Below are positions 1 through 64,000 of a stretch of DNA of 64,000 nt, in pieces. Source of the stretch: Aestuariispira insulae (lineage in GTDB: Bacteria; Pseudomonadota; Alphaproteobacteria; UBA8366; Aestuariispiraceae). The stretch covers positions 1 through 64,000 of the forward strand of contig NZ_QRDW01000012.1 of NCBI RefSeq assembly GCF_003385955.1, written 5' to 3'. The notes below the pieces were generated by a model, which worked only from the letters and a program-made list of their open reading frames with translations, was not told the DNA's origin and ran no database searches. Position numbers and translations under genes: made by a program. Every line of letters begins with the position of its first letter. Within the stretch, counting starts at the first letter, position 1.

Positions 1-1
1 C

Positions 2-91
2 CGCGATACCGCCATTCTGGAAAGGAGAAAACAGATCAAACTGACCACCATGAAAAACCGGCGCTTGAATCACTTCAAGCAAGCTGCTTAA
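2..91 (+). CDS. C-terminal fragment of an unidentified gene
   Basis: An open frame enters from the left edge of the window and stops at a TAA at 89-91, giving about 29 residues. The peptide is strongly basic (many Lys and Arg) and shows no recognisable motif. The helicase gene that follows is in the same frame but separated by this TAA and a TGA at 140-142, so the two are distinct reading frames unless the region is decayed. I cannot name a function. Confidence 0.35.
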   Translation, partial: RDTAILERRKQIKLTTMKNRRLNHFKQAA

Positions 92-184
92 ACATCAACA
101 AATGATGAGCCAGATCCTCCACTAAATCAGACGCTCAACTGACCCATTTGTTTTGACGACGGACACCACAGACCATCTGAACAT

Positions 185-1888
185 ATGTGGTCGGCACTGG
201 AAGATGTGGCTGACATCTTGGAACAGATGGCAGAGGGAACCTGTCTTCCCCGATATTATCTGGCCAGCCTTGATCCCGGTGTGGGCAAGACCAAGACCAT
301 GATCCACTTCATCCGGACGCTCCTGGCTTCTGAAGACCATGAAAGGGTGTCAGTTCTGATCTGCGTCTCCAGGCTGGATGAGATCCGGAATCTGGTGGAG
401 GAAATGGGTCTGTCCCGTTCGCAATTCTCGGTCCTGACCAGTGACACCGACCTGAATGGATTGGGGTCTGATGATCGGGACCAAGCCCGCATCCTGTTCA
501 CAACCCAACAGATGATAGAAAGCCGCTGCCAAGGAGAGCAGTTCAAGCATGTTTCGGCCTTCCATTATCAGGGACAGGCCAGGGATGTCAGAATCTGGGA
601 TGAAGCGATCCTTCCGGGACAGCCTTTGACATTGAAGCGGGATGACCTTGGTCACCTGTTCGGGCCGATCCGCCTCCGTCATCCCGCCCTGGCCAAGGAT
701 ATCGAAGACCTGTTCATCCAGATCAAGGAGGCGTCATGCGGTTCTCGTGTTGAGATACCGGACTACTCGGAAAAGCATGGCGTGGATCTGAATACAGTGA
801 TCGGATGCCTGTCTGAGTCACCCAAGCAGCATATCGACGCAGTCACCACTCTCTGGCTCCTGTCCGGGAAGCTGGTCACGGTGAAGCAGGACGGGGCTTC
901 CGGTAACACCCTGCTGGACTATCGGGACACCCTGCCGGATGACTTCGCACCGCTCCTGATCCTGGATGCTTCCGGGCGTGTCAGGGCGACCTATGACCAA
1001 TGGGAACGCAAGCGAGGCAACCTGATCCGCCTAAGCAAAGCCGAGAAGTCCTATCGGAACCTGACCGTCAACGTCTGGCAAACGGGAGGCGGCAAACATG
1101 CCTTTAGAACCAACGGCGAGCAACTGATTGACGGCATCGTCTCCACCATCAACAACAAGCCTAAAGAGGAATGGCTGGTGGTTCATCATAAAACCAAAGG
1201 AGGCATAGATGTGCCGAGCGGTGTCAAAGCCCTCATGGATGGTAATCCGGGTCGGGTTCACTTCACCCACTGGGGTGACCATCACGGAACTAACGCCTAT
1301 GCTCATGTTTCCAATGTCATCCTGGCTGGGACATTGTTCCTACCCGCTTCTCAATATGAGGCACTGGGGCGTCTCGGGGCGGGACTGTCTTCCGCTCAAA
1401 GCCTTGATCCCCAAGACTTCCAGCAGATCAGGATCGGGGAATACCGCCACCTGATTCTCCAAGCCCTGTGTCGCGGGTCGGTGCGGCGTTGTGACGGTGC
1501 CGTCTGCGCCCCCTGCGACGCTTACATCATTGCCTCAGCTCAAAGCGGCATTGCGGAAACCCTGCCCGAGATCTTCCCTGACTGCCGTGTCAAGCGCTGG
1601 CAACCGGTGAAGAAGGTCCTGAAGGGCAAGATTGCCGAAGCGCTCAAGGTCATCCAGGATTACTTCAGTTCCCACCCCAGGGAGCTACTGCCTTTCCGGG
1701 AGGTGGCAGATGCGGTCCAAATGACGGACTTGAAGAATTTCAGGCGGAGCATCCGCAAACATCCTGACTTTGTTGAGGCCCTGGCAGAAGCTGGTGTCAT
1801 GGAATTTGGACCGGGCAGGAACCCGACCGGCTTTCGCATGGCTGTTTCGGTCTTCGGCTTTGATGGGATCGATGACGGAGACTTCTAA
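185..1888 (+). CDS. P-loop/DEAD-like helicase of a mobile element
   Basis: The product is 567 residues. It shows a Walker A motif DPGVGKT at residues 30-36 and a Walker B-like RIWDEA around residues 136-141, the arrangement of DEAD-like NTPases. A Cys-rich patch (RRCDGAVCAPCDAY) lies in the last third, and the C-terminal ~80 residues look like a small basic winged-helix-type domain. Proteins of this kind occur in integrative elements and satellite phages as replication or mobilisation helicases; that role is inferred. No clear ribosome-binding site precedes the ATG at 185, and the P-loop lies unusually close to the N-terminus, so the true start may be different or the N-terminus may be lost. 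It lies outside the Tn7-like element, in the flank that ends in an att-like region. Confidence 0.6.
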   Translation: MWSALEDVADILEQMAEGTCLPRYYLASLDPGVGKTKTMIHFIRTLLASEDHERVSVLICVSRLDEIRNLVEEMGLSRSQFSVLTSDTDLNGLGSDDRDQARILFTTQQMIESRCQGEQFKHVSAFHYQGQARDVRIWDEAILPGQPLTLKRDDLGHLFGPIRLRHPALAKDIEDLFIQIKEASCGSRVEIPDYSEKHGVDLNTVIGCLSESPKQHIDAVTTLWLLSGKLVTVKQDGASGNTLLDYRDTLPDDFAPLLILDASGRVRATYDQWERKRGNLIRLSKAEKSYRNLTVNVWQTGGGKHAFRTNGEQLIDGIVSTINNKPKEEWLVVHHKTKGGIDVPSGVKALMDGNPGRVHFTHWGDHHGTNAYAHVSNVILAGTLFLPASQYEALGRLGAGLSSAQSLDPQDFQQIRIGEYRHLILQALCRGSVRRCDGAVCAPCDAYIIASAQSGIAETLPEIFPDCRVKRWQPVKKVLKGKIAEALKVIQDYFSSHPRELLPFREVADAVQMTDLKNFRRSIRKHPDFVEALAEAGVMEFGPGRNPTGFRMAVSVFGFDGIDDGDF

Positions 1889-2055
1889 GGCCCGGATTAT
1901 TTCGGTCCAAATTTGTGAGAGCCTATTAACGTAAGTGAGATGCGAGACTTCCCCCCATAGCCCCCTAGCCGTCAGCGGTGGTTGCGGAGGGCGGTCTCGT
2001 ATTCTTGCGCGTCTGCCTCTGCCTATCTGTTTTTGCGCTATGAGGGATTCACAGA

Positions 2056-2090
2056 TGCTACACAAGTTGCTACACTCCGAACCTGCTACG
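2056..2090 (+). repeat. Three TGCTAC(A) direct repeats, possible integrase arm sites
   Basis: TGCTACA occurs at 2056-2062 and 2068-2074, and TGCTACG at 2084-2090, spaced 12 and 16 bp apart. They lie 40-80 bp from the palindromic core at 2132-2148. Short direct repeats at this distance from a core are the normal layout of the arm-binding sites of tyrosine integrases, so this stretch may be one end of an integrative element whose other end and integrase lie left of the window. The integrase role is inference. Confidence 0.35.
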
Positions 2091-2132
2091 GGTGGATCTT
2101 CGACGGTCTGACTGTGCGTGAGCGGAACAGAG

Positions 2133-2150
2133 GAACCCAGGGTTTCCATA
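2133..2150 (+). repeat. 18-bp direct repeat, left copy, abutting the transposon
   Basis: GAACCCAGGGTTTCCATA is identical to 20558-20575. It ends exactly one base before the TGTCAGA terminus of the Tn7-like element. Including the preceding G, the core reads GGAACCC-A-GGGTTTCC, an imperfect palindrome as in integrase crossover sites. It is much longer than the 5-bp duplication made by Tn7. Confidence 0.8.
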
Positions 2151-2260
2151 TGTCAGATCCCACACCAGATTTGGCAGGTCAAAATTAGAGTGGTGATTTT
2201 CCGGCTATTTCCCCCTAAAAATACCCACTCTATTTTTGAAAAAGTTGCAAAATCACTAAA
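2151..2260 (+). repeat. Transposon left end with candidate TnsB sites
   Basis: The terminal inverted repeat occupies about 2151-2175. CCAGATTTGGCA at 2164-2175 resembles the right-end site CCAGTTTGGAAT (inverted), and AAGTTGCAAAAT at 2242-2253 resembles the right-end AAGTTGGAAAT. AAATTAGAGTG at 2182-2192 recurs in the same orientation at 20518-20528. The stretch up to about 2445 is AT-rich and gene-free, with a further repeat TC(A/G)CTAAACTAGA near 2252-2265 and 2422-2435. Assignment as TnsB sites rests on similarity to the right end only. Confidence 0.6.
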
Positions 2261-2460
2261 CTAGATTTGTCTAGATTCTTGAGGAAAAGGCTGCGTACCA
2301 CCCTTTTTCAGATTTCTGGTATCTCTTCGTAAACAGGTTCATCCCCTTTTGAGTATATTTTCATTAACTTAAACCAAAATATGTGGGTTGCTAATTTTGA
2401 AGCGCTCTGCAATTCTTCAACTCGCTAAACTAGAAATTTTGTGGGGAAGGGGGCTGCTGG

Positions 2461-2637
2461 TTGGTGAGTGAAGAAGAAATTCAAAATTTCAAGGATGGTC
2501 CAATTGTTCGTGAAATAATTGAATTAGAAAGAAGTTATTTCTTCGAAAAGCGTAATGTGAAGACCGAACGCCAGAGAAAGCTACGCGATCTTATTGAGCG
2601 TCACACCAGGCCCGGAGATCATTCAAATGATTCTTGA
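2461..2637 (+). CDS. Small 57-58 residue protein upstream of a truncated ATPase
   Basis: A frame with a purine-rich ribosome-binding site (AAGGGGG near 2446-2453) begins at TTG 2461 or GTG 2464 and ends TGA 2635-2637. The peptide is acidic, then basic, and mostly predicted helical (motif FKDGPIVREIIELE, then FFEKRNVKTERQRKL). Its end overlaps the ATG at 2627 of the ATPase fragment, which indicates translational coupling. Small proteins encoded just before an SMC/RecF-like ATPase are common in multi-component defence loci. The specific family is not recognised. It is probably a leftover of a system whose ATPase has been truncated. Confidence 0.45.
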   Translation: MVSEEEIQNFKDGPIVREIIELERSYFFEKRNVKTERQRKLRDLIERHTRPGDHSNDS

Positions 2638-2800
2638 TGAGATCAGGCTTACCGACTTTCGGTGTTTTTACGGAAAAACACGTATTCGCTTCTCCGAAGA
2701 TCCCGACAAAAATGTCACTCTCATTTATGCGGAAAGTGGTTTCGATGATCGCTCATTGATCATTTCGCCGCTATTTTTCTCTGTAACGGAGAACAAATGA
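2627..2800 (+). pseudogene. Truncated SMC/RecF-like AAA ATPase N-terminus
   Basis: From the ATG at 2627 the peptide starts MILDEIRLTDFRCFYG and continues to VTLIYAESG. This is the classic N-terminus of RecF/DndD/AAA_23-type ATPases: first strand, Phe-Arg-x-Phe, then the start of the P-loop strand. Where the GKT of the Walker A motif should follow AESG, the sequence instead runs into unrelated residues and stops at 2798-2800, 57 residues in total. An intact member would have several hundred residues. The stop codon overlaps the ATG of the helicase gene (ATGA at 2797-2800). The recombination that installed the downstream operon probably replaced the rest of the ATPase while keeping translational coupling. 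Confidence 0.6.
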
Positions 2801-4434
2801 CGTCTCCTGGCATATCGATCGAACATGTCATCAATGGCATGAAACGCGCAAGTCTTTGCCGACTTCTCGGCGACGAGCTCGTCGAGACGTTGCGGCAGCT
2901 CTTAGCTTCAACGCCTACAGATGACGCTCTTCGGAATGTCGCAAATGTCCTTTACGCCGACAATAACCCGACAAGCATCCAAGACGCCGCGGTGCGGAAT
3001 ATCATCATCGATAGCTTGAGCTTGGAAAAGGCGCGGGAACTAGCCGACAAACTAAGATTGAAGACGAAGGGTAATTTCTACACCTCCCTAAAGGCATTCG
3101 ATCCAGCGAAAAATCCGGACCACACAGGCGCTCTCTTTTCCTTCTTCGGCATCACGGAAGACCCGAGCGCACAAATGGTGCGCAAGCCGGCAATAAACGA
3201 AGTCACCCCAGAATACGGCCTATTCCCCCATCAGCGAGACGTAGCACGGCGCGCTCAAATGGCGCTTGAAGTGCACCCCAATAAGGTTGTCGTGCATATG
3301 CCAACCGGCGCAGGTAAGACGCGCACCGCGATGCACATCATTGCACGGCATCTAATTGATCACGGACCGACTGTCGTCTGCTGGCTGGCGAACAGCGGCG
3401 AATTATTGGAACAGGCAGCAGAAGATTTTGAAAAATGCTGGCGCGTGTTGGGGGATCAACCCGTGATGGTCTATCGATTTTGGGGAGATCGAAACATAGA
3501 CCTAAGTGAGGTACGAAACGGGATTCTCGTAGCTGGATTCGCGAAGATGCACGCGGCCTATTCACGTAATCAGAACGCCCTGATAGCACTCGGGGACAGA
3601 GCCAGCCTTACAGTTGTAGATGAAGCTCATCAAGCGATTGCCCGGACCTATAGATCTGTGATTGAGGCTCTTTATACCAAGCAGCCCGAGAATCAGTTGC
3701 TCGGCCTGACAGCAACACCGGGCCGCACATGGAACGACGCAGGAGCTGACGCCGAACTGTCAGAATTCTTTGCCAATAGTAAGGTTACGCTAGACGTGCC
3801 CGGCTACAGCGATCCGGTCGATTTTCTGATATCAGAGGGCTATCTGGCGAAACCAACATTTACCTCTGTTCGGTTCGACGGCGACCTTGGCTTATCCGAT
3901 AAAGAAGTCAAAGCGGCCGAAGCTGGCGTGGATATTTCCGACGAGTCTCTACGGACAATTTCGGATAGTGGCGCGCGCAATTTCATAATCATTCGAGCAA
4001 TCGAGGACCTTTTACAAAGGCACAACCGAATCATCGTTTTCGGGGCTTCTGTGCGGCACGCCCACTTAATTACAGGACTGCTTGTCGCGCGTGGACACGA
4101 CGGAAAGCTTGTTACCGGCGAAACACCTATCGCCCGACGAGAGCGCATTATTCGGCAGTTCAAGAGTGACGCCCCTCGGGCAATGGTTTTGTGCAATTTT
4201 GGAGTTCTAACGACGGGCTTCGATGCACCGCGGACGAGCGCCGCTGTTATAGCACGCCCTACAAAGTCGCTGGTCTTGTACAGCCAAATGGTCGGACGCG
4301 CGACGAGAGGTCCGCGTGCTGGAGGCAACGAAACATCAGAAATTGTGACAGTCGTCGATACGAACTTACCCGGTTTCGGCAGCGTCGCAGAGGCATTTAC
4401 GAATTGGGAGGACGTATGGCATGAGCACGAGTAA
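2797..4434 (+). CDS. SF2 DEAH helicase, first gene of the SspFGH-type effector operon
   Basis: The 545-residue protein has a ~140-residue N-terminal helical region, then a ResIII-like helicase core: Q-motif region FPHQRDVARR (residues 143-152), Walker A MPTGAGKT (168-175), DEAH (275-278), motif III LTATPGR (304-310), and in the second RecA domain TTGFDAP and motif VI QMVGRATRGPR. It would translocate on or unwind DNA using ATP. A GGAG Shine-Dalgarno precedes the ATG. Its end overlaps the GHKL gene by 14 nt. Convergence with sspBCD matches the published sspBCD-sspFGH cassette, in which FGH damages DNA lacking phosphorothioate and blocks phage replication. I assign it to that trio by order and domain content, without choosing the letter. 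Confidence 0.8.
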   Translation: MTSPGISIEHVINGMKRASLCRLLGDELVETLRQLLASTPTDDALRNVANVLYADNNPTSIQDAAVRNIIIDSLSLEKARELADKLRLKTKGNFYTSLKAFDPAKNPDHTGALFSFFGITEDPSAQMVRKPAINEVTPEYGLFPHQRDVARRAQMALEVHPNKVVVHMPTGAGKTRTAMHIIARHLIDHGPTVVCWLANSGELLEQAAEDFEKCWRVLGDQPVMVYRFWGDRNIDLSEVRNGILVAGFAKMHAAYSRNQNALIALGDRASLTVVDEAHQAIARTYRSVIEALYTKQPENQLLGLTATPGRTWNDAGADAELSEFFANSKVTLDVPGYSDPVDFLISEGYLAKPTFTSVRFDGDLGLSDKEVKAAEAGVDISDESLRTISDSGARNFIIIRAIEDLLQRHNRIIVFGASVRHAHLITGLLVARGHDGKLVTGETPIARRERIIRQFKSDAPRAMVLCNFGVLTTGFDAPRTSAAVIARPTKSLVLYSQMVGRATRGPRAGGNETSEIVTVVDTNLPGFGSVAEAFTNWEDVWHEHE

Positions 4435-6250
4435 TGCGGAAGATATCATTGAAAATGCATTTGATGGTGAAGTAATCCCCCCATCGCTGGCGCTCAAGGC
4501 CATGCGCGACAGCGGGTATAAAAACACAGCCTACGCCCTCGCTGAACTCATCGACAATTCGGTCCAAGCCAATGCGAGCTTCGTCGAAATCTTTTGCATC
4601 GAAAAGCGCGTCCTGGTTAAGGAACGAGAACGCCGCCGAATTGCTGAGATAGCCGTACTAGATAATGGGTCCGGAATGGACATGACGGTACTTCGTCTTG
4701 CGTTACAATTCGGCAACGGCACGCATTTGAATGACCGAAGTGGCATAGGAAGGTTCGGCATGGGCCTTCCGAATGCCTCAATATCTCAATGCCGACGGCT
4801 GGATGTGTGGACGTGGCAAGCTGGGCCTGACAACGCCCTACATTCGTACCTCGACCTAGACGACGTAGAATCTGGGAAAACCCGTCATGTCCCAGTTCCC
4901 GAAGCAAAAAATGTACCGAATGAATGGCTTAGCAGGTCAGAGGGAATTGGTACGACCGGGACGCTTATCGTGTGGAGCAACTTCGAGGACCACCGTCTTA
5001 CATGGAGAAGCGGTCGTGCAACGTTGGAAAACACGGAGGCCCTCGTCGGCAGGATGTATCGAAAGTTTATCCATGAGGGGAAAACAGATATTCGGCTTGC
5101 CGCATTGGAGGACGACACATCCACTTTTGATATGCGGGCACGAGCAAACGATCCAATGTATCTCACGGTGCCCTCTTCGACGCCTGCGCCGTTCGATAAA
5201 CGGCCAATGTTTAAAGTCTGGGGAGAACAACACCGCGAGTTTCCTGTCGAATATGAGGGGGAAACACACAGCGTTCATGTTCGTATGTCATGGGCAAGTT
5301 CGGAAACGATCCCTGACGATGGCACGGACCGAGGCCGAACGCCCTACGGCAAGCATGCGGCTAAGAACATTGGAGTCTCAATCGTCAGGGCTGGCCGAGA
5401 GCTCGAACTAGACAGCACTTGGGCCCTTGGCTACGACCCAAGAGAGCGTTGGTGGGGGGTAGAAGTGGAATTTCCTCCCGCGTTGGATGAAGTCTTTGGC
5501 GTCACAAATAACAAGCAAGCTGCCACAGTCTTTTCGCATATGTCCCAGTTTGAGTGGGAAAACGAAGCTGAGCCAGGTGAGAAGTATATGGACTTCAAGT
5601 CTCGGCTCGAAGAGGAAGGCGATACTCGCCATCTCGTCATTGATATTGTGGTCTACGTCCGCGAGCAGCTTGCTCAAATCCGCAACCGCATTCAAGATCA
5701 AACGAAAGGCATTCGAGGTGGCGGAAAGCGTCACGATGACGTGTCAATTGAAGACAAGGCTACGACAAAGTGGAAAGATCGCGCAAACAAAGGCTACAAA
5801 ACCGACATCGATGATGAAGATTATGACGATAAAGCTCGGGATGATCTAACAAACGATCTTATCAAGAACAAAAATTATAGCGAAGAGGTCGCCAAAGAAA
5901 TTGCTCAAGCGGTAAAGACAAGAGGTAGAAAACTAATTTTCGTTACCGCTGAAACTGATTCACAAGCATTTTTCAACGTAGATATTCGCCCCGGCGGCAT
6001 AACAGAAATCGTCTTCAATACGCGCCATCCTGTATACGAAAAGCTTGTGCGCGCACTAGATACAGATGTTACGGAAACATCTTCCAGCGAACTTGTTACT
6101 CGAATCGAAAATGCCTCGGATACCTTAAAGTTACTCCTTGCAGCTTGGGCTCGTTACGAAGAGGAAGATTACCCTGCACGGGATAGAATTCGTGATATCC
6201 GCCACGAGTGGGGTAAAATGGCCAAAAACTTCATCGGCGATGAGGATTGA
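4421..6250 (+). CDS. GHKL-fold ATPase, second gene of the SspFGH-type operon
   Basis: The 609-residue protein carries the Bergerat ATP-binding fold: N-box ELIDNS (residues 42-47, Asn46 for Mg), G1 box DNGSGM (81-86) and G2 box GIGRFGMGLPNAS (108-120), as in Hsp90/MutL/MORC-type ATPases. There is no histidine-phosphotransfer domain, so it is not a sensor kinase. The C-terminal 200 residues are highly charged (Lys/Asp/Glu-rich near residues 420-500) and may bind partners or DNA. It overlaps the helicase gene upstream and leaves 3 nt before the PLD gene, so the three are surely co-translated. In the Ssp context it likely acts as an ATP-gated clamp or switch of the effector complex; that is inference from the fold. 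Confidence 0.8.
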   Translation: MSTSNAEDIIENAFDGEVIPPSLALKAMRDSGYKNTAYALAELIDNSVQANASFVEIFCIEKRVLVKERERRRIAEIAVLDNGSGMDMTVLRLALQFGNGTHLNDRSGIGRFGMGLPNASISQCRRLDVWTWQAGPDNALHSYLDLDDVESGKTRHVPVPEAKNVPNEWLSRSEGIGTTGTLIVWSNFEDHRLTWRSGRATLENTEALVGRMYRKFIHEGKTDIRLAALEDDTSTFDMRARANDPMYLTVPSSTPAPFDKRPMFKVWGEQHREFPVEYEGETHSVHVRMSWASSETIPDDGTDRGRTPYGKHAAKNIGVSIVRAGRELELDSTWALGYDPRERWWGVEVEFPPALDEVFGVTNNKQAATVFSHMSQFEWENEAEPGEKYMDFKSRLEEEGDTRHLVIDIVVYVREQLAQIRNRIQDQTKGIRGGGKRHDDVSIEDKATTKWKDRANKGYKTDIDDEDYDDKARDDLTNDLIKNKNYSEEVAKEIAQAVKTRGRKLIFVTAETDSQAFFNVDIRPGGITEIVFNTRHPVYEKLVRALDTDVTETSSSELVTRIENASDTLKLLLAAWARYEEEDYPARDRIRDIRHEWGKMAKNFIGDED

Positions 6251-6253
6251 TCT

Positions 6254-7204
6254 ATGCTCTTGCCAGGACCGGAGCTCATTGATCTTTGCCGAAACGGCAA
6301 GAAGGAAGTAATCCTCATCGCGCCATTCATGAAGTGTGATGCGGTGCAGATGGCGTTTGATGCGATTCCTCGAAGCGTGACTTCGGTAAAGTGCGTAACA
6401 CGTTGGAAAGCTGAAGAGGTACTGGCTGGCGTCAGCGATCTCGAAGTTTTCGATCTGATCAAAGAACGAAACGGCGCATCACTTCATGTGCAGCCTGTTC
6501 TTCACGCGAAATATTATCGTGCGGATGATGCATGCCTCATCGGCTCCGCCAATCTGACTAAGAGGGGCATGGGATGGGCAATGCCCTCAAATTTAGAACT
6601 CTTAGTGCATCTGGAGGCCAAATTAGACCGCCTGAGAGCTTTCGAAGCGCTCGTATTTTCCACTGCCATAGAGGCTACGGACGAGCTGCGAAGTGAAGTC
6701 GCGCATACAGTTCAAGAATTGGAAGACGAAGGAAATGTCTACATAGCCGAGGAAACGCCAACGGACGACAGTACGTCATCGATCCCGCCGGAGTATTGGC
6801 TGCCATTATGCCTTCGTCCGGAGCTTCTCTTTCCGATTTTCACTGAGACTCAAACTGATCGCATAGTCGGATGGACCCTCGAAGCGGGAAGACGCGATAT
6901 CGGGGCGCTACGCATACCAAAGCACCTCTCGGCAGTTTATTTTCGAAAATACGTCGCTGCTCTTTTGAGGCAATCACCTGTAGTGCAAGCTCTAAACAAG
7001 ATTGCCCATAAACCGATTACCCCTGCCGAAGGACGAGAATTTATTGCTGAGCACGTTCCCGAAGATTACCGCGCCTATGGCAATGACCAGCACTGGGAAA
7101 CAATGCGAAACTGGCTTCTGCACTTTCTCTCAAACGAATACCGCCAACCCACCGGCTCTTTCGACCTCCAGAGAGGAACAGAAATCGCGCGTTATTCTCG
7201 CTAA
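6254..7204 (+). CDS. Phospholipase D-like nuclease-type protein, third gene of the SspFGH-type operon
   Basis: The 316-residue protein has a single HKD-type motif: HAKYYRADDACLIGSANLTK at residues 84-103, with His84, Lys86 and Asn100 in the expected spacing. One HKD motif per chain implies that two subunits form the active site, as in the Nuc and BfiI nucleases. The rest is a mixed helical domain of unknown type. Being last in the helicase-GHKL-PLD operon, it is the best candidate for the DNA-cutting component of the phosphorothioate-sensing effector. Nuclease activity is inferred; PLD-fold proteins can also act on lipids, though a signal peptide is absent. 124 bp of non-coding DNA separates it from the convergent sspD. 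Confidence 0.75.
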   Translation: MLLPGPELIDLCRNGKKEVILIAPFMKCDAVQMAFDAIPRSVTSVKCVTRWKAEEVLAGVSDLEVFDLIKERNGASLHVQPVLHAKYYRADDACLIGSANLTKRGMGWAMPSNLELLVHLEAKLDRLRAFEALVFSTAIEATDELRSEVAHTVQELEDEGNVYIAEETPTDDSTSSIPPEYWLPLCLRPELLFPIFTETQTDRIVGWTLEAGRRDIGALRIPKHLSAVYFRKYVAALLRQSPVVQALNKIAHKPITPAEGREFIAEHVPEDYRAYGNDQHWETMRNWLLHFLSNEYRQPTGSFDLQRGTEIARYSR

Positions 7205-7328
7205 CCAGAAACTTTTGGAATTGTAATAGTAGTGAACTGCGAACATCGGCGCAGGCCCAGATTTTCCGCGATGAACAAGGAGATGCAGCCTCCTGGGCGG
7301 TGCATTTGATCTGATAAGTCTGCACTTG

Positions 7329-8168
7329 CTATTTGTGACAAGCGAGACAGGCTTTGGCCTGGCCATAGAGTTCGTCAATATCGAAAGTCTCGTCATCATC
7401 CCGTAGTGGATTCTGCCGGCGCTTTGCCTTCATCCGTTCGAGCCGCTTCTCGTAGTCCTTCTTGATCTGCCTGACCCGCTCCGGCTGGATCATCTCATCT
7501 AGGGATTCTCCTTGAGACCAGGTAAAGGGCGAGCCATGGGCAACGGCGTCTTTCTCGTAGGATTTGGCCTCTTCAAAGGCTTCGGGGTGTTGCTCTTTGA
7601 GACGTACCCATTCAATTTTCTGCTGATAGAAGCAGAAAGTACAGCCGCTGCGGGAACGCCAATCATAGTAGCGTGGCAAGCCAAGTCCGGACGCGTCGAG
7701 AATGTCGTGTACTCCGGGCTTGTCGATTCCGGCCTCTTTGAACGGCAAAACAATTTTCAGCCTGTCATGCTTGGAACTGTAACCCTCCCGGTACTCTTCG
7801 TCCGCGCGTATCGCAACGTAACTATAGACCGTGCTACCCTCTTCTAAGATGGGACGAAGCCATTGTTCAAATGGCCGAAGCTTGAGCTGCCTCGTGCACC
7901 ACCGTGTTTGCGGCGAAGGCAAGAAGCTATTGTATTGCTTGAGCCAAAAATCAAAGTCACGGTCTGGATTGAGCCGCAGGATAGCCTTTCCGAGAAACCC
8001 CTCAAGACGGCCCAAAAATTCATAAACTTCAGGAAGCTCTTTTCCCGTGTCGGTAAAGAAATACTCGATATCGAGTTCAGGATGGTGCTGCCGCATGTAG
8101 ACCGCAAGGGCGGCACTGTCTTTACCACCGGAGAGGCCCAACACATGCTTTTCCGACACGACGCTCAC
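7329..8168 (-). CDS. sspD: SspD, PAPS-reductase-like ATP pyrophosphatase for DNA phosphorothioation
   Basis: The 279-residue protein begins with a PP-loop SGGKDS at residues 13-18, which binds and activates ATP, followed by a FTDTGKELPE stretch typical of PAPS reductase/DndC proteins. Conserved cysteines are Cys91 (RWCTRQLK), Cys176 and Cys179 (SGCTFCF), with a C-terminal CxxC at 274-277. Several of these fit an iron-sulfur cluster ligand set as in DndC. The protein is thought to adenylate the DNA backbone phosphate and transfer sulfur supplied by the desulfurase. Its ATG overlaps the stop of sspC by 4 nt, so it is the last gene of a coupled sspB-sspC-sspD operon. Confidence 0.85.
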   Translation of the reverse strand: MSVVSEKHVLGLSGGKDSAALAVYMRQHHPELDIEYFFTDTGKELPEVYEFLGRLEGFLGKAILRLNPDRDFDFWLKQYNSFLPSPQTRWCTRQLKLRPFEQWLRPILEEGSTVYSYVAIRADEEYREGYSSKHDRLKIVLPFKEAGIDKPGVHDILDASGLGLPRYYDWRSRSGCTFCFYQQKIEWVRLKEQHPEAFEEAKSYEKDAVAHGSPFTWSQGESLDEMIQPERVRQIKKDYEKRLERMKAKRRQNPLRDDDETFDIDELYGQAKACLACHK

Positions 8169-11100
8169 GATGCGACCTTCTCAGTTTCATTGTCACCGTT
8201 CTCCTCCGACTGCGTCATGTAGCGTGAACTCAGTTCAGCAAGGGCGGCCAGCACGAGCCGCCGCTGTGTTTTATCTGCAGCATCTATGACGCTTTCGAGG
8301 CGCGCAATGATCTCGTCGATTCCGGAACGCTCATTATCGGTGACTTCAAACTCCGCATGTAGAGGTGACGGACGGCCATTTACGCCAACGACAACAGCCA
8401 TAGCATGACGTTTATCGACCCGCCCTTTCACACGCGCGAAGTTTTCGGCCCGGATGAACTTCTGGGCCAGGTCCGTCATCTCTACCGCTGCTCTATCAAG
8501 ATCGGGATCGGTCCAGTCTCTCGGCGGTTTGTTAGCGGCTAGACTGGCGATACCCTCAATGTCCTGTTCGGTACCCTCAATTTTAGCAAGCCGTCCGATA
8601 AAAGCATCAAGCCGGAAGTCCCCCCCGATCTTCTTAATATTCTCGGCGCGCGCCCGAAGCTCAGCAAGCGCCTGCGAAGAATTGTTCGGAACTTGCAGTT
8701 CGGCGAGCATAAGATCGTTTAGACGTCGTAGCATAGAGGGGTATGATTCAACGAGTTCTTCGAGACCGTCCCGCACATCGTCAACGATACCTTTCAGCGC
8801 GGCATCATCATTGAGCGCACCGCGCCCGCCGAACGCCCCTGGGATGTCATCGAACAGAAACTTGTTTGGATCGTTCGCATGCTTAAAGATGTCGCGGACG
8901 CGAATGGCATTGGCCGAAAGCTGGGTCGTGCGCTTTGTCCAAGATTGCAGACGGTCAAAGATCGCAATCAGGCCGCGCGCCACATCAATCGGCGCCAAAT
9001 GTGTAAGCCGGTTGCCAGCATCCAGATCGTGCACAACTTCCACCATGCTTGATAGTAGACGCCGTGACAATGCTGACAAATCCATCCAGCGTAACTGAAT
9101 CTCGCTGGCATTCTTCGCCAATATTTCAACATCAATGTCTTTGAAACGCGCTTGGAAAACTCCTTCCCTGTATAGCGCAACTTTCTCACGGCGCGAAAGA
9201 ATGAAAGCAACAGCCAGCACGGGCATCACCCCGTCCTTCAAGCCAAACGGCGGTTCTGACCAAAGACGATAGATTTCAGCGACACTAACGGTTCGATCTT
9301 CGGCCTTTTTTAAAAGCTCGGCTGTGGCCTCCCAAAGTGGTGATAGATTAAATGGATCGCCATCCTCTGCCGGTGTGCAGAAACACCAACCATGGTCGGT
9401 TTGGGCATAAAGGCCGGTTGCCTCCAATAGCGAGTCAAACAAACCGCCTTCGGCCGGATAGCCGTTGATCCCAAGACGTGGCTCCCCCTCATTCGACACC
9501 ATAGCCCGTAAAAGCGCGTTTTGAGCCGCAACCGCGTTGCTCGACGGCTTTATCCTGTTGAGCAGTTCGTTATTGAGTCGCGGCGAGAGCGGATAGCGTC
9601 GCGCCGCGAGTTCCGAAGCGACGTTATTAAGCTCGGCCTGAAACCATTGCTGGGGCTTGTGGCTCTTGAGATACCAGGTCGCATTGTCGAAGGCGCGGCG
9701 GATTTCCTCTTCGAGTTGTCCTTGCAGAACTGTATGCCTCGCCTGCACTTCCCGCTGTGCCACAGGGTCTCCGGCAAGGTCAGGATGTTCGTCCTGCACT
9801 TCGGTCAACGCAATTAGCTCACGGGCAAGGTCAGTGATCACCCAAGCCCGTTGAGACAAACCAGCGACAACATCCCAATCCCTAGACTCACGCGTGGCCT
9901 CCCGGCAAATCCTCTGCGCTTGCTCAGCCGTCTCCCCGTCTGTCGGAACCGCAAGCAGAAACTCTCCAATCGTACCCACATGAGGCTTATATGCCTGCGC
10001 ACGATCTATAAGAGTACTCAGCGGAGCAACCTCTACATCAAACCATCGGAGAGCGCCGGTCTCATGGTAATGCCGCTTCGCCAGTATGGGCTGCAAACCA
10101 GCAAGCTGCTGTAGTAGAGTAAAATCGACTTCCCGTACATGCTGCAACGTTTCCTGCACGGCTCGATCGATGTCGAAGTCACTTCCTGCATAAATCGCAT
10201 AGGCATCAGCGAACTTACGGTAGATGACAAGTGACCACTTTTTGAGTTGTTGAAGAGCGACTTCAGTTTCCTCCTTGGAAGCTGCACCGGCGCATGCCCC
10301 CAAAAGTTCGTCCGTCGGTATTAGTCCGGAACGTTCCTTGAACAGATCAATCAGCGCAATCGCTTTCAAAAGCCGGGTATGAAGCGCATCACCGCCAAGC
10401 GATTCACAACGTTCAATTGCCTCAGCCGCCGTCGCCCAACGGTGCCCGTCCGGTGATGCGAGGATGGAGGGTTCAAGGTTAACTCGCAAATAGTTCCAAA
10501 GCCGATCCGGCTCATAGAAAATCTCTTCGGTCTGGTGGCGAATGAAATCCTGAAATCCGTACGGTTCTGCAGAATTCAGGAAGCCAAAGATACTACGCTG
10601 GTTCTGCCCGAAGCGCCGCCGCGAAATAGGACCCAGCAAACAGGCAACGACGGGATGGAGCGGCCAGCATCCTTCTAGAGTCTCCGGTAAATAGCGCGAA
10701 GCGGCCGGGCGCTGGCGTTTAATTTCGGATGCAATCAGAGATGCAAGTTTCCCCGGCTTAACAGCCGACCGGCCATTCTCGATAGCGCGGGAGATCAATT
10801 CGATCTGCTCCTCACCCGCCGCGTTCACGGAGAGATCGATATACCGGCCCTGGATTTTCGACCATTCATCGCGCATCTCCCGCGACAACCGGTTCGCATA
10901 TTCCTCAAAGGCCTGATGAAGAATGCCTATAATTATCAAGCGACCACCACTGCGCGATGCTGCTTCCGCAAGAAGCTGAAACAGATAGACATCAGCACCT
11001 TCTTGCGCAGCAGCTTCAAGGAATTTACCCATCTCATCAATGAATAGGACCAGGCCGCCTTCGCTGCGTGGGTGCCTATTGGAAAGTTCAACGAGCGCGT

Positions 11101-11554
11101 CCACAACGGCAGCGTCAGTCCAACCTTTCTTCTGTGTGGCACTAACGAGTCCTCGCCCAACAAGAGCCTCACCAATGACAAGCGCCGCATTGTCCCGACG
11201 CCCTACGACAGGCAGCGCAAGCCAGCCTTTCGATTTTGGCGGTAGATCGTTAAGCACGCCCTTAGCTGTGCCCCTTCCGATGGCAGATACTGCTTTATCC
11301 CTGAGCGCTGCGTTACCACTAAGCAAAGCACTCAGTGCGACGACAAGGCTCGATTTGCCGCTGCCGTAAGGCCCGGTCCAGGTGAAGGCACCATGACCGG
11401 TTTCCGCCACATGATGACCGACCGCTGCGAGAACGTCTGCTGAAGATTTTGGGCAGATGAAACCCTCAAGGGCCTGAGCATCATTGTGATCCGTGTCGAT
11501 TCTAATCGAACGCTGAAATCGCCTTGCAATATAGACGTTATCGGCGAGCACCAT
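8165..11554 (-). CDS. sspC: SspC, large P-loop ATPase of the phosphorothioation machinery
   Basis: The 1129-residue protein has Walker A GPYGSGKS at residues 61-68 and Walker B LVLFIDEMGKF with Asp173-Glu174. The remaining ~900 residues are predominantly helical with no other motif I recognise. Length, the P-loop near the N-terminus, and the place between a DUF4007 protein and a PAPS-reductase homologue identify it as SspC. In the characterised Ssp system SspC is an ATPase needed for single-stranded phosphorothioation with SspB and SspD. It overlaps sspB by one nucleotide and sspD by four, which suggests that a fixed stoichiometry is important. Confidence 0.8.
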   Translation of the reverse strand: MVLADNVYIARRFQRSIRIDTDHNDAQALEGFICPKSSADVLAAVGHHVAETGHGAFTWTGPYGSGKSSLVVALSALLSGNAALRDKAVSAIGRGTAKGVLNDLPPKSKGWLALPVVGRRDNAALVIGEALVGRGLVSATQKKGWTDAAVVDALVELSNRHPRSEGGLVLFIDEMGKFLEAAAQEGADVYLFQLLAEAASRSGGRLIIIGILHQAFEEYANRLSREMRDEWSKIQGRYIDLSVNAAGEEQIELISRAIENGRSAVKPGKLASLIASEIKRQRPAASRYLPETLEGCWPLHPVVACLLGPISRRRFGQNQRSIFGFLNSAEPYGFQDFIRHQTEEIFYEPDRLWNYLRVNLEPSILASPDGHRWATAAEAIERCESLGGDALHTRLLKAIALIDLFKERSGLIPTDELLGACAGAASKEETEVALQQLKKWSLVIYRKFADAYAIYAGSDFDIDRAVQETLQHVREVDFTLLQQLAGLQPILAKRHYHETGALRWFDVEVAPLSTLIDRAQAYKPHVGTIGEFLLAVPTDGETAEQAQRICREATRESRDWDVVAGLSQRAWVITDLARELIALTEVQDEHPDLAGDPVAQREVQARHTVLQGQLEEEIRRAFDNATWYLKSHKPQQWFQAELNNVASELAARRYPLSPRLNNELLNRIKPSSNAVAAQNALLRAMVSNEGEPRLGINGYPAEGGLFDSLLEATGLYAQTDHGWCFCTPAEDGDPFNLSPLWEATAELLKKAEDRTVSVAEIYRLWSEPPFGLKDGVMPVLAVAFILSRREKVALYREGVFQARFKDIDVEILAKNASEIQLRWMDLSALSRRLLSSMVEVVHDLDAGNRLTHLAPIDVARGLIAIFDRLQSWTKRTTQLSANAIRVRDIFKHANDPNKFLFDDIPGAFGGRGALNDDAALKGIVDDVRDGLEELVESYPSMLRRLNDLMLAELQVPNNSSQALAELRARAENIKKIGGDFRLDAFIGRLAKIEGTEQDIEGIASLAANKPPRDWTDPDLDRAAVEMTDLAQKFIRAENFARVKGRVDKRHAMAVVVGVNGRPSPLHAEFEVTDNERSGIDEIIARLESVIDAADKTQRRLVLAALAELSSRYMTQSEENGDNETEKVAS

Positions 11555-12513
11555 TACGCCGCCTCCTTATTCTTTATTCGCTCATAGTCACGGGCGACAT
11601 ATTCAAGTGCAGCATCCAGATCGAGCGCCGCATCGCGCAAAACCTGTTTCAATCCCGCAGTCTCCGACCAGCGGAATGCGCCGTCTGTGAATTCTTCAAG
11701 GCCGAGCAAGCGGTCTGCGACATCGTTTTCGTCCAGCAAAAATACACGCCCCGGAGAGCCCGGCTCATGCGCAATCGCCTCAAAAGACAAGGTTTGCGCC
11801 GATGTGTAATCCTTCCAAAAATCAATCAGCGCATATAAAAAGATGCCACTGCGCAAGGTCGATTTCGGGCCGCGCACAAACCGGAATCCATCGCGCTTAC
11901 CAACTGCTTTTATCAAACCAAGTTCAGCAAGCGGCGATTCAAGTGTATCTTCCGGCGACGCACTCGCCGACGACTGCCGCGCAACATATGTGCGGAGAAA
12001 ACACTCAACATCACGCCGGATCGTTGTCGCCGATACGCGCGGCCAAGCACAGTCCTTCGCAACCTTTTCAAGCCCCTTCACAAGCCGTTCACGTTCGAAT
12101 GTCGCGCCGGGGAAGTTATTGAAACTCCAATACCATGTTGTTTTATCCGGTCGTCCCGCAAGCTTCCAATGAATCATCCAAAGGCTCGCCGGATGCTCCA
12201 TATACGGATCGAACCCCTCCGCCCCAAAGAGCCTGTCGCCAAGCGCTGTCGTTACAAGCGCATTCGCGGCTTCCCCATCCATAATAATATCGGATGCTGT
12301 CGCCCAATGCCGCATTGACGAAACCATGTTCTTTCCCACGCCGAAGCGGGCGATAGCATCATCCCGCGTAAAAACCGTCTTGCTATCGGAGACGCCCTTC
12401 CGCTCATTCACGGCATCGTATGCCTTCTTGAGCCACCCGTAGCGTAACGGAAACGTCTCGTGCCCAGAGAATTGTGGCTTGTAGCTGTCTAGGTAGATAG
12501 GTCCTCGTGGCAT
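11554..12513 (-). CDS. sspB: SspB, DUF4007 nickase-type DNA-binding protein
   Basis: The start at 12513 (MPRGPIYLDS) is chosen because an AGGAAG Shine-Dalgarno precedes it; a GTG at 12549 would add 12 residues with no conserved content. The 319-residue product has the DUF4007 signature: a FSGHETFPLRYGWLKKAYD opening, then a winged-helix-like region FTRDDAIARFGVGKNMV and WATASDII. SspB of Vibrio is a DUF4007 protein with nicking activity that opens one strand so that sulfur can be incorporated at specific sequences. It leads the sspBCD operon, transcribed away from sspA. One of the two 20-bp repeats covers its ribosome-binding region. Confidence 0.85.
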   Translation of the reverse strand: MPRGPIYLDSYKPQFSGHETFPLRYGWLKKAYDAVNERKGVSDSKTVFTRDDAIARFGVGKNMVSSMRHWATASDIIMDGEAANALVTTALGDRLFGAEGFDPYMEHPASLWMIHWKLAGRPDKTTWYWSFNNFPGATFERERLVKGLEKVAKDCAWPRVSATTIRRDVECFLRTYVARQSSASASPEDTLESPLAELGLIKAVGKRDGFRFVRGPKSTLRSGIFLYALIDFWKDYTSAQTLSFEAIAHEPGSPGRVFLLDENDVADRLLGLEEFTDGAFRWSETAGLKQVLRDAALDLDAALEYVARDYERIKNKEAA

Positions 12514-12521
12514 TATTTGTC

Positions 12522-12600
12522 TTCCTGGAGGTTTGATCCAGCTCGACACTAAACTATAAGACGTGGTAGGGTCAAACTCATTCCTGGAGATATCATCCAG
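12522..12600. promoter_or_regulatory. Twin 20-bp repeats at the divergent sspB/sspA control region
   Basis: TTCCTGGAGGTTTGATCCAG at 12522-12541 and TTCCTGGAGATATCATCCAG at 12581-12600 agree at 16 of 20 positions, in the same orientation, 59 bp apart. Each contains a partly palindromic CTGGA...TCCAG. The first overlaps the Shine-Dalgarno of sspB, and the second lies 68 bp before sspA. A possible -10 element TATAGT for sspB lies between them on the minus strand, around 12552-12557. The arrangement is that of an operator pair for a dimeric regulator, perhaps an autoregulating Ssp protein; no dedicated regulator gene is visible. Confidence 0.45.
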
Positions 12601-12667
12601 AAAGGAAGCTAGGCTTTTGGTTGGAAAATTTGCAGCGCAGAATCCTTAATAACTCATTGGAGATAAA

Positions 12668-13858
12668 ATGAAAACTGGGAAAGCGCTATATTTTGATTAT
12701 CAGGCGACCACCCCCCTCGATCCACAGGTTTTTGAGGTGATGCGCCCATTTTTCGCTGAATCTTTTGGTAATCCTCATGCATCGGATCACGTGGTTGGAT
12801 GGGATGCGGCCGAAGCCATTGATCATGCGGCTACAAATGTGGCCGCAATTGTCGGTGGCGATGCAGATGAGATTATTTTTACCTCAGGGGCCACTGAGGC
12901 AAATAACTTGGCTTTGCTGGGTGTCGGGAGGCGAGCTGCTGGAGGCAACAGGAGACGAATTCTTCTTGGTGCTACTGAGCATAAGTGCGTCCTTGAAAGC
13001 GGCAGAGTACTCAGCAATGAACATGGATATGAGGTCACACACATACCTGTTGATGCTGATGGCCGGCTAGATTTGGACGTTTTGGAGGCGGAATTAGATT
13101 GTGATGTCTTGCTCGTCTCGGTGATGGCTGCGAATAACGAAATTGGAACACTGCAAGACATCCCAAAAATATCGCAGCTTGTCTCTCAATATGGTTGCCT
13201 GCTTCATTGCGATTGCGCTCAAGCTCCCTGTGCCATGGATATATCTTCCTTTTCCCAATATGTAGACCTTATTAGTTTATCTGGGCACAAAATGTATGGC
13301 CCTGTGGGGATCGGTGCGCTTTATGCTCGAAGAGATATACAAGGAAATGTCGAACCGATTATTCATGGAGGAGGGCAGCAAAATGGATTGCGATCCGGTA
13401 CATTGCCGACTGCTTTATGTGTCGGGTTTGGAGAGGCTGCTCGAATAATCGTTGGCGATAAGTACGCTGAGGAACGTGCAACTCTCGCTAAACGTCGCGA
13501 CAAATTTGTGGAATATTTGGATAAGTTACCCTGCAGAACTTGGGTAAATGGTCCGACGGATTCATTCCTGCGCCACCCAGGGAATATTAACATAGGCTTC
13601 GAAGGAATCGCGGCTGCTGATTTGATTACAGTGCTTCAGCCGCATCTTGCCGCTTCAACAGGGTCAGCTTGCACGAGTGGCCTACCCGAACCTTCCCATG
13701 TTCTAAGAGCAATCGGCCTGAGCAAGCAAGAAGCTGCCTCTTCAATTAGATTTAGTATTGGGAGGTATACATCCGACGAAGAAATTGAGGAGGCTTCAAA
13801 ACTCATCAAGTCTTCTATCGAAACCCTCATAAAAAATAGTATGCAGATGACTGCCTAA
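12668..13858 (+). CDS. sspA: SspA, cysteine desulfurase supplying sulfur
   Basis: The 396-residue class V aminotransferase of the NifS/IscS family has His105 (ATEHK), PLP-binding Lys208 (SGHKMYGP) and catalytic Cys335 in GSACTSG, all intact. It would release sulfur from L-cysteine as a protein-bound persulfide and hand it to SspD. A GGAG Shine-Dalgarno lies 7 nt before the ATG. The gene reads away from sspB and is visibly more AT-rich than the sspBCD genes, which suggests a separate origin. Many sspBCD-sspFGH cassettes lack a nearby desulfurase and use a host enzyme. A general IscS role cannot be excluded from sequence, but the location argues for dedication to phosphorothioation. Confidence 0.8.
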   Translation: MKTGKALYFDYQATTPLDPQVFEVMRPFFAESFGNPHASDHVVGWDAAEAIDHAATNVAAIVGGDADEIIFTSGATEANNLALLGVGRRAAGGNRRRILLGATEHKCVLESGRVLSNEHGYEVTHIPVDADGRLDLDVLEAELDCDVLLVSVMAANNEIGTLQDIPKISQLVSQYGCLLHCDCAQAPCAMDISSFSQYVDLISLSGHKMYGPVGIGALYARRDIQGNVEPIIHGGGQQNGLRSGTLPTALCVGFGEAARIIVGDKYAEERATLAKRRDKFVEYLDKLPCRTWVNGPTDSFLRHPGNINIGFEGIAAADLITVLQPHLAASTGSACTSGLPEPSHVLRAIGLSKQEAASSIRFSIGRYTSDEEIEEASKLIKSSIETLIKNSMQMTA

Positions 13859-13928
13859 ATATTTCCCTAATCCATAGCCAGAGAATATCACACAACAGAA
13901 CTTAGAAACGATTAAGCAGTGGTAATGA

Positions 13929-13962
13929 GAGGCGAACTGCCTAGGTTAAGCTAGTTCACCTC
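13929..13962. terminator. Hairpin between convergent sspA and tnsC
   Basis: GAGGCGAACT pairs with AGTTCACCTC, nine of ten positions (the tenth is a G-U pair in the minus-strand transcript), with a 14-nt loop. It lies between the convergent sspA and tnsC genes. No clear T-run follows, so it may be a weak terminator or an mRNA 3' end stabiliser. Confidence 0.35.
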
Positions 13963-13985
13963 AAATCTGTTCAAAACCAACTTAA

Positions 13986-14864
13986 TTAACACGCTCCATA
14001 CCGCTCACTTGGCAGCATCCATTCCGTCTCGGTCAGTACCTCTGCTGGAATATGATCCAACCCCGATCTGATGGAATTCTTGGCGGCCCGAACAATCAAG
14101 TCCTTGGTCTCCCCGGTCAGGCCTTCGGTACGCTCATGCACCAGCGATATGAACCGGCCTTTCTTATTGTCGTCACATACCTTGAGATTACAGCCCATGA
14201 TGAGCTGCAAGACGAATGCGGCATATTCCTTATCCGCACGTTCCCATGGCGACAGGTTGAAAGGAAAAATGCGGCTGGCCAGTTGTGGATCCAGTTGGAT
14301 CATATGACGAGCATGGTGGGTTCCCACTGCGACGATCCGCAAATCCAACTTATTACTGAGATAACGGATTGAGTTCAGGAAGGCTGCGCGTTCATCAGTA
14401 TGCGCATTCATGATGTTATGAATTTCATCCAGAATGAGAATACGGACATTATATTTGCCCACGAGGATTTCAATCTGTGCCAGCAGGCTGTCTGCATTAT
14501 GTGAGGTGCGGATCGGTGCATTCATCGATTTCAGAATTTCAATGAACAGGGATTTCGGATTCGCACGATGCCCCGGCGTTTCAACAAGAAGGACCGGGCA
14601 TTGCTTCGCGTCCATGGATTTCTCCCGAAGCTGGTCCCGCACATCCAACCGGAATTTGCTGACCAACATGCTTTTACCGCTATTTGGCTCCCCATATATC
14701 AACAGTCCCTGGGATCGCACAGAGGGACCTTCGTGAAAAAGCGACCAGAGTTCGTACATGCACTCCTCCCCCTTCCGATAGGGGATCCATTTGTCCTGGT
14801 ACAAGGCTTCGTGCACGGACTTTTCAAAAGGCAGTTTATCAATGCGATGTTCAATCTGATGCAT
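13986..14864 (-). CDS. tnsC: TnsC/TniB-type AAA+ transposition regulator
   Basis: The 292-residue AAA+ ATPase has Walker A GEPNSGKS (residues 58-65) and Walker B ILILDEIHN (142-150, Asp146-Glu147). In Tn7-like elements TnsC links the target-recognition protein to the TnsAB transposase and enforces target immunity by its ATP cycle. It is about half the length of Tn7 TnsC (555 residues) and closer to TniB and the short TnsC of some CAST elements, lacking long N- and C-terminal partner-binding arms. Its ATG overlaps the tnsB stop by one base. The stop lies 127 bp from sspA. Confidence 0.85.
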   Translation of the reverse strand: MHQIEHRIDKLPFEKSVHEALYQDKWIPYRKGEECMYELWSLFHEGPSVRSQGLLIYGEPNSGKSMLVSKFRLDVRDQLREKSMDAKQCPVLLVETPGHRANPKSLFIEILKSMNAPIRTSHNADSLLAQIEILVGKYNVRILILDEIHNIMNAHTDERAAFLNSIRYLSNKLDLRIVAVGTHHARHMIQLDPQLASRIFPFNLSPWERADKEYAAFVLQLIMGCNLKVCDDNKKGRFISLVHERTEGLTGETKDLIVRAAKNSIRSGLDHIPAEVLTETEWMLPSERYGAC

Positions 14865-16777
14865 CAGAGGGTTCTCCTGAGGATCGTGAAATTGGGTTTA
14901 AGCTGGTCTTCGTCAAAATCGATGAAATCGTCCTCCTCAGGTGGATCTGGGCTTTTTACTTCCACGGGTTGCACGGTTTTCAATTCAGGCTTTCGGACAG
15001 GTGGTTTCGGTGTTTCCCTCGCTCCGGCGGGCATCCGGTCCGCATCCTGTTTCCGGCGCCTGGATTTCTCTTTTTTCTTCCTGACACTGCGGGTTTCTTT
15101 TTTTGCGGCATCAATGGCCTTCAGATTCTCCTCAACAGCCCGGAAAATAAGATCTTCATCCACTGTCTTGAGGCCACGGTCCTTTATCCGCTTGCGGGCA
15201 GCCTTGTATTCCCAAAGGGAGATCGGCCGTCGATAGGTATTTCGATAAGGAACCTGGACATATTCATTAAAAACCGGATGGAATAAGTATATCTTACTGA
15301 TATCTCTGGGATCTCTCCGAATAATCAGCTGGTTTTTATTGTACTTTTTCCTGTTTTCCAGGAGGATCTTCAGTTCAGGTGAGTTGTAGTGGATTTTATC
15401 CCATACAATGCCATCCCTCTGGATTGTCCTTTTCGACAACGGCAACAAATCGAGACGCAGTTTCTTTTCATCAGAAATCCTGTCCGGCAGACCAATTCCA
15501 TTCTTCCCGGTGAGGCCGTCATTCCATTTTGAAATCGGTGAGCATTCCAGTTGGCGATGCACTTTCTGGTGATAGACATTCACAACATGGTTGAAGAGAT
15601 ATTTTTCCAATTCGTCCAAGGTCATGACAGCATATTGATCCGGGTCATATTCCACCCTGTCTTTTGGCCCCCGGAATGTTGTGCCTGGAATACTGTCCAG
15701 TTCAGTTTTCAGGGTTCCATTAAGGCGCTCAATATGACCGCCCCATTCGGCAAAGCCAGGCGGGCGAAACTGGGTATCCACGGACCATTCCTCAGAAAAG
15801 ATCTGGACCATCTCGCCCTTGAAATCCTTGCCGTTGTCCATGTGCAGGATCTTCATCAGACCCCATACCGGCCAATCACCTTCAACGCCAATATCACGGA
15901 GAAACTTGTCCTTTTCCAATATGCTCTGACAAAGACACATGCCGACACTGTCAGCACTGGGCTTGTCCAATGAGAGAAACATGCCGGTGATCATTCGGCT
16001 GTAGACATCAATTGCCACCGTGATCCAGGGCCTGTCGATAGGTTCCCGATCTTCTGAATCCACGACCATTATGTTCAGCTGGGTATGATCAATCTGAACA
16101 ACATCCAGGGGCCGTTTGGCCTCACCATATTCGCTGTTGATGGCTTTGTACTGTTCCTTGGCCTGCTTAGGCCCCCGGCGCTTTCGTTTTCTTTCTTCCT
16201 CAGAAAGCAGGGCAATCCTCCGGTCGACGGTATTATATGATGGGGGAGTTAGCTTGGCTGTCCTGCAAGCAAGCACAATGAGTTCGTGGAGTTTCTTCTT
16301 CTTGTATCTCTGCTTGGTCAGATATTTGGTCTGAATATGATGCTCGATGATCAACTCTACATTATCATCAAGCCGCCGCTGCCCTCTCTGGGAGTTCTTG
16401 CGATCGGAAACAAGCGCAGACAAAACCGGATTGTCTTTGTATTTTCGCAACCAATTGCGAATGGTTTGACCGGAAAGTCCGGTTTCCTCCGCGATTTGCT
16501 CAACCTTCTTATGGATCGATCCAGATATAGAGATTAAAGGTTCAATTATCTGAAAACGCTTTCGGGCAATTTCGAGATCATCCGCCGTAAAGGAACAGTG
16601 TGGTTTGATTTTCAGCTTGGTGGATGGGGCACAAACGTCTTCCCGGGCCACCACCTGTTTTTCACCAACGGTACGATTGAGTATGAGAATATTGTTGGCA
16701 TCCACTATCCGAAGAATTTCGCACTGGTCACCATTCACCTCGACCGCAGCTCCGGCTTCGAATTTGAGAACTACCAT
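14864..16777 (-). CDS. tnsB: TnsB, DDE transposase
   Basis: The 637-residue protein has N-terminal helix-turn-helix regions (for example LSGQTIRNWLRKY near residues 101-113) that bind end repeats, followed by an RNase-H-like integrase core. The catalytic triad is Asp230 (VVQIDHTQ), Asp314 (LHMDNGKDF) and Glu350 (GGHIERLNG). A Mu-type beta-barrel follows, and then a charged, Pro-rich tail (residues ~570-637) of the kind that contacts TnsC. TnsB makes the 3' strand breaks and joins them to the target. It overlaps tnsA by 7 nt and tnsC by 1 nt. All catalytic residues are present, so it should be active. Confidence 0.9.
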   Translation of the reverse strand: MVVLKFEAGAAVEVNGDQCEILRIVDANNILILNRTVGEKQVVAREDVCAPSTKLKIKPHCSFTADDLEIARKRFQIIEPLISISGSIHKKVEQIAEETGLSGQTIRNWLRKYKDNPVLSALVSDRKNSQRGQRRLDDNVELIIEHHIQTKYLTKQRYKKKKLHELIVLACRTAKLTPPSYNTVDRRIALLSEEERKRKRRGPKQAKEQYKAINSEYGEAKRPLDVVQIDHTQLNIMVVDSEDREPIDRPWITVAIDVYSRMITGMFLSLDKPSADSVGMCLCQSILEKDKFLRDIGVEGDWPVWGLMKILHMDNGKDFKGEMVQIFSEEWSVDTQFRPPGFAEWGGHIERLNGTLKTELDSIPGTTFRGPKDRVEYDPDQYAVMTLDELEKYLFNHVVNVYHQKVHRQLECSPISKWNDGLTGKNGIGLPDRISDEKKLRLDLLPLSKRTIQRDGIVWDKIHYNSPELKILLENRKKYNKNQLIIRRDPRDISKIYLFHPVFNEYVQVPYRNTYRRPISLWEYKAARKRIKDRGLKTVDEDLIFRAVEENLKAIDAAKKETRSVRKKKEKSRRRKQDADRMPAGARETPKPPVRKPELKTVQPVEVKSPDPPEEDDFIDFDEDQLKPNFTILRRTL

Positions 16778-17451
16778 GATTTATCTCCGGCCAATCCAAC
16801 TGGAGTTTTCTGATCAATCAGGTTTTCAAAATCCGTTGTGAAGATTCCGTGTGCCAGTAGGCCCAGGACGACCCTATACACCCGTGATGCCGGTTCATCT
16901 CTGAGGCCCGATAGGTGAACCAGTTCTTCAGTTGAAACCATGCATCCTGTGGATATGGATTTGATGATGCGCGCAGAAAGGCCTGGATCCGGCTTATTCC
17001 TTTGCAGAGGCAACAACAGCTTAGCATTTTCCAGGCGGCTATTTCGTATTTCATGTTCGGTTTGAACGGAAAAATTCCAGTAGTTGAGAGCCGAGTATTC
17101 TTCAGCCGCCTGAAACCGCGGCATCAACAATTTGCGCTTCTTCTTCAGTTCATCCTGATACTTAATTTCCACCAGATCAGACGACCGCCCATCGCTGTAT
17201 ATCACCAGGAAATCAGGTGTATATTTCCGGGATTTTCCCTCTCCATCTTCAAACTGGATACAGCACGGTTGCGGGATAATATCCTCGACCTGGTGATCCA
17301 AAGACTTCAGATAAATGAAATCCCTCTCTAGGCCCGATTCAAACTGAACCGATTGTTTGAACCTATGCACATTTACAGCGCCAGTCAGGCTTCGGCGCCC
17401 AGGCGGAATTTTCCGTACTGCTCCAGAATGCACGTTTGTCTCCCCATTCAT
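16771..17451 (-). CDS. tnsA: TnsA, restriction-endonuclease-like 5'-strand nuclease
   Basis: The 226-residue protein has the TnsA core: ESGLERDFIYL with Glu42, YTPDFLV with Asp80, and LVEIKYQ with Glu95 and Lys97, the E-D-(E/Q)-K layout of PD-(D/E)XK enzymes. The C-terminal third is a helical domain as in Tn7 TnsA, which there binds TnsC. TnsA cuts the 5' ends so that the element moves by cut-and-paste rather than by cointegrate formation. It is downstream of tniQ by 32 bp and overlaps tnsB. Confidence 0.88.
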   Translation of the reverse strand: MNGETNVHSGAVRKIPPGRRSLTGAVNVHRFKQSVQFESGLERDFIYLKSLDHQVEDIIPQPCCIQFEDGEGKSRKYTPDFLVIYSDGRSSDLVEIKYQDELKKKRKLLMPRFQAAEEYSALNYWNFSVQTEHEIRNSRLENAKLLLPLQRNKPDPGLSARIIKSISTGCMVSTEELVHLSGLRDEPASRVYRVVLGLLAHGIFTTDFENLIDQKTPVGLAGDKSW

Positions 17452-17483
17452 TCTCTTTTCCCCAACTGGAGATAGTTATGAAA

Positions 17484-18743
17484 TCATCGGGCAAGTTTTT
17501 CTTCAGCCTTCAACCTTCGCTTGATCGTTTCCTCAACCCAGCTAGCAATATTCTCCCCCTCCAGGCGTGCTGCAGACTTGGCTGCCTCTTTGACTTCAGG
17601 GGATACACCATCAAGTTTCCAATATCGGGAAATCTTTTTATTCGGCAATGGTTTGGCACGAATTCGATGGCCAACAAGATTGACAATATTCGGAGTTGTT
17701 GGGTCAATCGCATGCGAGGACAGTGTTTTTGCTGCTTCGCCGATCTGACTTTGCCTGAAACGAATACATGGTTCCGCAAAGTAGCGATCAATGACATCTT
17801 GCAGGATGTACGGAAGCGGCTCCCGCCTGCGCATGAAACGCCAGCGTTCAAATTCCACTATCCGTCCGGAGCTCACAAACCGGCCAGGCCAGAACTTCAG
17901 CAACCATTCCGCTCCAAGAAGCAATTCCCTTCGGCATCGTGGATTATACTGTTCTATTTCGTGCAACTTTGGGATCAGTCCGGAGCGAAACAATCCAGCC
18001 CGCAGTTTTAGATGCTCCTGCAGGGCCCGGGCATAAAATGAGCAGCCCAGGAGACGAACCAATACCATCAACAGCTGGAAATAGATGATACTATGCAGCC
18101 AATAGCCACCGACAGCCTCATTTCCTCGGCACAGTATCATCAAATGTTTCTGCTGCAGGTCGAGTGCTGCCTTGGATACCAATGGGACTCTCGCCATACG
18201 GCTCAGTTCATTTCCACAAACGCTACAACAAGAAATCACCGAGCCGGCGGGTGTGCGCAGAGGCTCTATCGGTTTGCCGCACTGCTTGCACCGGTCAATC
18301 AGCTCACAACCATGTTTCGGACATATCGTGATGAATGAAAACCGCCAAAGGTGCTTGAAGTAGGGGGTCGCCTTCTTATCCAGACATATAGGACAATACT
18401 GCTGCCCATAGCTTTTGAATCCGGCTCCGGCCGGAGGGAACCAATCCATCCGGGATTTCTTCAATCGCTTAATAAGAAGGGAATTCTCATAACGTCGAAT
18501 TCCCATATTCATGAGAAACAGGGGATCTATACCCGTATGCTCAGCTAAAACTGAACAGAAAGATTTGGTGGCATTTCTATCCAGATCAAACCGATAGAGA
18601 CGGCCACCAGGCTCACAAATCGGATATAAATCCTTGGGTGCCAGACCATTACTCAACGCAATCCGTGTGAACCAGGATGACAATAATTCATCATGGTAAG
18701 GACGCGGCCGACCGAGCCAGAGCGAATGCCATTGATCAAACAT
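17484..18743 (-). CDS. tniQ: TniQ-family target-selection protein
   Basis: The start at 18743 (MFDQWHSLW) is preferred over 18773 because the conserved TniQ opening RPRPYHDELLSSWFTRIA follows directly. The protein is about 419 residues. It has a TniQ N-terminal domain, zinc-binding CPICL plus CPKHGCELIDRCKQCGKPI, and a further CCSVCG pair, followed by a ~230-residue C-terminal domain expected to read target DNA. TnsD of Tn7 is the same kind of protein and binds the end of glmS. Here the presumed target is the tRNA-Ser locus next to the right end. Unusually, tniQ is the first gene of the operon rather than following tnsC. Confidence 0.85.
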   Translation of the reverse strand: MFDQWHSLWLGRPRPYHDELLSSWFTRIALSNGLAPKDLYPICEPGGRLYRFDLDRNATKSFCSVLAEHTGIDPLFLMNMGIRRYENSLLIKRLKKSRMDWFPPAGAGFKSYGQQYCPICLDKKATPYFKHLWRFSFITICPKHGCELIDRCKQCGKPIEPLRTPAGSVISCCSVCGNELSRMARVPLVSKAALDLQQKHLMILCRGNEAVGGYWLHSIIYFQLLMVLVRLLGCSFYARALQEHLKLRAGLFRSGLIPKLHEIEQYNPRCRRELLLGAEWLLKFWPGRFVSSGRIVEFERWRFMRRREPLPYILQDVIDRYFAEPCIRFRQSQIGEAAKTLSSHAIDPTTPNIVNLVGHRIRAKPLPNKKISRYWKLDGVSPEVKEAAKSAARLEGENIASWVEETIKRRLKAEEKLAR

Positions 18744-18773
18744 GCGACTTATTCCGAAAGCGAAACAAATCAA

Positions 18774-18998
18774 TCACGCATAACTCCAGTTCAAGGGGGA
18801 GAATGCTTGATTACACATTATTATTAGCATACTATTTATTATTGCGGTAGCGGAATGTAATTCAGCTGTATGAAGCTACTTCGCTTCTGTCTCTGCCGAT
18901 TCAGAAGCATTCCCGTTTCCGAGTGTTCTGGATATCGCCGATCTCACAGCTTAACCTTGACCGGAAAACATTAAATAAACTGAGAAGGAAAACCTTCC
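18774..18998. other. Gene-free AT-rich spacer between tniQ and the metallophosphoesterase gene
   Basis: About 225 bp with an AT-rich stretch near 18809-18835 (TTATTATTAGCATACTATTTATTATTG region). The two neighbouring genes diverge from it, so it must hold promoters for the leftward tniQ-tnsABC operon and the rightward phosphoesterase gene. No CRISPR-like repeat or confident promoter pair was seen. Confidence 0.5.
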
Positions 18999-19754
18999 GT
19001 GAAAATCGCCGTCATGTCCGATCTCCATATCGAGTTTGAACCCTATAGGCCTGATCTGCCTTCAGACATAGATGTTGTAATCCTGGCCGGAGACATTGCC
19101 TTGGGTACCGATGGCATGGAATGGGCGAAAGAAAATCTGACTAATCATCAGGTGATCTATGTGGCCGGCAATCATGAGTTTTATCGGCATGACCTTCACC
19201 CCACGCTGGAAGCCTTAAAAGCGGCTTCCAACGATCACGTCCACTTCCTTGAAAATGAACAGATCGAAATTGATGGCGTGCGATTTCTCGGCTGCACCTA
19301 TTGGACCGACTGCGCTTCAAACGGCACGCCTGAGATATCGGCCGGGAATGTTGCAGGTGCACTGAACGATTTTCATGGAGCCATCATGAATGGAGAACGG
19401 AAGTTCACCATTGGAGATGCCTTGGACCTTCATAGGCAAAGCCGCACCTGGCTGGAAGCTGAACTCGCAAAAGACTATCCCGGGAAGACTGTTGTTGTAA
19501 CCCATCACGCACCGGTCATACATGCAGGCGCACCGATGTTTCATGGCGGCCCCATCTCGCCCGGTTTCGAAAATGCCCACGAAGATCTGGTCGCAAAATC
19601 AGGCGCCAGACTTTGGTGTTTTGGCCACACCCACTATGACTATGACAGGATCGTCGGAAACGACTGTAGAGTGGTCTCCAGTCAACGGTGCTACCCCAAA
19701 GAGAGGGCCCGGATGGGGTTGCCAGCTTTCGAGCCCAAAATAGTGGAAGTCTAG
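18999..19754 (+). CDS. Calcineurin-like metallophosphoesterase
   Basis: The 251-residue protein starts at GTG with GAGAAGGAAA upstream as ribosome-binding site. It has all metal-binding blocks of the family: SDLHIE (Asp8, His10), LAGDIA (Asp32), GNHEF near residue 57, THHAP and FGHTHYDYD. The substrate cannot be told from sequence; relatives cleave phosphodiesters of nucleic acids or nucleotides. It is cargo of the Tn7-like element, next to the right end and convergent with a broken exonuclease gene. A role in defence is possible but not shown. Confidence 0.8.
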   Translation: MKIAVMSDLHIEFEPYRPDLPSDIDVVILAGDIALGTDGMEWAKENLTNHQVIYVAGNHEFYRHDLHPTLEALKAASNDHVHFLENEQIEIDGVRFLGCTYWTDCASNGTPEISAGNVAGALNDFHGAIMNGERKFTIGDALDLHRQSRTWLEAELAKDYPGKTVVVTHHAPVIHAGAPMFHGGPISPGFENAHEDLVAKSGARLWCFGHTHYDYDRIVGNDCRVVSSQRCYPKERARMGLPAFEPKIVEV

Positions 19755-19855
19755 TAATTAGGGGCAGGCTTATACATTTCGGCGATAGCCGATATGACTC
19801 CCAAGTACCCGCGGATACCCAAAGCCAGAAAAAGCTGTGCAGTGCCTGCCTGAGA

Positions 19856-20379
19856 TTACAAACTCTTTTCAAGGAATGCCTTTGCCCACCATAAGGCATC
19901 GGCTTCCGCTCTATGGTCAGGTTCCTTTGAGTTTTTATTGCTTAAAATGTCCTGCCAACTTTCGGCTACTCCAGGGATGTTGGCCGCGATAATCTGAATG
20001 GAATGCAGAACCGGTTTATTATCAACGCCGGCTGTCTGATCCATCCCTGATCATATGCAGGCGCATCGGAAACCAGAAGTGTCTCAGCTATCTCCGCTTC
20101 AAAATGCTCGACAACTTTTTGGGCCGCGATCCCCTGGTCCAGTAAAAGTTCCTTTGAAATCCCATGAATGGTTTCGGATTCCAGTGACCAGCCTGTCCAA
20201 TAGTCCCAATCCTCAACCCAGTCCTGATCCGGATAGATCAACCAGGCGCCGGACTGGATAGTACCGTCGTCAAATAGATGGGCAAAACCCAGTTCGATCG
20301 GCCAGCCGCCGTAAAGGCTGGAGGCCTCCAAGTCAACGAAGGTTATCTTTCCGAGATTGTCTGGAAAGCTGATTTTCAA
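19856..20379 (-). pseudogene. Frameshifted DEDDh-type 3'-5' exonuclease
   Basis: Two frames together give one exonuclease. The first (20379 to about 20040) has the start KITFVDLEASSL with the Asp-x-Glu motif and SDAPAYDQG; the second (to 19856) has DNKPVLHSIQIIAANIPGV and ends HRAEADALWWAKAFL with the His-x4-Asp motif. The break is near 20035-20050, where GATCAG-GGATG-GATCAG forms a short repeat; an 11-bp duplication or a one-base loss would explain it. Without repair the protein lacks its last catalytic His and Asp. It may be a dead gene or a sequencing error. It is cargo between the phosphoesterase and the right end. Confidence 0.65.
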
Positions 20380-20490
20380 GCTGAAATCCGGAATTGCAAA
20401 GCTTCAGGGAAACAGAAACCTCATTATACAAGCCATTTCAAGCAATTGTATCTGATCTGCTAAGTACATTCCTTCAAAAATAGATCTGAT

Positions 20491-20557
20491 ATTTCCAACT
20501 TAGTCTGCAGGTATTCCAAATTAGAGTGACGATTCCAAACTGGTTTGAAGTCTGACA
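20491..20557 (-). repeat. Transposon right end with three tandem TnsB-type sites
   Basis: ATTTCCAACTTAG (20491-20503), ATTCCAAATTAG (20513-20524) and ATTCCAAACTGG (20532-20543) are spaced 22 and 19 bp and share the consensus ATTCCAAnYtaG. A weaker copy may lie at 20468-20484. The end closes with TCTGACA at 20551-20557, inverted copy of the left TGTCAGA. Tandem sites about 20 bp apart are the known layout of Tn7 right ends. Confidence 0.7.
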
Positions 20558-20575
20558 GAACCCAGGGTTTCCATA
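20558..20575 (+). repeat. 18-bp direct repeat, right copy, abutting the transposon
   Basis: Identical to 2133-2150. It starts at the base after the terminal ACA of the right end and lies between the element and the terminator of tRNA-Ser, so it probably represents the chromosomal half of the insertion site. Confidence 0.8.
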
Positions 20576-20577
20576 AG

Positions 20578-20617
20578 AAAAACCCCCGGAAACCTTAGGG
20601 TCTCAACGGGGGTTTTT
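20578..20617 (-). terminator. Rho-independent terminator of tRNA-Ser
   Basis: AAAAACCCCCG (20578-20588) pairs perfectly with CGGGGGTTTTT (20607-20617) around an 18-nt loop. It begins 5 bp after the tRNA 3' end in the direction of transcription. Being symmetrical, it can work both ways and shields the transposon from tRNA read-through. Confidence 0.85.
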
Positions 20618-20622
20618 ATATC

Positions 20623-20710
20623 TGGCGGAGTGAGGGGGATTCGAACCCCCGAGGGGTTGCCCCCAACACGCTTTCCAGGCGTGCGCCTTAAGCCGCTCGG
20701 CCATCACTCC
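20623..20710 (-). tRNA. tRNA-Ser (anticodon GGA)
   Basis: The minus strand folds into a class II tRNA: acceptor GGAGTGA/TCACTCC, discriminator G and encoded CCA, anticodon loop CTGGAAA in the stem ACGC/GCGT, a long variable arm (TTGGGGGCAACCCCTC region) typical of serine tRNA, and the T-loop GTTCGAATC. It is 88 nt with CCA. The Tn7-like element lies just downstream and leaves the gene complete. Confidence 0.95.
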
Positions 20711-20899
20711 AGTGATCTTGGCGTCCCTTAGAACACGGGTATGTCCCTCAGGCGCCGGGAAACTAGCGGATGAGGCCGGGTGGTGCAAGAGGGGTTTTAA
20801 CCAAAATGCCATTTTTTTGCCGCCCTTGCGCTTTTTTCCCCACATGGTAACGTGCGCTAGCGTTCACAATTGCACCTAACCGTCGGAAATCGCATCAAA

Positions 20900-21241
20900 A
20901 TGCTGCTTCTGCGCCTGATTGGTAGATTATTTCTGATCCTGGCTCTGGCCCTGCTCGGCCTGGGGCTTTACCTATGGCTGGGCGGTGAGGATATCATGCT
21001 GCCGGCGGGCAAGCTGTGGTTCGATCTTCATGTGGACAGCCTGCAATATGTCCAGGTCATCATCGAGCGCCATTTGGGCCTCACCGGCATCTGGCAGAAC
21101 TGGATCCAGAACGGGCTCTTGCAGCTGCAGGCCTGGGACGCGCTGGTGCGCCTCTTCATCTGGCTGCTGGTGCTGGCCGGGATCTTCATGATCCTGGGGC
21201 GTGACCGCTCACGACCGCGCTATACCTTCCGGAAGAAATAA
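20900..21241 (+). CDS. Small two-helix inner-membrane protein, unknown function
   Basis: The start at ATG 20900 is preferred over TTG 20870 because GGAAA precedes it. The 113-residue protein has an N-terminal membrane helix (LLLRLIGRLFLILALALLG), a ~55-residue amphipathic middle, and a second helix (LFIWLLVLAGIFMIL) followed by a short basic tail. No family is recognised. It faces lepA, with a shared hairpin terminator between them. Confidence 0.65.
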   Translation: MLLLRLIGRLFLILALALLGLGLYLWLGGEDIMLPAGKLWFDLHVDSLQYVQVIIERHLGLTGIWQNWIQNGLLQLQAWDALVRLFIWLLVLAGIFMILGRDRSRPRYTFRKK

Positions 21242-21256
21242 CCGCGCCTGAAAGAG

Positions 21257-21289
21257 AAAAGCCGCCCCCGGCATACGGGAACGGCTCTT
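21257..21289. terminator. Terminator shared by the small membrane protein gene and lepA
   Basis: AAAAGCCG (21257-21264) pairs with CGGCTCTT-side bases (21282-21289), with an inner CCCG/CGGG stem. For the minus-strand lepA transcript the hairpin is followed by CTTTTCTC, a T-rich tail. Confidence 0.6.
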
Positions 21290-21315
21290 GATCTTCTATT
21301 CCTTCAGCGCAACAC

Positions 21316-23118
21316 CTAGTTATCGCCCATTTTGAGCGCCTCCAGGAAGGCGGATTGCGGAATCTCCACCTTGCCGAACTGGCGCATGCGCTTCTTGCCC
21401 TCTTTCTGCTTTTCCAACAGTTTCCGTTTTCGGGTGATGTCACCGCCATAACATTTCGCGGTCACATCCTTGCGCAAGGCACCAACAGTTTCACGGGCAA
21501 TCACCTTGCCGCCAATGGCCGCCTGCAATGCCACCTTGAACAGCTGACGCGGTATCAGGTCCTTGAGGCGGGCACAGATCTGGCGGCCACGATATTCCGC
21601 CTGGGAACGGTGCACGATCATGGCCAGCGCATCCACCGGGTCACTGTTGATCAGGATCTGTACCTTGACCAAATCGCCTTCGCGATAGCCGACAATCTCA
21701 TAATCAAAAGAAGCATAGCCTTTGGAGATGGATTTCAAACGGTCATAGAAATCAAACACCACTTCATTGAGCGGCAGGTTATAGACGACCATCGCGCGGT
21801 TGCCCACATAGGTCAGATCCACCTGCTCTCCCCGGCGCTCGGTGCAAAGGGTCAGGACCGGCCCCAAAAATTCGTCCGGCACCATGATGGTGGCCTTGAT
21901 CCAGGGCTCCTCGATCCATTTGATCTTGGTGACATCCGGGTAATCGACCGGATTGTGCAATTCCTGCTCGGTCCCGTCGGTCATGCCCATACGGTAGACA
22001 ACGGAAGGCGCGGTCGAAATCAGGTCCAGGTCAAATTCGCGGTTCAGCCGTTCCTGGATAATCTCCAGATGCAAAAGGCCCAGGAAACCACAGCGGAAAC
22101 CAAAGCCCAGGGCCGCACTGCTTTCGGTATCATATTTGAAGCTGGCGTCATTGAGCGCAAGCTTGCCCAGGCTTTCGCGCAGATATTCAAAATCACTGGC
22201 ATCCACCGGGAAGAGGCCGCAGAACACCACCGGCACGGAGGGTTTGAACCCCGGCAGCGCCGCATCCGCCGGATCCTTCTCATAGGTGATGGTGTCACCG
22301 ACCTTACAATCATGAACGGATTTGATCGAGGCGGTGATGAAGCCCATCTCGCCCGGGCCCAATTCATTGACCATCACATGTTTGGGCGTGAAGACACCGA
22401 CCCGGTCCACATCATGGGTGCGACCGGTGGACATCATCCGCACCTTCGCCCCCTTTTTCAAAGTGCCCTCAACCACGCGCACCAGGATGATCACGCCCAA
22501 ATATGGATCATACCAGCTGTCAACCAGCATGGCCTGCAACTTGGCATTGGGATCGCCAACAGGGGCCGGCAGGTCGGTCACGACCGCTTCCAGCACATCC
22601 TGGATGCCGATACCGGTCTTGGCGGAGATTTCCAGGGCACCGGATGCATCGATACCGATCACATCTTCGATCTGAGTGCGCACCCGCTCGGGTTCCGCCG
22701 CCGGCAGATCAATCTTGTTCAGGACCGGCAACAGCTCCAGATCGCCATCCAAAGCCAGATAGACGTTGGCCAGAGTCTGCGCCTCGACCCCCTGGGAAGC
22801 ATCCACCACGAGAAGCGCGCCCTCGCAGGCCGCCAGCGAGCGGGAAACCTCATAGGCGAAATCCACATGGCCCGGAGTATCCATCAGGTTCAGGATATAG
22901 GTCTCACCATCCTTGGCCTTATATTCCAGGCGCACGGTCTGGGCCTTGATGGTGATGCCGCGCTCACGCTCCAGCTCCATATTGTCCAGGACCTGCTCCT
23001 TCATCTCACGATCGGTCAGGCCACCGCAGACCTGGATCATGCGATCGGCCAACGTGGATTTCCCATGATCAATATGGGCAATGATGGAGAAATTGCGGAT
23101 TTTGGATAAGTCGGTCAT
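21316..23118 (-). CDS. lepA: Elongation factor 4 (LepA)
   Basis: The 600-residue translational GTPase has the normal full length for LepA. G1 is AHIDHGKST near residue 15, followed by [19 protein letters not shown] and NKIDLP. The C-terminal domain unique to LepA ends in the basic [20 protein letters not shown] stretch. It acts on ribosomes, affecting initiation and elongation under stress. The start gives the canonical N-terminus. Neighbours are unrelated housekeeping genes. Confidence 0.97.
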
Positions 23119-23214
23119 GGACGTTCCGGTTCAAATAACAGTCAAGCGCGCGCAAAATAGGCGTGAAACGCCCGGTTTGCAACGGTTTTAAGCAGACCCG
23201 CCCGGGCCGCCGGG

Positions 23215-23913
23215 TCAGAGGCTATATTCGCCGCGCACCAAGGCGTGCAGCCAATCGGTCAGATCATCGGTGATATGCTGCACATGGCCGCCTTCCGATC
23301 CAAAAGACGACCATTCCGCCTTGGTTTTCACCCAGACCGTCTTCATACCCATCTCCGCCGGCACCTTGAGGTTTTTGGCCATATCCTCGACAAAAACCGC
23401 CTTAGCCGGATCAACGTCAAATGCCGCCACCATCTTGTGATAGGGCTCGGCATTGGGCTTGGGCTGGTAATCCGCCGCGACGATATCAAAGGTCCCGTCA
23501 AAATGATGGGCGATACCGATCCGGTCCAGCACCGCATCCGCATGGGCGACCGTGCCGTTAGTGAAAATCAGTTTGCGGCCCGGCAATGCCTCAAGGGCCG
23601 TGTTCAGCCGGTCATCCCTCAAGACCGGCGAATAATCAATGTCATGGACAAAATGCAGGAATTTCGCCGGGTCCATGCCATGGTGATGCATTAATCCATT
23701 GAGGGTCGTGCCATGTTCCAGGAAATAGCGTTTCTGGATGGTTTTGGCTTCGGTGTGGTCAACGCCCAGGAAATCCGTGATAAAGGCCCCCATCTGTTTG
23801 TCGATTTGGGCAAACAGGTTACAGCGTTCGGGATAAAGGGTGTTATCCAGATCAAAGATCCAGGTTTCCGACGCCAACAGGCCCTGGGCAGCATTCATAT
23901 CATCGTCATCCAT
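23215..23913 (-). CDS. HAD-family pyrimidine 5'-nucleotidase
   Basis: The 232-residue HAD hydrolase (or 227 from the second Met) has motif I FDLDNTLYP, motif II IFTNGT and motif IV FVEDMAKNL. This set, with NLFAQIDKQM in the cap, is that of the alphaproteobacterial pyrimidine 5'-nucleotidase/Sdt1 group, which dephosphorylates UMP or CMP-type nucleotides. It lies downstream of a possible promoter region shared with the divergent DUF2336 gene. Confidence 0.85.
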   Translation of the reverse strand: MDDDDMNAAQGLLASETWIFDLDNTLYPERCNLFAQIDKQMGAFITDFLGVDHTEAKTIQKRYFLEHGTTLNGLMHHHGMDPAKFLHFVHDIDYSPVLRDDRLNTALEALPGRKLIFTNGTVAHADAVLDRIGIAHHFDGTFDIVAADYQPKPNAEPYHKMVAAFDVDPAKAVFVEDMAKNLKVPAEMGMKTVWVKTKAEWSSFGSEGGHVQHITDDLTDWLHALVRGEYSL

Positions 23914-24080
23914 ATTGAGGTTCCATTTCCCGTCTCAACCTTCTAAACGGGGTGCCGGGCCTTTCTACACGTTTCCGCGCCAGTCTCAAAGCCTGCAAAC
24001 GTATAACTTAATGACGCATATTAACTTGTCGCTCATCCTTTTACCGCTATCATGCTGGCAAGAGTAATCATTTTCCGAGA

Positions 24081-25451
24081 ATGTTTCAGACAGCCCGAAT
24101 GACGGACCAAGAATTCATCCCTTCCCACCCGCGGGTTCCGGCCCGGCTGACCTATGAGCAGGCCCGCGACCTTGCCGCGGAGGATGATCCGAAGATCAGG
24201 AAGGCGCTTGCCGAACATCCGGCAACGCCGCCGGAGATTCTCTATTTCCTGGCCAAGGATACGGATATCGACATCCGCCGGGCGGTTGCCTGTAACCCCA
24301 ATACGCCACGCCAGGCGGACCTGTTGCTGACCAGCGATGAATCGCCCGAAGTCCGGCATGACCTGGTGAACAAGATCAACCGCATCACCCCCGATCTCAC
24401 CGAAGACAAGCGTAAGGCGGTCTATGAAGTGACCGTGCAGATGCTGGAATTGCTGGCGGTCGATCAGGTTGTCCGGGTACGCCAGATCCTGGCCGATGCG
24501 ATCAAGGATCTGCCGGAGGTGCCAAAATCCCTGGTCCACCAACTGGCCACCGATGCCGAACTGATCGTGGCGGAGCCGGTCTTGCAATTCTCACCGGTTT
24601 TCAACGATGCCGATCTGGCCGACATCATCCACCAGAAACCGGTGCAAGGTGCCATCTCGGCCATATCCAGGCGCGCGCAATTGTCAGCCGACCTGAGCGA
24701 GGCCATTGTGGATAGCGGCGACCGGGATGCCATCGGCCATCTGCTGGAGAACCCAAGGGCCGAGATCAATGAAGGCACCATGAATACCATCCTGGACCAG
24801 GCCCCCTGCGTCCCCGCATGGCACGGCCCGCTGGTCTCACGGCCGAAGCTTTCCTCCAACGCGGCCCAGCGCCTGGCCTCCTTTGTCGCCATGAACCTGT
24901 TGGACCAGCTGCAGCAGCGCAACGACCTGGATGATGACACCTTGGTGGCGCTGACCATGGCGGTTGAAAAACGCCTGGCCGATGAGGCCAAGGCGGCCCG
25001 GGAGGAAGAGAAGCAAAAAACCTGGGAAGAAGAGGAAGCCGAGCGCGAAGCCGCTGAGGAGGAGGACGAGGCGGAAAACGGAGCAGAAGACGAATGGAGC
25101 ACCGATGACGAGGAGTTCCAGCATGTCCAGACCCTGCATCAGGTGGGCGGCCTGGATGCAGACGCGATCGACGAAGCCTTTGACGAGGATCGCAAGAAAT
25201 TTGTGATCGCCGCTGTCGCCATCCTGGCCGACCTGCCCTACGGATTAATCGGCAAAACATTTGGCCGCCCGCAGGCGCGTGAGATCACCGCCATTTGCTG
25301 GAAAGCGGGACTGAGCCCGCATTTTGCACGGCGGGTCCAGATGCAATATGCCCGGATCGATCAAAAAGGCCTGGTGTCACCGAAACCGGACGGCAGCTAC
25401 AGTCTGACGGAGCCGGCGATGAAAAAGATTCTCTTTGGATTGCAGGGCTGA
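24081..25451 (+). CDS. DUF2336 helical-repeat protein
   Basis: The 456-residue protein opens with ARLTYEQARDLAAEDDPKI, then alpha-helical HEAT-like repeats (KALAEHPATPPEIL, RRAVACNPNTP) that define DUF2336, a family largely restricted to Alphaproteobacteria. Around residues 295-350 there is a very acidic coiled segment (EEEAEREAAEEEDEAE), followed by a ~110-residue helical C-terminal domain. The function is unknown; the repeats suggest a scaffold or an intracellular regulator. A start at 24102 (MTDQEF) is also possible. Confidence 0.8.
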   Translation: MFQTARMTDQEFIPSHPRVPARLTYEQARDLAAEDDPKIRKALAEHPATPPEILYFLAKDTDIDIRRAVACNPNTPRQADLLLTSDESPEVRHDLVNKINRITPDLTEDKRKAVYEVTVQMLELLAVDQVVRVRQILADAIKDLPEVPKSLVHQLATDAELIVAEPVLQFSPVFNDADLADIIHQKPVQGAISAISRRAQLSADLSEAIVDSGDRDAIGHLLENPRAEINEGTMNTILDQAPCVPAWHGPLVSRPKLSSNAAQRLASFVAMNLLDQLQQRNDLDDDTLVALTMAVEKRLADEAKAAREEEKQKTWEEEEAEREAAEEEDEAENGAEDEWSTDDEEFQHVQTLHQVGGLDADAIDEAFDEDRKKFVIAAVAILADLPYGLIGKTFGRPQAREITAICWKAGLSPHFARRVQMQYARIDQKGLVSPKPDGSYSLTEPAMKKILFGLQG

Positions 25452-25466
25452 ACGGTCAAGCGGCAA

Positions 25467-25487
25467 AAGGCGGGATCACCCCGCCTT
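25467..25487. terminator. Hairpin between the DUF2336 gene and argB
   Basis: AAGGCGGG pairs with CCCGCCTT around a short loop. The stem overlaps the argB stop codon and lies 16 bp past the DUF2336 stop, so it can serve the two convergent genes. Confidence 0.5.
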
Positions 25488-26384
25488 GATCAGGGTACCC
25501 GCCCCCATTTCAGTGAAAATCTCCAACAGCACCGCATGGGCATGACGCCCATCCAGGATCACGGCCGCGTCGGCCCCTTCTTCGATCGCCTTGATGCAGG
25601 TTTCCACCTTCGGGATCATGCCGCCCGACAAGGTGCCATCCTCCATCAGCTCGCGCGCGCGGCTGACATTCATTTCCCGGATCAGTTTACCCTCTTTATC
25701 CAGCACACCGGCCACATCGGTCAGCATCAGCAGACGCCGTGAGTTGGTCGCGCTGGCAATGGCACCAGCGGCAGTATCCGCATTGATATTGTATGTATGC
25801 TCATCCTCGCCCCAGCCAATCGGCGCGATCACCGGAATAAATTCCGCCGCCATCAGATTGACCAGCAACGACGGGTTGACCGCCACCGGTTCCCCGACAA
25901 AGCCCAGATCCAGAACCTTTTCGATGTTGGAATCCGGATCCTTCTTGGTCCGCGTGATCTTGCGGGCCGTGATCAGGCCGCCATCCTTGCCGGACAGGCC
26001 GACCGCATTGCCCCCTGCGGACTGGATCGCCGCCACAATGCTTTTGTTGAGCGATCCGGACAGTACCATTTCGGCAATCGCCACGGTTTCCTCATCCGTC
26101 ACACGCAGCCCGTCGACAAACTCGCTTTCCTTCTCCAGCTTCTTGAGCATGGCGCCAATCTGCGGGCCACCGCCATGCACCACCACCGGGTTGATGCCAA
26201 CCTGTTTCAACAGCACGATATCACTGGCGAATTTCTTGGCCAAAGTGGCGTCACCCATGGCATGGCCGCCATATTTGACCGTGATCGACTTACCGGAATA
26301 GCGGCGCATATTGGGCAGTGCCTCGGTCAGGATGCCCGCTTTTTCAAGCCATTCGAGACGACGCTGGTTTTTTTCTGTGCTCAT
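25476..26384 (-). CDS. argB: Acetylglutamate kinase (ArgB)
   Basis: The 302-residue amino acid kinase phosphorylates N-acetylglutamate in arginine biosynthesis. The glycine-rich substrate loops KYGGHAMGD and [10 protein letters not shown] are present, as is the N-terminal helical extension ([15 protein letters not shown]) found in hexameric, arginine-inhibited forms, so feedback control by arginine is likely. The region around [12 protein letters not shown] matches the family. It follows engB on the same strand, about 90 bp away. Confidence 0.95.
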
Positions 26385-26474
26385 ATCAACCCCGTTCGGT
26401 TCCGGCCCGCAACCAGGCCGTTCATTTTCATTTACATTAACGCGCCCACTCCCTCTGTCCAGAGGGCTGGCAGA

Positions 26475-27125
26475 TCAGCCCCGCGCGATCGGCGTAGGTG
26501 ACGCCACCCCGTTCAACAGGGCCCGCAGTTCCGGCACGCCCCAGCCTTTGTGTGAGCTGGTCACCATGACTTCCGGGAACGCTGCGGCGCGCTTTTTGAT
26601 CGCCGCCTGGACACCGGCCAAGGTCTTGTCGCGCTGCTGGGTCTTGACCTTATCAACCTTGGTCAGGATCAACTGGTAGGCGACACCCGCCTCATCCATC
26701 ATATCCATCAATTCTTCGTCCGTATCCTTCAGGCCATGCCGGGCATCCACCAGCAGGCACAGTTTCTTCAAGGATTGACGACCGCGCAGATAATCCCGCA
26801 CCAGTTTGGTCCAGCCATGGACCTCGGTCTTGGAAACACGTGCATAACCATGGCCCGGCAAATCAACCATCATCAGACGGTCGCCCAGATTGAAGAAATT
26901 CAATTCCCGCGTCCGGCCAGGCGTATTAGAGGTGCGCGCCAGCGTCTTCCTGCCGGTCAGAGCGTTGACCAGGCTGGATTTGCCCACATTGGAGCGGCCG
27001 GCAAAAGCGATCTCCGGCAGAACATCACCCGGCAGCTGTTTCAGATTGGCGACACCAAGCAGGAACTGGCAGGATTGCGCAAAGAGCAGGCGGCCCTGCT
27101 CAATCTCTTCATCGGTGAATTGCAT
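26475..27125 (-). CDS. engB: Ribosome biogenesis GTP-binding protein YihA/EngB
   Basis: The 216-residue GTPase has G1 GRSNVGKSS, G2 NTPGRT, G3 DLPGHGYA and G4 LTKVDK, all canonical. EngB helps to mature the large ribosomal subunit. It lies downstream of yidC in the rpmH operon, the usual alphaproteobacterial order. A hairpin terminator separates it from yidC, so partial read-through or a private promoter would be needed. Confidence 0.95.
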   Translation of the reverse strand: MQFTDEEIEQGRLLFAQSCQFLLGVANLKQLPGDVLPEIAFAGRSNVGKSSLVNALTGRKTLARTSNTPGRTRELNFFNLGDRLMMVDLPGHGYARVSKTEVHGWTKLVRDYLRGRQSLKKLCLLVDARHGLKDTDEELMDMMDEAGVAYQLILTKVDKVKTQQRDKTLAGVQAAIKKRAAAFPEVMVTSSHKGWGVPELRALLNGVASPTPIARG

Positions 27126-27144
27126 TCTTTCTTCCCGTCATCAA

Positions 27145-27174
27145 AAGGCCCCGTACGATGACGGGGCCTTGAAG
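27145..27174 (-). terminator. Terminator after yidC
   Basis: AAGGCCCCGT and ACGGGGCCTT form a perfect 10-bp stem with a 6-nt loop (27145-27170). In the minus-strand transcript a short U-run follows. It lies between yidC and engB and probably reduces expression of the downstream gene. Confidence 0.7.
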
Positions 27175-27192
27175 TGTAGCATAATTTCCGGA

Positions 27193-28929
27193 TCAGGAAG
27201 CCTTGGCCGCGCCGCCGCCGACGGCAACACCCATTTTCTTCATAATCAGATATTGCTGCGCAATGGACAGCGTGTTGTTCCAGGCCCAATAGATCACCAG
27301 GCCCGCCGGGAAAGTGCCCAGCATGAAAGTGAAGATGATCGGCATGAAGGTGAAGATCTTCTGCTGGATCGGATCGGCGGGGGCCGGATTGAGTTTCTGC
27401 TGCAGCCACATGGTCAGCCCCATGATCAGCGGCCAGATCCCGACGTTGAAAAATGCCAACATCGCCGGCACCTGCCATTCAATCAGACCAAAACCGGTCA
27501 GCAGCCCCAACGGATCGGGCGCGGACAGATCCTGAATCCAGCCGAAGAAGGGCGCATGGCGCATTTCAATATTGATGAAGAGAACCTTATAGAGCGCAAA
27601 GAAGATCGGGATCTGCACCAGGATCGGCAGACAACCGGCCAACGGATTGACCTTTTCCTTCTTGTAGAGCTCCATCATTGCCATATTCAGCTTCTGACGG
27701 TCATCCCCGTGCTTTTCCTTCAACTCCTGCATTTTCGGCTGCAAAAGTTTCATGCGGCTCATGGAGACATAGGATTTATGCGCCAGCGGCAGCAGGATGA
27801 TCTTGATGCCTAGCGTCAGAGCCAGGATCGCCAGGCCAAAATTGCCCAGGAATTCGTTCAGCCAATGGATGATGTAATACATCGGCCGGGTCAGGAAATG
27901 GAAATAACCAAAATCTACAGATCGGTCGAACAGCGGCAGTTCCAGCTGCTCTTTGTATTCATCAATCAAGATGGCTTTTTTCGCCCCGGCAAAGATGTGG
28001 TCCTTGCTTTCGAAAGCGGCACCAGGTGCGAGAACCGTGCTCTGCTCATTGATGAAATTGGCGGTATAATTGAAATCGTTTCCGCTCGCCTTGGCCAGAT
28101 ACTGGGCTTTGATCTTCTTGCCCTGATCCGGCAGCAGAGCTGTCTGCCAGTATTTGTCGGTGATCGCGACCCAACCACCTTCGCTCTCAAAGCTCACGGT
28201 GCCTTTTTCCGCATCCTGAACGTTTTCGTAGCTCTCTTCCTTCAGGCTTTCATCCAAAACACCAGTGAAACCCTCATGCAGGATATAAAAACCTTCGGTC
28301 TGCGGCGTGCCAAGGCGACGGATTGTGCCATAAGGCGCCACCTGGATTTCATCGGCGCTGTTATTGATGACCTTCTGCTCAATCGTAAACAGATAATGTT
28401 CATCCAGGCTGTAGACCTGTTGGAACACGACACCCGCTGGGTTGGTCCAAGACAGGGTCACGGAATTGCCCGGTGTCAGGATTTCCCGATCCGCCGACCA
28501 TACGGTATCGGCCTTCGGTGCCTCGACGCCTTTTGACGCCCACATCCCCATGCTGGCGAAAAACGCGCCTTTCGTGCCTTCTGGGCGCAGCAGAACGATA
28601 TTCTTGCTGTCTTCATCCAGCGTCTCTTTGAATTCCGGCAAAACCAGATCGTCAAGGCGGGCACCACGAAGATTGATCGAGCCTGTAAGAACAGGCGATT
28701 CAATTTTAACACGCGGGCTTTCAGCCAGCACTTCCGCTTTGTCGCGGATCGTCTCCAATGTCGGCGTTTCCAGAGCGGTTGGCGCACTGCTGCCCGGTTG
28801 CGGCGTGGCAACGCCGTCAGCCGTTTGTTCCTGCGGCGCGACCGGCTGCGGGGCCGGGGCGAAATATTGGAATCCCCCCCACACCAAAATGGAAAGGATG
28901 ATGGCTAGAAAGGCGTTCTTCTGTTCCAT
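27193..28929 (-). CDS. yidC: Membrane protein insertase YidC
   Basis: The 578-residue protein has the Gram-negative layout: an N-terminal membrane helix (NAFLAIILSILVWGGFQYF), a large periplasmic beta domain (residues ~60-350), then the conserved five-helix core beginning near YYIIHWLNEFLGNFGLAILAL, with a cytoplasmic hairpin (MSRMKLLQPKMQELKEK) and a PLAGCLPILVQIPIFFALY helix. It inserts proteins into the inner membrane alone or with SecYEG. It follows rnpA by 91 bp. Confidence 0.96.
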   Translation of the reverse strand: MEQKNAFLAIILSILVWGGFQYFAPAPQPVAPQEQTADGVATPQPGSSAPTALETPTLETIRDKAEVLAESPRVKIESPVLTGSINLRGARLDDLVLPEFKETLDEDSKNIVLLRPEGTKGAFFASMGMWASKGVEAPKADTVWSADREILTPGNSVTLSWTNPAGVVFQQVYSLDEHYLFTIEQKVINNSADEIQVAPYGTIRRLGTPQTEGFYILHEGFTGVLDESLKEESYENVQDAEKGTVSFESEGGWVAITDKYWQTALLPDQGKKIKAQYLAKASGNDFNYTANFINEQSTVLAPGAAFESKDHIFAGAKKAILIDEYKEQLELPLFDRSVDFGYFHFLTRPMYYIIHWLNEFLGNFGLAILALTLGIKIILLPLAHKSYVSMSRMKLLQPKMQELKEKHGDDRQKLNMAMMELYKKEKVNPLAGCLPILVQIPIFFALYKVLFINIEMRHAPFFGWIQDLSAPDPLGLLTGFGLIEWQVPAMLAFFNVGIWPLIMGLTMWLQQKLNPAPADPIQQKIFTFMPIIFTFMLGTFPAGLVIYWAWNNTLSIAQQYLIMKKMGVAVGGGAAKAS

Positions 28930-29020
28930 GAAAACCCCGGTTCGCGCAAACCTGCCGGTTGGATCACCGGGCTTGCGGCCTGCTCAAGTCAACTCGCTCT
29001 GTTTCAATTGGCGAGGGGGT

Positions 29021-29401
29021 TTAAGAAGCTTCCGCCCCCACCTCTTCTTCCTTGTCACGCCGAAGCTTCAAGCGTTTCAAGGCCTTCTTGAGATCACGGA
29101 TAAGGGCTGGATAAGGCCGGTCTACCGTGCCGGCCCGTGCGATCAGGACATAATCATGCCCCGGAAGCGCAAAAAGTGGCAGGATTTCCCGTGCCACTGC
29201 CTTTAACCGCCGACGGGCCCGGTTTCGGACCACCGCCTTGCCGACCTTGCGGCTGGCAGTGAACCCGACCCGGATCGTCGCTTCCTGCATGTTGGATTCC
29301 CGTGCCTGGAGAACCAGACCGGGCATCGCGGCGCTTCGCCGAGCACCTGCTACACGCAGGTATTCAGACCGCCGCGTCAATCTTTCAACGGCGGGTAACA
29401 T
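29021..29401 (-). CDS. rnpA: Ribonuclease P protein component
   Basis: The 126-residue basic protein has the signature RNRARRRLKAVARE (the RNR motif that binds RNase P RNA) and FTASRKVGKAVVRN before it. It assists the catalytic RNA in trimming the 5' ends of tRNA precursors. It begins 6 nt after the rpmH stop, the normal coupled pair. Confidence 0.95.
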   Translation of the reverse strand: MLPAVERLTRRSEYLRVAGARRSAAMPGLVLQARESNMQEATIRVGFTASRKVGKAVVRNRARRRLKAVAREILPLFALPGHDYVLIARAGTVDRPYPALIRDLKKALKRLKLRRDKEEEVGAEAS

Positions 29402-29407
29402 CGGGTC

Positions 29408-29542
29408 TTAAGCGGACAGACGCTTGCGACCTTTGGCCCGGCGATTGGCCAGAATGGTACGACCAGCTTTGGTAGCCATGCGTGCACGGAATCCGTGGCG
29501 ACGCTTGCGAACGAGCCGGCTCGGCTGATAGGTGCGTTTCAC
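29408..29542 (-). CDS. rpmH: Ribosomal protein L34
   Basis: The 44-residue protein starts at GTG (29540-29542), reads [20 protein letters not shown] and ends [11 protein letters not shown], fully typical of bL34. A purine-rich AGGAGAAG stands before the start. It heads the rpmH-rnpA-yidC operon. Confidence 0.97.
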
Positions 29543-29589
29543 GTTTCTTCTCCTAGAGTTGGGCATAGGCCCGGAAATTCGAACGCCGC

Positions 29590-29618
29590 TGTATAGTGTG
29601 CATGGCCGTGCAAGTCAA
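29590..29618 (-). promoter_or_regulatory. Sigma-70-type promoter of the rpmH operon
   Basis: On the minus strand TTGACT (29618-29613) and TATACA (29595-29590) are separated by exactly 17 bp. This is near consensus and about 48 bp before the rpmH start codon. Confidence 0.75.
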
Positions 29619-29817
29619 CGGATGAGTCGCCGCAAACGACTCTATCCGGGCCGAAGGGGCAAAAACTCACCTATTAACAAACCGCTCGCGCGTCTCTCAC
29701 GGAGCGTTTACTGGCACGTCAGAGCCGCACAGGCTACAACGCATTCGTGGGGCAATAACAATTAGCTGTGGGCTTTATATCCCGCCTGCAGATAAAATCA
29801 AACACAGGTTTTAAGCG

Positions 29818-30555
29818 ATGACGGAAGTTGAATTGGAAATGCAGGAAAAAAAGTCGATCCATAAACGTCTATTACCCGTTTATCTGTTGATCGCCGTTTT
29901 CATTCTTTTCATCGCCACCGGCCTGCACGAACATTTCACCCCGGAATCCCTAAAGGAAAACCACGCAACCCTGACCAGCTTCGTCCAGGAAAATGCCCTT
30001 TTGGCCGCCCTGGCCTTCATTATTCTATATGCACTCTGCACCCTGTTTTCCCTGCCGATCGCGACCGTGATCACCCTGGCCGGCGGCTTCATGTTCGGCG
30101 CGGTTCTCGGCACCGCCTATACGGTTATGGGCGCGACCATCGGGGCAACAGCCCTGTTTCTGGTCGCCAAAACTTCCCTTGGCGAATTGCTGCATGAAAA
30201 AGCCGGCCCCTGGCTGGACAAGCTGGAGAAGGGGTTTCACGAAAACGAGCTCAGCTATCTTTTTTTCCTGCGCCTCGTGCCGCTTTTCCCCTTTGTCGCG
30301 GTCAATCTGGCCCCGGCTTTTCTCGGCGTGTCCGTGCGCAACTATGTGATTGCTACCTTCTTCGGCATCATTCCCGGCAGCGCCGCCTATAACTATGTCG
30401 GTGCTGGCCTGGGCTCGATCCTGGAACAGGGCGGCGAGATTTCGCTGGAAGGGGTTTTAACCCCGGAAATCCTGACCGGGATTATCCTTTTGTGCGGGAT
30501 TGCACTGCTGCCGGTGGTCTATAAAAAGATCAAGGGCACGCAAGCCGAAGACTGA
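29818..30555 (+). CDS. TVP38/TMEM64-family (DedA/VTT-domain) membrane protein
   Basis: The 245-residue protein has about six membrane segments: the first near LLPVYLLIAVFILFIATGL, then the SNARE-associated/VTT core ALCTLFSLPIATVITLAGG, FGAVLGTAYTVMGATIGA, LRLVPLFPFVAVNLAPAFLG and FFGIIPGSAAYNYVGAG. The last pattern (RLVPxxPFxxVNxxAG-like) is typical of TVP38. Relatives are thought to move lipids such as undecaprenyl phosphate or phospholipids across the membrane. The exact substrate is unknown. Confidence 0.85.
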   Translation: MTEVELEMQEKKSIHKRLLPVYLLIAVFILFIATGLHEHFTPESLKENHATLTSFVQENALLAALAFIILYALCTLFSLPIATVITLAGGFMFGAVLGTAYTVMGATIGATALFLVAKTSLGELLHEKAGPWLDKLEKGFHENELSYLFFLRLVPLFPFVAVNLAPAFLGVSVRNYVIATFFGIIPGSAAYNYVGAGLGSILEQGGEISLEGVLTPEILTGIILLCGIALLPVVYKKIKGTQAED

Positions 30556-30626
30556 AATCCGCCACCCCACGCCCCCACCGGGGGGTTTGGTTTTGATTAA
30601 CCTTCTGACAATGTTATAGTTTTCCC

Positions 30627-32042
30627 ATGACGGGACCCATTGATCCAAAATCCGCCACCAACGGCGAAACCATGTGGCATGCGCTGGTCCACAGCCTGTC
30701 CGCGCGCCTGCTGATCCTGACCATCAGCTTTGTCATGCTCACTGAGGTCTTTGTCTTCTTGCCGTCCGTCGCGAATTTCCGGATGAACTGGCTGAATGAA
30801 AAGCTTGGCGCGGGCCACCTGGCGATCCTGGCATTGGATGCCACACCCGATGGCATGGTCTCGGAACAATTGCAGATGGAATTGTTGAAACATGTGGGCG
30901 CGCGTTCCATCGCCGTCCGGCGGATCGGGGTCAAGGTCGCCCTGATCAACGATATGCCACCTGCTGTGGATGTTACTTATGATCTGCGTGGTGCCATGGC
31001 CCCGGAATTGATCATGGATGCACTTGAAACCCTGACCGGGGGTGAAAACCGCGTGATGCGGATCGTCGGCCTGTCGCCCAAGGATGAAGCCGCGGAAATT
31101 GACCTGATTCTGGATGAAGGCCCCCTGCAAGAGGCAATGGTCTCTTTTGCTGGGCGGATCTTCCTGCTGTCGCTCGCCATTTCCCTGGTGACAGCGGGCC
31201 TGGTTTATCTGTCACTGCAATGGTTCCTGGTCCGGCCCATGCGCCGCTTCACCGCCAATATGGTCGGCTTCGCCGAAAATCCCGAGGATGAAAGCCGGAT
31301 CATGACCCCCGGCCGCCGCCGGGACGAGGTTGGCCGCGCCCAGCGCCAGCTGGCCGGATTGCAGCGCAGCCTTCACGGCATGCTCCGGCAAAAGGCGCAT
31401 CTTGCGGCCCTTGGTACCGCCGTTGCCAAAATCAATCACGATCTCAAGGGAATTTTGTCGACCGCCCTGGTGGTTTCCGACGCCCTGGAAGCATCCGAGG
31501 ACCCCAAGGTCCGCAAAATCGCACCAACCCTGATTTCCTCCATTGACCGTGCGGTGGCGCTGTGTGGACAGACATTGAATTATGTCGGTCAGGACCGGCC
31601 GCCGCTCAACAGAAGCTGTTTCCCGCTCGACCGGCTGCTGTTGGAGGTGGGGGAAGGCCTGCCTAACGGGGCCACCTTAAGCTTCGGTCGGGATTGCGCC
31701 CTGGAACTGAATGCCGATCGGGATCAAATGTTCCGCATCCTGCAGAATCTCGCCCGTAATGCGGCCCAGGCAGGGGCCCGACAGATCCGGGTGACCTGCC
31801 CCTCCCAGACGGATGACAGGAAAACCCTGGCCCTCGAGATCTCTGATGATGGGCCGGGTCTGCCGCCGCGGGCCCAAAAGAACATGTTCCAGGCCTTTGA
31901 AGGATCTGGACGGTCCGGCGGCACCGGCCTCGGGCTGGCCATCGCACGAGAGTTGGCGCGCGGCCATGGCGGGGATCTGTCCCTGCAATCCACCAGCGCG
32001 GAAGGCACCATCTTCCGGCTGGAACTGCCCTGGGTGAAATAA
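30627..32042 (+). CDS. Membrane sensor histidine kinase with atypical H-box
   Basis: The 471-residue protein has an N-terminal membrane helix near residues 20-45, a periplasmic region of ~130 residues, a second helix (IFLLSLAISLVTAGLVYLSL), a HAMP-like linker, then the dimerisation helix with INHDLKGIL around residue 270 in place of the usual SHELRTPL. The ATPase domain has NLARNAAQAGA, DDGPGLP and GTGLGLAIA. No response regulator gene is adjacent. The FNR-type regulator gene begins 279 bp downstream on the same strand, but a functional link is not shown. Confidence 0.85.
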   Translation: MTGPIDPKSATNGETMWHALVHSLSARLLILTISFVMLTEVFVFLPSVANFRMNWLNEKLGAGHLAILALDATPDGMVSEQLQMELLKHVGARSIAVRRIGVKVALINDMPPAVDVTYDLRGAMAPELIMDALETLTGGENRVMRIVGLSPKDEAAEIDLILDEGPLQEAMVSFAGRIFLLSLAISLVTAGLVYLSLQWFLVRPMRRFTANMVGFAENPEDESRIMTPGRRRDEVGRAQRQLAGLQRSLHGMLRQKAHLAALGTAVAKINHDLKGILSTALVVSDALEASEDPKVRKIAPTLISSIDRAVALCGQTLNYVGQDRPPLNRSCFPLDRLLLEVGEGLPNGATLSFGRDCALELNADRDQMFRILQNLARNAAQAGARQIRVTCPSQTDDRKTLALEISDDGPGLPPRAQKNMFQAFEGSGRSGGTGLGLAIARELARGHGGDLSLQSTSAEGTIFRLELPWVK

Positions 32043-32321
32043 AACAACCCGATCCGGATGCTATGGGAATGGACCAATTTGTCGCAGATCCGTCAATTGA
32101 CACAACCCTGCCCCGGCAGTATCCCTAGCGCCGGATTAGGTGCTGTCACATACAGCCAATGTCTTCCTGACGCCAACGGCGTAGCGGGATACGCAGTCAA
32201 AATGGTTCCTATTTTCAAGGACATGTTCTAGACTGTCGCCCATGGATTGGATGCCCCGGACAAAGGGGCCCAAAAAGATTAAAACGATGGGCAATTCGGG
32301 ATTTAAGAAAGGCCAGAGCAC

Positions 32322-33083
32322 GTGAGCTCTTCCAAACAAGATGCGGCAGCACCGCTTATAAATGCAGCCCCCCAGCCAAAGCCGGACCCGCTGGCTGGCA
32401 CTCCTTGCGCCGCCTGTTCCGTTCGGGATCTTTCTCTTTGCAATGTGCTGCGCGAAGATGAGATGGAGATCCTGTCCCAGATCGTCACCACGGTTGATGT
32501 TGCCCCCCGGGAACCCATCATTGATGAAGGCGAAGTTGCCGGGTCGTTGTTCAATGTAACCGGCGGCGCGGTGAAACTTTACAAACTGATGCCCGATGGC
32601 CGGCGCCAGATCACCGGCTTTCTGTTCGCAGGCGACTTCCTCGGGATCGCTTTGAACGATATTTATGCCTATTCCGCCGAGGCGGTAAATCAGGTTAAGT
32701 TATGCCGCTTTCCCAGCACCAAACTTGAGGATCTGCTGAGTCAGTTTCCGCATATGGAAAAACGGCTTTTGGGCATGGCATCAAACGAACTGGTTCAGGC
32801 CCAGGAACATATGCTGCTGTTGGGCCGAAAGAGCGCCAAAGAGAAGGTCTGTTCCTTCCTGCTATCCTTGTCACGACGCGCCGAGAAGCGCGGGGAACAA
32901 CCCAGCCCCATCTCCGTCCCGATGAGCCGGGCCGACATTGGGGATTATCTGGGCCTGACCACGGAAACCGTCAGCCGGACCTTTACCAACCTCAAGCGCG
33001 ACGGCTTCATCCGGCTTCTGGAAGGCGGTATCGTGGATATTCCCGACATGGAAAAACTGGAAGAACTGGCTGACGGTTTTTAA
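32322..33083 (+). CDS. FNR-type oxygen-sensing transcription regulator
   Basis: The 253-residue Crp/Fnr protein starts at GTG with AAAGG upstream. The N-terminus has Cys29, Cys32 and Cys40 (PCAACSVRDLSLC), with a fourth Cys128 (VKLCRF) in the cyclic-nucleotide-like domain. This four-cysteine set binds an oxygen-labile 4Fe-4S cluster, as in FNR/FnrN. The C-terminal helix-turn-helix contains TTETVSRTF with the Glu and Ser-Arg that read TTGAT half-sites. It should switch genes to microaerobic or anaerobic mode. No clear TTGAT-N4-ATCAA box was seen in its own upstream region. Confidence 0.88.
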   Translation: MSSSKQDAAAPLINAAPQPKPDPLAGTPCAACSVRDLSLCNVLREDEMEILSQIVTTVDVAPREPIIDEGEVAGSLFNVTGGAVKLYKLMPDGRRQITGFLFAGDFLGIALNDIYAYSAEAVNQVKLCRFPSTKLEDLLSQFPHMEKRLLGMASNELVQAQEHMLLLGRKSAKEKVCSFLLSLSRRAEKRGEQPSPISVPMSRADIGDYLGLTTETVSRTFTNLKRDGFIRLLEGGIVDIPDMEKLEELADGF

Positions 33084-33108
33084 ATCCGCCTGCGAATAGA
33101 AAACCTCA

Positions 33109-33591
33109 ATGGCCAAGCCCCCAGTCATTCATCTGCTGCCCATGACCCCGTCCTATTACGCGAACTGGCTGGATCATGCCATTCAGTCCTTTGCCGATGA
33201 CAAGCAACGCACACATGGTTATGCCCCGGACCAGGCCCGGAAGCTGGCCAACGACAGCATAACAGGCCTGCTGCCTGACGGTCCGGAGACCAAAGACCAG
33301 CATCTGTACATGGTCCAGGAAGAAACAGGCACCCCGATCGGTCACGCTTGGCTGGCGATGAAAGATGATTACGGCCTGCGCCGCGGATTTATTTATGAGA
33401 TTGAAATCCTTGATAATTTCCAGGGGAACGGTTTTGGACGTGCCACCATGCAGGCCCTCGAAGAGACAGCCCGGGCATTGGGAGCAGAAGCCCTCGGCCT
33501 CCATGTATTCAGCTTCAACCAACCGGCTCAAAACCTGTATCGATCACTAGGTTTCGATGTTACCGGTCTCTCCATGGAAAAAGCCCTGTAA
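33109..33591 (+). CDS. GNAT acetyltransferase
   Basis: The 160-residue protein has the GNAT fold: strand IYEIEILDNFQGNGFGRATM contains the acetyl-CoA loop Q-x-x-G-x-G/A (QGNGFG), and the family end is FNQPAQNLYRSLGFDVTG. The substrate is unknown. It begins 25 nt after the FNR-type gene, so the two may be cotranscribed. Confidence 0.85.
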   Translation: MAKPPVIHLLPMTPSYYANWLDHAIQSFADDKQRTHGYAPDQARKLANDSITGLLPDGPETKDQHLYMVQEETGTPIGHAWLAMKDDYGLRRGFIYEIEILDNFQGNGFGRATMQALEETARALGAEALGLHVFSFNQPAQNLYRSLGFDVTGLSMEKAL

Positions 33592-33662
33592 AATCAGTTA
33601 ACAAAACCCTTGGCTCCCTTTAACATCCCTATGTTAAAGGAAATTCCTACAGGAAACCGATC

Positions 33663-34667
33663 ATGCTGCTTCATCCAGGACCGAAAAATCTCATCACCGA
33701 TGTTCCCGGCATCAAGGTCGGCAATGCGGAGGATACAGAAGCCCTGACCGGCACAACCGTCGTCCTGGCTGACCGCCCCGCCATCGCCGCCGTTGATGTG
33801 CGCGGTGGCGCGCCCGGCACCCGTGAAACCGACATGCTGGCGTCCGAAAGCACTGTAGAGCGTGTTGATGCCATCACCTTGTCCGGTGGCTCCGCCTTCG
33901 GATTGGATGCCGCTGGCGGCGTGATGCAATGGCTGGCCCAACAGGGGCGCGGCTTTTCCGTGGGCGAGGCGCGCATTCCCATAGTGCCCGCCGCCATCCT
34001 GTTCGACCTGCTCAACGGCGGCAACAAAGGCTGGGACGGAACACCGCCCTACCGGAGCCTTGGCATCGAAGCCTGTGAGATGGCCGGAACGGATTTCGCG
34101 CTCGGCAACGCCGGTGCAGGCCTAGGCGCCCAAGCAGGCGATCTGAAAGGCGGGCTTGGCAGCTGCTCTCTGGTCGATGAACAACTGGGCTATACCATTG
34201 GGGCCCTGGCGGCCGTCAATGCCGTCGGTTCCGCCGTCATGCCGGACCAGACGACCCTTTGGGCCTGGCCATTTGAACGGGACGGTGAATTGGGCCGGCA
34301 GCAGCCGCCGGGCAAACAAGAGCCACCGGTGCCGGACATGCCGCAAAAGAGGCCGCTGCGCACCGCCACCACCCTGGTCACCGTGGCCACCGACGCGCCG
34401 CTTTCCCAGCCACAGGCCAAGCGGGTCGCCGTAATGGCCCAGGACGGTTTTGCCCGTGCCCTACATCCGGTGCACAGCCCCCTGGATGGTGATATTGTTT
34501 TTGTTCTGTCCACCGCGCGGGAAGAGGACCACAGCGAATTACTGGATCCCTGGGATCTGAGCCGCCTGGGGGCCGGTGCGGCCGATTGCGTAGCACGTGC
34601 CATAGCCCGTGGCGTGTATGAAGCAGAGGGCTTGGGAGGCGTGCCCGCCTACAAGGACATCCGCTAA
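33663..34667 (+). CDS. P1-family (DmpA-like) peptidase
   Basis: The 334-residue protein shows the P1/DmpA fold: LITDVPGIKVGNAED near the N-terminus, VDVRGGAPGTRETDML, LSGGSAFGLDAAGGV, and the LKGGLGSCS region (about residues 160-167) where self-cleavage leaves a new N-terminal nucleophile, here Ser or Cys in GGLGSCS. Relatives are aminopeptidases or beta-aminopeptidases. It is followed by an unrelated solute-binding protein gene. Confidence 0.85.
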   Translation: MLLHPGPKNLITDVPGIKVGNAEDTEALTGTTVVLADRPAIAAVDVRGGAPGTRETDMLASESTVERVDAITLSGGSAFGLDAAGGVMQWLAQQGRGFSVGEARIPIVPAAILFDLLNGGNKGWDGTPPYRSLGIEACEMAGTDFALGNAGAGLGAQAGDLKGGLGSCSLVDEQLGYTIGALAAVNAVGSAVMPDQTTLWAWPFERDGELGRQQPPGKQEPPVPDMPQKRPLRTATTLVTVATDAPLSQPQAKRVAVMAQDGFARALHPVHSPLDGDIVFVLSTAREEDHSELLDPWDLSRLGAGAADCVARAIARGVYEAEGLGGVPAYKDIR

Positions 34668-34746
34668 CGGTAGGCAGGTCGGGATTCATTTGCTATGATC
34701 CCTACTCCCGGGGTGGGCGGCATGAATGACGACGGGGCAGCTCCGA

Positions 34747-35520
34747 ATGCGCACGATCACGTTATGTTTCATCACCGCGATTACTATCCTGGCCGGCATA
34801 TTGCCCGCTGGAGCCGCCGAGCGTGTACGGCTGACCAATGGGGAATGGCCCCCCTTTCAATCGGAAAACCTACCGCATTACGGCCCCTATTCCCATATCG
34901 CCAAACTGGCCTTTGCAGAAGTGGGAATCGACGTGGAATTCGGGTTCTTCCCATGGAACAGGGCGGTCAAACTGGTGCAGGACGGGCATTGGGACGGCAC
35001 ATTTTTCTGGGTCGCCACACCTGAGCGCGAACAGGAATTCCGTCTGAGCGATACCGTGATCACCTTCCGCGAGGTGATCTTTTACTCAAAAGACAACCCA
35101 TTAAAGGTTCAGACAATCGAAGATTTTGCCGGGCTCACCATGGGGCGGATCCAATCCAGCGCCTTTGGTCATCAATTTGGCAATCTGATTCAACAAGGCC
35201 GGGTCCATGTAACCGAAGTGCCGACCAACGAAAACCTGTTTCAAATGCTGGCGTCGGGCCGGGTGGATTTCGTGCCCGAGCTCTATCATAGCGGCCAGGA
35301 AGCCATTCAGGCGCTTGCCGGACGGATCGATCGCACAAGGATCGATTTTGACCCACGCTTTGGCCAGGATTGGAACTACCATATGATGATTTCCCGCAAG
35401 ACGGAAAATGGCGCGGAGATCCTGGCGAAATTCAACCAAGGACTGGCGAAGCTGAAGCAAAAAGGCCTGATCGAGGAAATCATGGCCCCGATCACCAATC
35501 CCGCCATACCTTCAGAATAA
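34747..35520 (+). CDS. Periplasmic solute-binding protein, family 3, orphan
   Basis: The start at 34747 gives a signal peptide (MRTITLCFITAITILAGILPAG, cut after AGAA). The ~257-residue product has the bacterial SBP family 3 pattern: LTNGEWPPFQSENLPHYG, VEFGFFPWNRAVKLVQDG, DGTFFWVATPER. It would bind a small polar solute, perhaps an amino acid. No permease or ATPase gene is nearby, so it may serve a distant transporter or a sensor. It converges on a LysR gene, leaving 6 bp between the stops. Confidence 0.75.
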   Translation: MRTITLCFITAITILAGILPAGAAERVRLTNGEWPPFQSENLPHYGPYSHIAKLAFAEVGIDVEFGFFPWNRAVKLVQDGHWDGTFFWVATPEREQEFRLSDTVITFREVIFYSKDNPLKVQTIEDFAGLTMGRIQSSAFGHQFGNLIQQGRVHVTEVPTNENLFQMLASGRVDFVPELYHSGQEAIQALAGRIDRTRIDFDPRFGQDWNYHMMISRKTENGAEILAKFNQGLAKLKQKGLIEEIMAPITNPAIPSE

Positions 35521-35526
35521 TACCGG

Positions 35527-36450
35527 TCAGCAGGCGATCTTGCTTTGCATGCCTTCTACACAATGCCAGAGCCTACGCACCTGCGTGCGGTTTTTATCCG
35601 CCGCACGGAAAAGATTGATCCCAAGCTCGGTTCGGTAGTTGTCATCGCCGATTTCGATCAGCCGCCCATCGGCCAGCTCCTGAAGAACCGCGCTTTCCGG
35701 TAGCCAGGCCACGCCCTGCCCCGCCAGAGCCATGGCTTTCAGGGCTTCCGCCATCGGATTTTCATAAACAGGCCGGAATCGTTTGGAAATCCCGGGCCGG
35801 GCCAGAATATGATCCTGGACGCGGCCGAAAAAGCAATCCGGCGAATAGGCCAGTAACGGAATACCGTCATCTGCACCGCCCAGGCGCAGATCCCAGATCG
35901 GTCGCCCCTTATGATTGGCCGGCCCCACCAGGATCAACTTTTCCTCCGCCAGGCAAATGCCCGGAAATTTTTGCGGATCCAGCAGAAGCGGTGTCGCATC
36001 ATGGGTGAAGCAAAGCAGGAAATCACAATTACCGTTTACCAGGGAAGAGACCACATCGTGCAAGTTTCCCGGCATCAGGCTCGTCATCAACCGTTCGCCC
36101 AATTCCCCCTCTATCGCGCGCAGCCACTGCGGAAAGAAGTTGAGCGAAATGGCATGCAAGGCGGAAAACCGCAAGGTGGCGCGACCGCGGCTTTCCTGAT
36201 TGGAAAATTCGGAGCGCGCCTCATGCATGATACGCAACACTTCTTCCGCCGTGTCCCGGAACTGCCGCCCCGCATCGGTTAATGTGGTGGGGTAGGTACT
36301 GCGATCTACAAGGGAGGTGCCGAGCCAGTTTTCAAGCGCCTTGATCCGGCGAGAGAAGGCCGGCTGGGTGACATAGCGCATCTTGGCCGCACGCGAAAAA
36401 CTGCGCTGATTGGCCAACATGACAAAATCTTCGAGCCACTTGAGCTCCAT
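35527..36450 (-). CDS. LysR-family transcription regulator
   Basis: The 307-residue protein has the LysR helix-turn-helix at the N-terminus (LEDFVMLANQRSFSRAAK ... TQPAFSRRIKALENWLG) and a substrate-binding domain after residue 90. The ligand and target genes are unknown. LysR proteins usually control a divergent neighbour, but here the neighbour xpt-type gene is on the same strand and the binding protein gene is convergent. Confidence 0.9.
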   Translation of the reverse strand: MELKWLEDFVMLANQRSFSRAAKMRYVTQPAFSRRIKALENWLGTSLVDRSTYPTTLTDAGRQFRDTAEEVLRIMHEARSEFSNQESRGRATLRFSALHAISLNFFPQWLRAIEGELGERLMTSLMPGNLHDVVSSLVNGNCDFLLCFTHDATPLLLDPQKFPGICLAEEKLILVGPANHKGRPIWDLRLGGADDGIPLLAYSPDCFFGRVQDHILARPGISKRFRPVYENPMAEALKAMALAGQGVAWLPESAVLQELADGRLIEIGDDNYRTELGINLFRAADKNRTQVRRLWHCVEGMQSKIAC

Positions 36451-36498
36451 AACACCACTACCTTACTTTGACACAACCCTGATCGGCGCGGTTAGCGG

Positions 36499-36978
36499 TT
36501 AGCGCATTTCCTTGATCGGCTTGGCGTAAACGGGCGCCACATCCCAGGGGAACAGGATCCAGGTGTCCTGGGACACTTCAGTGATGAAGGTATCCACCAG
36601 CGGCCGCCCCGCGGGCTTGGCATAGACGGTGGCAAAATGCGCCTTTGGCAGCATGTTGCGCACCACCCTGGCCGTTGTGCCGGTATCCACCAGATCATCG
36701 ATGATCAGCCAGCCTTCGCCTTCACCGGCCCCTTCAACCCCTTTCAGGATGCTGGGGTCACCCATGTCTTTCTTATCATAGGTGGCCACACAGGCCGTAT
36801 CGATCAGACGGATCTCCAGCTCGCGCGCCACAATGGCGGCCGGCACCAAGCCACCGCGGGTGATGGCAACAATCCCTTCAAACGGCCCCAACTCAGACAG
36901 ACGCCAAGCCAGTGCGCGGGCATTGCGGTGCAATTCGTCCCAGGAAACCGGAAAATCCATGCGGTAAGTATCGCTCAC
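36499..36978 (-). CDS. gpt: Xanthine (guanine) phosphoribosyltransferase
   Basis: The 159-residue protein has the type I phosphoribosyltransferase signature [18 protein letters not shown] (PRPP loop) and the flexible loop region with ATYDKKDM. Length and the N-terminal [19 protein letters not shown] fit Gpt rather than Hpt. It salvages xanthine and guanine to nucleotides with PRPP. Confidence 0.9.
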
Positions 36979-37062
36979 GGAAGAAATCCTTCAATATCAG
37001 ATCAATAGCAAAAGCCGCCTATTCAGGCGGGAGGCGGGCCGTTTCCGGCCCTGTTTAGCGAG

Positions 37063-37092
37063 AACCCGGCCTTCCTGTGGGAAGGCCGGGTT
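37063..37092 (-). terminator. Perfect hairpin after the lipoprotein gene
   Basis: AACCCGGCCTTCC and GGAAGGCCGGGTT make a 13-bp perfect stem with loop TGTG. It lies between the lipoprotein gene stop and the gpt gene, both on the minus strand. The tail is not very U-rich. Confidence 0.65.
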
Positions 37093-37123
37093 CGGCAGTA
37101 TCATGTTGGCAATGTGACCAAAC

Positions 37124-38272
37124 TTAGCGGACGTAAAGCCGCACTTCGTTATTGGTCGCATTCGGGTCCCCGGTCGCCAGCAATTGCACCCGACTGCCGG
37201 GCACACCCATATCGGTCAAGGTGCGCAACACATCTTCCGCATTGCGTTTGGCGGCAGCACTGTTCAGGGCAATTTGAGCCGAGGTGCCGCGTTGCGGGCT
37301 AATCGCCACCAGATCAAAGGTCGCGGTCGGCTTGCGGGACAGCGCCAGGCTCACCGCATTATAAAGCGCCTGCTGATAATTCACATTCGGGCGGTCGAAG
37401 CGGATGATCACCAGCGGACGGTCACCCGGATGCGGCTGTTCGGACCGGCTGGCCGCGCGGGCCAGGTTTTCGGTCTGGGTAAAGGCCCGAGTTGCCAGGC
37501 TGGCACCATAAAGCTCGCCATTTTTGATCGCCAGGGACAGGGTCGTCATATTCTGGCGTTCGTTATTCACATAAACATTCTGGCGGTTGATGTCCTGGGA
37601 AAGGTCGGTCATCAGGCGATCCACCTGAACCAGTTCCTGATGCACCCGGTCTTCCAAAGACTGCAGGCGCTCATGGTCCGCATCGACCGCACCGCTGAGG
37701 CCATAGGTGGCCTGCACTGCGCTCAACAGATACTGGCCAAAGGCCGCCTGTTCCGCCGCTTCGTTGGACAGCTTGGTCATGCGCGGAATGGTTTCCGCCA
37801 CCTGTTCGAGCTGGACCTGGGCCTGGTTCCACTGATCCACCAGGATCGGGTTACCCGGCGTCGTACCGCGCTGCAGACGCGCCGTGATCAAGCCGAGCAG
37901 GCTGTGATACTGGTCTGATCCGACCTGGGCCTCGCGCTGGATCTGTTCCACTCGGCTACCAATGGCATTGACGCCTTGTTGAAGTTTGGCCAGGTCGCCA
38001 TCCATATTGCTGACCTTATTGCCGACGAAGGTGCCGGTATTTTCATCCGGCAATGTGCGGGCCTGCGGCACCGGATTGGTGGCCACCGGTTGCACTTCGG
38101 TTTCGGCAACCGGCGCAGTGTTGTTCACAGGTTGCACAGTCGCAGGAGCCGAAGAACTGCTGCCACCGGACGGATCTGATGCTTCCAGGGAAGGCCAGAG
38201 CGAATCTCCGCATCCGGCCAACAGAAAACTAGCTGCACTCAACGTAACGGCAAATTTCTTAGAAAAACCCAT
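37124..38272 (-). CDS. Lipoprotein with coiled coil and OmpA-like end
   Basis: The start at 38272 (MGFSKKFAVTLSAASFLLAGC) gives a lipoprotein signal with lipobox LLAGC; an upstream Met at 38350 would bury it. The ~382-residue product has a Ser/Pro-rich linker, a long helical coiled-coil middle (from about MDGDLAKLQQGVNAIGSRVEQIQ) and a C-terminal domain with RFDRPNVNYQQALYNAVSLAL and GVPGSRVQLLATGDPNATNNEVRLYV, similar to OmpA-like peptidoglycan-binding ends. It is probably an envelope stability or secretion-associated factor; the function is unknown. Confidence 0.7.
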   Translation of the reverse strand: MGFSKKFAVTLSAASFLLAGCGDSLWPSLEASDPSGGSSSSAPATVQPVNNTAPVAETEVQPVATNPVPQARTLPDENTGTFVGNKVSNMDGDLAKLQQGVNAIGSRVEQIQREAQVGSDQYHSLLGLITARLQRGTTPGNPILVDQWNQAQVQLEQVAETIPRMTKLSNEAAEQAAFGQYLLSAVQATYGLSGAVDADHERLQSLEDRVHQELVQVDRLMTDLSQDINRQNVYVNNERQNMTTLSLAIKNGELYGASLATRAFTQTENLARAASRSEQPHPGDRPLVIIRFDRPNVNYQQALYNAVSLALSRKPTATFDLVAISPQRGTSAQIALNSAAAKRNAEDVLRTLTDMGVPGSRVQLLATGDPNATNNEVRLYVR

Positions 38273-38690
38273 GCCCCAATTCAGCCTTTTTAAATCTTTT
38301 ACCGTCGGCGCGCGGACCGGTTCAAAACCCCTAAACCAAGGACGCAACATCCAGACGAAAACAACATTAACCCGCAGTTTAAATCAAAACCCCTGCGATC
38401 AACAACCTGTTCAACAATAAAAGGGAATCAACCCCTTCCATTCTTGGTTCGGGCGATACTACTTGACTGTACGAAAAGCCACAAGCGCATATATGTCTAT
38501 GCTCCCCGACAAGGATTGCCAAATTTTCCGACAGTTGTAATTAGGTCACAGCCTGCGGCCCAAACAGGAATTTTAACGAATAATAGATATTTTTTTGCAA
38601 AATTGTGATTCCGGGGTTGCCAAAGCCCCAACCGGGGATTATACCCCACGCCGTCGGGCAGGAAGCCTGGCAGACGGAAAACATGGTTAT
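38273..38690. other. Gene-free region before tRNA-Arg
   Basis: About 418 bp between the leftward lipoprotein gene and the rightward tRNA-Arg gene. It must hold promoters for both, but no pair of elements was convincing. The open frame on the opposite strand across 38497-38961 runs through the tRNA and is not a gene. Confidence 0.5.
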
Positions 38691-38767
38691 GCGCCCGTAG
38701 CTCAGCTGGATAGAGTACTTGACTACGAATCAAGGGGTCGGGAGTTCGAATCTTCCCGGGCGCGCCA
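38691..38767 (+). tRNA. tRNA-Arg (anticodon ACG)
   Basis: 77 nt including CCA: acceptor GCGCCCG/CGGGCGC, D-arm GCTCAGCTGGATAGAGT, anticodon loop CTACGAA in stem TTGA/TCAA, T-loop GTTCGAATC. A34 would be deaminated to inosine to read CGU, CGC and CGA. Confidence 0.96.
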
Positions 38768-38783
38768 TTCCTCAGAATTGACC

Positions 38784-38815
38784 AGGACTTGGACCGATCG
38801 GCCAGGTCCTTTTTT
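38784..38815 (+). terminator. Rho-independent terminator after tRNA-Arg
   Basis: AGGACTTGGACC pairs imperfectly with GGCCAGGTCCT around GATC, followed by a run of six T. It lies 16 bp beyond the tRNA. Confidence 0.75.
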
Positions 38816-38834
38816 ATTGCGTGAATTCCCCCGC

Positions 38835-39281
38835 CTAAAATCCCGTTTCCGTCCCCAGGCGCTTCAACTGACGCCAGCCGATGAAACCGTTCAATGCCAA
38901 AACCAGGAACAGGACTGGGAAAACAAGCGCGATAACGATGCCTGCCGTGCCATTGAACCATCCCTTAAATGTCACTATCAAGATGACTGCCGCCAGATTG
39001 AGCAATAGCAGCAGCACCATCAATCCAAGTGCCACAGGCGACCATCCCGCACGCCCGGCCCGCATCCTGAAGGCCATGAGCACAAACAGTAAGCCGATCA
39101 CGCTATAGCCCATCACCCAGGGCCAACTCAATTCCGGACTTACAGCGCTGAGCAGCCCAGCCAGCAAGGAATAAAACCCCAAGGCCAGTACCGGCAGCCC
39201 CGCCATCCGCACCGCGGCAAAAGCGCTTTCCTGATCAATAACGGGAATCCAATAGCCATTCCCATCCGGTCTTTTGCCCAT
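38835..39281 (-). CDS. Four-helix membrane protein of unknown function
   Basis: The start at 39281 (MGKRPDGNGYW) is more natural than the upstream Met at 39350, which lacks a ribosome-binding site. The ~148-residue product has four hydrophobic helices (LPVLALGFYSLLAGLL, VMGYSVIGLLFVLMAF, ALGLMVLLLLLNLAAVILIV and IVIALVFPVLFLVLAL). No family is recognised. Confidence 0.6.
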   Translation of the reverse strand: MGKRPDGNGYWIPVIDQESAFAAVRMAGLPVLALGFYSLLAGLLSAVSPELSWPWVMGYSVIGLLFVLMAFRMRAGRAGWSPVALGLMVLLLLLNLAAVILIVTFKGWFNGTAGIVIALVFPVLFLVLALNGFIGWRQLKRLGTETGF

Positions 39282-39433
39282 TACGCGGCCTCCCATAACG
39301 AATGTTACAACGCTGTTCTCCAAGACTAAGTTGTCCAGCATCTTTGGCAACAGAAAAGACCGGATCTATTGACCAATCAGCGCAGGGCTTCCTATTATCC
39401 TATGGTGGATTAAAAAGGCTGGACGATCTAGAT

Positions 39434-39961
39434 ATGCGCGAACCCATCGAAGGCGATAAGGTGCGATTTGGCGATTATCACGCCGAACGGCAGGATAATT
39501 TCCAAATGATCTACCGCTATCCGGTTTTTGACCGGGAAGTTTTCCACACTGATGTGGTGCGACATCTCTATGACTGGTGGTCCTCTTTTGCGCCACAGCC
39601 GCCGCAATGGGATGATTTCGATATTGTCCAGCATGCCAAATTCACCTCCAATATCTATTTGATCAAAGTGCTGGATCAGGATTGGTATGAATATCGCCTG
39701 AACGGGGACAAGGTCGCCTATCTGGTCGGGGAAACCATGCAGGGCGTGAAATTCACCCTGGATGATGCGGTGCCCAGCCGCCGGACCCTGGCCGCCTATT
39801 GCCATGAAATCTGTGAAAGCAAGGTGCCGCGCCGCTGTGACGGCATGCTCTATCTGCCCAACGGCCAGGAAGTGAATTTTGAATCACTAGACTGCCCCCT
39901 TTTTAATGAACAGGGCGAGGTCAGCCACACCATCGGGGCCATTGCCGCCATACATGATTAA
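39434..39961 (+). CDS. PAS-like (PAS_5) signalling protein
   Basis: From ATG 39434 the ~175-residue product has the features of the alphaproteobacterial single-PAS family: FHTDVVRHLYDWWSSF, LIKVLDQDWYEYRLNGDKV, EICESKVPRRCDGML and LDCPLFNEQGEVSHTIGA. These stand-alone PAS_5 proteins have no output domain and are of unknown function. Confidence 0.65.
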   Translation: MREPIEGDKVRFGDYHAERQDNFQMIYRYPVFDREVFHTDVVRHLYDWWSSFAPQPPQWDDFDIVQHAKFTSNIYLIKVLDQDWYEYRLNGDKVAYLVGETMQGVKFTLDDAVPSRRTLAAYCHEICESKVPRRCDGMLYLPNGQEVNFESLDCPLFNEQGEVSHTIGAIAAIHD

Positions 39962-39991
39962 TCCCGGATCATCCGGACGGCCAGAGGAACA

Positions 39992-41332
39992 CTATCTTTC
40001 CTGACCATCATCTTTCATGATGGCGCGGCGCACCCGCCGCATCCCCAGCCAGACCAGCCCGCCGATCACGGGAATGGAAATCCCCGTGACCAGGGATACA
40101 TCCACCGGCAGGCCCGCCGTCTTCGCCGCCTTCGCGCCATAACCCATCAGGCCGACGGCATAATAGGTAATCGCCGCGACCGAGAGGCCTTCAACCGTTT
40201 CCTGCAGGCGCAGTTGCAATTGCGAGCGGCGCGCCACCGCCTTCAACTGATGCTGGTTTTGCTCCTGCACCGCGAAATCCACCCTGGTGCGCAGCAAATT
40301 CGCCGCCCTTGTTGCCCGCCGGGATAAATCCGCCAGCCGATCAGCGGCGGATTCCACCGTCCGCATGGCCGGTGCCAGCCGCCGGTCCAGAAACTCGCTT
40401 AAACGCTGATAGCCGGGAATGCGCTCTTCCTCTAATTCCGCCAGACGGGATTGCACCAGTGCATAATAGGCCCGGGTCGCACTGAACCGGTAAGTCGCCG
40501 CCGCCGCCAGACGTTCAATCCGGGCCGACAGCCCTGAAAGCTCGTGCAGCATCTCGCCATCATCCTCGGCGGAAGTGTTTTCGCCAGGTTCCGCCATGCG
40601 GCTGGTCAGGCCGGCAAGCGCGGTATCGATATGGGCGGTTTTTGGCCCCGTTGATCGGGCCAGCGGCAGGGAGAGCAGCGCCATGTTGCGATAGGTTTCG
40701 ATCTCCAACAAACGCTGGATCATCCTGCCTGCTTTCGCCGGATGCATGCCCTGATCGCGGATCAGGATGCGGCTATGGCCATCGGAATGGATGCGCATAT
40801 CGGTCCAGAACTGCGCCAGCCCCGCCGCCATCTGGCTGCCCAGCAGACTTTCATCGACAAACCAATGATGCAGGTCATCCTCATCCGGCTCCTTAGAATC
40901 CGATGGCAGGAAACAAAGGTGCGCACCGACCATCCGGTCGCCGGGCAGGCTTTCCAGCCATTCCGGCGGCACGAAATCGACCGGGTTTTCCTGGAACGGC
41001 TCGCCATGGTTGGCCTGGCGCATGAAGGTATAGGTGGTGAATTCCGTATGCCGTTCCCAGCGCAGCCGGAAGGCCCCGAAATCGGCACGGAAATAGCTGG
41101 CATTTTCCGCCGGCGGGTTAACCCCCAGCCGCTCGCACAAAAGCCGCAGATGTTTCAGGTCCTTGCCCACGTTCCCCTCGCCCGTGGTCATGGAATAATA
41201 GCTGATCTGCATCGGCGGGCTGAGCTTCTCAAACGGCCGGGCATGCATTTCATTGCTGAGATCATAGCGCAGCGGGTGATCGCGGATTTCCGGCGGCAGG
41301 GAAGTGCGCAAGGTTTTCTTCTGATCGTTCAT
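39992..41332 (-). CDS. DUF3422 membrane-anchored protein
   Basis: The start at 41332 follows a CTGGAGACG ribosome-binding site. The ~446-residue protein begins with LPPEIRDHPLRYDLSNEMHARPFE, the hallmark of DUF3422, has a long helical middle and two C-terminal membrane helices (VAAITYYAVGLMGYGAKAA; ISIPVIGGLVWLGM). The fold recalls MrsC/CorA-like regulators, but the function is not known. Confidence 0.8.
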   Translation of the reverse strand: MNDQKKTLRTSLPPEIRDHPLRYDLSNEMHARPFEKLSPPMQISYYSMTTGEGNVGKDLKHLRLLCERLGVNPPAENASYFRADFGAFRLRWERHTEFTTYTFMRQANHGEPFQENPVDFVPPEWLESLPGDRMVGAHLCFLPSDSKEPDEDDLHHWFVDESLLGSQMAAGLAQFWTDMRIHSDGHSRILIRDQGMHPAKAGRMIQRLLEIETYRNMALLSLPLARSTGPKTAHIDTALAGLTSRMAEPGENTSAEDDGEMLHELSGLSARIERLAAAATYRFSATRAYYALVQSRLAELEEERIPGYQRLSEFLDRRLAPAMRTVESAADRLADLSRRATRAANLLRTRVDFAVQEQNQHQLKAVARRSQLQLRLQETVEGLSVAAITYYAVGLMGYGAKAAKTAGLPVDVSLVTGISIPVIGGLVWLGMRRVRRAIMKDDGQER

Positions 41333-41541
41333 AACGTCTCCAGCTTTTTCCCACCGACGCCCCAACGGGCGGCCCGGATCTTCACCGCTTGAGATTTTGC
41401 GGTCTTTCCCATTGGCGACCGGCTGTATATCCTAGGCGATAGTTATTGCAATCATGCGGCAACAGCGCCACATAGTCATTAACGATATCCGACGCTTTTA
41501 CCGCCGATACCGACCAGATTCCAGTGATTCAGGAGCAAACC

Positions 41542-42975
41542 ATGTCCAATATCGCCCGCACCGACCAGATTTTCTTCGAAAATACAGGTCTGGACCAATC
41601 CCGGGTGGAAAAACTGGTGAGCGACACCCTGCGGGGGGCCGATGACGGCGAATTGTTCCTGGAATACTGCCAGTCGGAAAGCCTGTTTCTCGATGATGGC
41701 AAAATCCGGGCGGCCAATTTCGACACCACACAGGGTTTCGGCCTGCGCTCGATCGCGGGCGAGGTTTCCGGCTACGCCCATTCGTCCGAACTGTCCGAAG
41801 CAGCTCTGAAACGCGCGGCTAATACGGTACAGGCGGTTCATTCCGGCCATTCGGGAACCTTTGCCGACGCGCCCAACGGCACCAACAATATTCTCTACAC
41901 GGACGAAAACCCGCTGGGTGATTTCAGCTTCGAACAAAAGGTCAAGCTGCTGGGCGAGATTGATGCCTATGCCCGCGCCAAGGACCCGCGTGTCTCCCAG
42001 GTCAGCGCCTCCATCGCCGGGGAATGGCAGGCAGTTCAGATCGTGCGCCCCAGCGGCCTTCGTGTGGCCGACATCCGCCCGCTGGTGCGTTTGAACATCT
42101 CTGTGGTGGTCACTGACGGCGACCGGATGGAAACCGGCTCCTACGGCACCGGCGGCCGTGTCGGTTTCGGCGAGTTCGTGACCGAAGCCAGCTGGCAGGC
42201 CAGTGTGGATGAGGCCCTGCGCCAGGCGCTGGTCAATCTGGATGCGATTCCGGCTCCGGCCGGCGAGATGACCGTGGTGCTGGGTTCCGGCTGGCCAGGC
42301 ATTTTGCTGCATGAAGCGGTCGGCCACGGGCTGGAAGGGGATTTCAACCGCAAAAAAACCTCGGCTTTCTCAGGCCTGCTGGGCCAGCGCGTTGCCTCTC
42401 CGGGCGTCACCGTGATTGATGACGGCACGATCCATGACCGCCGCGGCTCGCTCACCATCGATGATGAGGGCACGCCGACTGCCAAAACCGTGCTGATCGA
42501 GGACGGCATCCTGAAAGGCTATATGCAGGACCGGATGAATGCCCGGCTGATGGGCATGACGGCCACCGGCAACGGACGCCGCCAATCCCACGCCCATGCG
42601 CCCATGCCGCGCATGACCAATACCTATATGCTGGGCGGCGACAAGGATCCGCAGGAAATCCTGGAAAGCGTCAAGGACGGCATCTATGCGGTCAATTTCG
42701 GCGGCGGCCAGGTGGATATCACCAACGGCAAATTCGTCTTTTCCTGCACCGAAGCCTATAAAATTGAAAATGGCAAGCTGGGCGCGCCGCTAAAAGGCGC
42801 AACCCTGATCGGCAACGGGCCGGAAAGCATGCAGCGGGTTTCGATGATCGGCAATGACATGGCGCTCGATCCCGGCATTGGCACCTGCGGCAAGGACGGC
42901 CAGGGTGTGCCCGTTGGCGTCGGCCAGCCGACCCTGCGCATGGACGGGCTTACTGTTGGCGGCACGGCGGCGTGA
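41542..42975 (+). CDS. tldD: Metalloprotease TldD
   Basis: The start at 41542 follows CAGGAG; the GTG at 41524 is less likely. The ~477-residue protein has the zinc motif HEAVGHGLEGD and the family elements YCQSESLFLDDGKI and MLGGDKDPQEIL. TldD works with TldE/PmbA to trim peptides, including modified peptides such as microcins. No partner gene is in the window. Confidence 0.95.
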   Translation: MSNIARTDQIFFENTGLDQSRVEKLVSDTLRGADDGELFLEYCQSESLFLDDGKIRAANFDTTQGFGLRSIAGEVSGYAHSSELSEAALKRAANTVQAVHSGHSGTFADAPNGTNNILYTDENPLGDFSFEQKVKLLGEIDAYARAKDPRVSQVSASIAGEWQAVQIVRPSGLRVADIRPLVRLNISVVVTDGDRMETGSYGTGGRVGFGEFVTEASWQASVDEALRQALVNLDAIPAPAGEMTVVLGSGWPGILLHEAVGHGLEGDFNRKKTSAFSGLLGQRVASPGVTVIDDGTIHDRRGSLTIDDEGTPTAKTVLIEDGILKGYMQDRMNARLMGMTATGNGRRQSHAHAPMPRMTNTYMLGGDKDPQEILESVKDGIYAVNFGGGQVDITNGKFVFSCTEAYKIENGKLGAPLKGATLIGNGPESMQRVSMIGNDMALDPGIGTCGKDGQGVPVGVGQPTLRMDGLTVGGTAA

Positions 42976-43358
42976 CATCCAACTACGACGAAGATTATCC
43001 ATTATTTACAATGGAACTCTTTGGGGAGAAATTCGATCCGGCAGATATACCGGGTTTGAATGATTTGCCGGTCCAGCACAGGATTTCACCCGGCGATCCA
43101 AGGGCCTATGGTAAAAAAGCTTCCGAAACCGCAGTCTATGAATACGGGCTTCTATTGATTCATTCGAACTCAATTCGTGGGTTAGCCCAACACTGCCAGA
43201 CCATCTTTCGTTCCTATGATCGACAAAAAGTTGAATCAGTTAATATTCACGTCACCTATGACGGCGATCCACAAGGCAATTGGGAATTTGACAGGGACGA
43301 AATATACTTACTTGCCGAGATTGGGGCCAGCCTCTCCGTCACCTGTGACAGGCCTTAG
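42972..43358 (+). CDS. Small DUF4279-like protein, unusual composition
   Basis: The 128-residue frame begins at a GTG overlapping the tldD stop (GTGA) and is clearly richer in A+T than its neighbours. It has ETAVYEYGLLLIHSNSIRG and NWEFDRDEIYLLAEIGASLSV, compatible with the DUF4279 family, some members of which act as immunity proteins. The composition shift and lack of an independent ribosome-binding site suggest late acquisition. Confidence in the family is moderate. Confidence 0.55.
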   Translation: MTSNYDEDYPLFTMELFGEKFDPADIPGLNDLPVQHRISPGDPRAYGKKASETAVYEYGLLLIHSNSIRGLAQHCQTIFRSYDRQKVESVNIHVTYDGDPQGNWEFDRDEIYLLAEIGASLSVTCDRP

Positions 43359-43482
43359 AGCCGATATAGCCAATCGCTTCCAGATAGTGGCCTCCTCAGT
43401 TTTCCCAAATTGGGCCTGTTCCTCCGCGTCAATTTCCCTATTCCTTGGCGGCTGAATAAATCAGTACCCGAGGAAGCACCCC

Positions 43483-43923
43483 ATGTCCGTCACCATCCGC
43501 CCGCTTGAACCCGCCGACCGTACGGCCTGGAACCCGCTCTGGCAGGGGTATCTCACTTTTTACGAAACCGATCTGGATGATGCGGTGACCGAAGTGACCT
43601 GGGCTCGCCTGATGACCCCTGGCGAAGACCCCAGTGGATTTGCCGCCCTGAATGAGGCGGGCGAGATAATCGGTTTCACCCATTATCTCTATCACCGCTC
43701 CACCTGGGCGGAGGGGCCTTATTGTTACCTGGAGGATCTTTATGTATCGGAGGCGGCCCGCGGCACCGGGGCCGGGCGCGCGCTGATTGAGGCGGTTTCG
43801 GACAGGGCGGAGAAAGACGGGGCGGAGCGGGTTTATTGGAACACGCAATCCTTTAACGAGACCGCGCGCAAGCTGTACGACAAGCTCGCGACCCTCACCC
43901 CCTTCGTGCAATATCGAAAATAA
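43483..43923 (+). CDS. GNAT acetyltransferase
   Basis: The 146-residue protein contains LEDLYVSEAARGTGAGRALIEA (acetyl-CoA loop ARGTGAGR) and TQSFNETARKLYDKLA, both standard GNAT features. The substrate is unknown. Its stop abuts that of the convergent acetyltransferase gene. Confidence 0.88.
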   Translation: MSVTIRPLEPADRTAWNPLWQGYLTFYETDLDDAVTEVTWARLMTPGEDPSGFAALNEAGEIIGFTHYLYHRSTWAEGPYCYLEDLYVSEAARGTGAGRALIEAVSDRAEKDGAERVYWNTQSFNETARKLYDKLATLTPFVQYRK

Positions 43924-44427
43924 TCAACCAAAGGCGGGGTGATAGGAGACCTGGCCGCTGGGCACGGCCGTCCCAAAGGGCAGGATCTGGAAATATTCCG
44001 CCGGCACATTAGGCAAAATCATCCGGCCATCGGCATGGAAGCCAAAGCGGGCATAAAAACCAGGTTCGCCCAACAAAACCACACCGGCGGCCCCGCTGGC
44101 TTCCAGCTCGGCCAAGCCTTCGCGGATCAGGGCGCTGCCTAGCCCGCGGCCCTGTTCAGATGGCAACACGGAAACGGGGCCAAGCCCGTACCAGCCCCGG
44201 TCCTCGCCATTGATGGTCACTTTGGAAAAGGCGATATGGCCGACGATTCTGTCGCCTTCGTCGATCACGAAAGAAAGGCTCAGCGCGCCCTCATCACGCA
44301 ACCGATCAACAATCAGATGCTCGGTGGGCCGTGCGCCTGGCGCATGATGGGGGTGGTTTTCAAAAGCCCGGAAGATGAGGTCGCGGATCGCGGCGATATC
44401 TGATGATTGTTCCGGGCGTATAGTCAT
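43924..44427 (-). CDS. GNAT acetyltransferase, YhbS type
   Basis: The 167-residue protein has LGPVSVLPSEQGRGLGSALI (acetyl-CoA loop) and GVVLLGEPGFYARFGFH, the pattern of the YhbS subgroup. The end sits one base from the convergent GNAT gene. Confidence 0.88.
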   Translation of the reverse strand: MTIRPEQSSDIAAIRDLIFRAFENHPHHAPGARPTEHLIVDRLRDEGALSLSFVIDEGDRIVGHIAFSKVTINGEDRGWYGLGPVSVLPSEQGRGLGSALIREGLAELEASGAAGVVLLGEPGFYARFGFHADGRMILPNVPAEYFQILPFGTAVPSGQVSYHPAFG

Positions 44428-44453
44428 CGGCTCTCTTTTCTTGTCTTACGCGC

Positions 44454-44762
44454 CTAAAACTCTTCCGGCTTGATCCGCTTATATTCCTCCATCTCAAATT
44501 CGATGAAGGCATCGACCATGGGCCGCCAGGCGGCTTCGGCGATTTCGGGCTTCAGGCCATGTTCCTTAGCCAGGCGTTTCACATTGGAAACCACTTCCTC
44601 AATCCGCTCCGGAATCCGGACAATATTGGGATTGTCCTTGATCCGCGCGGCCTGGGCAACATATTGCGCCCGTTCTGCGAGCAGTGCAATCAGTTCCGCA
44701 TCCAGGCGGTCCACATTGCGGCGGACATCCTTCATGGTTTCACAATATTCGATCTCTCTCAT
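44454..44762 (-). CDS. AroQ-type chorismate mutase
   Basis: The start at 44762 (MREIEYCETMKDVRRNVDRL) gives ~102 residues. The helical AroQ fold is shown by VRRNVDRLDAELIALLAERAQYVAQAARIK and the C-terminal KRLAKEHGLKPEIAEAAWRPMVD. It converts chorismate to prephenate for Phe and Tyr synthesis. It is free-standing, not fused to PheA or TyrA. Confidence 0.85.
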   Translation of the reverse strand: MREIEYCETMKDVRRNVDRLDAELIALLAERAQYVAQAARIKDNPNIVRIPERIEEVVSNVKRLAKEHGLKPEIAEAAWRPMVDAFIEFEMEEYKRIKPEEF

Positions 44763-44936
44763 GGCGGGTTCCATAAGGCTGGGTATGACAGTGACCCGCT
44801 TTATACCCACCCCTCACGGTCCAGGCAAACGCATTGTAATAATATTGCGCATGTCTGCTGCGATCCGCCGCAGGCCGGTTTCGGGGCCCGCGATTAATCG
44901 GTCGCGATATACCCCGAATCCAGGTATGAAAGAGCC

Positions 44937-45398
44937 ATGAACAATCTCCGCCGCCTTTTTTATCCAACCCTGGCGTGCTATCGGCTTTTGCTGATCGTTG
45001 CGGTGCTGGCGCCCCTCTCTGCCTGTGAGGAAGACACGCCCACCGCCACTGAAAAAGCCCTCATCCGGCTTGAGTTGACAGATTTCCAATATCAACAGAC
45101 CGACGATCGCGACCGGTATTACCATCGGCGGCGCTTCACAGCGCTGAACGGCACCGGCGCAAGGGTGACGAAGGGAAGGGTCTGCGTTGAAAATGGCGCG
45201 GTCTGCGCCGAAGCCGTGGTTGATTACCGGATCGAAGGAGACAGCGTTTTCGAGCAGCCGCAATCCTTCTTTGCCACAAGGGCCGAAACGGACCGGATCA
45301 CGGTGGAATATTGGCTGATCGATGATGCGGGTTTCGAGCATCACCTGACCGCCGAGATACAGGTGGCGGATCAACAGGCAAAATGGGTGGAACAGTAA
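44937..45398 (+). CDS. Small predicted lipoprotein
   Basis: The 153-residue protein has an N-terminal hydrophobic stretch ending PLSAC, a plausible lipobox with Cys near residue 30. The rest looks like a small beta domain with a Cys pair (GRVCVENGAVCAEA). The function is unknown. Confidence 0.6.
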   Translation: MNNLRRLFYPTLACYRLLLIVAVLAPLSACEEDTPTATEKALIRLELTDFQYQQTDDRDRYYHRRRFTALNGTGARVTKGRVCVENGAVCAEAVVDYRIEGDSVFEQPQSFFATRAETDRITVEYWLIDDAGFEHHLTAEIQVADQQAKWVEQ

Positions 45399-45448
45399 GC
45401 GGGATAACGCCATCCCGGCCGCCTGGCCGGGATGGCGATCCATGATAA

Positions 45449-46663
45449 TTAGAGGATGTTATGTCCCGGCCCATAAGGGAATTTGGTAATATTCTCCGCC
45501 CCTTCTTCGCCGACAATCAAAATGTCATGCTCGCGATAGCCACCGGCACCGGGTTCGCCTTCCGGCACCCAGAGCATAGGCTCCATGGAAACCACATGGC
45601 CCGGTTCCAGCACAGTATCGATATCCTCGCGCAGCTCCAGGCCTGCTTCCCGGCCATAATAATGGCTGAGCACACCAAAAGAATGGCCATAGCCGAAGCT
45701 CCGATATTGCAACAGGCCTTCATCCGCAAAGAACCGGTTCAGCTCGTCACAGATCTCGGCACAGCTTATGCCCGGCTTGATCAGGGAGAGGCCCAATTCA
45801 TGGGCCGCCACATTGGCCTGCCACAGGCGCAGACTGTCCGCATCCGGCTCACCCAGGAACAAGGTGCGTTCCAGCGCGGTGTAATAGGCTGAAATCATCG
45901 GAAAACAGTTGAGCGAGAGGATATCGCCCTGTTCCAGCCGCCTTGTGGTCACCGGGTTATGGGCCCCGTCGGTGTTGAGACCAGACTGGAACCAGACCCA
46001 GGTATCGCGCAGTTCACTGTCGGGATGGGCCCGGGCAATCTCACGTTCCATGGCGTCACGCCCGGCCATGGCAACGTCAATTTCACGCGCGCCCTCTGCA
46101 ATGGCCGCATGGATTGCTTCACCGCCAATATCGGCGATGCGTGCGCCTTCCCGGATCAGAACCATTTCCTCATCCGATTTCAGCATACGGGCCTGCATGG
46201 TGGCCGGTGCGATATCCATAATTTCCGGCGCATCCAGCATCGCATCCAATGTCTTCCTGGCCGCCAATGTCAGATGATCCCCTTCGATTCCGATCCGCTT
46301 GACCGGCCCGACCAGATCCCGGACCGCACGCCAGTAATTGTCCCGGCGCCAGTCGGTATAGATCACATTATCAGCGACCGAACGGCGCCAGGGCTGGCCA
46401 CCATCAATATTCGCGGACAGGGTCGTGCATTTATCCTGAGTCACCACACAGCCATAGGGCCGACCGAAACTGCAATAGAGGAAGCCGGAATAATAGGCGA
46501 TGTTATGCATGGATGTGAGCAGGACAGCCGGAATATCTTGTGCCGCCATGATAGCGCGCAGGCTGGCCAGGCGGCGACCATATTCCGCCTCACTGAAGGG
46601 CAGCGGGGCCTTGCCGCCATTATGGCTGATAAAGGTATCCGGGCGATTGGCAATGTTTGACAT
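45449..46663 (-). CDS. M24-family (creatinase/Xaa-Pro) metallopeptidase
   Basis: The start at 46663 (MSNIANRPD) follows GTGGAGACG. The ~404-residue protein has the creatinase N-terminal domain (RLASLRAIMAAQDIPAVLLTSMHNIAYYSGF) and the pita-bread catalytic domain (GYGHSFGVLSHYYGREAGLEL; EPGHVVSMEPMLWV). Several metal ligands are the usual His and Glu, but some relatives are creatinases or ectoine hydrolases rather than peptidases, so the substrate is open. Confidence 0.8.
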   Translation of the reverse strand: MSNIANRPDTFISHNGGKAPLPFSEAEYGRRLASLRAIMAAQDIPAVLLTSMHNIAYYSGFLYCSFGRPYGCVVTQDKCTTLSANIDGGQPWRRSVADNVIYTDWRRDNYWRAVRDLVGPVKRIGIEGDHLTLAARKTLDAMLDAPEIMDIAPATMQARMLKSDEEMVLIREGARIADIGGEAIHAAIAEGAREIDVAMAGRDAMEREIARAHPDSELRDTWVWFQSGLNTDGAHNPVTTRRLEQGDILSLNCFPMISAYYTALERTLFLGEPDADSLRLWQANVAAHELGLSLIKPGISCAEICDELNRFFADEGLLQYRSFGYGHSFGVLSHYYGREAGLELREDIDTVLEPGHVVSMEPMLWVPEGEPGAGGYREHDILIVGEEGAENITKFPYGPGHNIL

Positions 46664-46848
46664 CATCGTCTCCACGTCTGGCCGGACGGGAGACAGAGCC
46701 GCCCGGCATTGTCATCCGGGCGTACAGGACGTGATCATCATGTGATGAAAGGGTGCTTTTGGAGCGACGCCATCGCCCCGGCACGGACCAGACTGTAAGG
46801 CCGAAGTGAATTTTCTGTCAATAAAAACCGGTCAGCTGGAAAAACCGA

Positions 46849-49155
46849 TCAGCTGCATTTCGACCAGCCGCAGCTGGGGCAGGTGTCGCAGCCTTCCTGA
46901 TGGATCAATCCCGGTGACAGGCATCTCGGACATTGCCGTCCGGGTGGCCGATCACCGATCTCGCCCCGCTCCAGGGCAATGCGCTTTTCCGCCTGCTCGG
47001 TCAGCATGCTGCCGCCTTCCGCGGTCAGAAAACCAATCTCGATCATATGTTGTTCAATCACCCCGCCGATCGCCGCCAGCAGGCTTGGCACATATTTACC
47101 CCCCAGCCAATAGCCGCCGCGAGGATCAAACACCGCCTTCAATTCCTCCACCACGAAGGCCACATCGCCGCCGCGCCGGAACACCGCCGAAATCATCCGG
47201 GTCAGCGCCACGGTCCAGGCATAATGTTCCATATTCTTGGAATTGATGAAGACCTCGAACGGTCGCCGCCGCCCGCCCTCGATCAGGTCATTGAGCGTGA
47301 TATAGATTGCATGGTCGCTCTCCGGCCATTTTAGTTTATAGGTGCGGCCTTCAAGGGCTTCCGGCCGGTCCAGCGGCTGGGTCAGATGCACAATATCGCC
47401 ACGTTCCTGTTGGGTGATCACCGGCAACAAGCCCGCCTGTTTGACAGGTTCCGGCTTGGTGGACAGCACCGCCCCGGTAACAGGGTTGGGTCGATAGGTG
47501 GTACAGCCCTTGCAACCCAACCGATAGGCTTCGCTATAGATATCCTTGAAAGCCGTGAAAGAGGTTTCCTCCGGCAGGTTGATCGTTTTTGAAATCGAGC
47601 TGTCGATATAATCCTGGGCCACTGCCTGTATTTTGAGATGATCCTCCGGCGCCAGCGACTGGGCATCGACAAAATAGTCCGGCAGAGCCGTTTCTTCGCC
47701 AAATTTTTCCCGGAACAACGCGTAGGCATGGTTTACCACTTCATGTTCTTCCGCCTCGCCGTTCGGCAAAAGGACCCGTCGGTGGTGGCAAAAGGCAAAA
47801 ACCGGCTCAATGCCGGAAGAGACATTGCCCGCCACAAGCGAAATGGTGCCAGTGGGCGCGATCGAAGTCACCAGAGCATTCCGTATCCCCTTCTTGGCGA
47901 TCACCTTGCGGACCTTATCCGGCAGGTTTCGAATATTTTCCCCCGCCAAAAATGCCTCTTGGTCAAACAGGGGGAAGGAACCTTTTTCCGCCGCGATATC
48001 CGCGGATGCCAGATAGGCCTGATCCCGGATCCGGGTAAACCAGCGTTTCATCAGATCTATCGATTCCGGCGAGCCATACCGCGCACGGCATTGGATGAAG
48101 GCATCGGCCAAACCCGTGACCCCCAAACCGATGCGCCGCTTGGCCTTCGCCTCCCTCTCCTGCTCCCGCAGGGGAAAACGGGAGACGTCAATCACATTAT
48201 CCAGCATGCGCACCACTATCGGCACCAGTTTTTCCAGGGCCGCTTCATCCAACCGGGCTTTGGCCGTAAACGGATCGCGCACCAGGGCAGCCAAGTTGAT
48301 CGACCCCAAGAGGCAAGCCCCATAGGGCGGCAGGGGCTGTTCGCCGCAGGGGTTGGTTGCCGCGATGGTCTCGCAATAGCTCAGATTGTTGCGCGCATTG
48401 ATCCGGTCGATGAAGATCACGCCCGGTTCCGCATAATCATAGGTTGCCCGCATGATCTGATCCCAAAGATCCCGCGCGCGCAGGCTCCGATAACTATGCC
48501 CCTCAAAAACCAGATCCCAGGGCCGGTCTTCCTCCACCGCCGCCATGAAGGCATCCGTCACTGTGACAGACATATTGAAATTGGTCAGCCGCCCCTTTTG
48601 TTGCTTGGCATGAATGAATTCTTCAATATCGGGATGATCACAGCGCAGTGTCGCCATCATCGCCCCGCGTCTTGTACCGGCACTCATGATGGTGGCACAC
48701 ATGGAATCCCAGACATCCATGAAGGAGACCGGACCGCTGGCATCGGCACCAACGCCGCTGACCGGTGCGCCACGCGGACGGATGGTGGAAAAATCATAGC
48801 CGATCCCGCCGCCCTGCTGCATGGTGAGCGCCGCTTCGCGCAGATGCTCGAACAATCCGTTGAGATCATCCGGCAGTTGCCCCATGACAAAGCAATTGAA
48901 CAGAGTCACTGATCGCTGTGTGCCGGCCCCCGCCCAGATCCGGCCGGCTGGCAGAAACCGATAGTCGGCCAGGGCGGCGGCAAATTTCCGGCTCCAGGTC
49001 TGACGCACACGTTTGCCGCCCACTTCAACCGCGGACAACGCTTCCGCGATCCGGAACCAGCTGTCTTCAACCGAATTGTCCACAGGCGTGCCGTCGGGCC
49101 GCTTCAAGCGGTATTTCATATCCCAGATCAAACGCGCAAAAGCGGTTTCATCCAT
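46849..49155 (-). CDS. nrdJ: B12-dependent (class II) ribonucleotide reductase
   Basis: The start at 49155 (MDETAFARLIWDMKYRLK) follows GAGGAGG. The ~768-residue protein makes deoxynucleotides with adenosylcobalamin and works with or without oxygen. Visible features are CETIAATNPCGEQPLPPYGA with the active-site N-x-C-x-E, GSINLAALV, and a C-terminal zinc-type CPRC...CPSCGWSKC tail that re-reduces the active site. No small subunit gene is present, as expected. Confidence 0.93.
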   Translation of the reverse strand: MDETAFARLIWDMKYRLKRPDGTPVDNSVEDSWFRIAEALSAVEVGGKRVRQTWSRKFAAALADYRFLPAGRIWAGAGTQRSVTLFNCFVMGQLPDDLNGLFEHLREAALTMQQGGGIGYDFSTIRPRGAPVSGVGADASGPVSFMDVWDSMCATIMSAGTRRGAMMATLRCDHPDIEEFIHAKQQKGRLTNFNMSVTVTDAFMAAVEEDRPWDLVFEGHSYRSLRARDLWDQIMRATYDYAEPGVIFIDRINARNNLSYCETIAATNPCGEQPLPPYGACLLGSINLAALVRDPFTAKARLDEAALEKLVPIVVRMLDNVIDVSRFPLREQEREAKAKRRIGLGVTGLADAFIQCRARYGSPESIDLMKRWFTRIRDQAYLASADIAAEKGSFPLFDQEAFLAGENIRNLPDKVRKVIAKKGIRNALVTSIAPTGTISLVAGNVSSGIEPVFAFCHHRRVLLPNGEAEEHEVVNHAYALFREKFGEETALPDYFVDAQSLAPEDHLKIQAVAQDYIDSSISKTINLPEETSFTAFKDIYSEAYRLGCKGCTTYRPNPVTGAVLSTKPEPVKQAGLLPVITQQERGDIVHLTQPLDRPEALEGRTYKLKWPESDHAIYITLNDLIEGGRRRPFEVFINSKNMEHYAWTVALTRMISAVFRRGGDVAFVVEELKAVFDPRGGYWLGGKYVPSLLAAIGGVIEQHMIEIGFLTAEGGSMLTEQAEKRIALERGEIGDRPPGRQCPRCLSPGLIHQEGCDTCPSCGWSKCS

Positions 49156-49245
49156 GCCCGTGCCTCCTCGACATGCACCCACCAGACCTGGAAACCAGGG
49201 GCGAGCGGTCAAAACACCAGAAAATCTAGGACTTACAGCCCTATC

Positions 49246-49275
49246 ATGTTAGAGGTGCGCAGTGTGCCAAGTCAA
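49246..49275 (-). promoter_or_regulatory. Candidate promoter of nrdJ
   Basis: TTGACT and TAACAT on the minus strand are separated by 18 bp, about 90 bp before the nrdJ start. No cobalamin riboswitch or convincing NrdR box was seen in the leader. Confidence 0.45.
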
Positions 49276-49429
49276 CGTATCAGAGGGAATACGGTCTTCA
49301 CCAAATTGATGAAAGAAATGTTACAAGTTGTTGGAATCCGGAAAAATGTCTGTTTGGATCACGAAAGTGGCTGTAAAACCCACAGAGTTATCCACAAACC
49401 GCACCGACCATAACTAGATACCATATAGA

Positions 49430-50206
49430 TCAGGTTTCCGGCCCGTCTTCTGTTACCGGCACATAAGGAATGCGGTATTTCTCAGCCGCCTCGATTTCCA
49501 GCGCTTCGGTCGCCGGTTCAATGCTGTCCGCCAGCTGTTTCATGAATTCACGACGGTTCAAACCGGGCTGGATGGCGGGCAGGAATTCGACCGTGATGAC
49601 ACCCTGGTTTTTCATAAAACCATGCCGCCGCCAGAACATGCCGGAATTCAACGCAACCGGCACAACCGGAACCTCAAGGTTGGTGTAGGCCGCCGCAATG
49701 CCCGGCAGATAGGGACTGGTCTTATCCCCTGGGGCCATGCGGGTCCCCTGCGGGAAAATCAACACCGACCGATTGTCAGCGATCAGTTTTTTCGCCTGGG
49801 CCACCAGATCCTTCAGGGCGGAAGCCCCCGCCGACCGGTCAACCGCGATATTCTGCATCTTGCCCAGATACCAGCCAAATAACGGAATGCGCAGCAATTC
49901 CTTTTTCAGCACGAAAGCAACATCCGGCAGGATCACGCCCAGTGAAATGGTTTCCCAGGCGGATTGATGCTTGGCGGCAAAAATCACCGGTCCTGACGGG
50001 ATATTTTCACGCCCAATCACCCGGTACCGCATCCCGCCAAACAGGGAGGCGATCCCCGTGATGCACCAGCACCAAAAAACAACCATCCTGGCAAAAACAG
50101 GACGCGGCAACAGGATGGCTGGAATATAGAGTATGCACAGCGTACTTGTCGTCAGATAGAAAAAGACGGCAAACAGGATCGATCTTATAAGCTTCATTCC
50201 ACCCAT
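49430..50206 (-). CDS. plsC: 1-acyl-sn-glycerol-3-phosphate acyltransferase
   Basis: The start at 50206 is preferred (a GTG/ATG further up adds residues without conservation). The ~258-residue protein has an N-terminal membrane helix, the acyltransferase block AAKHQSAWETISLG (His-x4-Glu variant of the usual H-x4-D) and FPQGTRMAPGD. It makes phosphatidic acid from lysophosphatidic acid. It is followed on the same strand by unrelated genes. Confidence 0.88.
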   Translation of the reverse strand: MGGMKLIRSILFAVFFYLTTSTLCILYIPAILLPRPVFARMVVFWCWCITGIASLFGGMRYRVIGRENIPSGPVIFAAKHQSAWETISLGVILPDVAFVLKKELLRIPLFGWYLGKMQNIAVDRSAGASALKDLVAQAKKLIADNRSVLIFPQGTRMAPGDKTSPYLPGIAAAYTNLEVPVVPVALNSGMFWRRHGFMKNQGVITVEFLPAIQPGLNRREFMKQLADSIEPATEALEIEAAEKYRIPYVPVTEDGPET

Positions 50207-50301
50207 ACATCCCGAATCAATCGATATTGCCGGTTTATCAGGCCGCAGCCTAAAAACCAAGAGACCGCGGACATCATGAAAATCGGAATATCACGATGCG
50301 T

Positions 50302-50910
50302 TTAACCGACAAGGTCGATCCAGAGCCAACGCATTGGCATCAAAAGCAGTTTCAGATATTCCCCGACCAGCAACGCAGCCGTGCCCGGCCAGCGGTACCA
50401 GCTGTCGGTTTTTACATGATCCGGAAACACCGGATGCGGCTGCACCTCCAGTTCCGGCATGACATGCCTGAGTTCAAGAAGACTGCGCGGCATGTGATAA
50501 CTGGCTGTCACCAGACGCACCTTCTTAAAACCGTTTTCCCGAACCCAGTTGGCCGTCTCGACCGCATTTCCATGGGTATCACTCGCTTCATAGCCAAGCG
50601 CAATACAACAATCCAATTTGCCTGGACTCTGGCGGGAAACCCTCAGCAGCTCCGCCACATCCACCCCGCGATGGACGCCAGAAACGAATAATTTGTCCGC
50701 TGCCCCCTTTGATAGAAGATCCAGACCCGTTTCCAACCTCATGGAACCGCCGGTCAAGACCACGATCGCCTCGGACTTGCTGCCGTCATCCGTGACCTTG
50801 TCCGGAATGGCCGCCACAAAAAACAGTAATCCGACAATCCAGGATATGGCCGCAAAGATGATCAGGCTGCCGGCGATACTGGTCTTTCTGGGACGTCGTT
50901 TGCCAAACAT
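50302..50910 (-). CDS. YdcF-family DUF218 protein
   Basis: The 202-residue protein has one N-terminal membrane helix (SLIIFAAISWIVGLLFFVAAI) and the DUF218/YdcF core AIVVLTGGSMRLETGLDLLSKGAADKLFVSGVHRG and VTASYHMPRSLLELR. Members are envelope proteins linked to cell-wall precursor handling; the exact reaction is uncertain. It begins 4 nt after the ftsX stop, so it is coupled to ftsEX. Confidence 0.85.
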   Translation of the reverse strand: MFGKRRPRKTSIAGSLIIFAAISWIVGLLFFVAAIPDKVTDDGSKSEAIVVLTGGSMRLETGLDLLSKGAADKLFVSGVHRGVDVAELLRVSRQSPGKLDCCIALGYEASDTHGNAVETANWVRENGFKKVRLVTASYHMPRSLLELRHVMPELEVQPHPVFPDHVKTDSWYRWPGTAALLVGEYLKLLLMPMRWLWIDLVG

Positions 50911-50914
50911 GGAT

Positions 50915-51805
50915 TCAAACCAGCCTACTCAGGGCCTGCATCACCGTAACACGGGCGGTCAGCGCGGTAATCGTGATCCCGAGGATCGGCACCAGGGTCA
51001 GGATCAGCCATTGTTGCCAGCCGAAAACAGCCAGGCTGGATGCTGTGTTACCCATGGCATGGGCCATCTGCAAGAGCCCGAAAATGATGCCCGTGCCAAA
51101 AAGCGCCCCAACCAAACTCCCCTTAAAGGCAGAGCGGGTTGCATGCAGTTGAAACTGCCGTGCGATATAGCCGTCACGCGCACCGATCAAATGCAGAGTC
51201 TCGATCACACGCCGATGGGCGGCGAGGCCACTTCTTGTGGCAAAAACAACCATCACGATCGCGCAGGCCGCCACGACCGCAACCACACTCCAGGCCACAA
51301 GCTGGAGCAGTTCAAGGAATCCGACCATGCGTTCACGCCACAATTGATGATCATCCAGGGCGGCCCCCGGAACCGCTGCCGCCAAACGTCGGCGCACATC
51401 ATCCATGTCCAGATCATCGGCATCATCAATCACCACATCAATCAACCGGGGCAAGGGTAGTGAATCCGGATCCACGCCGCCGCCCAGCCAAGGCTCCAAC
51501 AGCACCACCATATCCTCTGACGGCAGCAGGTTCACTTCACCCAGACCGCGGGTCCGGCGCAGAACCTCCAGCGCCTGGCGCACCCTCTGCTCAGTTTCCT
51601 CATCACTGTCATCAGCAAGCGGCGGCACCTGCACGGTCATGCTGCCCGTGAGGCCTTGCTGCCAGCCTGCTGCCATGCCGGCCAGGGTAACGCCGCCGGC
51701 GACCGCCAGGATCGCCAGGAACACCATGAACCCGATGACCCAGGGCACCAGCCGTGTGGAAGGATCCCTTGCCAGGGGGATATCCGTCGCGCGCGCAAAA
51801 ATCAT
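50915..51805 (-). CDS. ftsX: FtsX-like permease of the cell division ABC transporter
   Basis: The 296-residue protein has four membrane segments: PWVIGFMVFLAILAVAGGVTLAG, the pair around LLQLVAWSVVAVVAACAIVMVVF and KGSLVGALFGTGIIFGLLQMAH, and the last near QQWLILTLVPILGITITALTAR. A large periplasmic loop lies between the first and second. FtsX with FtsE controls septal cell wall hydrolases. It overlaps ftsE by 4 nt. Confidence 0.88.
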   Translation of the reverse strand: MIFARATDIPLARDPSTRLVPWVIGFMVFLAILAVAGGVTLAGMAAGWQQGLTGSMTVQVPPLADDSDEETEQRVRQALEVLRRTRGLGEVNLLPSEDMVVLLEPWLGGGVDPDSLPLPRLIDVVIDDADDLDMDDVRRRLAAAVPGAALDDHQLWRERMVGFLELLQLVAWSVVAVVAACAIVMVVFATRSGLAAHRRVIETLHLIGARDGYIARQFQLHATRSAFKGSLVGALFGTGIIFGLLQMAHAMGNTASSLAVFGWQQWLILTLVPILGITITALTARVTVMQALSRLV

Positions 51806-52536
51806 TGCCCTTCCTCCCGCCCATGCATCATTTCATTGACGAAGAACGGATTTTCTTCCGGTTGCGGCGGCTGGATCGGATCAAGGGCCGTGAGTTCACC
51901 ATTTTCGAGATGAAAAACCGGATGCTGGAACCGGTCGATCAAACTCTGGTTATGGGTCGCGATCATCACGGTCGTGCCCATCCGGTTCAATTCCTCAAAC
52001 AAATACAAAAGGCGCACCGCGATTTCATCATCCACATTCCCTGTCGGCTCATCCGCCAGCAGCAGTTTAGGTCGGCTTATAACCGCGCGCGCGATCGAAA
52101 CCCGCTGCTGCTGGCCACCAGAAAGAGTGGCTGGCTTGGCATTGATCTGATCTTTCAGGCCAACCCAGGCCAACAATTCTGTCACATGTTTTTTCAACCG
52201 GTCCTCGGACACCCCTTTGACCCGCAGCGGCAGCGCCACATTGTCAAAGGTGCTCATATGCTCCATCAGGCGGAAATCCTGGAAAACCACGCCGATTTTG
52301 CGGCGCAGGGTCGGCAACGCCTTACGATGGATTGTAGAGGTATCCCGATCGAACAGGGTCACCAGACCGCGGCTGGGCCGGTGCGCCAGATACATCAGCT
52401 TCAGCAGGGAGGATTTTCCAGCACCACTGGGGCCTGTCAGGAAACTGAAGGAGCCCGGCTCCAGTTGGAAAGTGACGTCACGCAGCACCTCGGGGCCGGC
52501 TCCGTAGCGCATTCCAACATTTTCAAATCGAATCAT
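51802..52536 (-). CDS. ftsE: Cell division ATP-binding protein FtsE
   Basis: The 244-residue ABC ATPase has Walker A GPSGAGKSS, signature LSGGQQQRVSIARA and Walker B LLLADEPTGNVD. It is the cytoplasmic motor for FtsX. It heads the ftsE-ftsX-YdcF operon. Confidence 0.93.
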   Translation of the reverse strand: MIRFENVGMRYGAGPEVLRDVTFQLEPGSFSFLTGPSGAGKSSLLKLMYLAHRPSRGLVTLFDRDTSTIHRKALPTLRRKIGVVFQDFRLMEHMSTFDNVALPLRVKGVSEDRLKKHVTELLAWVGLKDQINAKPATLSGGQQQRVSIARAVISRPKLLLADEPTGNVDDEIAVRLLYLFEELNRMGTTVMIATHNQSLIDRFQHPVFHLENGELTALDPIQPPQPEENPFFVNEMMHGREEGQ

Positions 52537-52815
52537 ATTCCTGTCCCAAACGGCCCGGTCAGCGGACCTTTACCCTCTGCAATGCCTGCGGTGCTTCCTC
52601 TAAATATATGTGTCCGTTGACAAAGAGAACCACAAAATGGCGTAATCACTGTTATGAAAACTAATTGCACGTCATCAGGTGTGCCAATATAAAATATTCA
52701 TACCCGGTGTCGACCCGGCCCGGCGATGCGACAAGGTGCCATCCGTGACCAGTATGCATACCGAAGCCAAAAGAGAAGACGCAAGCAAAGTGCAAGAACA
52801 GGCGTTGAGTGGATC

Positions 52816-53784
52816 ATGATCTTAAGCTGTCCCAACTGCGCGACCAAGTTCAAGGTCAATCCTAATGCCATTCCGCCGGAAGGCCGGTCTGTGAAATGCG
52901 CCAAATGCAGCCACAGGTGGCATGCGGATCCCGAGCCGCAAGCAACGGCAGCTCCGGCAGCCGCAGCCCCCCCTGCTGCCCCTGCACCAACGGCCGCAGC
53001 CGCACCGCCGCCACCGCCGCCGCCCGTAGCGCCCCCGGAGCCCGAACCGGAACCCGAACCGGCACCGCCGCCACCGCCGCCGCCCGCCGCCGCGCCAGAA
53101 CCGGAGCCTGAGCCTGAGCCGGAAGCTCCGTCGGCCGAAGATGCGCCTATGGAAGAGGACCTACCACCGCCGCCACCGCCGGAACCGCATCTGGAAATCG
53201 GTGATGATCTGCCCCCGATACCACCAGAAGGATTTCAACCGCAAAGGGCTTCGGGAAGGACCGATTCCAAAGGCCCGCTGATTGCCTGGGCCGCCCTTGG
53301 TGTGTTTATCGTTGTTTTCGGCATTCTGGGATATTTCCTGCGATTCGGCCTGGTCGAGAGCTATCCGCCCCTGAAAAAGGTCTATACCAGCCTGGGGATC
53401 GAGATCTCTATTCTGGGCAATGGCCTGGATCTGCCTCAGCCCACGGTCGACCGGGAAATCACAGGCGAGGAAACAACCTTGGTCATCTCAGGCACGGCCA
53501 CAAATGTGACGGACGAACCAATCGTCATTCCCAAAATCAAAGGCATCCTGCTGAACACGCAAAATGAAGCCATCCATGTTTGGGTATTCGAGGCGATAAA
53601 TACCGAGGCACTGCCAGGGGAAAGCGTTGCCTATGAAACCCGAGTGGTGAATCCGCCACGCGGTGCGGTCAATCTCAACGTCACCTTTGTGACGGATGAA
53701 GAAGCCCATATGCTGGAAAACGAAAAAATGCCAATGGATGGTGAAGCGTCCATGCCGGAACAGGACGAAAGCAGTTCACAATAA
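52816..53784 (+). CDS. MJ0042 zinc-ribbon protein with Pro-rich linker and membrane anchor
   Basis: The start at 52816 (MILSCPNCATKFKV) gives ~322 residues. The N-terminal MJ0042 zinc-ribbon is CPNC...CAKCSHRW. A ~110-residue Pro/Ala/Glu-rich linker follows (PPPPPP repeats alternating with EPEPEP), then a membrane helix (GPLIAWAALGVFIVVFGILGYF) and a DUF3426-like domain (ETTLVISGTATNVTDEPIVIP). The protein is likely an inner-membrane protein with the zinc-ribbon in the cytoplasm. Such proteins are common beside ftsEX in Alphaproteobacteria; the function is unknown. Confidence 0.8.
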   Translation: MILSCPNCATKFKVNPNAIPPEGRSVKCAKCSHRWHADPEPQATAAPAAAAPPAAPAPTAAAAPPPPPPPVAPPEPEPEPEPAPPPPPPPAAAPEPEPEPEPEAPSAEDAPMEEDLPPPPPPEPHLEIGDDLPPIPPEGFQPQRASGRTDSKGPLIAWAALGVFIVVFGILGYFLRFGLVESYPPLKKVYTSLGIEISILGNGLDLPQPTVDREITGEETTLVISGTATNVTDEPIVIPKIKGILLNTQNEAIHVWVFEAINTEALPGESVAYETRVVNPPRGAVNLNVTFVTDEEAHMLENEKMPMDGEASMPEQDESSSQ

Positions 53785-53846
53785 AGCCGACTATTGGCAA
53801 CAAGCTTCTGCACATTCCTGCTTGACTTCCGGGTCAAGCCAGCCTG

Positions 53847-56339
53847 TTAAAACGGCTTGAGCAATCGCTCGATATAGTCCAGTTCCACCGGTGGCCTGTC
53901 CTGATCACCGGACCGGCGGCGCAATTCGTCCCGGATCTGGCGCGCACGCTCAATATCACCGGCATCCGGGATTTCGGTCTCTCCGGCACCATTGCCCTGA
54001 TTCCCCGCGTTGGGCACCCGGCCAAACGGGTCACGACCACTGCCTTCGGCTTCCCCCTGCATGACCTGCGGGCTGCTGCCACCATTGCCAAACCGTTCGA
54101 TAATCGCATCCTGAACCGCCTTTGCGCTTTCCTGCAACTGGTTCAGGGCATTGCCTTGGGATTTTGCAGCCCTGTGGGTGCGCCCCTCGCCCAACGCCTG
54201 GGAGGCATCCCCCATGGAATCGCCCGCCTCGCCCATTGAGGGCGGCACATCCCCCAGCATATCCCCGATGCGGTCCCCCAAGGACTGAAGCTGACGGCGT
54301 AATTGTTCCTGGCGGGCGGCCTGTTCCTGCGGGCTCATAGAGCCAGGATCGCTTGACCCTTCACCAGGTTGACGCTCGCGCCCCATCGCCTGGTCATGCG
54401 TGTCTTCCAGCAGGTTTTGTTGCTGTTCCATAAGGTTATAGAGATCTTTAAGCATGTCCAACGCCTCCTTGCCCTCACCGGAGGCGAAGGGGCTTGGCGC
54501 GGCACGCAGATTTTGCATCATTTCCCGCAGTTCCGCGAGCATCTTCTGGGCCTCATCCACCATGCCCATGCGCAAAAGCTCGCGGATCTTATCCATCATT
54601 TCCTGGATATTCTGCCCGGTCAGCTGTTGGGCATTGGACACATCGCGGATGCTTTCACCATTTTCTTCCATCTCCTGCTGCATCTGCTGGGCCAGGGCCT
54701 CCAGATAGCGCGACATCGCCTGTTCCATCTGGTTCATGAGTTGGTCGATCAGCTCCTGTTCGGCCCCATCCTTCAATGCTTCCAGCAGGGCTTTTTCCGC
54801 CGCTTCAAGTTCCTGCGCCGCGAGAGATACCTCACCATCCTCCAAGCGCAGCGCCACCTTCCAGAGTAAAGACAGGACGGATGGGATCTGTGGCTCGACC
54901 TTGCGGTGATGCAGCCTGGCCGCCACCACATCCAAGGTTAGAAAAACCGTCATATCGTGATGATAAGCTTCCGCATTCCAGGCAAGGGCATGCAGGTTGC
55001 GACCGACGGCAGAAGGCGTTTCCTCACCTGCGGCCAGCAGGCGGCGCTGTTCGATGATCACTCGGGCAACAGGATGGGTGAAGACCCTCTGGGGCAGCAG
55101 AATCGCCATAACCGCGCTCTCCCCGGTCTGGCCGCGGTCATCCACCGCCACCAGGGTCGCCAACACCTGAAGCCCGGCCCAAGGATGCGGCGTCAGGTCA
55201 AGATAGTGGCTGCTGTCCAGGACAGACCGACTGCCAAAGCCGGCCGGCAGGGGAAATTCTTCAACAGGTCCGTCGGGACGTCCGCTCTGGCGCAGCCTGA
55301 GAACCAGATCAGCCACGCCATAATCATCCTGCGCCAGATAAGAAACCAGAATGGAATCCCTCAATGTGATTTGGACTGGTCCCTTGAAGGCCGCGCTTGG
55401 CGCCTGATCCGGCAAAACCCGCACGGACCATTGCGCTAGAATGTCGCCATCCACGTCGACCCGATAATCGCCATCCGCATCCAGCGTCGCGCGGAATGCA
55501 AACTGCCCCTCTGCCTCTCGGGTGAAGGCCTGCCCAGCATTTTCAGGTGACAGAAAACTCGGCACTTCGCCCGATTGGCTCACCCGGAGAACCATCTCAC
55601 TGCCCTCCGGCACCACCACCAGATCCGCCTGGCGCTTGGCCAAATCTGATCCGGAACCGGTTTCTTCCTCACCGGCTTGGGCGCGCTTGCGGCCATCGCG
55701 GTCCAGCAATATCGGCGGGATACGGGTGTAATCAGGCGGCTCAACCCAAGCGTCCAGAGTGATCATTTCACCGGCCGGCACATTCAGCCCGCCGCCCTTG
55801 AATGCCGCACCAAGACGGCTGCCCAATGGCCCTTCGGTCACGGAAAAACCGACAAACAGGATCAACAGCGCAAGAAACCTCAATGCATAGGGATCCCGAT
55901 TGGACAGCAAAGGGGCTGGAAAATGGAATTCCAGCCGCCCGATGGTGGCCACCAGTTTCTGGATATGGCGATGCCATAAAAGGCGCGAGGTCGGCTCTTC
56001 CGTACTAGCGGCATGGTCGGCCAAACCACGCAGAGGCCGATTTGCCAGACCGTTGGTTTCCTCCAAGTGACGCAACACATCTTCACTGCTGGGAGGATGG
56101 AACCGCCGCACCCCGAGAACCATGGTCCAAAGGATGGCAGCGGCATTCATCACCAGCCCGATCCAGGCCAGCCAAAAGGCACCGCCCATTTCACCCAGCA
56201 GGATCAACCAGCCAGCCAGAAACAACGTTAGGAAAAACGGACGCCATAAAGCCGTGGAGAGGGCCTGGAATAACAAGACAGCCAAGACAAGCAGAAAGCG
56301 GTATCGCCCGACCACTGCAATCACTGGCGCATAATCCAT
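53847..56339 (-). CDS. DUF4175/TIGR02302 membrane protein
   Basis: The 830-residue protein has two or three N-terminal membrane helices (VLLFQALSTALWRPFFLTLFL and AWIGLVMNAAAILWTMVLG), a large extracytoplasmic beta region (residues 180-430), and a Gln/Met/Glu-rich helical end (MEQAMSRYLEALAQQMQQEM; LNQLQESAKAVQDAI). This is the layout of TIGR02302, an alphaproteobacteria-restricted family of unknown function, usually beside lysA. Confidence 0.85.
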   Translation of the reverse strand: MDYAPVIAVVGRYRFLLVLAVLLFQALSTALWRPFFLTLFLAGWLILLGEMGGAFWLAWIGLVMNAAAILWTMVLGVRRFHPPSSEDVLRHLEETNGLANRPLRGLADHAASTEEPTSRLLWHRHIQKLVATIGRLEFHFPAPLLSNRDPYALRFLALLILFVGFSVTEGPLGSRLGAAFKGGGLNVPAGEMITLDAWVEPPDYTRIPPILLDRDGRKRAQAGEEETGSGSDLAKRQADLVVVPEGSEMVLRVSQSGEVPSFLSPENAGQAFTREAEGQFAFRATLDADGDYRVDVDGDILAQWSVRVLPDQAPSAAFKGPVQITLRDSILVSYLAQDDYGVADLVLRLRQSGRPDGPVEEFPLPAGFGSRSVLDSSHYLDLTPHPWAGLQVLATLVAVDDRGQTGESAVMAILLPQRVFTHPVARVIIEQRRLLAAGEETPSAVGRNLHALAWNAEAYHHDMTVFLTLDVVAARLHHRKVEPQIPSVLSLLWKVALRLEDGEVSLAAQELEAAEKALLEALKDGAEQELIDQLMNQMEQAMSRYLEALAQQMQQEMEENGESIRDVSNAQQLTGQNIQEMMDKIRELLRMGMVDEAQKMLAELREMMQNLRAAPSPFASGEGKEALDMLKDLYNLMEQQQNLLEDTHDQAMGRERQPGEGSSDPGSMSPQEQAARQEQLRRQLQSLGDRIGDMLGDVPPSMGEAGDSMGDASQALGEGRTHRAAKSQGNALNQLQESAKAVQDAIIERFGNGGSSPQVMQGEAEGSGRDPFGRVPNAGNQGNGAGETEIPDAGDIERARQIRDELRRRSGDQDRPPVELDYIERLLKPF

Positions 56340-56387
56340 GCCTTCTTCTCCATTGCTGCCTTCACAATGGACGATGCGGCAGGAACC

Positions 56388-57662
56388 TCAGTCGAGCCAC
56401 TCCGCCATATGGTCCAATGCTAACAGCTCTTCATACGTCTGTCTTGGGCGGATTACAGCAAATTGATCACCCTTGACCAAAACTTCCGGCACCAGAAGCC
56501 GGGTATTGTAGGTCGATGCCATCACTGCACCGTAAGCACCCGCCGACCCGAAAGCCACCAGATCACCATGATCGAGCGGCGGGAGCTGACGATTCTTGGC
56601 AAAGGTATCCCCGCTTTCACAGACCGGACCGACAACATCGGCAGCCGATTTTTGCGCATTCTCGGCGGGTTCCCGCACCGGCATGATTTCATGATGCCCG
56701 TCATATAGCGACGGCCGGATCAAATCGTTCATCGCGGCATCAACGATCACAAAACGCCTGGTTTCACCCACTTTTTCCAGAATAACCTCGGTCACCAGCA
56801 GGCCGGAATTCCCAACGATCAGGCGGCCGGGTTCCAACATGATCGGCAGATTAAGATGCCCGACAGACTCGCGGACAACCTTGGCATAGTCGCTGGGCAG
56901 GGGCGGCTCGGAATCGCTGGCATCATAGGGAATCCCCAAGCCACCGCCCAGATCCAGCCGCTCAATGCCGATCCCCTGCTTCTGCAGGGTCTCCACAGTT
57001 TCCGCCAGTTTGGCGAAGGCCGCCCGATAGGGATCCAAGCTCGTCAGTTGGGACCCGATATGCACGGCGATTGATACCGGCTTGATCCCCGGCAGGTTGG
57101 CCGCTCGGGCATAGATTTGCCCGGCATATTCAATGTCGATGCCGAACTTATTTTCTTTTTTGCCGGTGGCGATTTTTTCATGGGTTTTGGCATCCACATC
57201 CGGATTGACCCGGATCGCCACATGGGCTTCCCTGCCAAGCCGCTGCGCGGTATCGGACAACATCTCCAATTCCGGCAGGCTTTCCACATTGATCTCAAGG
57301 ATCCCGGCGTTAAGCGCAAACTCCAGCTCAGAAACGGTTTTGCCGACCCCTGAAAACACAATTTTTTCCGGCGGCACACCGGCCGCCAGGGCCCGTCGCA
57401 ACTCTCCCTCGGAAACAACATCCGCGCCTGCGCCCAACTGGGCCAGGGTCCGAATCACGGACAGGTTGGAGTTGGCCTTGACCGCATAACAGACCAGGGC
57501 ATCCAGGCCTTCTTGAGAAAAGGCATCGGCAAAAACCCGGTAATGGCGTTCCAAAGTCGCTGTTGAATAAACATAGAACGGCGTGCCCACCGCCTCGGCA
57601 ATGGCGGAAATGGCAACATCTTCGGCATGCAGTATGCCGTCGCGATATTCAAAATGGTTCAT
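56388..57662 (-). CDS. lysA: Diaminopimelate decarboxylase
   Basis: The 424-residue fold-type III PLP enzyme makes L-lysine from meso-diaminopimelate. PLP Lys is in CYAVKANSNL, followed by VSEGELRRALAAG, HIGSQL, LDLGGGLGIPY, EPGRLIVGNSG, and the second-subunit CESGDTFAKNRQLPPL. It lies in the order argH-lptM-lysA on the minus strand. Confidence 0.95.
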   Translation of the reverse strand: MNHFEYRDGILHAEDVAISAIAEAVGTPFYVYSTATLERHYRVFADAFSQEGLDALVCYAVKANSNLSVIRTLAQLGAGADVVSEGELRRALAAGVPPEKIVFSGVGKTVSELEFALNAGILEINVESLPELEMLSDTAQRLGREAHVAIRVNPDVDAKTHEKIATGKKENKFGIDIEYAGQIYARAANLPGIKPVSIAVHIGSQLTSLDPYRAAFAKLAETVETLQKQGIGIERLDLGGGLGIPYDASDSEPPLPSDYAKVVRESVGHLNLPIMLEPGRLIVGNSGLLVTEVILEKVGETRRFVIVDAAMNDLIRPSLYDGHHEIMPVREPAENAQKSAADVVGPVCESGDTFAKNRQLPPLDHGDLVAFGSAGAYGAVMASTYNTRLLVPEVLVKGDQFAVIRPRQTYEELLALDHMAEWLD

Positions 57663-57701
57663 CGTTCAAACCTTCAAAAACAAAACCCAGTCGGGATCAG
57701 A

Positions 57702-57833
57702 TCAACTGGTCGGATAGGTTCTGGGATAATCCGTCTTACCCGACGGCGGCTCCGGCGAGGCCTTCTTCCCACAGGCGCCCAGCGGAACGGCCAGCATTAA
57801 GACAGCGATCAGAACCGTCAGCTTTTTGATCAT
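57702..57833 (-). CDS. LptM (YifL)-like small lipoprotein
   Basis: The 43-residue gene is encoded between argH and lysA, starting at ATG 57831-57833, which overlaps the argH stop by 4 nt. The signal peptide [21 protein letters not shown] has a lipobox LGAC, followed by a short Pro-rich tail ([20 protein letters not shown]). Position next to lysA matches YifL/LptM, which assists LPS translocon assembly; sequence support is only the lipoprotein signal and synteny. Confidence 0.75.
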
Positions 57834-59212
57834 AGGAAACGCTCCCGGGCGGCGCTGGCCGCCGCCTTCACATTGGCCGGTGCCGTGCCACCAAAACTGG
57901 TTCGGCTATTGACCGAGGCATCGGCAGAGAGGACGGAAAAAACATCATCGGTGATACGCGGCTCAACCGTCTGCATGTCCGCCAGGCTCAACGCATCCAG
58001 GGTCACCCCCTGTTTTTCGGCCAGCGCCACCAGGGATCCGGTCACATGATGTGCATCCCGGAATGGCAGGCCCAAGACACGCACCAGCCAATCGGCAAGA
58101 TCCGTGGCGGTTGGGAAACCATCCACCAGGGCCGCACGCATGCTTTCCTTGTTCGGCTCCATATCCTCGACCATGCCCGCCATGGCAGCAACCGCCAGGG
58201 ACAGGTTGTCCGCCGCATCAAAGGTAACCTCTTTGTCTTCCTGCATATCCTTGCCATAGGTCATCGGCAGGCCCTTCATAACGATCAGCAGGGCATTCAG
58301 CGATCCGATGATCCGGCCCGGCTTGGCCCGGATCAGTTCGGCCGCATCGGGATTTTTCTTCTGCGGCATGATCGAAGAACCGGTTGTGAAGGCATCGGTC
58401 AGATGGACAAAATTAAACTGCTGGGAGGCCCATATCACGATCTCTTCGGCCAGCCGCGAAAGATGCACCGCCGTGATCGAGGCAGCCGCCAGAAACTCCA
58501 TGGCAAAGTCGCGCGCAGCCACCGAATCCATGGAATTGTGGGTCGGGCCGTCAAAGCCCAGCATCTGTGCGGTTGCGTGCCGGTCGGTCGGAAAGGATGT
58601 TCCCGCCAGCGCCGCCGCCCCCAGCGGGCATTCATTCAACCGCTTGCGGCAATCAGCGAGACGCCCCCGGTCCCGGCCGATCATCTCAACATAAGCCAGC
58701 AGATGATGGCCAAAGGTCACCGGTTGCGCGCTTTGCAGATGAGTGAAGCCCGGCATGACCACATCGGCATGTTTGTCGGCCTTGTCGATCAGGGCCCTGT
58801 GCAGGGTCTTCAACTGCGCTTCCAAACCGTCGATGGCGTCGCGCAGCCAGAGGCGGAAATCCGTTGCCACCTGATCATTGCGGCTCCTGGCGGTATGCAG
58901 CCGGCCCGCCGGCTCGCCAATCAGCTCTTTCAGCCTGGCTTCCACATTCATATGGATATCTTCCAACGAGGCTTTAAATTCAAATGCGCCGGCCTCAATC
59001 TCTGCCAGAACCTTGTCCAGGCCCTGGGTGATGGCGGTACCATCGGCTTCGCTCAAGATCCCTTGTTTCACCAACATGGCGCAATGAGCCTTGGAACCGG
59101 CAATATCCTGCGCATACATTCGCTTGTCGAATCCGATGGAAGCGTTAATCTCTTCCATAATCGCGGCGGGTCCGGCGGCAAAACGGCCACCCCACATTTC
59201 GTTTGCAGTCAT
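57830..59212 (-). CDS. argH: Argininosuccinate lyase
   Basis: The start at 59212 ([11 protein letters not shown]) is the typical N-terminus; an upstream Met at 59251 is unlikely. The ~460-residue lyase has [31 protein letters not shown] and the signature [12 protein letters not shown]. It cleaves argininosuccinate to arginine and fumarate, the last step of arginine synthesis. It is divergent from the TlpA gene with only 20 bp between the starts, so the promoters overlap. Confidence 0.95.
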
Positions 59213-59232
59213 TGAATAAAACCAGGTAGCTG

Positions 59233-59820
59233 ATGAAACATTGTTATCCAAACCGGCTGAAACTCGCAGGCATCAAGACGGTTCTAGCCCTTTTAGCGAT
59301 CTTGTCCCTGCTTGGCTACCCTGTGCAGGCGGATAATTACCCGCCAACAGTTGGAAAAATGCGCGGATTTGTGCTCCTGAAGGAACCGGTTGCCGCGCCG
59401 GAGACCCCGTTTTTTGATGAATCGGATGCCGTGCGCCATTTCAGCGACTTTGGCGATCAGGTCCTGTTGGTAAATTTTTGGGCCACCTGGTGCGCGCCCT
59501 GCGTTAGGGAAATGCCCGATCTGGACCGGCTGCAGGCTGACATGGGCGGTCCCGACTTTCAGGTGATCACCATCAACCAGGACATCAAGGGCGCGGCAAT
59601 CGCCGGTCCCTTTCTGCGGGATCGTCTCGGCCTTGAAAACTTGACGCTTTTTATCGACAAAAAAATGAAACTGGGCCGCGCCTTCAAGGTTCGCGGCCTG
59701 CCAACCACCTTCCTGCTGGACCGGCAGCACCGAGTGATCGGAAGTTATGCAGGTCCTGCGGATTGGGCATCCGAAGATGCTAAAACATTGATCCAACATG
59801 TGATCGACAGTTCGCGGTAA
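59233..59820 (+). CDS. TlpA-family periplasmic thioredoxin
   Basis: The 195-residue protein has an N-terminal hydrophobic signal or anchor ([18 protein letters not shown]) and a thioredoxin fold with the redox motif WCAPC in [20 protein letters not shown] and the cis-Pro GLPTTF. It is a membrane-exported disulfide reductase for cytochrome or other periplasmic substrates. It sits beside argH, as often in this class. Confidence 0.9.
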
Positions 59821-59925
59821 TATAATCCGATTATTCATAAATCGGGAATTTCTGCCCCTGAACCATTGCAATGGCATGGCAAAAACGGAGATAATGGCCA
59901 CGAACCGGGAGGGGTTTGGAGCTAC

Positions 59926-60987
59926 ATGATCAGTCTTATGCCATTCAGCCACAACGGTGAAAGCAGGCGGTATCGCTTTGCTGCCCTTTCTTTCCTATTC
60001 TGTTTCCTGATCCTCACAGGGGCCGCTTCGGCCGGCCCCACTATGGACCGGGTCCGTGATGACGGCGTATTGCGCTGCGGCCTGACCCTTACCGGGAAAG
60101 GGCTGACAACCCGTGACGCAACCGGTCAATGGCGCGGGTTTTTCCCGGATTTCTGCCGGGTGGTTGCCGCCGCCGTCATCGGCGATGCCGAAGCCGTGGA
60201 ATTCTACCAGGTGGATGTGGTCAGCCGGTTCGATGCCTTGAAAAATGGCGATATCGATATCCTGATGGCCAATACAACCTGGACCGCACAGCGTGACGGC
60301 GAGCAGGGACTGGCCTTTCCTGCCATTTATTATTACGACGGCACCGGCTTCATGGCACTGCAAAGTGTGGGAGCCGTCCAGATCTCCGATATTGCTAAAG
60401 CAACGGTCTGTGTCGGCAAAAACACCACCACGATTGAAAATGTCCAGGAACTGATTAACAACGGCAACAAGGGGCTGACCATTAAGGCCCTCAATTCTCT
60501 TGAGACACAACTGGAAGCCTTTTATCTTAAAAAATGCGACCTGATCGCCTATGACAGATTGGGCTTGATCGCCCATCAGGCCCGCTTTGACGGGCCGGGA
60601 GATCCACCGATTGTCTTTCCCGACGTAATTTCAAAAGAACCGCTGGCACCTGCTGTCCGGGATAACGACATGGCATGGTTCGATGCAGTGCGCTGGGCGA
60701 TCCATGCGACCATCATTGCTGAGGAGCTGGCTTTATCGAGCCAGAATATCGAACATAGGCGCGACAGCAAGAGCACGGAAATCCGCCGCTTTATCGGTCA
60801 GAAAGATCAGATCGGTCATGGACTGGGCCTACCGGACGACTGGGCCTTCCAGATTGTCCGTCAGGTCGGCAATTATCGGGAGATTTTCGAACGCAATCTC
60901 AGCCATACCCTGTCACCAGCCGGTGGTCGGGGACTGAACCGGCTTTGGTCTGAAGGCGGTCTTCTTTTCGCGCCTCCTATCCGATAA
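59926..60987 (+). CDS. Amino-acid-type periplasmic binding protein
   Basis: The start at 59926 (MISLMPFSHNGESRRYRF) gives a signal sequence with a hydrophobic core FAALSFLFCFLILTGAASA. The ~353-residue protein resembles AapJ/BztA-type binding proteins: RDDGVLRCGLTLTGKGLTTRD, WRGFFPDFCRVVAAAV, NTTWTAQRDGEQG. It starts a two-gene unit with a sensor kinase 17 bp downstream and no permease in sight, so it may feed a sensor rather than a transporter. This resembles TorT with TorS in layout. Confidence 0.8.
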   Translation: MISLMPFSHNGESRRYRFAALSFLFCFLILTGAASAGPTMDRVRDDGVLRCGLTLTGKGLTTRDATGQWRGFFPDFCRVVAAAVIGDAEAVEFYQVDVVSRFDALKNGDIDILMANTTWTAQRDGEQGLAFPAIYYYDGTGFMALQSVGAVQISDIAKATVCVGKNTTTIENVQELINNGNKGLTIKALNSLETQLEAFYLKKCDLIAYDRLGLIAHQARFDGPGDPPIVFPDVISKEPLAPAVRDNDMAWFDAVRWAIHATIIAEELALSSQNIEHRRDSKSTEIRRFIGQKDQIGHGLGLPDDWAFQIVRQVGNYREIFERNLSHTLSPAGGRGLNRLWSEGGLLFAPPIR

Positions 60988-61004
60988 CACAAGGCGCGGG
61001 GCAC

Positions 61005-62948
61005 ATGCGTTTTTCAGGCGTTTCTCTTAAGCTCGGTGGCGGCATCAGCATCATTGTCGCGGCAACTATCGCTGCCGGAATAACAACTTTAATCACCCTC
61101 AACACCCTGCAAAACGGGTTTGAAGGCATTGCCCGCGATCGTCTGCCGGCCCTGGTGGCAGCGGGCCATCTGTCCGGCAGTGCACAAGCCTTGAAGGGTA
61201 AAGGGGTCGAGCTGATCGCAGCACGCACACCAACAGATCGCGAACGGGTTAAAAACAGCATTTCCGATCTCCTCAGGGCGCTCGAGGAAGATATTGCAGA
61301 GCTGCATTCCCTGGAACAGCAAGATTTGTTCAACCGCGCCGTTGCCGAAACGTCAGGCTCCGGTGCCTTCACCACCCGGACCATTCAACCGGTTCTTGAC
61401 AGGCTCAAGGACAATTTCGACCGGCTGAATGAGGCATCTGCAACCATCCATGATGCCAACACCACATTCCAGCATCACAAAACACGCATCAGACAGCTTG
61501 CAATGGAATTGCAGGACCTCCGTGCCGCTATCGGAGATTTTGGTGCACCGGCCGGCGGAAATAGTCCTGAATCCAACTGGAGCCATCTGCAGCTTCGGGT
61601 GATCAGCATACTGGCCAATCTGGATGACCTGAACAGCCTACCCAGGCTGCGCAGACTATCCACCAACCTGGACCGCCTATCCGAACAGCTGGCTGCGGCT
61701 TTTGACCGCTTGGAGCCCCCCCAACAACAGGCACGCCTGCCCGCTCAACAGAAAGTTATTGCGATGATCCAGGCGCAAGACACCCCGCTCAAGGCACTGG
61801 AACAGCTGTTATTGCTGCGGAATCAACAGGCGGGGATCCTGGTGGCCAACCGCGAATTGTCCAATCAGCTGGCGTCCTTGGCCTCAGGATTGCTAACCTG
61901 GCAGGAAAACGAAATCATCCGCGAAGGCAACTCCTTTGCCGCGCTGATTTCCAGCCGCTCCAATATCGTGCTGATTTCCGCTGCTGCCTCTCTGCTGGTG
62001 GCGATGATGATCCTCGCCTATCTGCGCCGTTCCATTCTGCGCCGCCTTTCCTTATTGAAAAAGAGGATGCTCGATTTCATGCAGGCAACCTCGGATTCTC
62101 CCGATAAATTGCTGAAAAAGGGGGATGAGATTACAGAAATCGGCCATGTTCTCGATCATTTATATCAGCAGATCCAATTACGAGAGGACAATCTGCGGGC
62201 CGCGCGCGACCAGGCGGAAACCATGGCCAAGCGGGCGGACATGGCTAATCTGGCCAAATCTTCTTTCCTGGCCAATATGAGCCACGAACTGCGCACGCCG
62301 CTTAATGCAATCATCGGCTTTTCCGAAGTGATCAAATCCGGAATCCGCCCCGGCATGGAACAAGAATATGCAAACGACATTTATCAGTCCGGTTCCCATC
62401 TTCTCAGCCTGATCAATGGCATCCTTGAGCTCTCCAAAATCGAGGCCGGCCGACACGAGCTTGTACCGGAACAAATCAACTGCGAAACTCTCGCGATGGA
62501 GGTTGAACGCTTTTTCTCGCTGCCGCTGCAAGACAAAAACCTCAAGCTTGTCATCGACTTCGATAACGATCCGGTCATTCTGGCCGATGAGATGGCGGTG
62601 AAGCAGATCCTGGCCAACCTGATTTCCAACGCCGTCAAATTTTCCAATTCCGGCTGTGAAATCCGCGTTTCCGGTTCTCGCGATCAAACCGATTATCTGA
62701 TCAAGGTCCGGGATGAGGGGATTGGCATCGCCGAAGAAGAGTTACTGTCCGTCCTGGAGCCATTCCATCAGGAAGAGCGCGGATATACGCGGGATTCCAG
62801 CGGTACAGGCCTGGGTCTATCAATCGTGAAAGGTCTTACCGAACTGCATGGCGGCCAACTGACCTTATCCAGCCAGAAAGGGTCCGGTACAACAGTGACC
62901 GTGCGCTTGCCGCTGCGCGACAGTTTCCCCGGCCCCGGCAATGACTAA
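61005..62948 (+). CDS. TorS-like sensor histidine kinase, without receiver
   Basis: The 647-residue protein has an N-terminal membrane helix, a ~280-residue periplasmic sensor (LPALVAAGHLSGSAQALKGK and RVISILANLDDLNSLPRL) resembling the TorS sensor domain, a second helix (NIVLISAAASLLVAMMILAYL), a HAMP linker, then DHp with FLANMSHELRTPLNAIIGF (His near residue 427) and HATPase boxes NLISNAVKFS, DEGIGIAEEE and GTGLGLSIVK. Unlike TorS it ends after the ATPase and has no receiver or Hpt domain, so a separate regulator must exist. It is probably coupled to the binding protein upstream. Confidence 0.85.
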   Translation: MRFSGVSLKLGGGISIIVAATIAAGITTLITLNTLQNGFEGIARDRLPALVAAGHLSGSAQALKGKGVELIAARTPTDRERVKNSISDLLRALEEDIAELHSLEQQDLFNRAVAETSGSGAFTTRTIQPVLDRLKDNFDRLNEASATIHDANTTFQHHKTRIRQLAMELQDLRAAIGDFGAPAGGNSPESNWSHLQLRVISILANLDDLNSLPRLRRLSTNLDRLSEQLAAAFDRLEPPQQQARLPAQQKVIAMIQAQDTPLKALEQLLLLRNQQAGILVANRELSNQLASLASGLLTWQENEIIREGNSFAALISSRSNIVLISAAASLLVAMMILAYLRRSILRRLSLLKKRMLDFMQATSDSPDKLLKKGDEITEIGHVLDHLYQQIQLREDNLRAARDQAETMAKRADMANLAKSSFLANMSHELRTPLNAIIGFSEVIKSGIRPGMEQEYANDIYQSGSHLLSLINGILELSKIEAGRHELVPEQINCETLAMEVERFFSLPLQDKNLKLVIDFDNDPVILADEMAVKQILANLISNAVKFSNSGCEIRVSGSRDQTDYLIKVRDEGIGIAEEELLSVLEPFHQEERGYTRDSSGTGLGLSIVKGLTELHGGQLTLSSQKGSGTTVTVRLPLRDSFPGPGND

Positions 62949-62970
62949 GCTCTAAGCCTGTGTCGGATCA

Positions 62971-63846
62971 TCAACGGGTTGGCCGCGGTTGATCCCCGGA
63001 ATAGTCATAAAATCCACGACCGGTTTTCACGCCCAGCCACCCGGCTTCAACATATTTCACCAATAGAGGGCAGGGGCGGTATTTTGCGTCCGCCAAATCC
63101 GTATGCAGCACATTCAAGATAGCCAGACAGGTATCCAGCCCGATGAAATCCGCCAGTTCTAGGGGACCAAGCGGATGCTTGGTGCCAAGCTTCATGGCGG
63201 TATCGATAGCCGTCACCGTGCCAACCCCTTCATAGAGGGTATAGATGGCTTCATTCACCATCGGCAACAAGATACGGTTTACGATAAAGCCTGGGAAATC
63301 CTCGGAAATGGCGACCGTTTTACCCAGCTGTTTTTCGGCAAAATCCCGGCATTTCTCAAAGGTGTCCTCGGATGTCGCCAGGCCTCGGATAATCTCAACC
63401 AGCCGCATCGCCGGCACCGGTTTCAGGAAATGCACACCGCAAAACCGGTCCGGCCGGTCCGTATTGGCGGCCAGCCTTGTCACGGAGATAGAAGACGTGT
63501 TGGTGGCAATGATCGCGTCATCGCGAAGATGGGGGATGAGGTCGCGAAAAATCTCGCGTTTCAGCTCTTCATTTTCCGTAGCTGATTCGACAACAAGATC
63601 ACAATCGGAGAACATCGCGTAATCGCTGCCGGTTTCAATCCGGGACAAGGCCGCGTCCTTGTCCTCAGGCGAGATGCTGTCCCGATCGACCTGGCGGTCC
63701 AGGTTTTGCGAGATGAGGTTAAGCGCTTCATCCAGCGGGGCTTTGTCCACATCCAGCATTTTTACCACCGCGCCGGATAATGCACAAATATGGGCAATGC
63801 CGTTGCCCATCTGACCCGCGCCGATCACCCCAATGGTTTTGAACAT
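62971..63846 (-). CDS. 3-hydroxybutyryl-CoA dehydrogenase
   Basis: The 291-residue NAD-dependent enzyme has the Rossmann motif GVIGAGQMGNGIA (residues 6-18), the His-Glu region FCGVHFLKPVPAMRLVEIIRG, and a C-terminal ALGTKHPLGPLELADFIGLDTC-like sequence (MKLGTKHPLGPLELADFIG). It works in butyrate or poly-3-hydroxybutyrate metabolism and in fatty acid oxidation. Length and motif choice favour a short-chain, stand-alone dehydrogenase. Confidence 0.92.
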   Translation of the reverse strand: MFKTIGVIGAGQMGNGIAHICALSGAVVKMLDVDKAPLDEALNLISQNLDRQVDRDSISPEDKDAALSRIETGSDYAMFSDCDLVVESATENEELKREIFRDLIPHLRDDAIIATNTSSISVTRLAANTDRPDRFCGVHFLKPVPAMRLVEIIRGLATSEDTFEKCRDFAEKQLGKTVAISEDFPGFIVNRILLPMVNEAIYTLYEGVGTVTAIDTAMKLGTKHPLGPLELADFIGLDTCLAILNVLHTDLADAKYRPCPLLVKYVEAGWLGVKTGRGFYDYSGDQPRPTR

Positions 63847-64000
63847 GCTTGTCCCCTGAAACCTAACCGTTTTTCAATTCTCTTATGCCCTTTGCCGGGA
63901 CGGAAAATCTGGCATCCACCGTCCGACGGCCTAGCCTAACGGCTTCACCATGATGCGTCCATGTCCGAATTGCCGCAGGCCAGCCTTTTCACTTGCCTAG
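63847..64000. other. Upstream region of the dehydrogenase gene, no gene assigned
   Basis: No ribosome-binding site with a credible frame is seen to the window edge. A short frame on the minus strand (GLRQFGHGRIMVKPLG, ending TAG) could be the tail of a protein, but a stop codon lies at the window end in that frame. Confidence 0.4.

Follow-up and report, generated by a model that had tools for sequence, protein, structure and literature searches.

A Tn7-like element with a tailed TniQ lies just downstream of a tRNA-Ser(GGA) gene, and its relatives lie behind tRNA-Ser, tRNA-Gln or tRNA-Phe genes

In the genome of Aestuariispira insulae, a Tn7-like element has one end shortly downstream of a tRNA-Ser(GGA) gene, which raises the question of whether its target selector reads the tRNA gene or whether the element came to lie there by some other route. 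We analysed a stretch of 64,000 nucleotides (contig NZ_QRDW01000012.1, positions 1 to 64,000, hereafter the window), the start of which is the first base of the contig, so that nothing further left is readable. The element spans 2151–20557 (18.4 kb), with TGTCAGA at 2151–2157 and TCTGACA at 20551–20557. It has the TGT...ACA inverted termini of Tn7-like transposons with repeated, putative TnsB-type sites recognised by sequence pattern, and it carries in a single locus a TnsA endonuclease, a TnsB DDE transposase, a TnsC AAA ATPase and a TniQ/TnsD selector; matches to TniQ, TnsA, TnsB and TnsC were also found at the loci of relatives. The features are as follows.

2133–2150, no strand: left copy of the exact 18-bp direct repeat GAACCCAGGGTTTCCATA, abutting the left end
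2151–2240, plus strand: left end of the Tn7-like element, TGTCAGA and internal repeats (sequence pattern)
2797–7204, plus strand: cargo, SF2 helicase, GHKL ATPase (MzaB-like) and PLD-like nuclease (Pfam/PADLOC)
7329–12549, minus strand: cargo, SspD, SspC and SspB of DNA phosphorothioation (PADLOC)
12668–13858, plus strand: cargo, SspA/DndA-type cysteine desulfurase (Pfam/PADLOC)
13986–14864, minus strand: tnsC, TniB-family AAA ATPase (PF05621, 7.1e-47)
14864–16777, minus strand: tnsB, DDE transposase with rve and Mu-transpos_C domains (domain match)
16771–17451, minus strand: tnsA, endonuclease (PF08722, 6.3e-17)
17484–18773, minus strand: tniQ, 429 aa, proposed target selector with a TniQ/TnsD core (PF06527, 1.1e-22) and a C-terminal tail, a predicted ribbon-helix-helix (tail common to 17 relatives; model and fold matches)
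18999–19754, plus strand: metallophosphoesterase gene within the element, near the right end (PF00149)
20470–20557, minus strand: right end, TGTCAGA and three TnsB-site-like repeats of the TTTGGAAT type (sequence pattern)
20558–20575, no strand: right copy of the 18-bp direct repeat, abutting the right end
20578–20617, minus strand: terminator-like hairpin in the interval between tRNA and element (11-nt arms; −23.9 kcal/mol, z −4.3)
20623–20710, minus strand: tRNA-Ser(GGA), proposed attachment gene (ARAGORN; Rfam tRNA, 57.9 bits)

The tniQ-tnsABC operon (13986–18773, minus strand) has its tniQ side at the end that faces tRNA-Ser(GGA), and its tniQ is the one PF06527 gene of the genome. The first-pass annotation had placed the right end 65 bp past the tRNA 3' end and had described the tRNA as transcribed toward it. 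Both statements stand: 65 nt (20558–20622) separate the end from the CCA, and the tRNA, on the minus strand, is transcribed leftward to the side where the operon lies. The spacer of 65 nt consists of the right repeat copy and the hairpin. In another genome of the same family (G001), which is without a tailed TniQ, the DNA right behind tRNA-Ser aligns to the left flank of the window element with 70% identity over about 200 bp, and the ORF adjoining that site shares 56% identity over 399 aa with the window ORF at 185–1888. The element thus stands between the tRNA and DNA that adjoins the tRNA elsewhere, which supports an insertion.

The cargo (2797–13858) combines SspABCD-type genes with an adjoining helicase (PbeA-like), GHKL ATPase (MzaB-like) and PLD-like nuclease. 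These last three form a possible restriction partner of SspABCD, and PADLOC returned no match of the set to a known Ssp partner. The ORFs scanned in the window include no integrase and no tnsE, and none was assigned to Cas apart from weaker matches of the helicase ORF; megablast of the element against phages gave no match. An SspABCD system with candidate restriction partners on the element represents a further case of the spread of phage-defence genes by Tn7-like transposons.

Relatives of the window TniQ were collected from a class sample of 385 genomes (three full-length proteins besides that of the window, 33–34% identity), from plasmid records (two, Azospirillum brasilense), from an order search (one, G012) and from named genomes scanned with a profile (21 loci, two of them repeats of G004 and G164). 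A scan of genome contigs with the single protein found no relative; the alignment/profile scan did. The C-terminal tail, around RYWKLDGV...WV, is common to 18 TniQ proteins including that of the window, and in 17 of these 18 the element terminates shortly beyond the 3' end of a tRNA gene or beyond a displaced tRNA fragment. For the remaining one (L071), the contig starts 2.3 kb before tniQ, and no tRNA lies in that stretch. Site-specific insertion beside a conserved gene is therefore a Tn7-like trait of 17 of the 18 tailed elements, and the earlier description of the region as a Tn7-type attachment site is borne out. Spacing and orientation were read at 18 sites, namely the 17 tailed elements and L075, which has a broken tniQ. 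The tRNA genes at these sites are distributed as follows.

tRNA-Ser(GGA), seven sites: the window, G331, L062, L064, L065, L066 and L070
tRNA-Gln, ten sites: L061, L063, L068, L069, L072, L081, AzoK, AzoM, L084 and L075 (broken tniQ)
tRNA-Phe, one site: L067

The near-copies G331/L066 and AzoK/AzoM mean that these counts are not all independent. At all 18 sites tniQ is found 3' of the tRNA. At 17 of them the operon has its tniQ side closest to the tRNA; in L063 it is turned round, with the tnsC side facing the tRNA. The distance between tRNA and tniQ is below 400 nt at nine of the 18 sites. At L061, L063 and L068, the tRNA-side end lies 7.6–12.4 kb from tniQ, and membership in one element is assumed. 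For L068, no tRNA was found within 10 kb at first; a tRNA-Gln lies 12.4 kb from tniQ, with the element end 35 nt past its CCA. In AzoM and G004 the intact tRNA is 7–9 kb away, and tRNA 3' fragments of 17 nt (AzoM) and 15 nt (G004) lie beyond the right end, at distances of 28 and 30 nt. A tyrosine integrase gene is located between the fragment and the intact tRNA in both. The transposon therefore probably came first, with an island entering the tRNA later. AzoM, G004 and L068 were accordingly dismissed as exceptions to tRNA adjacency, being accounted for by two tyrosine-integrase islands and one long cargo. Such islands between the tRNA and the Tn7-like element, located at 12430–19620 in L060 and 1060–9512 in L070, leave the tRNA fragment of 17 or 15 nt beside the element.

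The element end was read from the CCA as TGTCR (TGTCG or TGTCA; TGTTG in L081) followed by repeats about 20 bp apart, and it was picked by eye at all 18 sites; for AzoM and G004 the count starts at the displaced fragment of 17 or 15 nt. On this basis the spacing between CCA and element end is 27–36 nt at 16 of the 18 sites (28, 33, 30, 27, 36, 34, 29, 35, 33, 35, 29, 29, 28, 28, 28 and 30 nt), and the median of the spacings is 29.5. An automatic repeat score exceeded 22, the top value among 30 distinct non-target tRNA downstream regions of the window's own genome, at 13 of the 18 sites; L062, L069 and L075 scored 22, and L072 and G004 scored 20. Among 19 downstream regions of tRNA-Ser in relatives, taken where no element end was known, L009 scored 24 and the others at most 20; L009 is the integrase island behind the intact tRNA of G004. 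The score backs the picked ends as supporting evidence and is not proof of them.

The two long spacings are those of the window (65 nt) and L061 (67 nt). The 65 nt given in the first-pass annotation are thus an outlier that L061 alone resembles. Both spacers fold into a strong hairpin (−25.6 and −26.3 kcal/mol), and the other 16 give 0 to −10.8 kcal/mol. After subtraction of the hairpin, 25 and 35 nt remain, near the 27–36 nt of the other sites. The hairpin of the window, next to the tRNA, has an outer stem of 11 bp, ends in five U and reaches −23.9 kcal/mol, and none of 200 shuffles was as stable (z −4.3). Preservation of the tRNA terminator, which the annotation had claimed, is plausible in the window from this folded hairpin, although a simple terminator scan limited to loops of up to 8 missed it. 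As a general rule that insertion leaves the terminator intact, the claim fails, with a strong hairpin in only two of the 18 spacers. With these two cases, the terminator hairpin as the cause of long spacing is a lead only.

We then compared tailed with tail-less TniQ genes. The 385-genome sample, drawn by the Pfam core alone, holds 15 PF06527 genes: all four tailed ones (including the window's) are at tRNAs, and one of the 11 tail-less ones (L150) has tRNA genes in the fetched DNA, which spans up to 10 kb on each side (the contig of L148 is only 3.7 kb) (Fisher, p 0.0037; 0.011 without the window). Seven tail-less loci from the profile scan had no tRNA in the fetched DNA (0/7), giving 1/18 for tail-less genes overall. 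With these loci added and L071 left out, 17/17 stands against 1/18 (Fisher, 4e-9), a comparison in which tailed proteins are over-sampled because the profile-scan patterns span part of the tail; both this and the class-sample values are too small because near-copies occur among the elements. The contrast agrees with a C-terminal part that reads the tRNA gene. The tail-less L150 (G113:C8, 9602–11397) is a distant TniQ element whose TGT and repeats lie, by eye, about 26 nt past tRNA-Gly(TCC). It shows that tRNA adjacency can occur without the tail, and it probably represents a second lineage of tRNA-homing elements that lacks this tail. The tail-less L073 and L074 are sister to the tailed L063 (support 98/86), and the DNA fetched around them contains no tRNA. 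In L074, whose tniQ is at 9977–10984, the readable right end (9794) adjoins a gene of the metallo-beta-lactamase fold, with no tRNA in 16.9 kb, and this locus is perhaps a natural loss of both the tail and the tRNA site. Separately, Enterobacterales plasmid records frequently contain TniQ relatives that match query residues 9–320 (33% identity) and not the tail; of the 60 matching records, 56 were typed conjugative.

The AlphaFold model of the window TniQ (mean pLDDT 82.7) matches TniQ/TnsD cores. Its core (residues 6–287) aligns to the TnsD-TnsC-DNA complex 8v32, which we take to be from a type I-B2 CAST, with Z 14.6 over 214 residues (rmsd 6.9). For the tail the matches are weak: Arc at Z 3.6 (rmsd 3.3, 47 residues), CopASO for the tail modelled alone (pLDDT 68) at rmsd 1.1 over 40 columns with E 7.2, and PSK_trans_fac in six of 13 members, best E 0.0021. 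From these weak matches the tail is predicted to adopt a ribbon-helix-helix fold of the Arc/CopG/VapB kind.

Which part of the tRNA gene might such a tail read? Close TniQ relatives had been expected at the same distance from tRNA-Ser genes. The adjacency to tRNAs recurs (17/18), but only seven of the 18 sites are tRNA-Ser, ten being Gln and one Phe, and the usual distance is 27–36 nt. On a tree of 22 TniQ proteins the tRNA identity does not cluster, with eight changes for Gln against a shuffled mean of 7.0 and five for Ser against 6.1; sister proteins sit at different tRNAs (L064 at Ser and L081 at Gln, from one MAG; L070 at Ser and L084 at Gln). Because of this scatter, a TniQ that reads tRNA-Ser is too narrow a description, and no specific tRNA sequence is clearly recognised; a specific tRNA-Ser reader is contradicted by the Gln and Phe targets. 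All 18 target tRNAs contain GGTTCGA, and GGTTCGAATCC of the T-arm is present in 16. The latter also occurs in non-target tRNAs of the window's own genome, in seven of the 27 distinct rows compared (drawn from 30 of its 45 tRNA matches), and so does not single out the targets. Judged from the tree and the target sequences, a feature shared by the 3' parts of tRNA genes is likelier to be what the tail reads than a Ser-specific one. The fuller proposal is that the ribbon-helix-helix tail recognises what the 3' halves of tRNA genes have in common, so that close relatives insert at an equal distance behind different tRNAs, and that the terminator hairpin shifts the insertion outward; as a whole it is possible, and we put it forward tentatively.

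The gene content, the ends, the side on which tniQ lies, the recurrent tRNA adjacency, the spacing and the co-occurrence with the tail are read directly from the loci. We consider it highly probable from these sequence comparisons that the single TniQ acts as the protein target selector, that its tail binds the 3' part of the tRNA gene and that TnsABC inserts just downstream of the CCA. In this scheme, the TniQ core would recruit TnsC and TnsAB, and the C-terminal extension, with its predicted ribbon-helix-helix, would bind the 3' part of the tRNA gene. TnsABC would then place the element downstream at a short, nearly fixed distance from the CCA, in most cases with the tniQ-side end facing the tRNA. 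Members would target tRNA-Ser(GGA), tRNA-Gln or tRNA-Phe, leaving the tRNA gene intact and the site available in every new host. Three parts of this scheme are inferred: direct binding of the tRNA gene by TniQ, the role of the tail as the binding part, and the letters that are read.

Other explanations ask for less of the tail, or of TniQ altogether. TniQ may depend on a guide RNA or on an extra selector encoded by the element, of the kind that TnsF represents in Tn6022, and the tail would then only dock this partner. Partner selectors are used by other Tn7-like elements (PMC10293859, available text), and the metallophosphoesterase gene between tniQ and the right end could be a candidate. However, where less than 400 nt separates the tRNA from tniQ (9/18) the gap would hardly accommodate a partner gene, which could instead be encoded in another part of the element, and the ORFs scanned gave no Cas assignment apart from the weaker matches of the helicase ORF. 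We regard a partner selector as unlikely. The tRNA neighbourhood may also be a hotspot that merely tolerates insertions, in which the element landed without reading the tRNA. Integrase islands do occupy the same tRNA sites, and behind tRNA-Ser in 19 loci of relatives (L003–L021, with L003 mostly N) only two pairs share a stretch of 34–42 nt, as in an island hotspot. A passive hotspot would not be expected to yield a spacing of 27–36 nt at 16 of 18 sites, tniQ on the 3' side of the tRNA at every site, or the difference in tRNA proximity between tailed (17/18) and tail-less (1/18) elements, and this reading is very improbable.

The 18-bp direct repeat bears on a further explanation. The 16-bp core of the repeat occurs, with at most one mismatch, only at these two places in the window's own genome. 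The five bases that adjoin the element differ between its two ends (CCATA and GAACC) and lie inside the repeat, so that a 5-bp duplication at the window element was rejected, the 18-bp repeat being there instead. A clear left end was found at four of 14 loci: the window (18 bp), AzoK (5-bp duplication GAAGT), and G331 and L067 (no duplication). The best left-end candidate of L075, with a score at noise level, has AGCCC, and a weak candidate in L065 has no duplication. Our preferred reading of the repeat is a recombinant of two insertions 13 bp apart in one target (GAACC + CCATA; 13+5=18); a right-end cut 13 bp too far out and the att core of a tyrosine recombinase were considered as alternatives. 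The last of these would mean that a tyrosine recombinase or another island mechanism placed the DNA. In its favour, exact direct repeats flank the segment, islands of this kind insert at tRNA 3' ends, and the sequence that immediately follows tRNA-Ser in G001 can be aligned to the left flank. Against this, the repeat is absent from the tRNA and abuts the TGTCAGA/TCTGACA ends exactly, the ORFs scanned include tnsABC-tniQ and no integrase, and the relative AzoK has a 5-bp duplication. Placement by an island mechanism is even less probable than a passive hotspot, and insertion by TnsABC under the guidance of the tailed TniQ is the reading that we carry forward.

In Tn7 at glmS, the right end faces glmS. 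The window element resembles the TnsD/attTn7 pathway in its protein-guided insertion shortly past the 3' end of a conserved gene that is kept intact, and differs from it in that the target is a tRNA gene, the TniQ tail is different and no tnsE was found among the ORFs scanned. The insertion of Tn7 lies about 25 bp from the TnsD site, according to the available text of PMC2918618. Tn7-like transposons 'downstream of tRNAs' are named in the discussion of Benler et al. 2021 (PMC8649781); this is the same phenomenon, and the available text of that paper does not cover the family with this tail, the distances at which it inserts or its distribution among Ser, Gln and Phe targets. Likewise, in the available text of the literature we found no description of a non-CRISPR family in which TnsA and TnsB are separate, the tail is a predicted ribbon-helix-helix and close relatives occupy Ser, Gln and Phe sites, although supplements may hold one.

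The closest comparison is with CASTs of types I-B2 and I-D, for which the available texts describe tRNA-homing TnsD as established, with tRNA-Leu as the target of CyCAST and tRNA-Val as that of PmcCAST (PMC10293859; PMC11406308). CyCAST inserts about 30–33 nt downstream of tRNA-Leu (PMC10293859), close to the 27–36 nt found here, and the selector of these systems is likewise of the TniQ/TnsD family with a C-terminal extension. As far as these texts go, the CASTs have TnsA and TnsB fused (PMC11406308), whereas tnsA and tnsB are separate ORFs in the window; they have a CRISPR system and a second TniQ (PMC10293859), whereas the window has one TniQ and no Cas gene assigned in the ORFs scanned; and their selector has a C-terminus with multiple HTH domains, whereas the window TniQ ends in a predicted ribbon-helix-helix. 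The set of tailed and tail-less proteins and of Ser, Gln and Phe targets makes the choice of target by TnsD/TniQ tails directly testable. Collectively, the window system is a non-CRISPR (no Cas gene assigned), tailed variant of the known tRNA-homing TnsD/TniQ, a compact CRISPR-free Tn7-like system with a single selector that is predicted to insert large cargo behind tRNA genes present in every cell.
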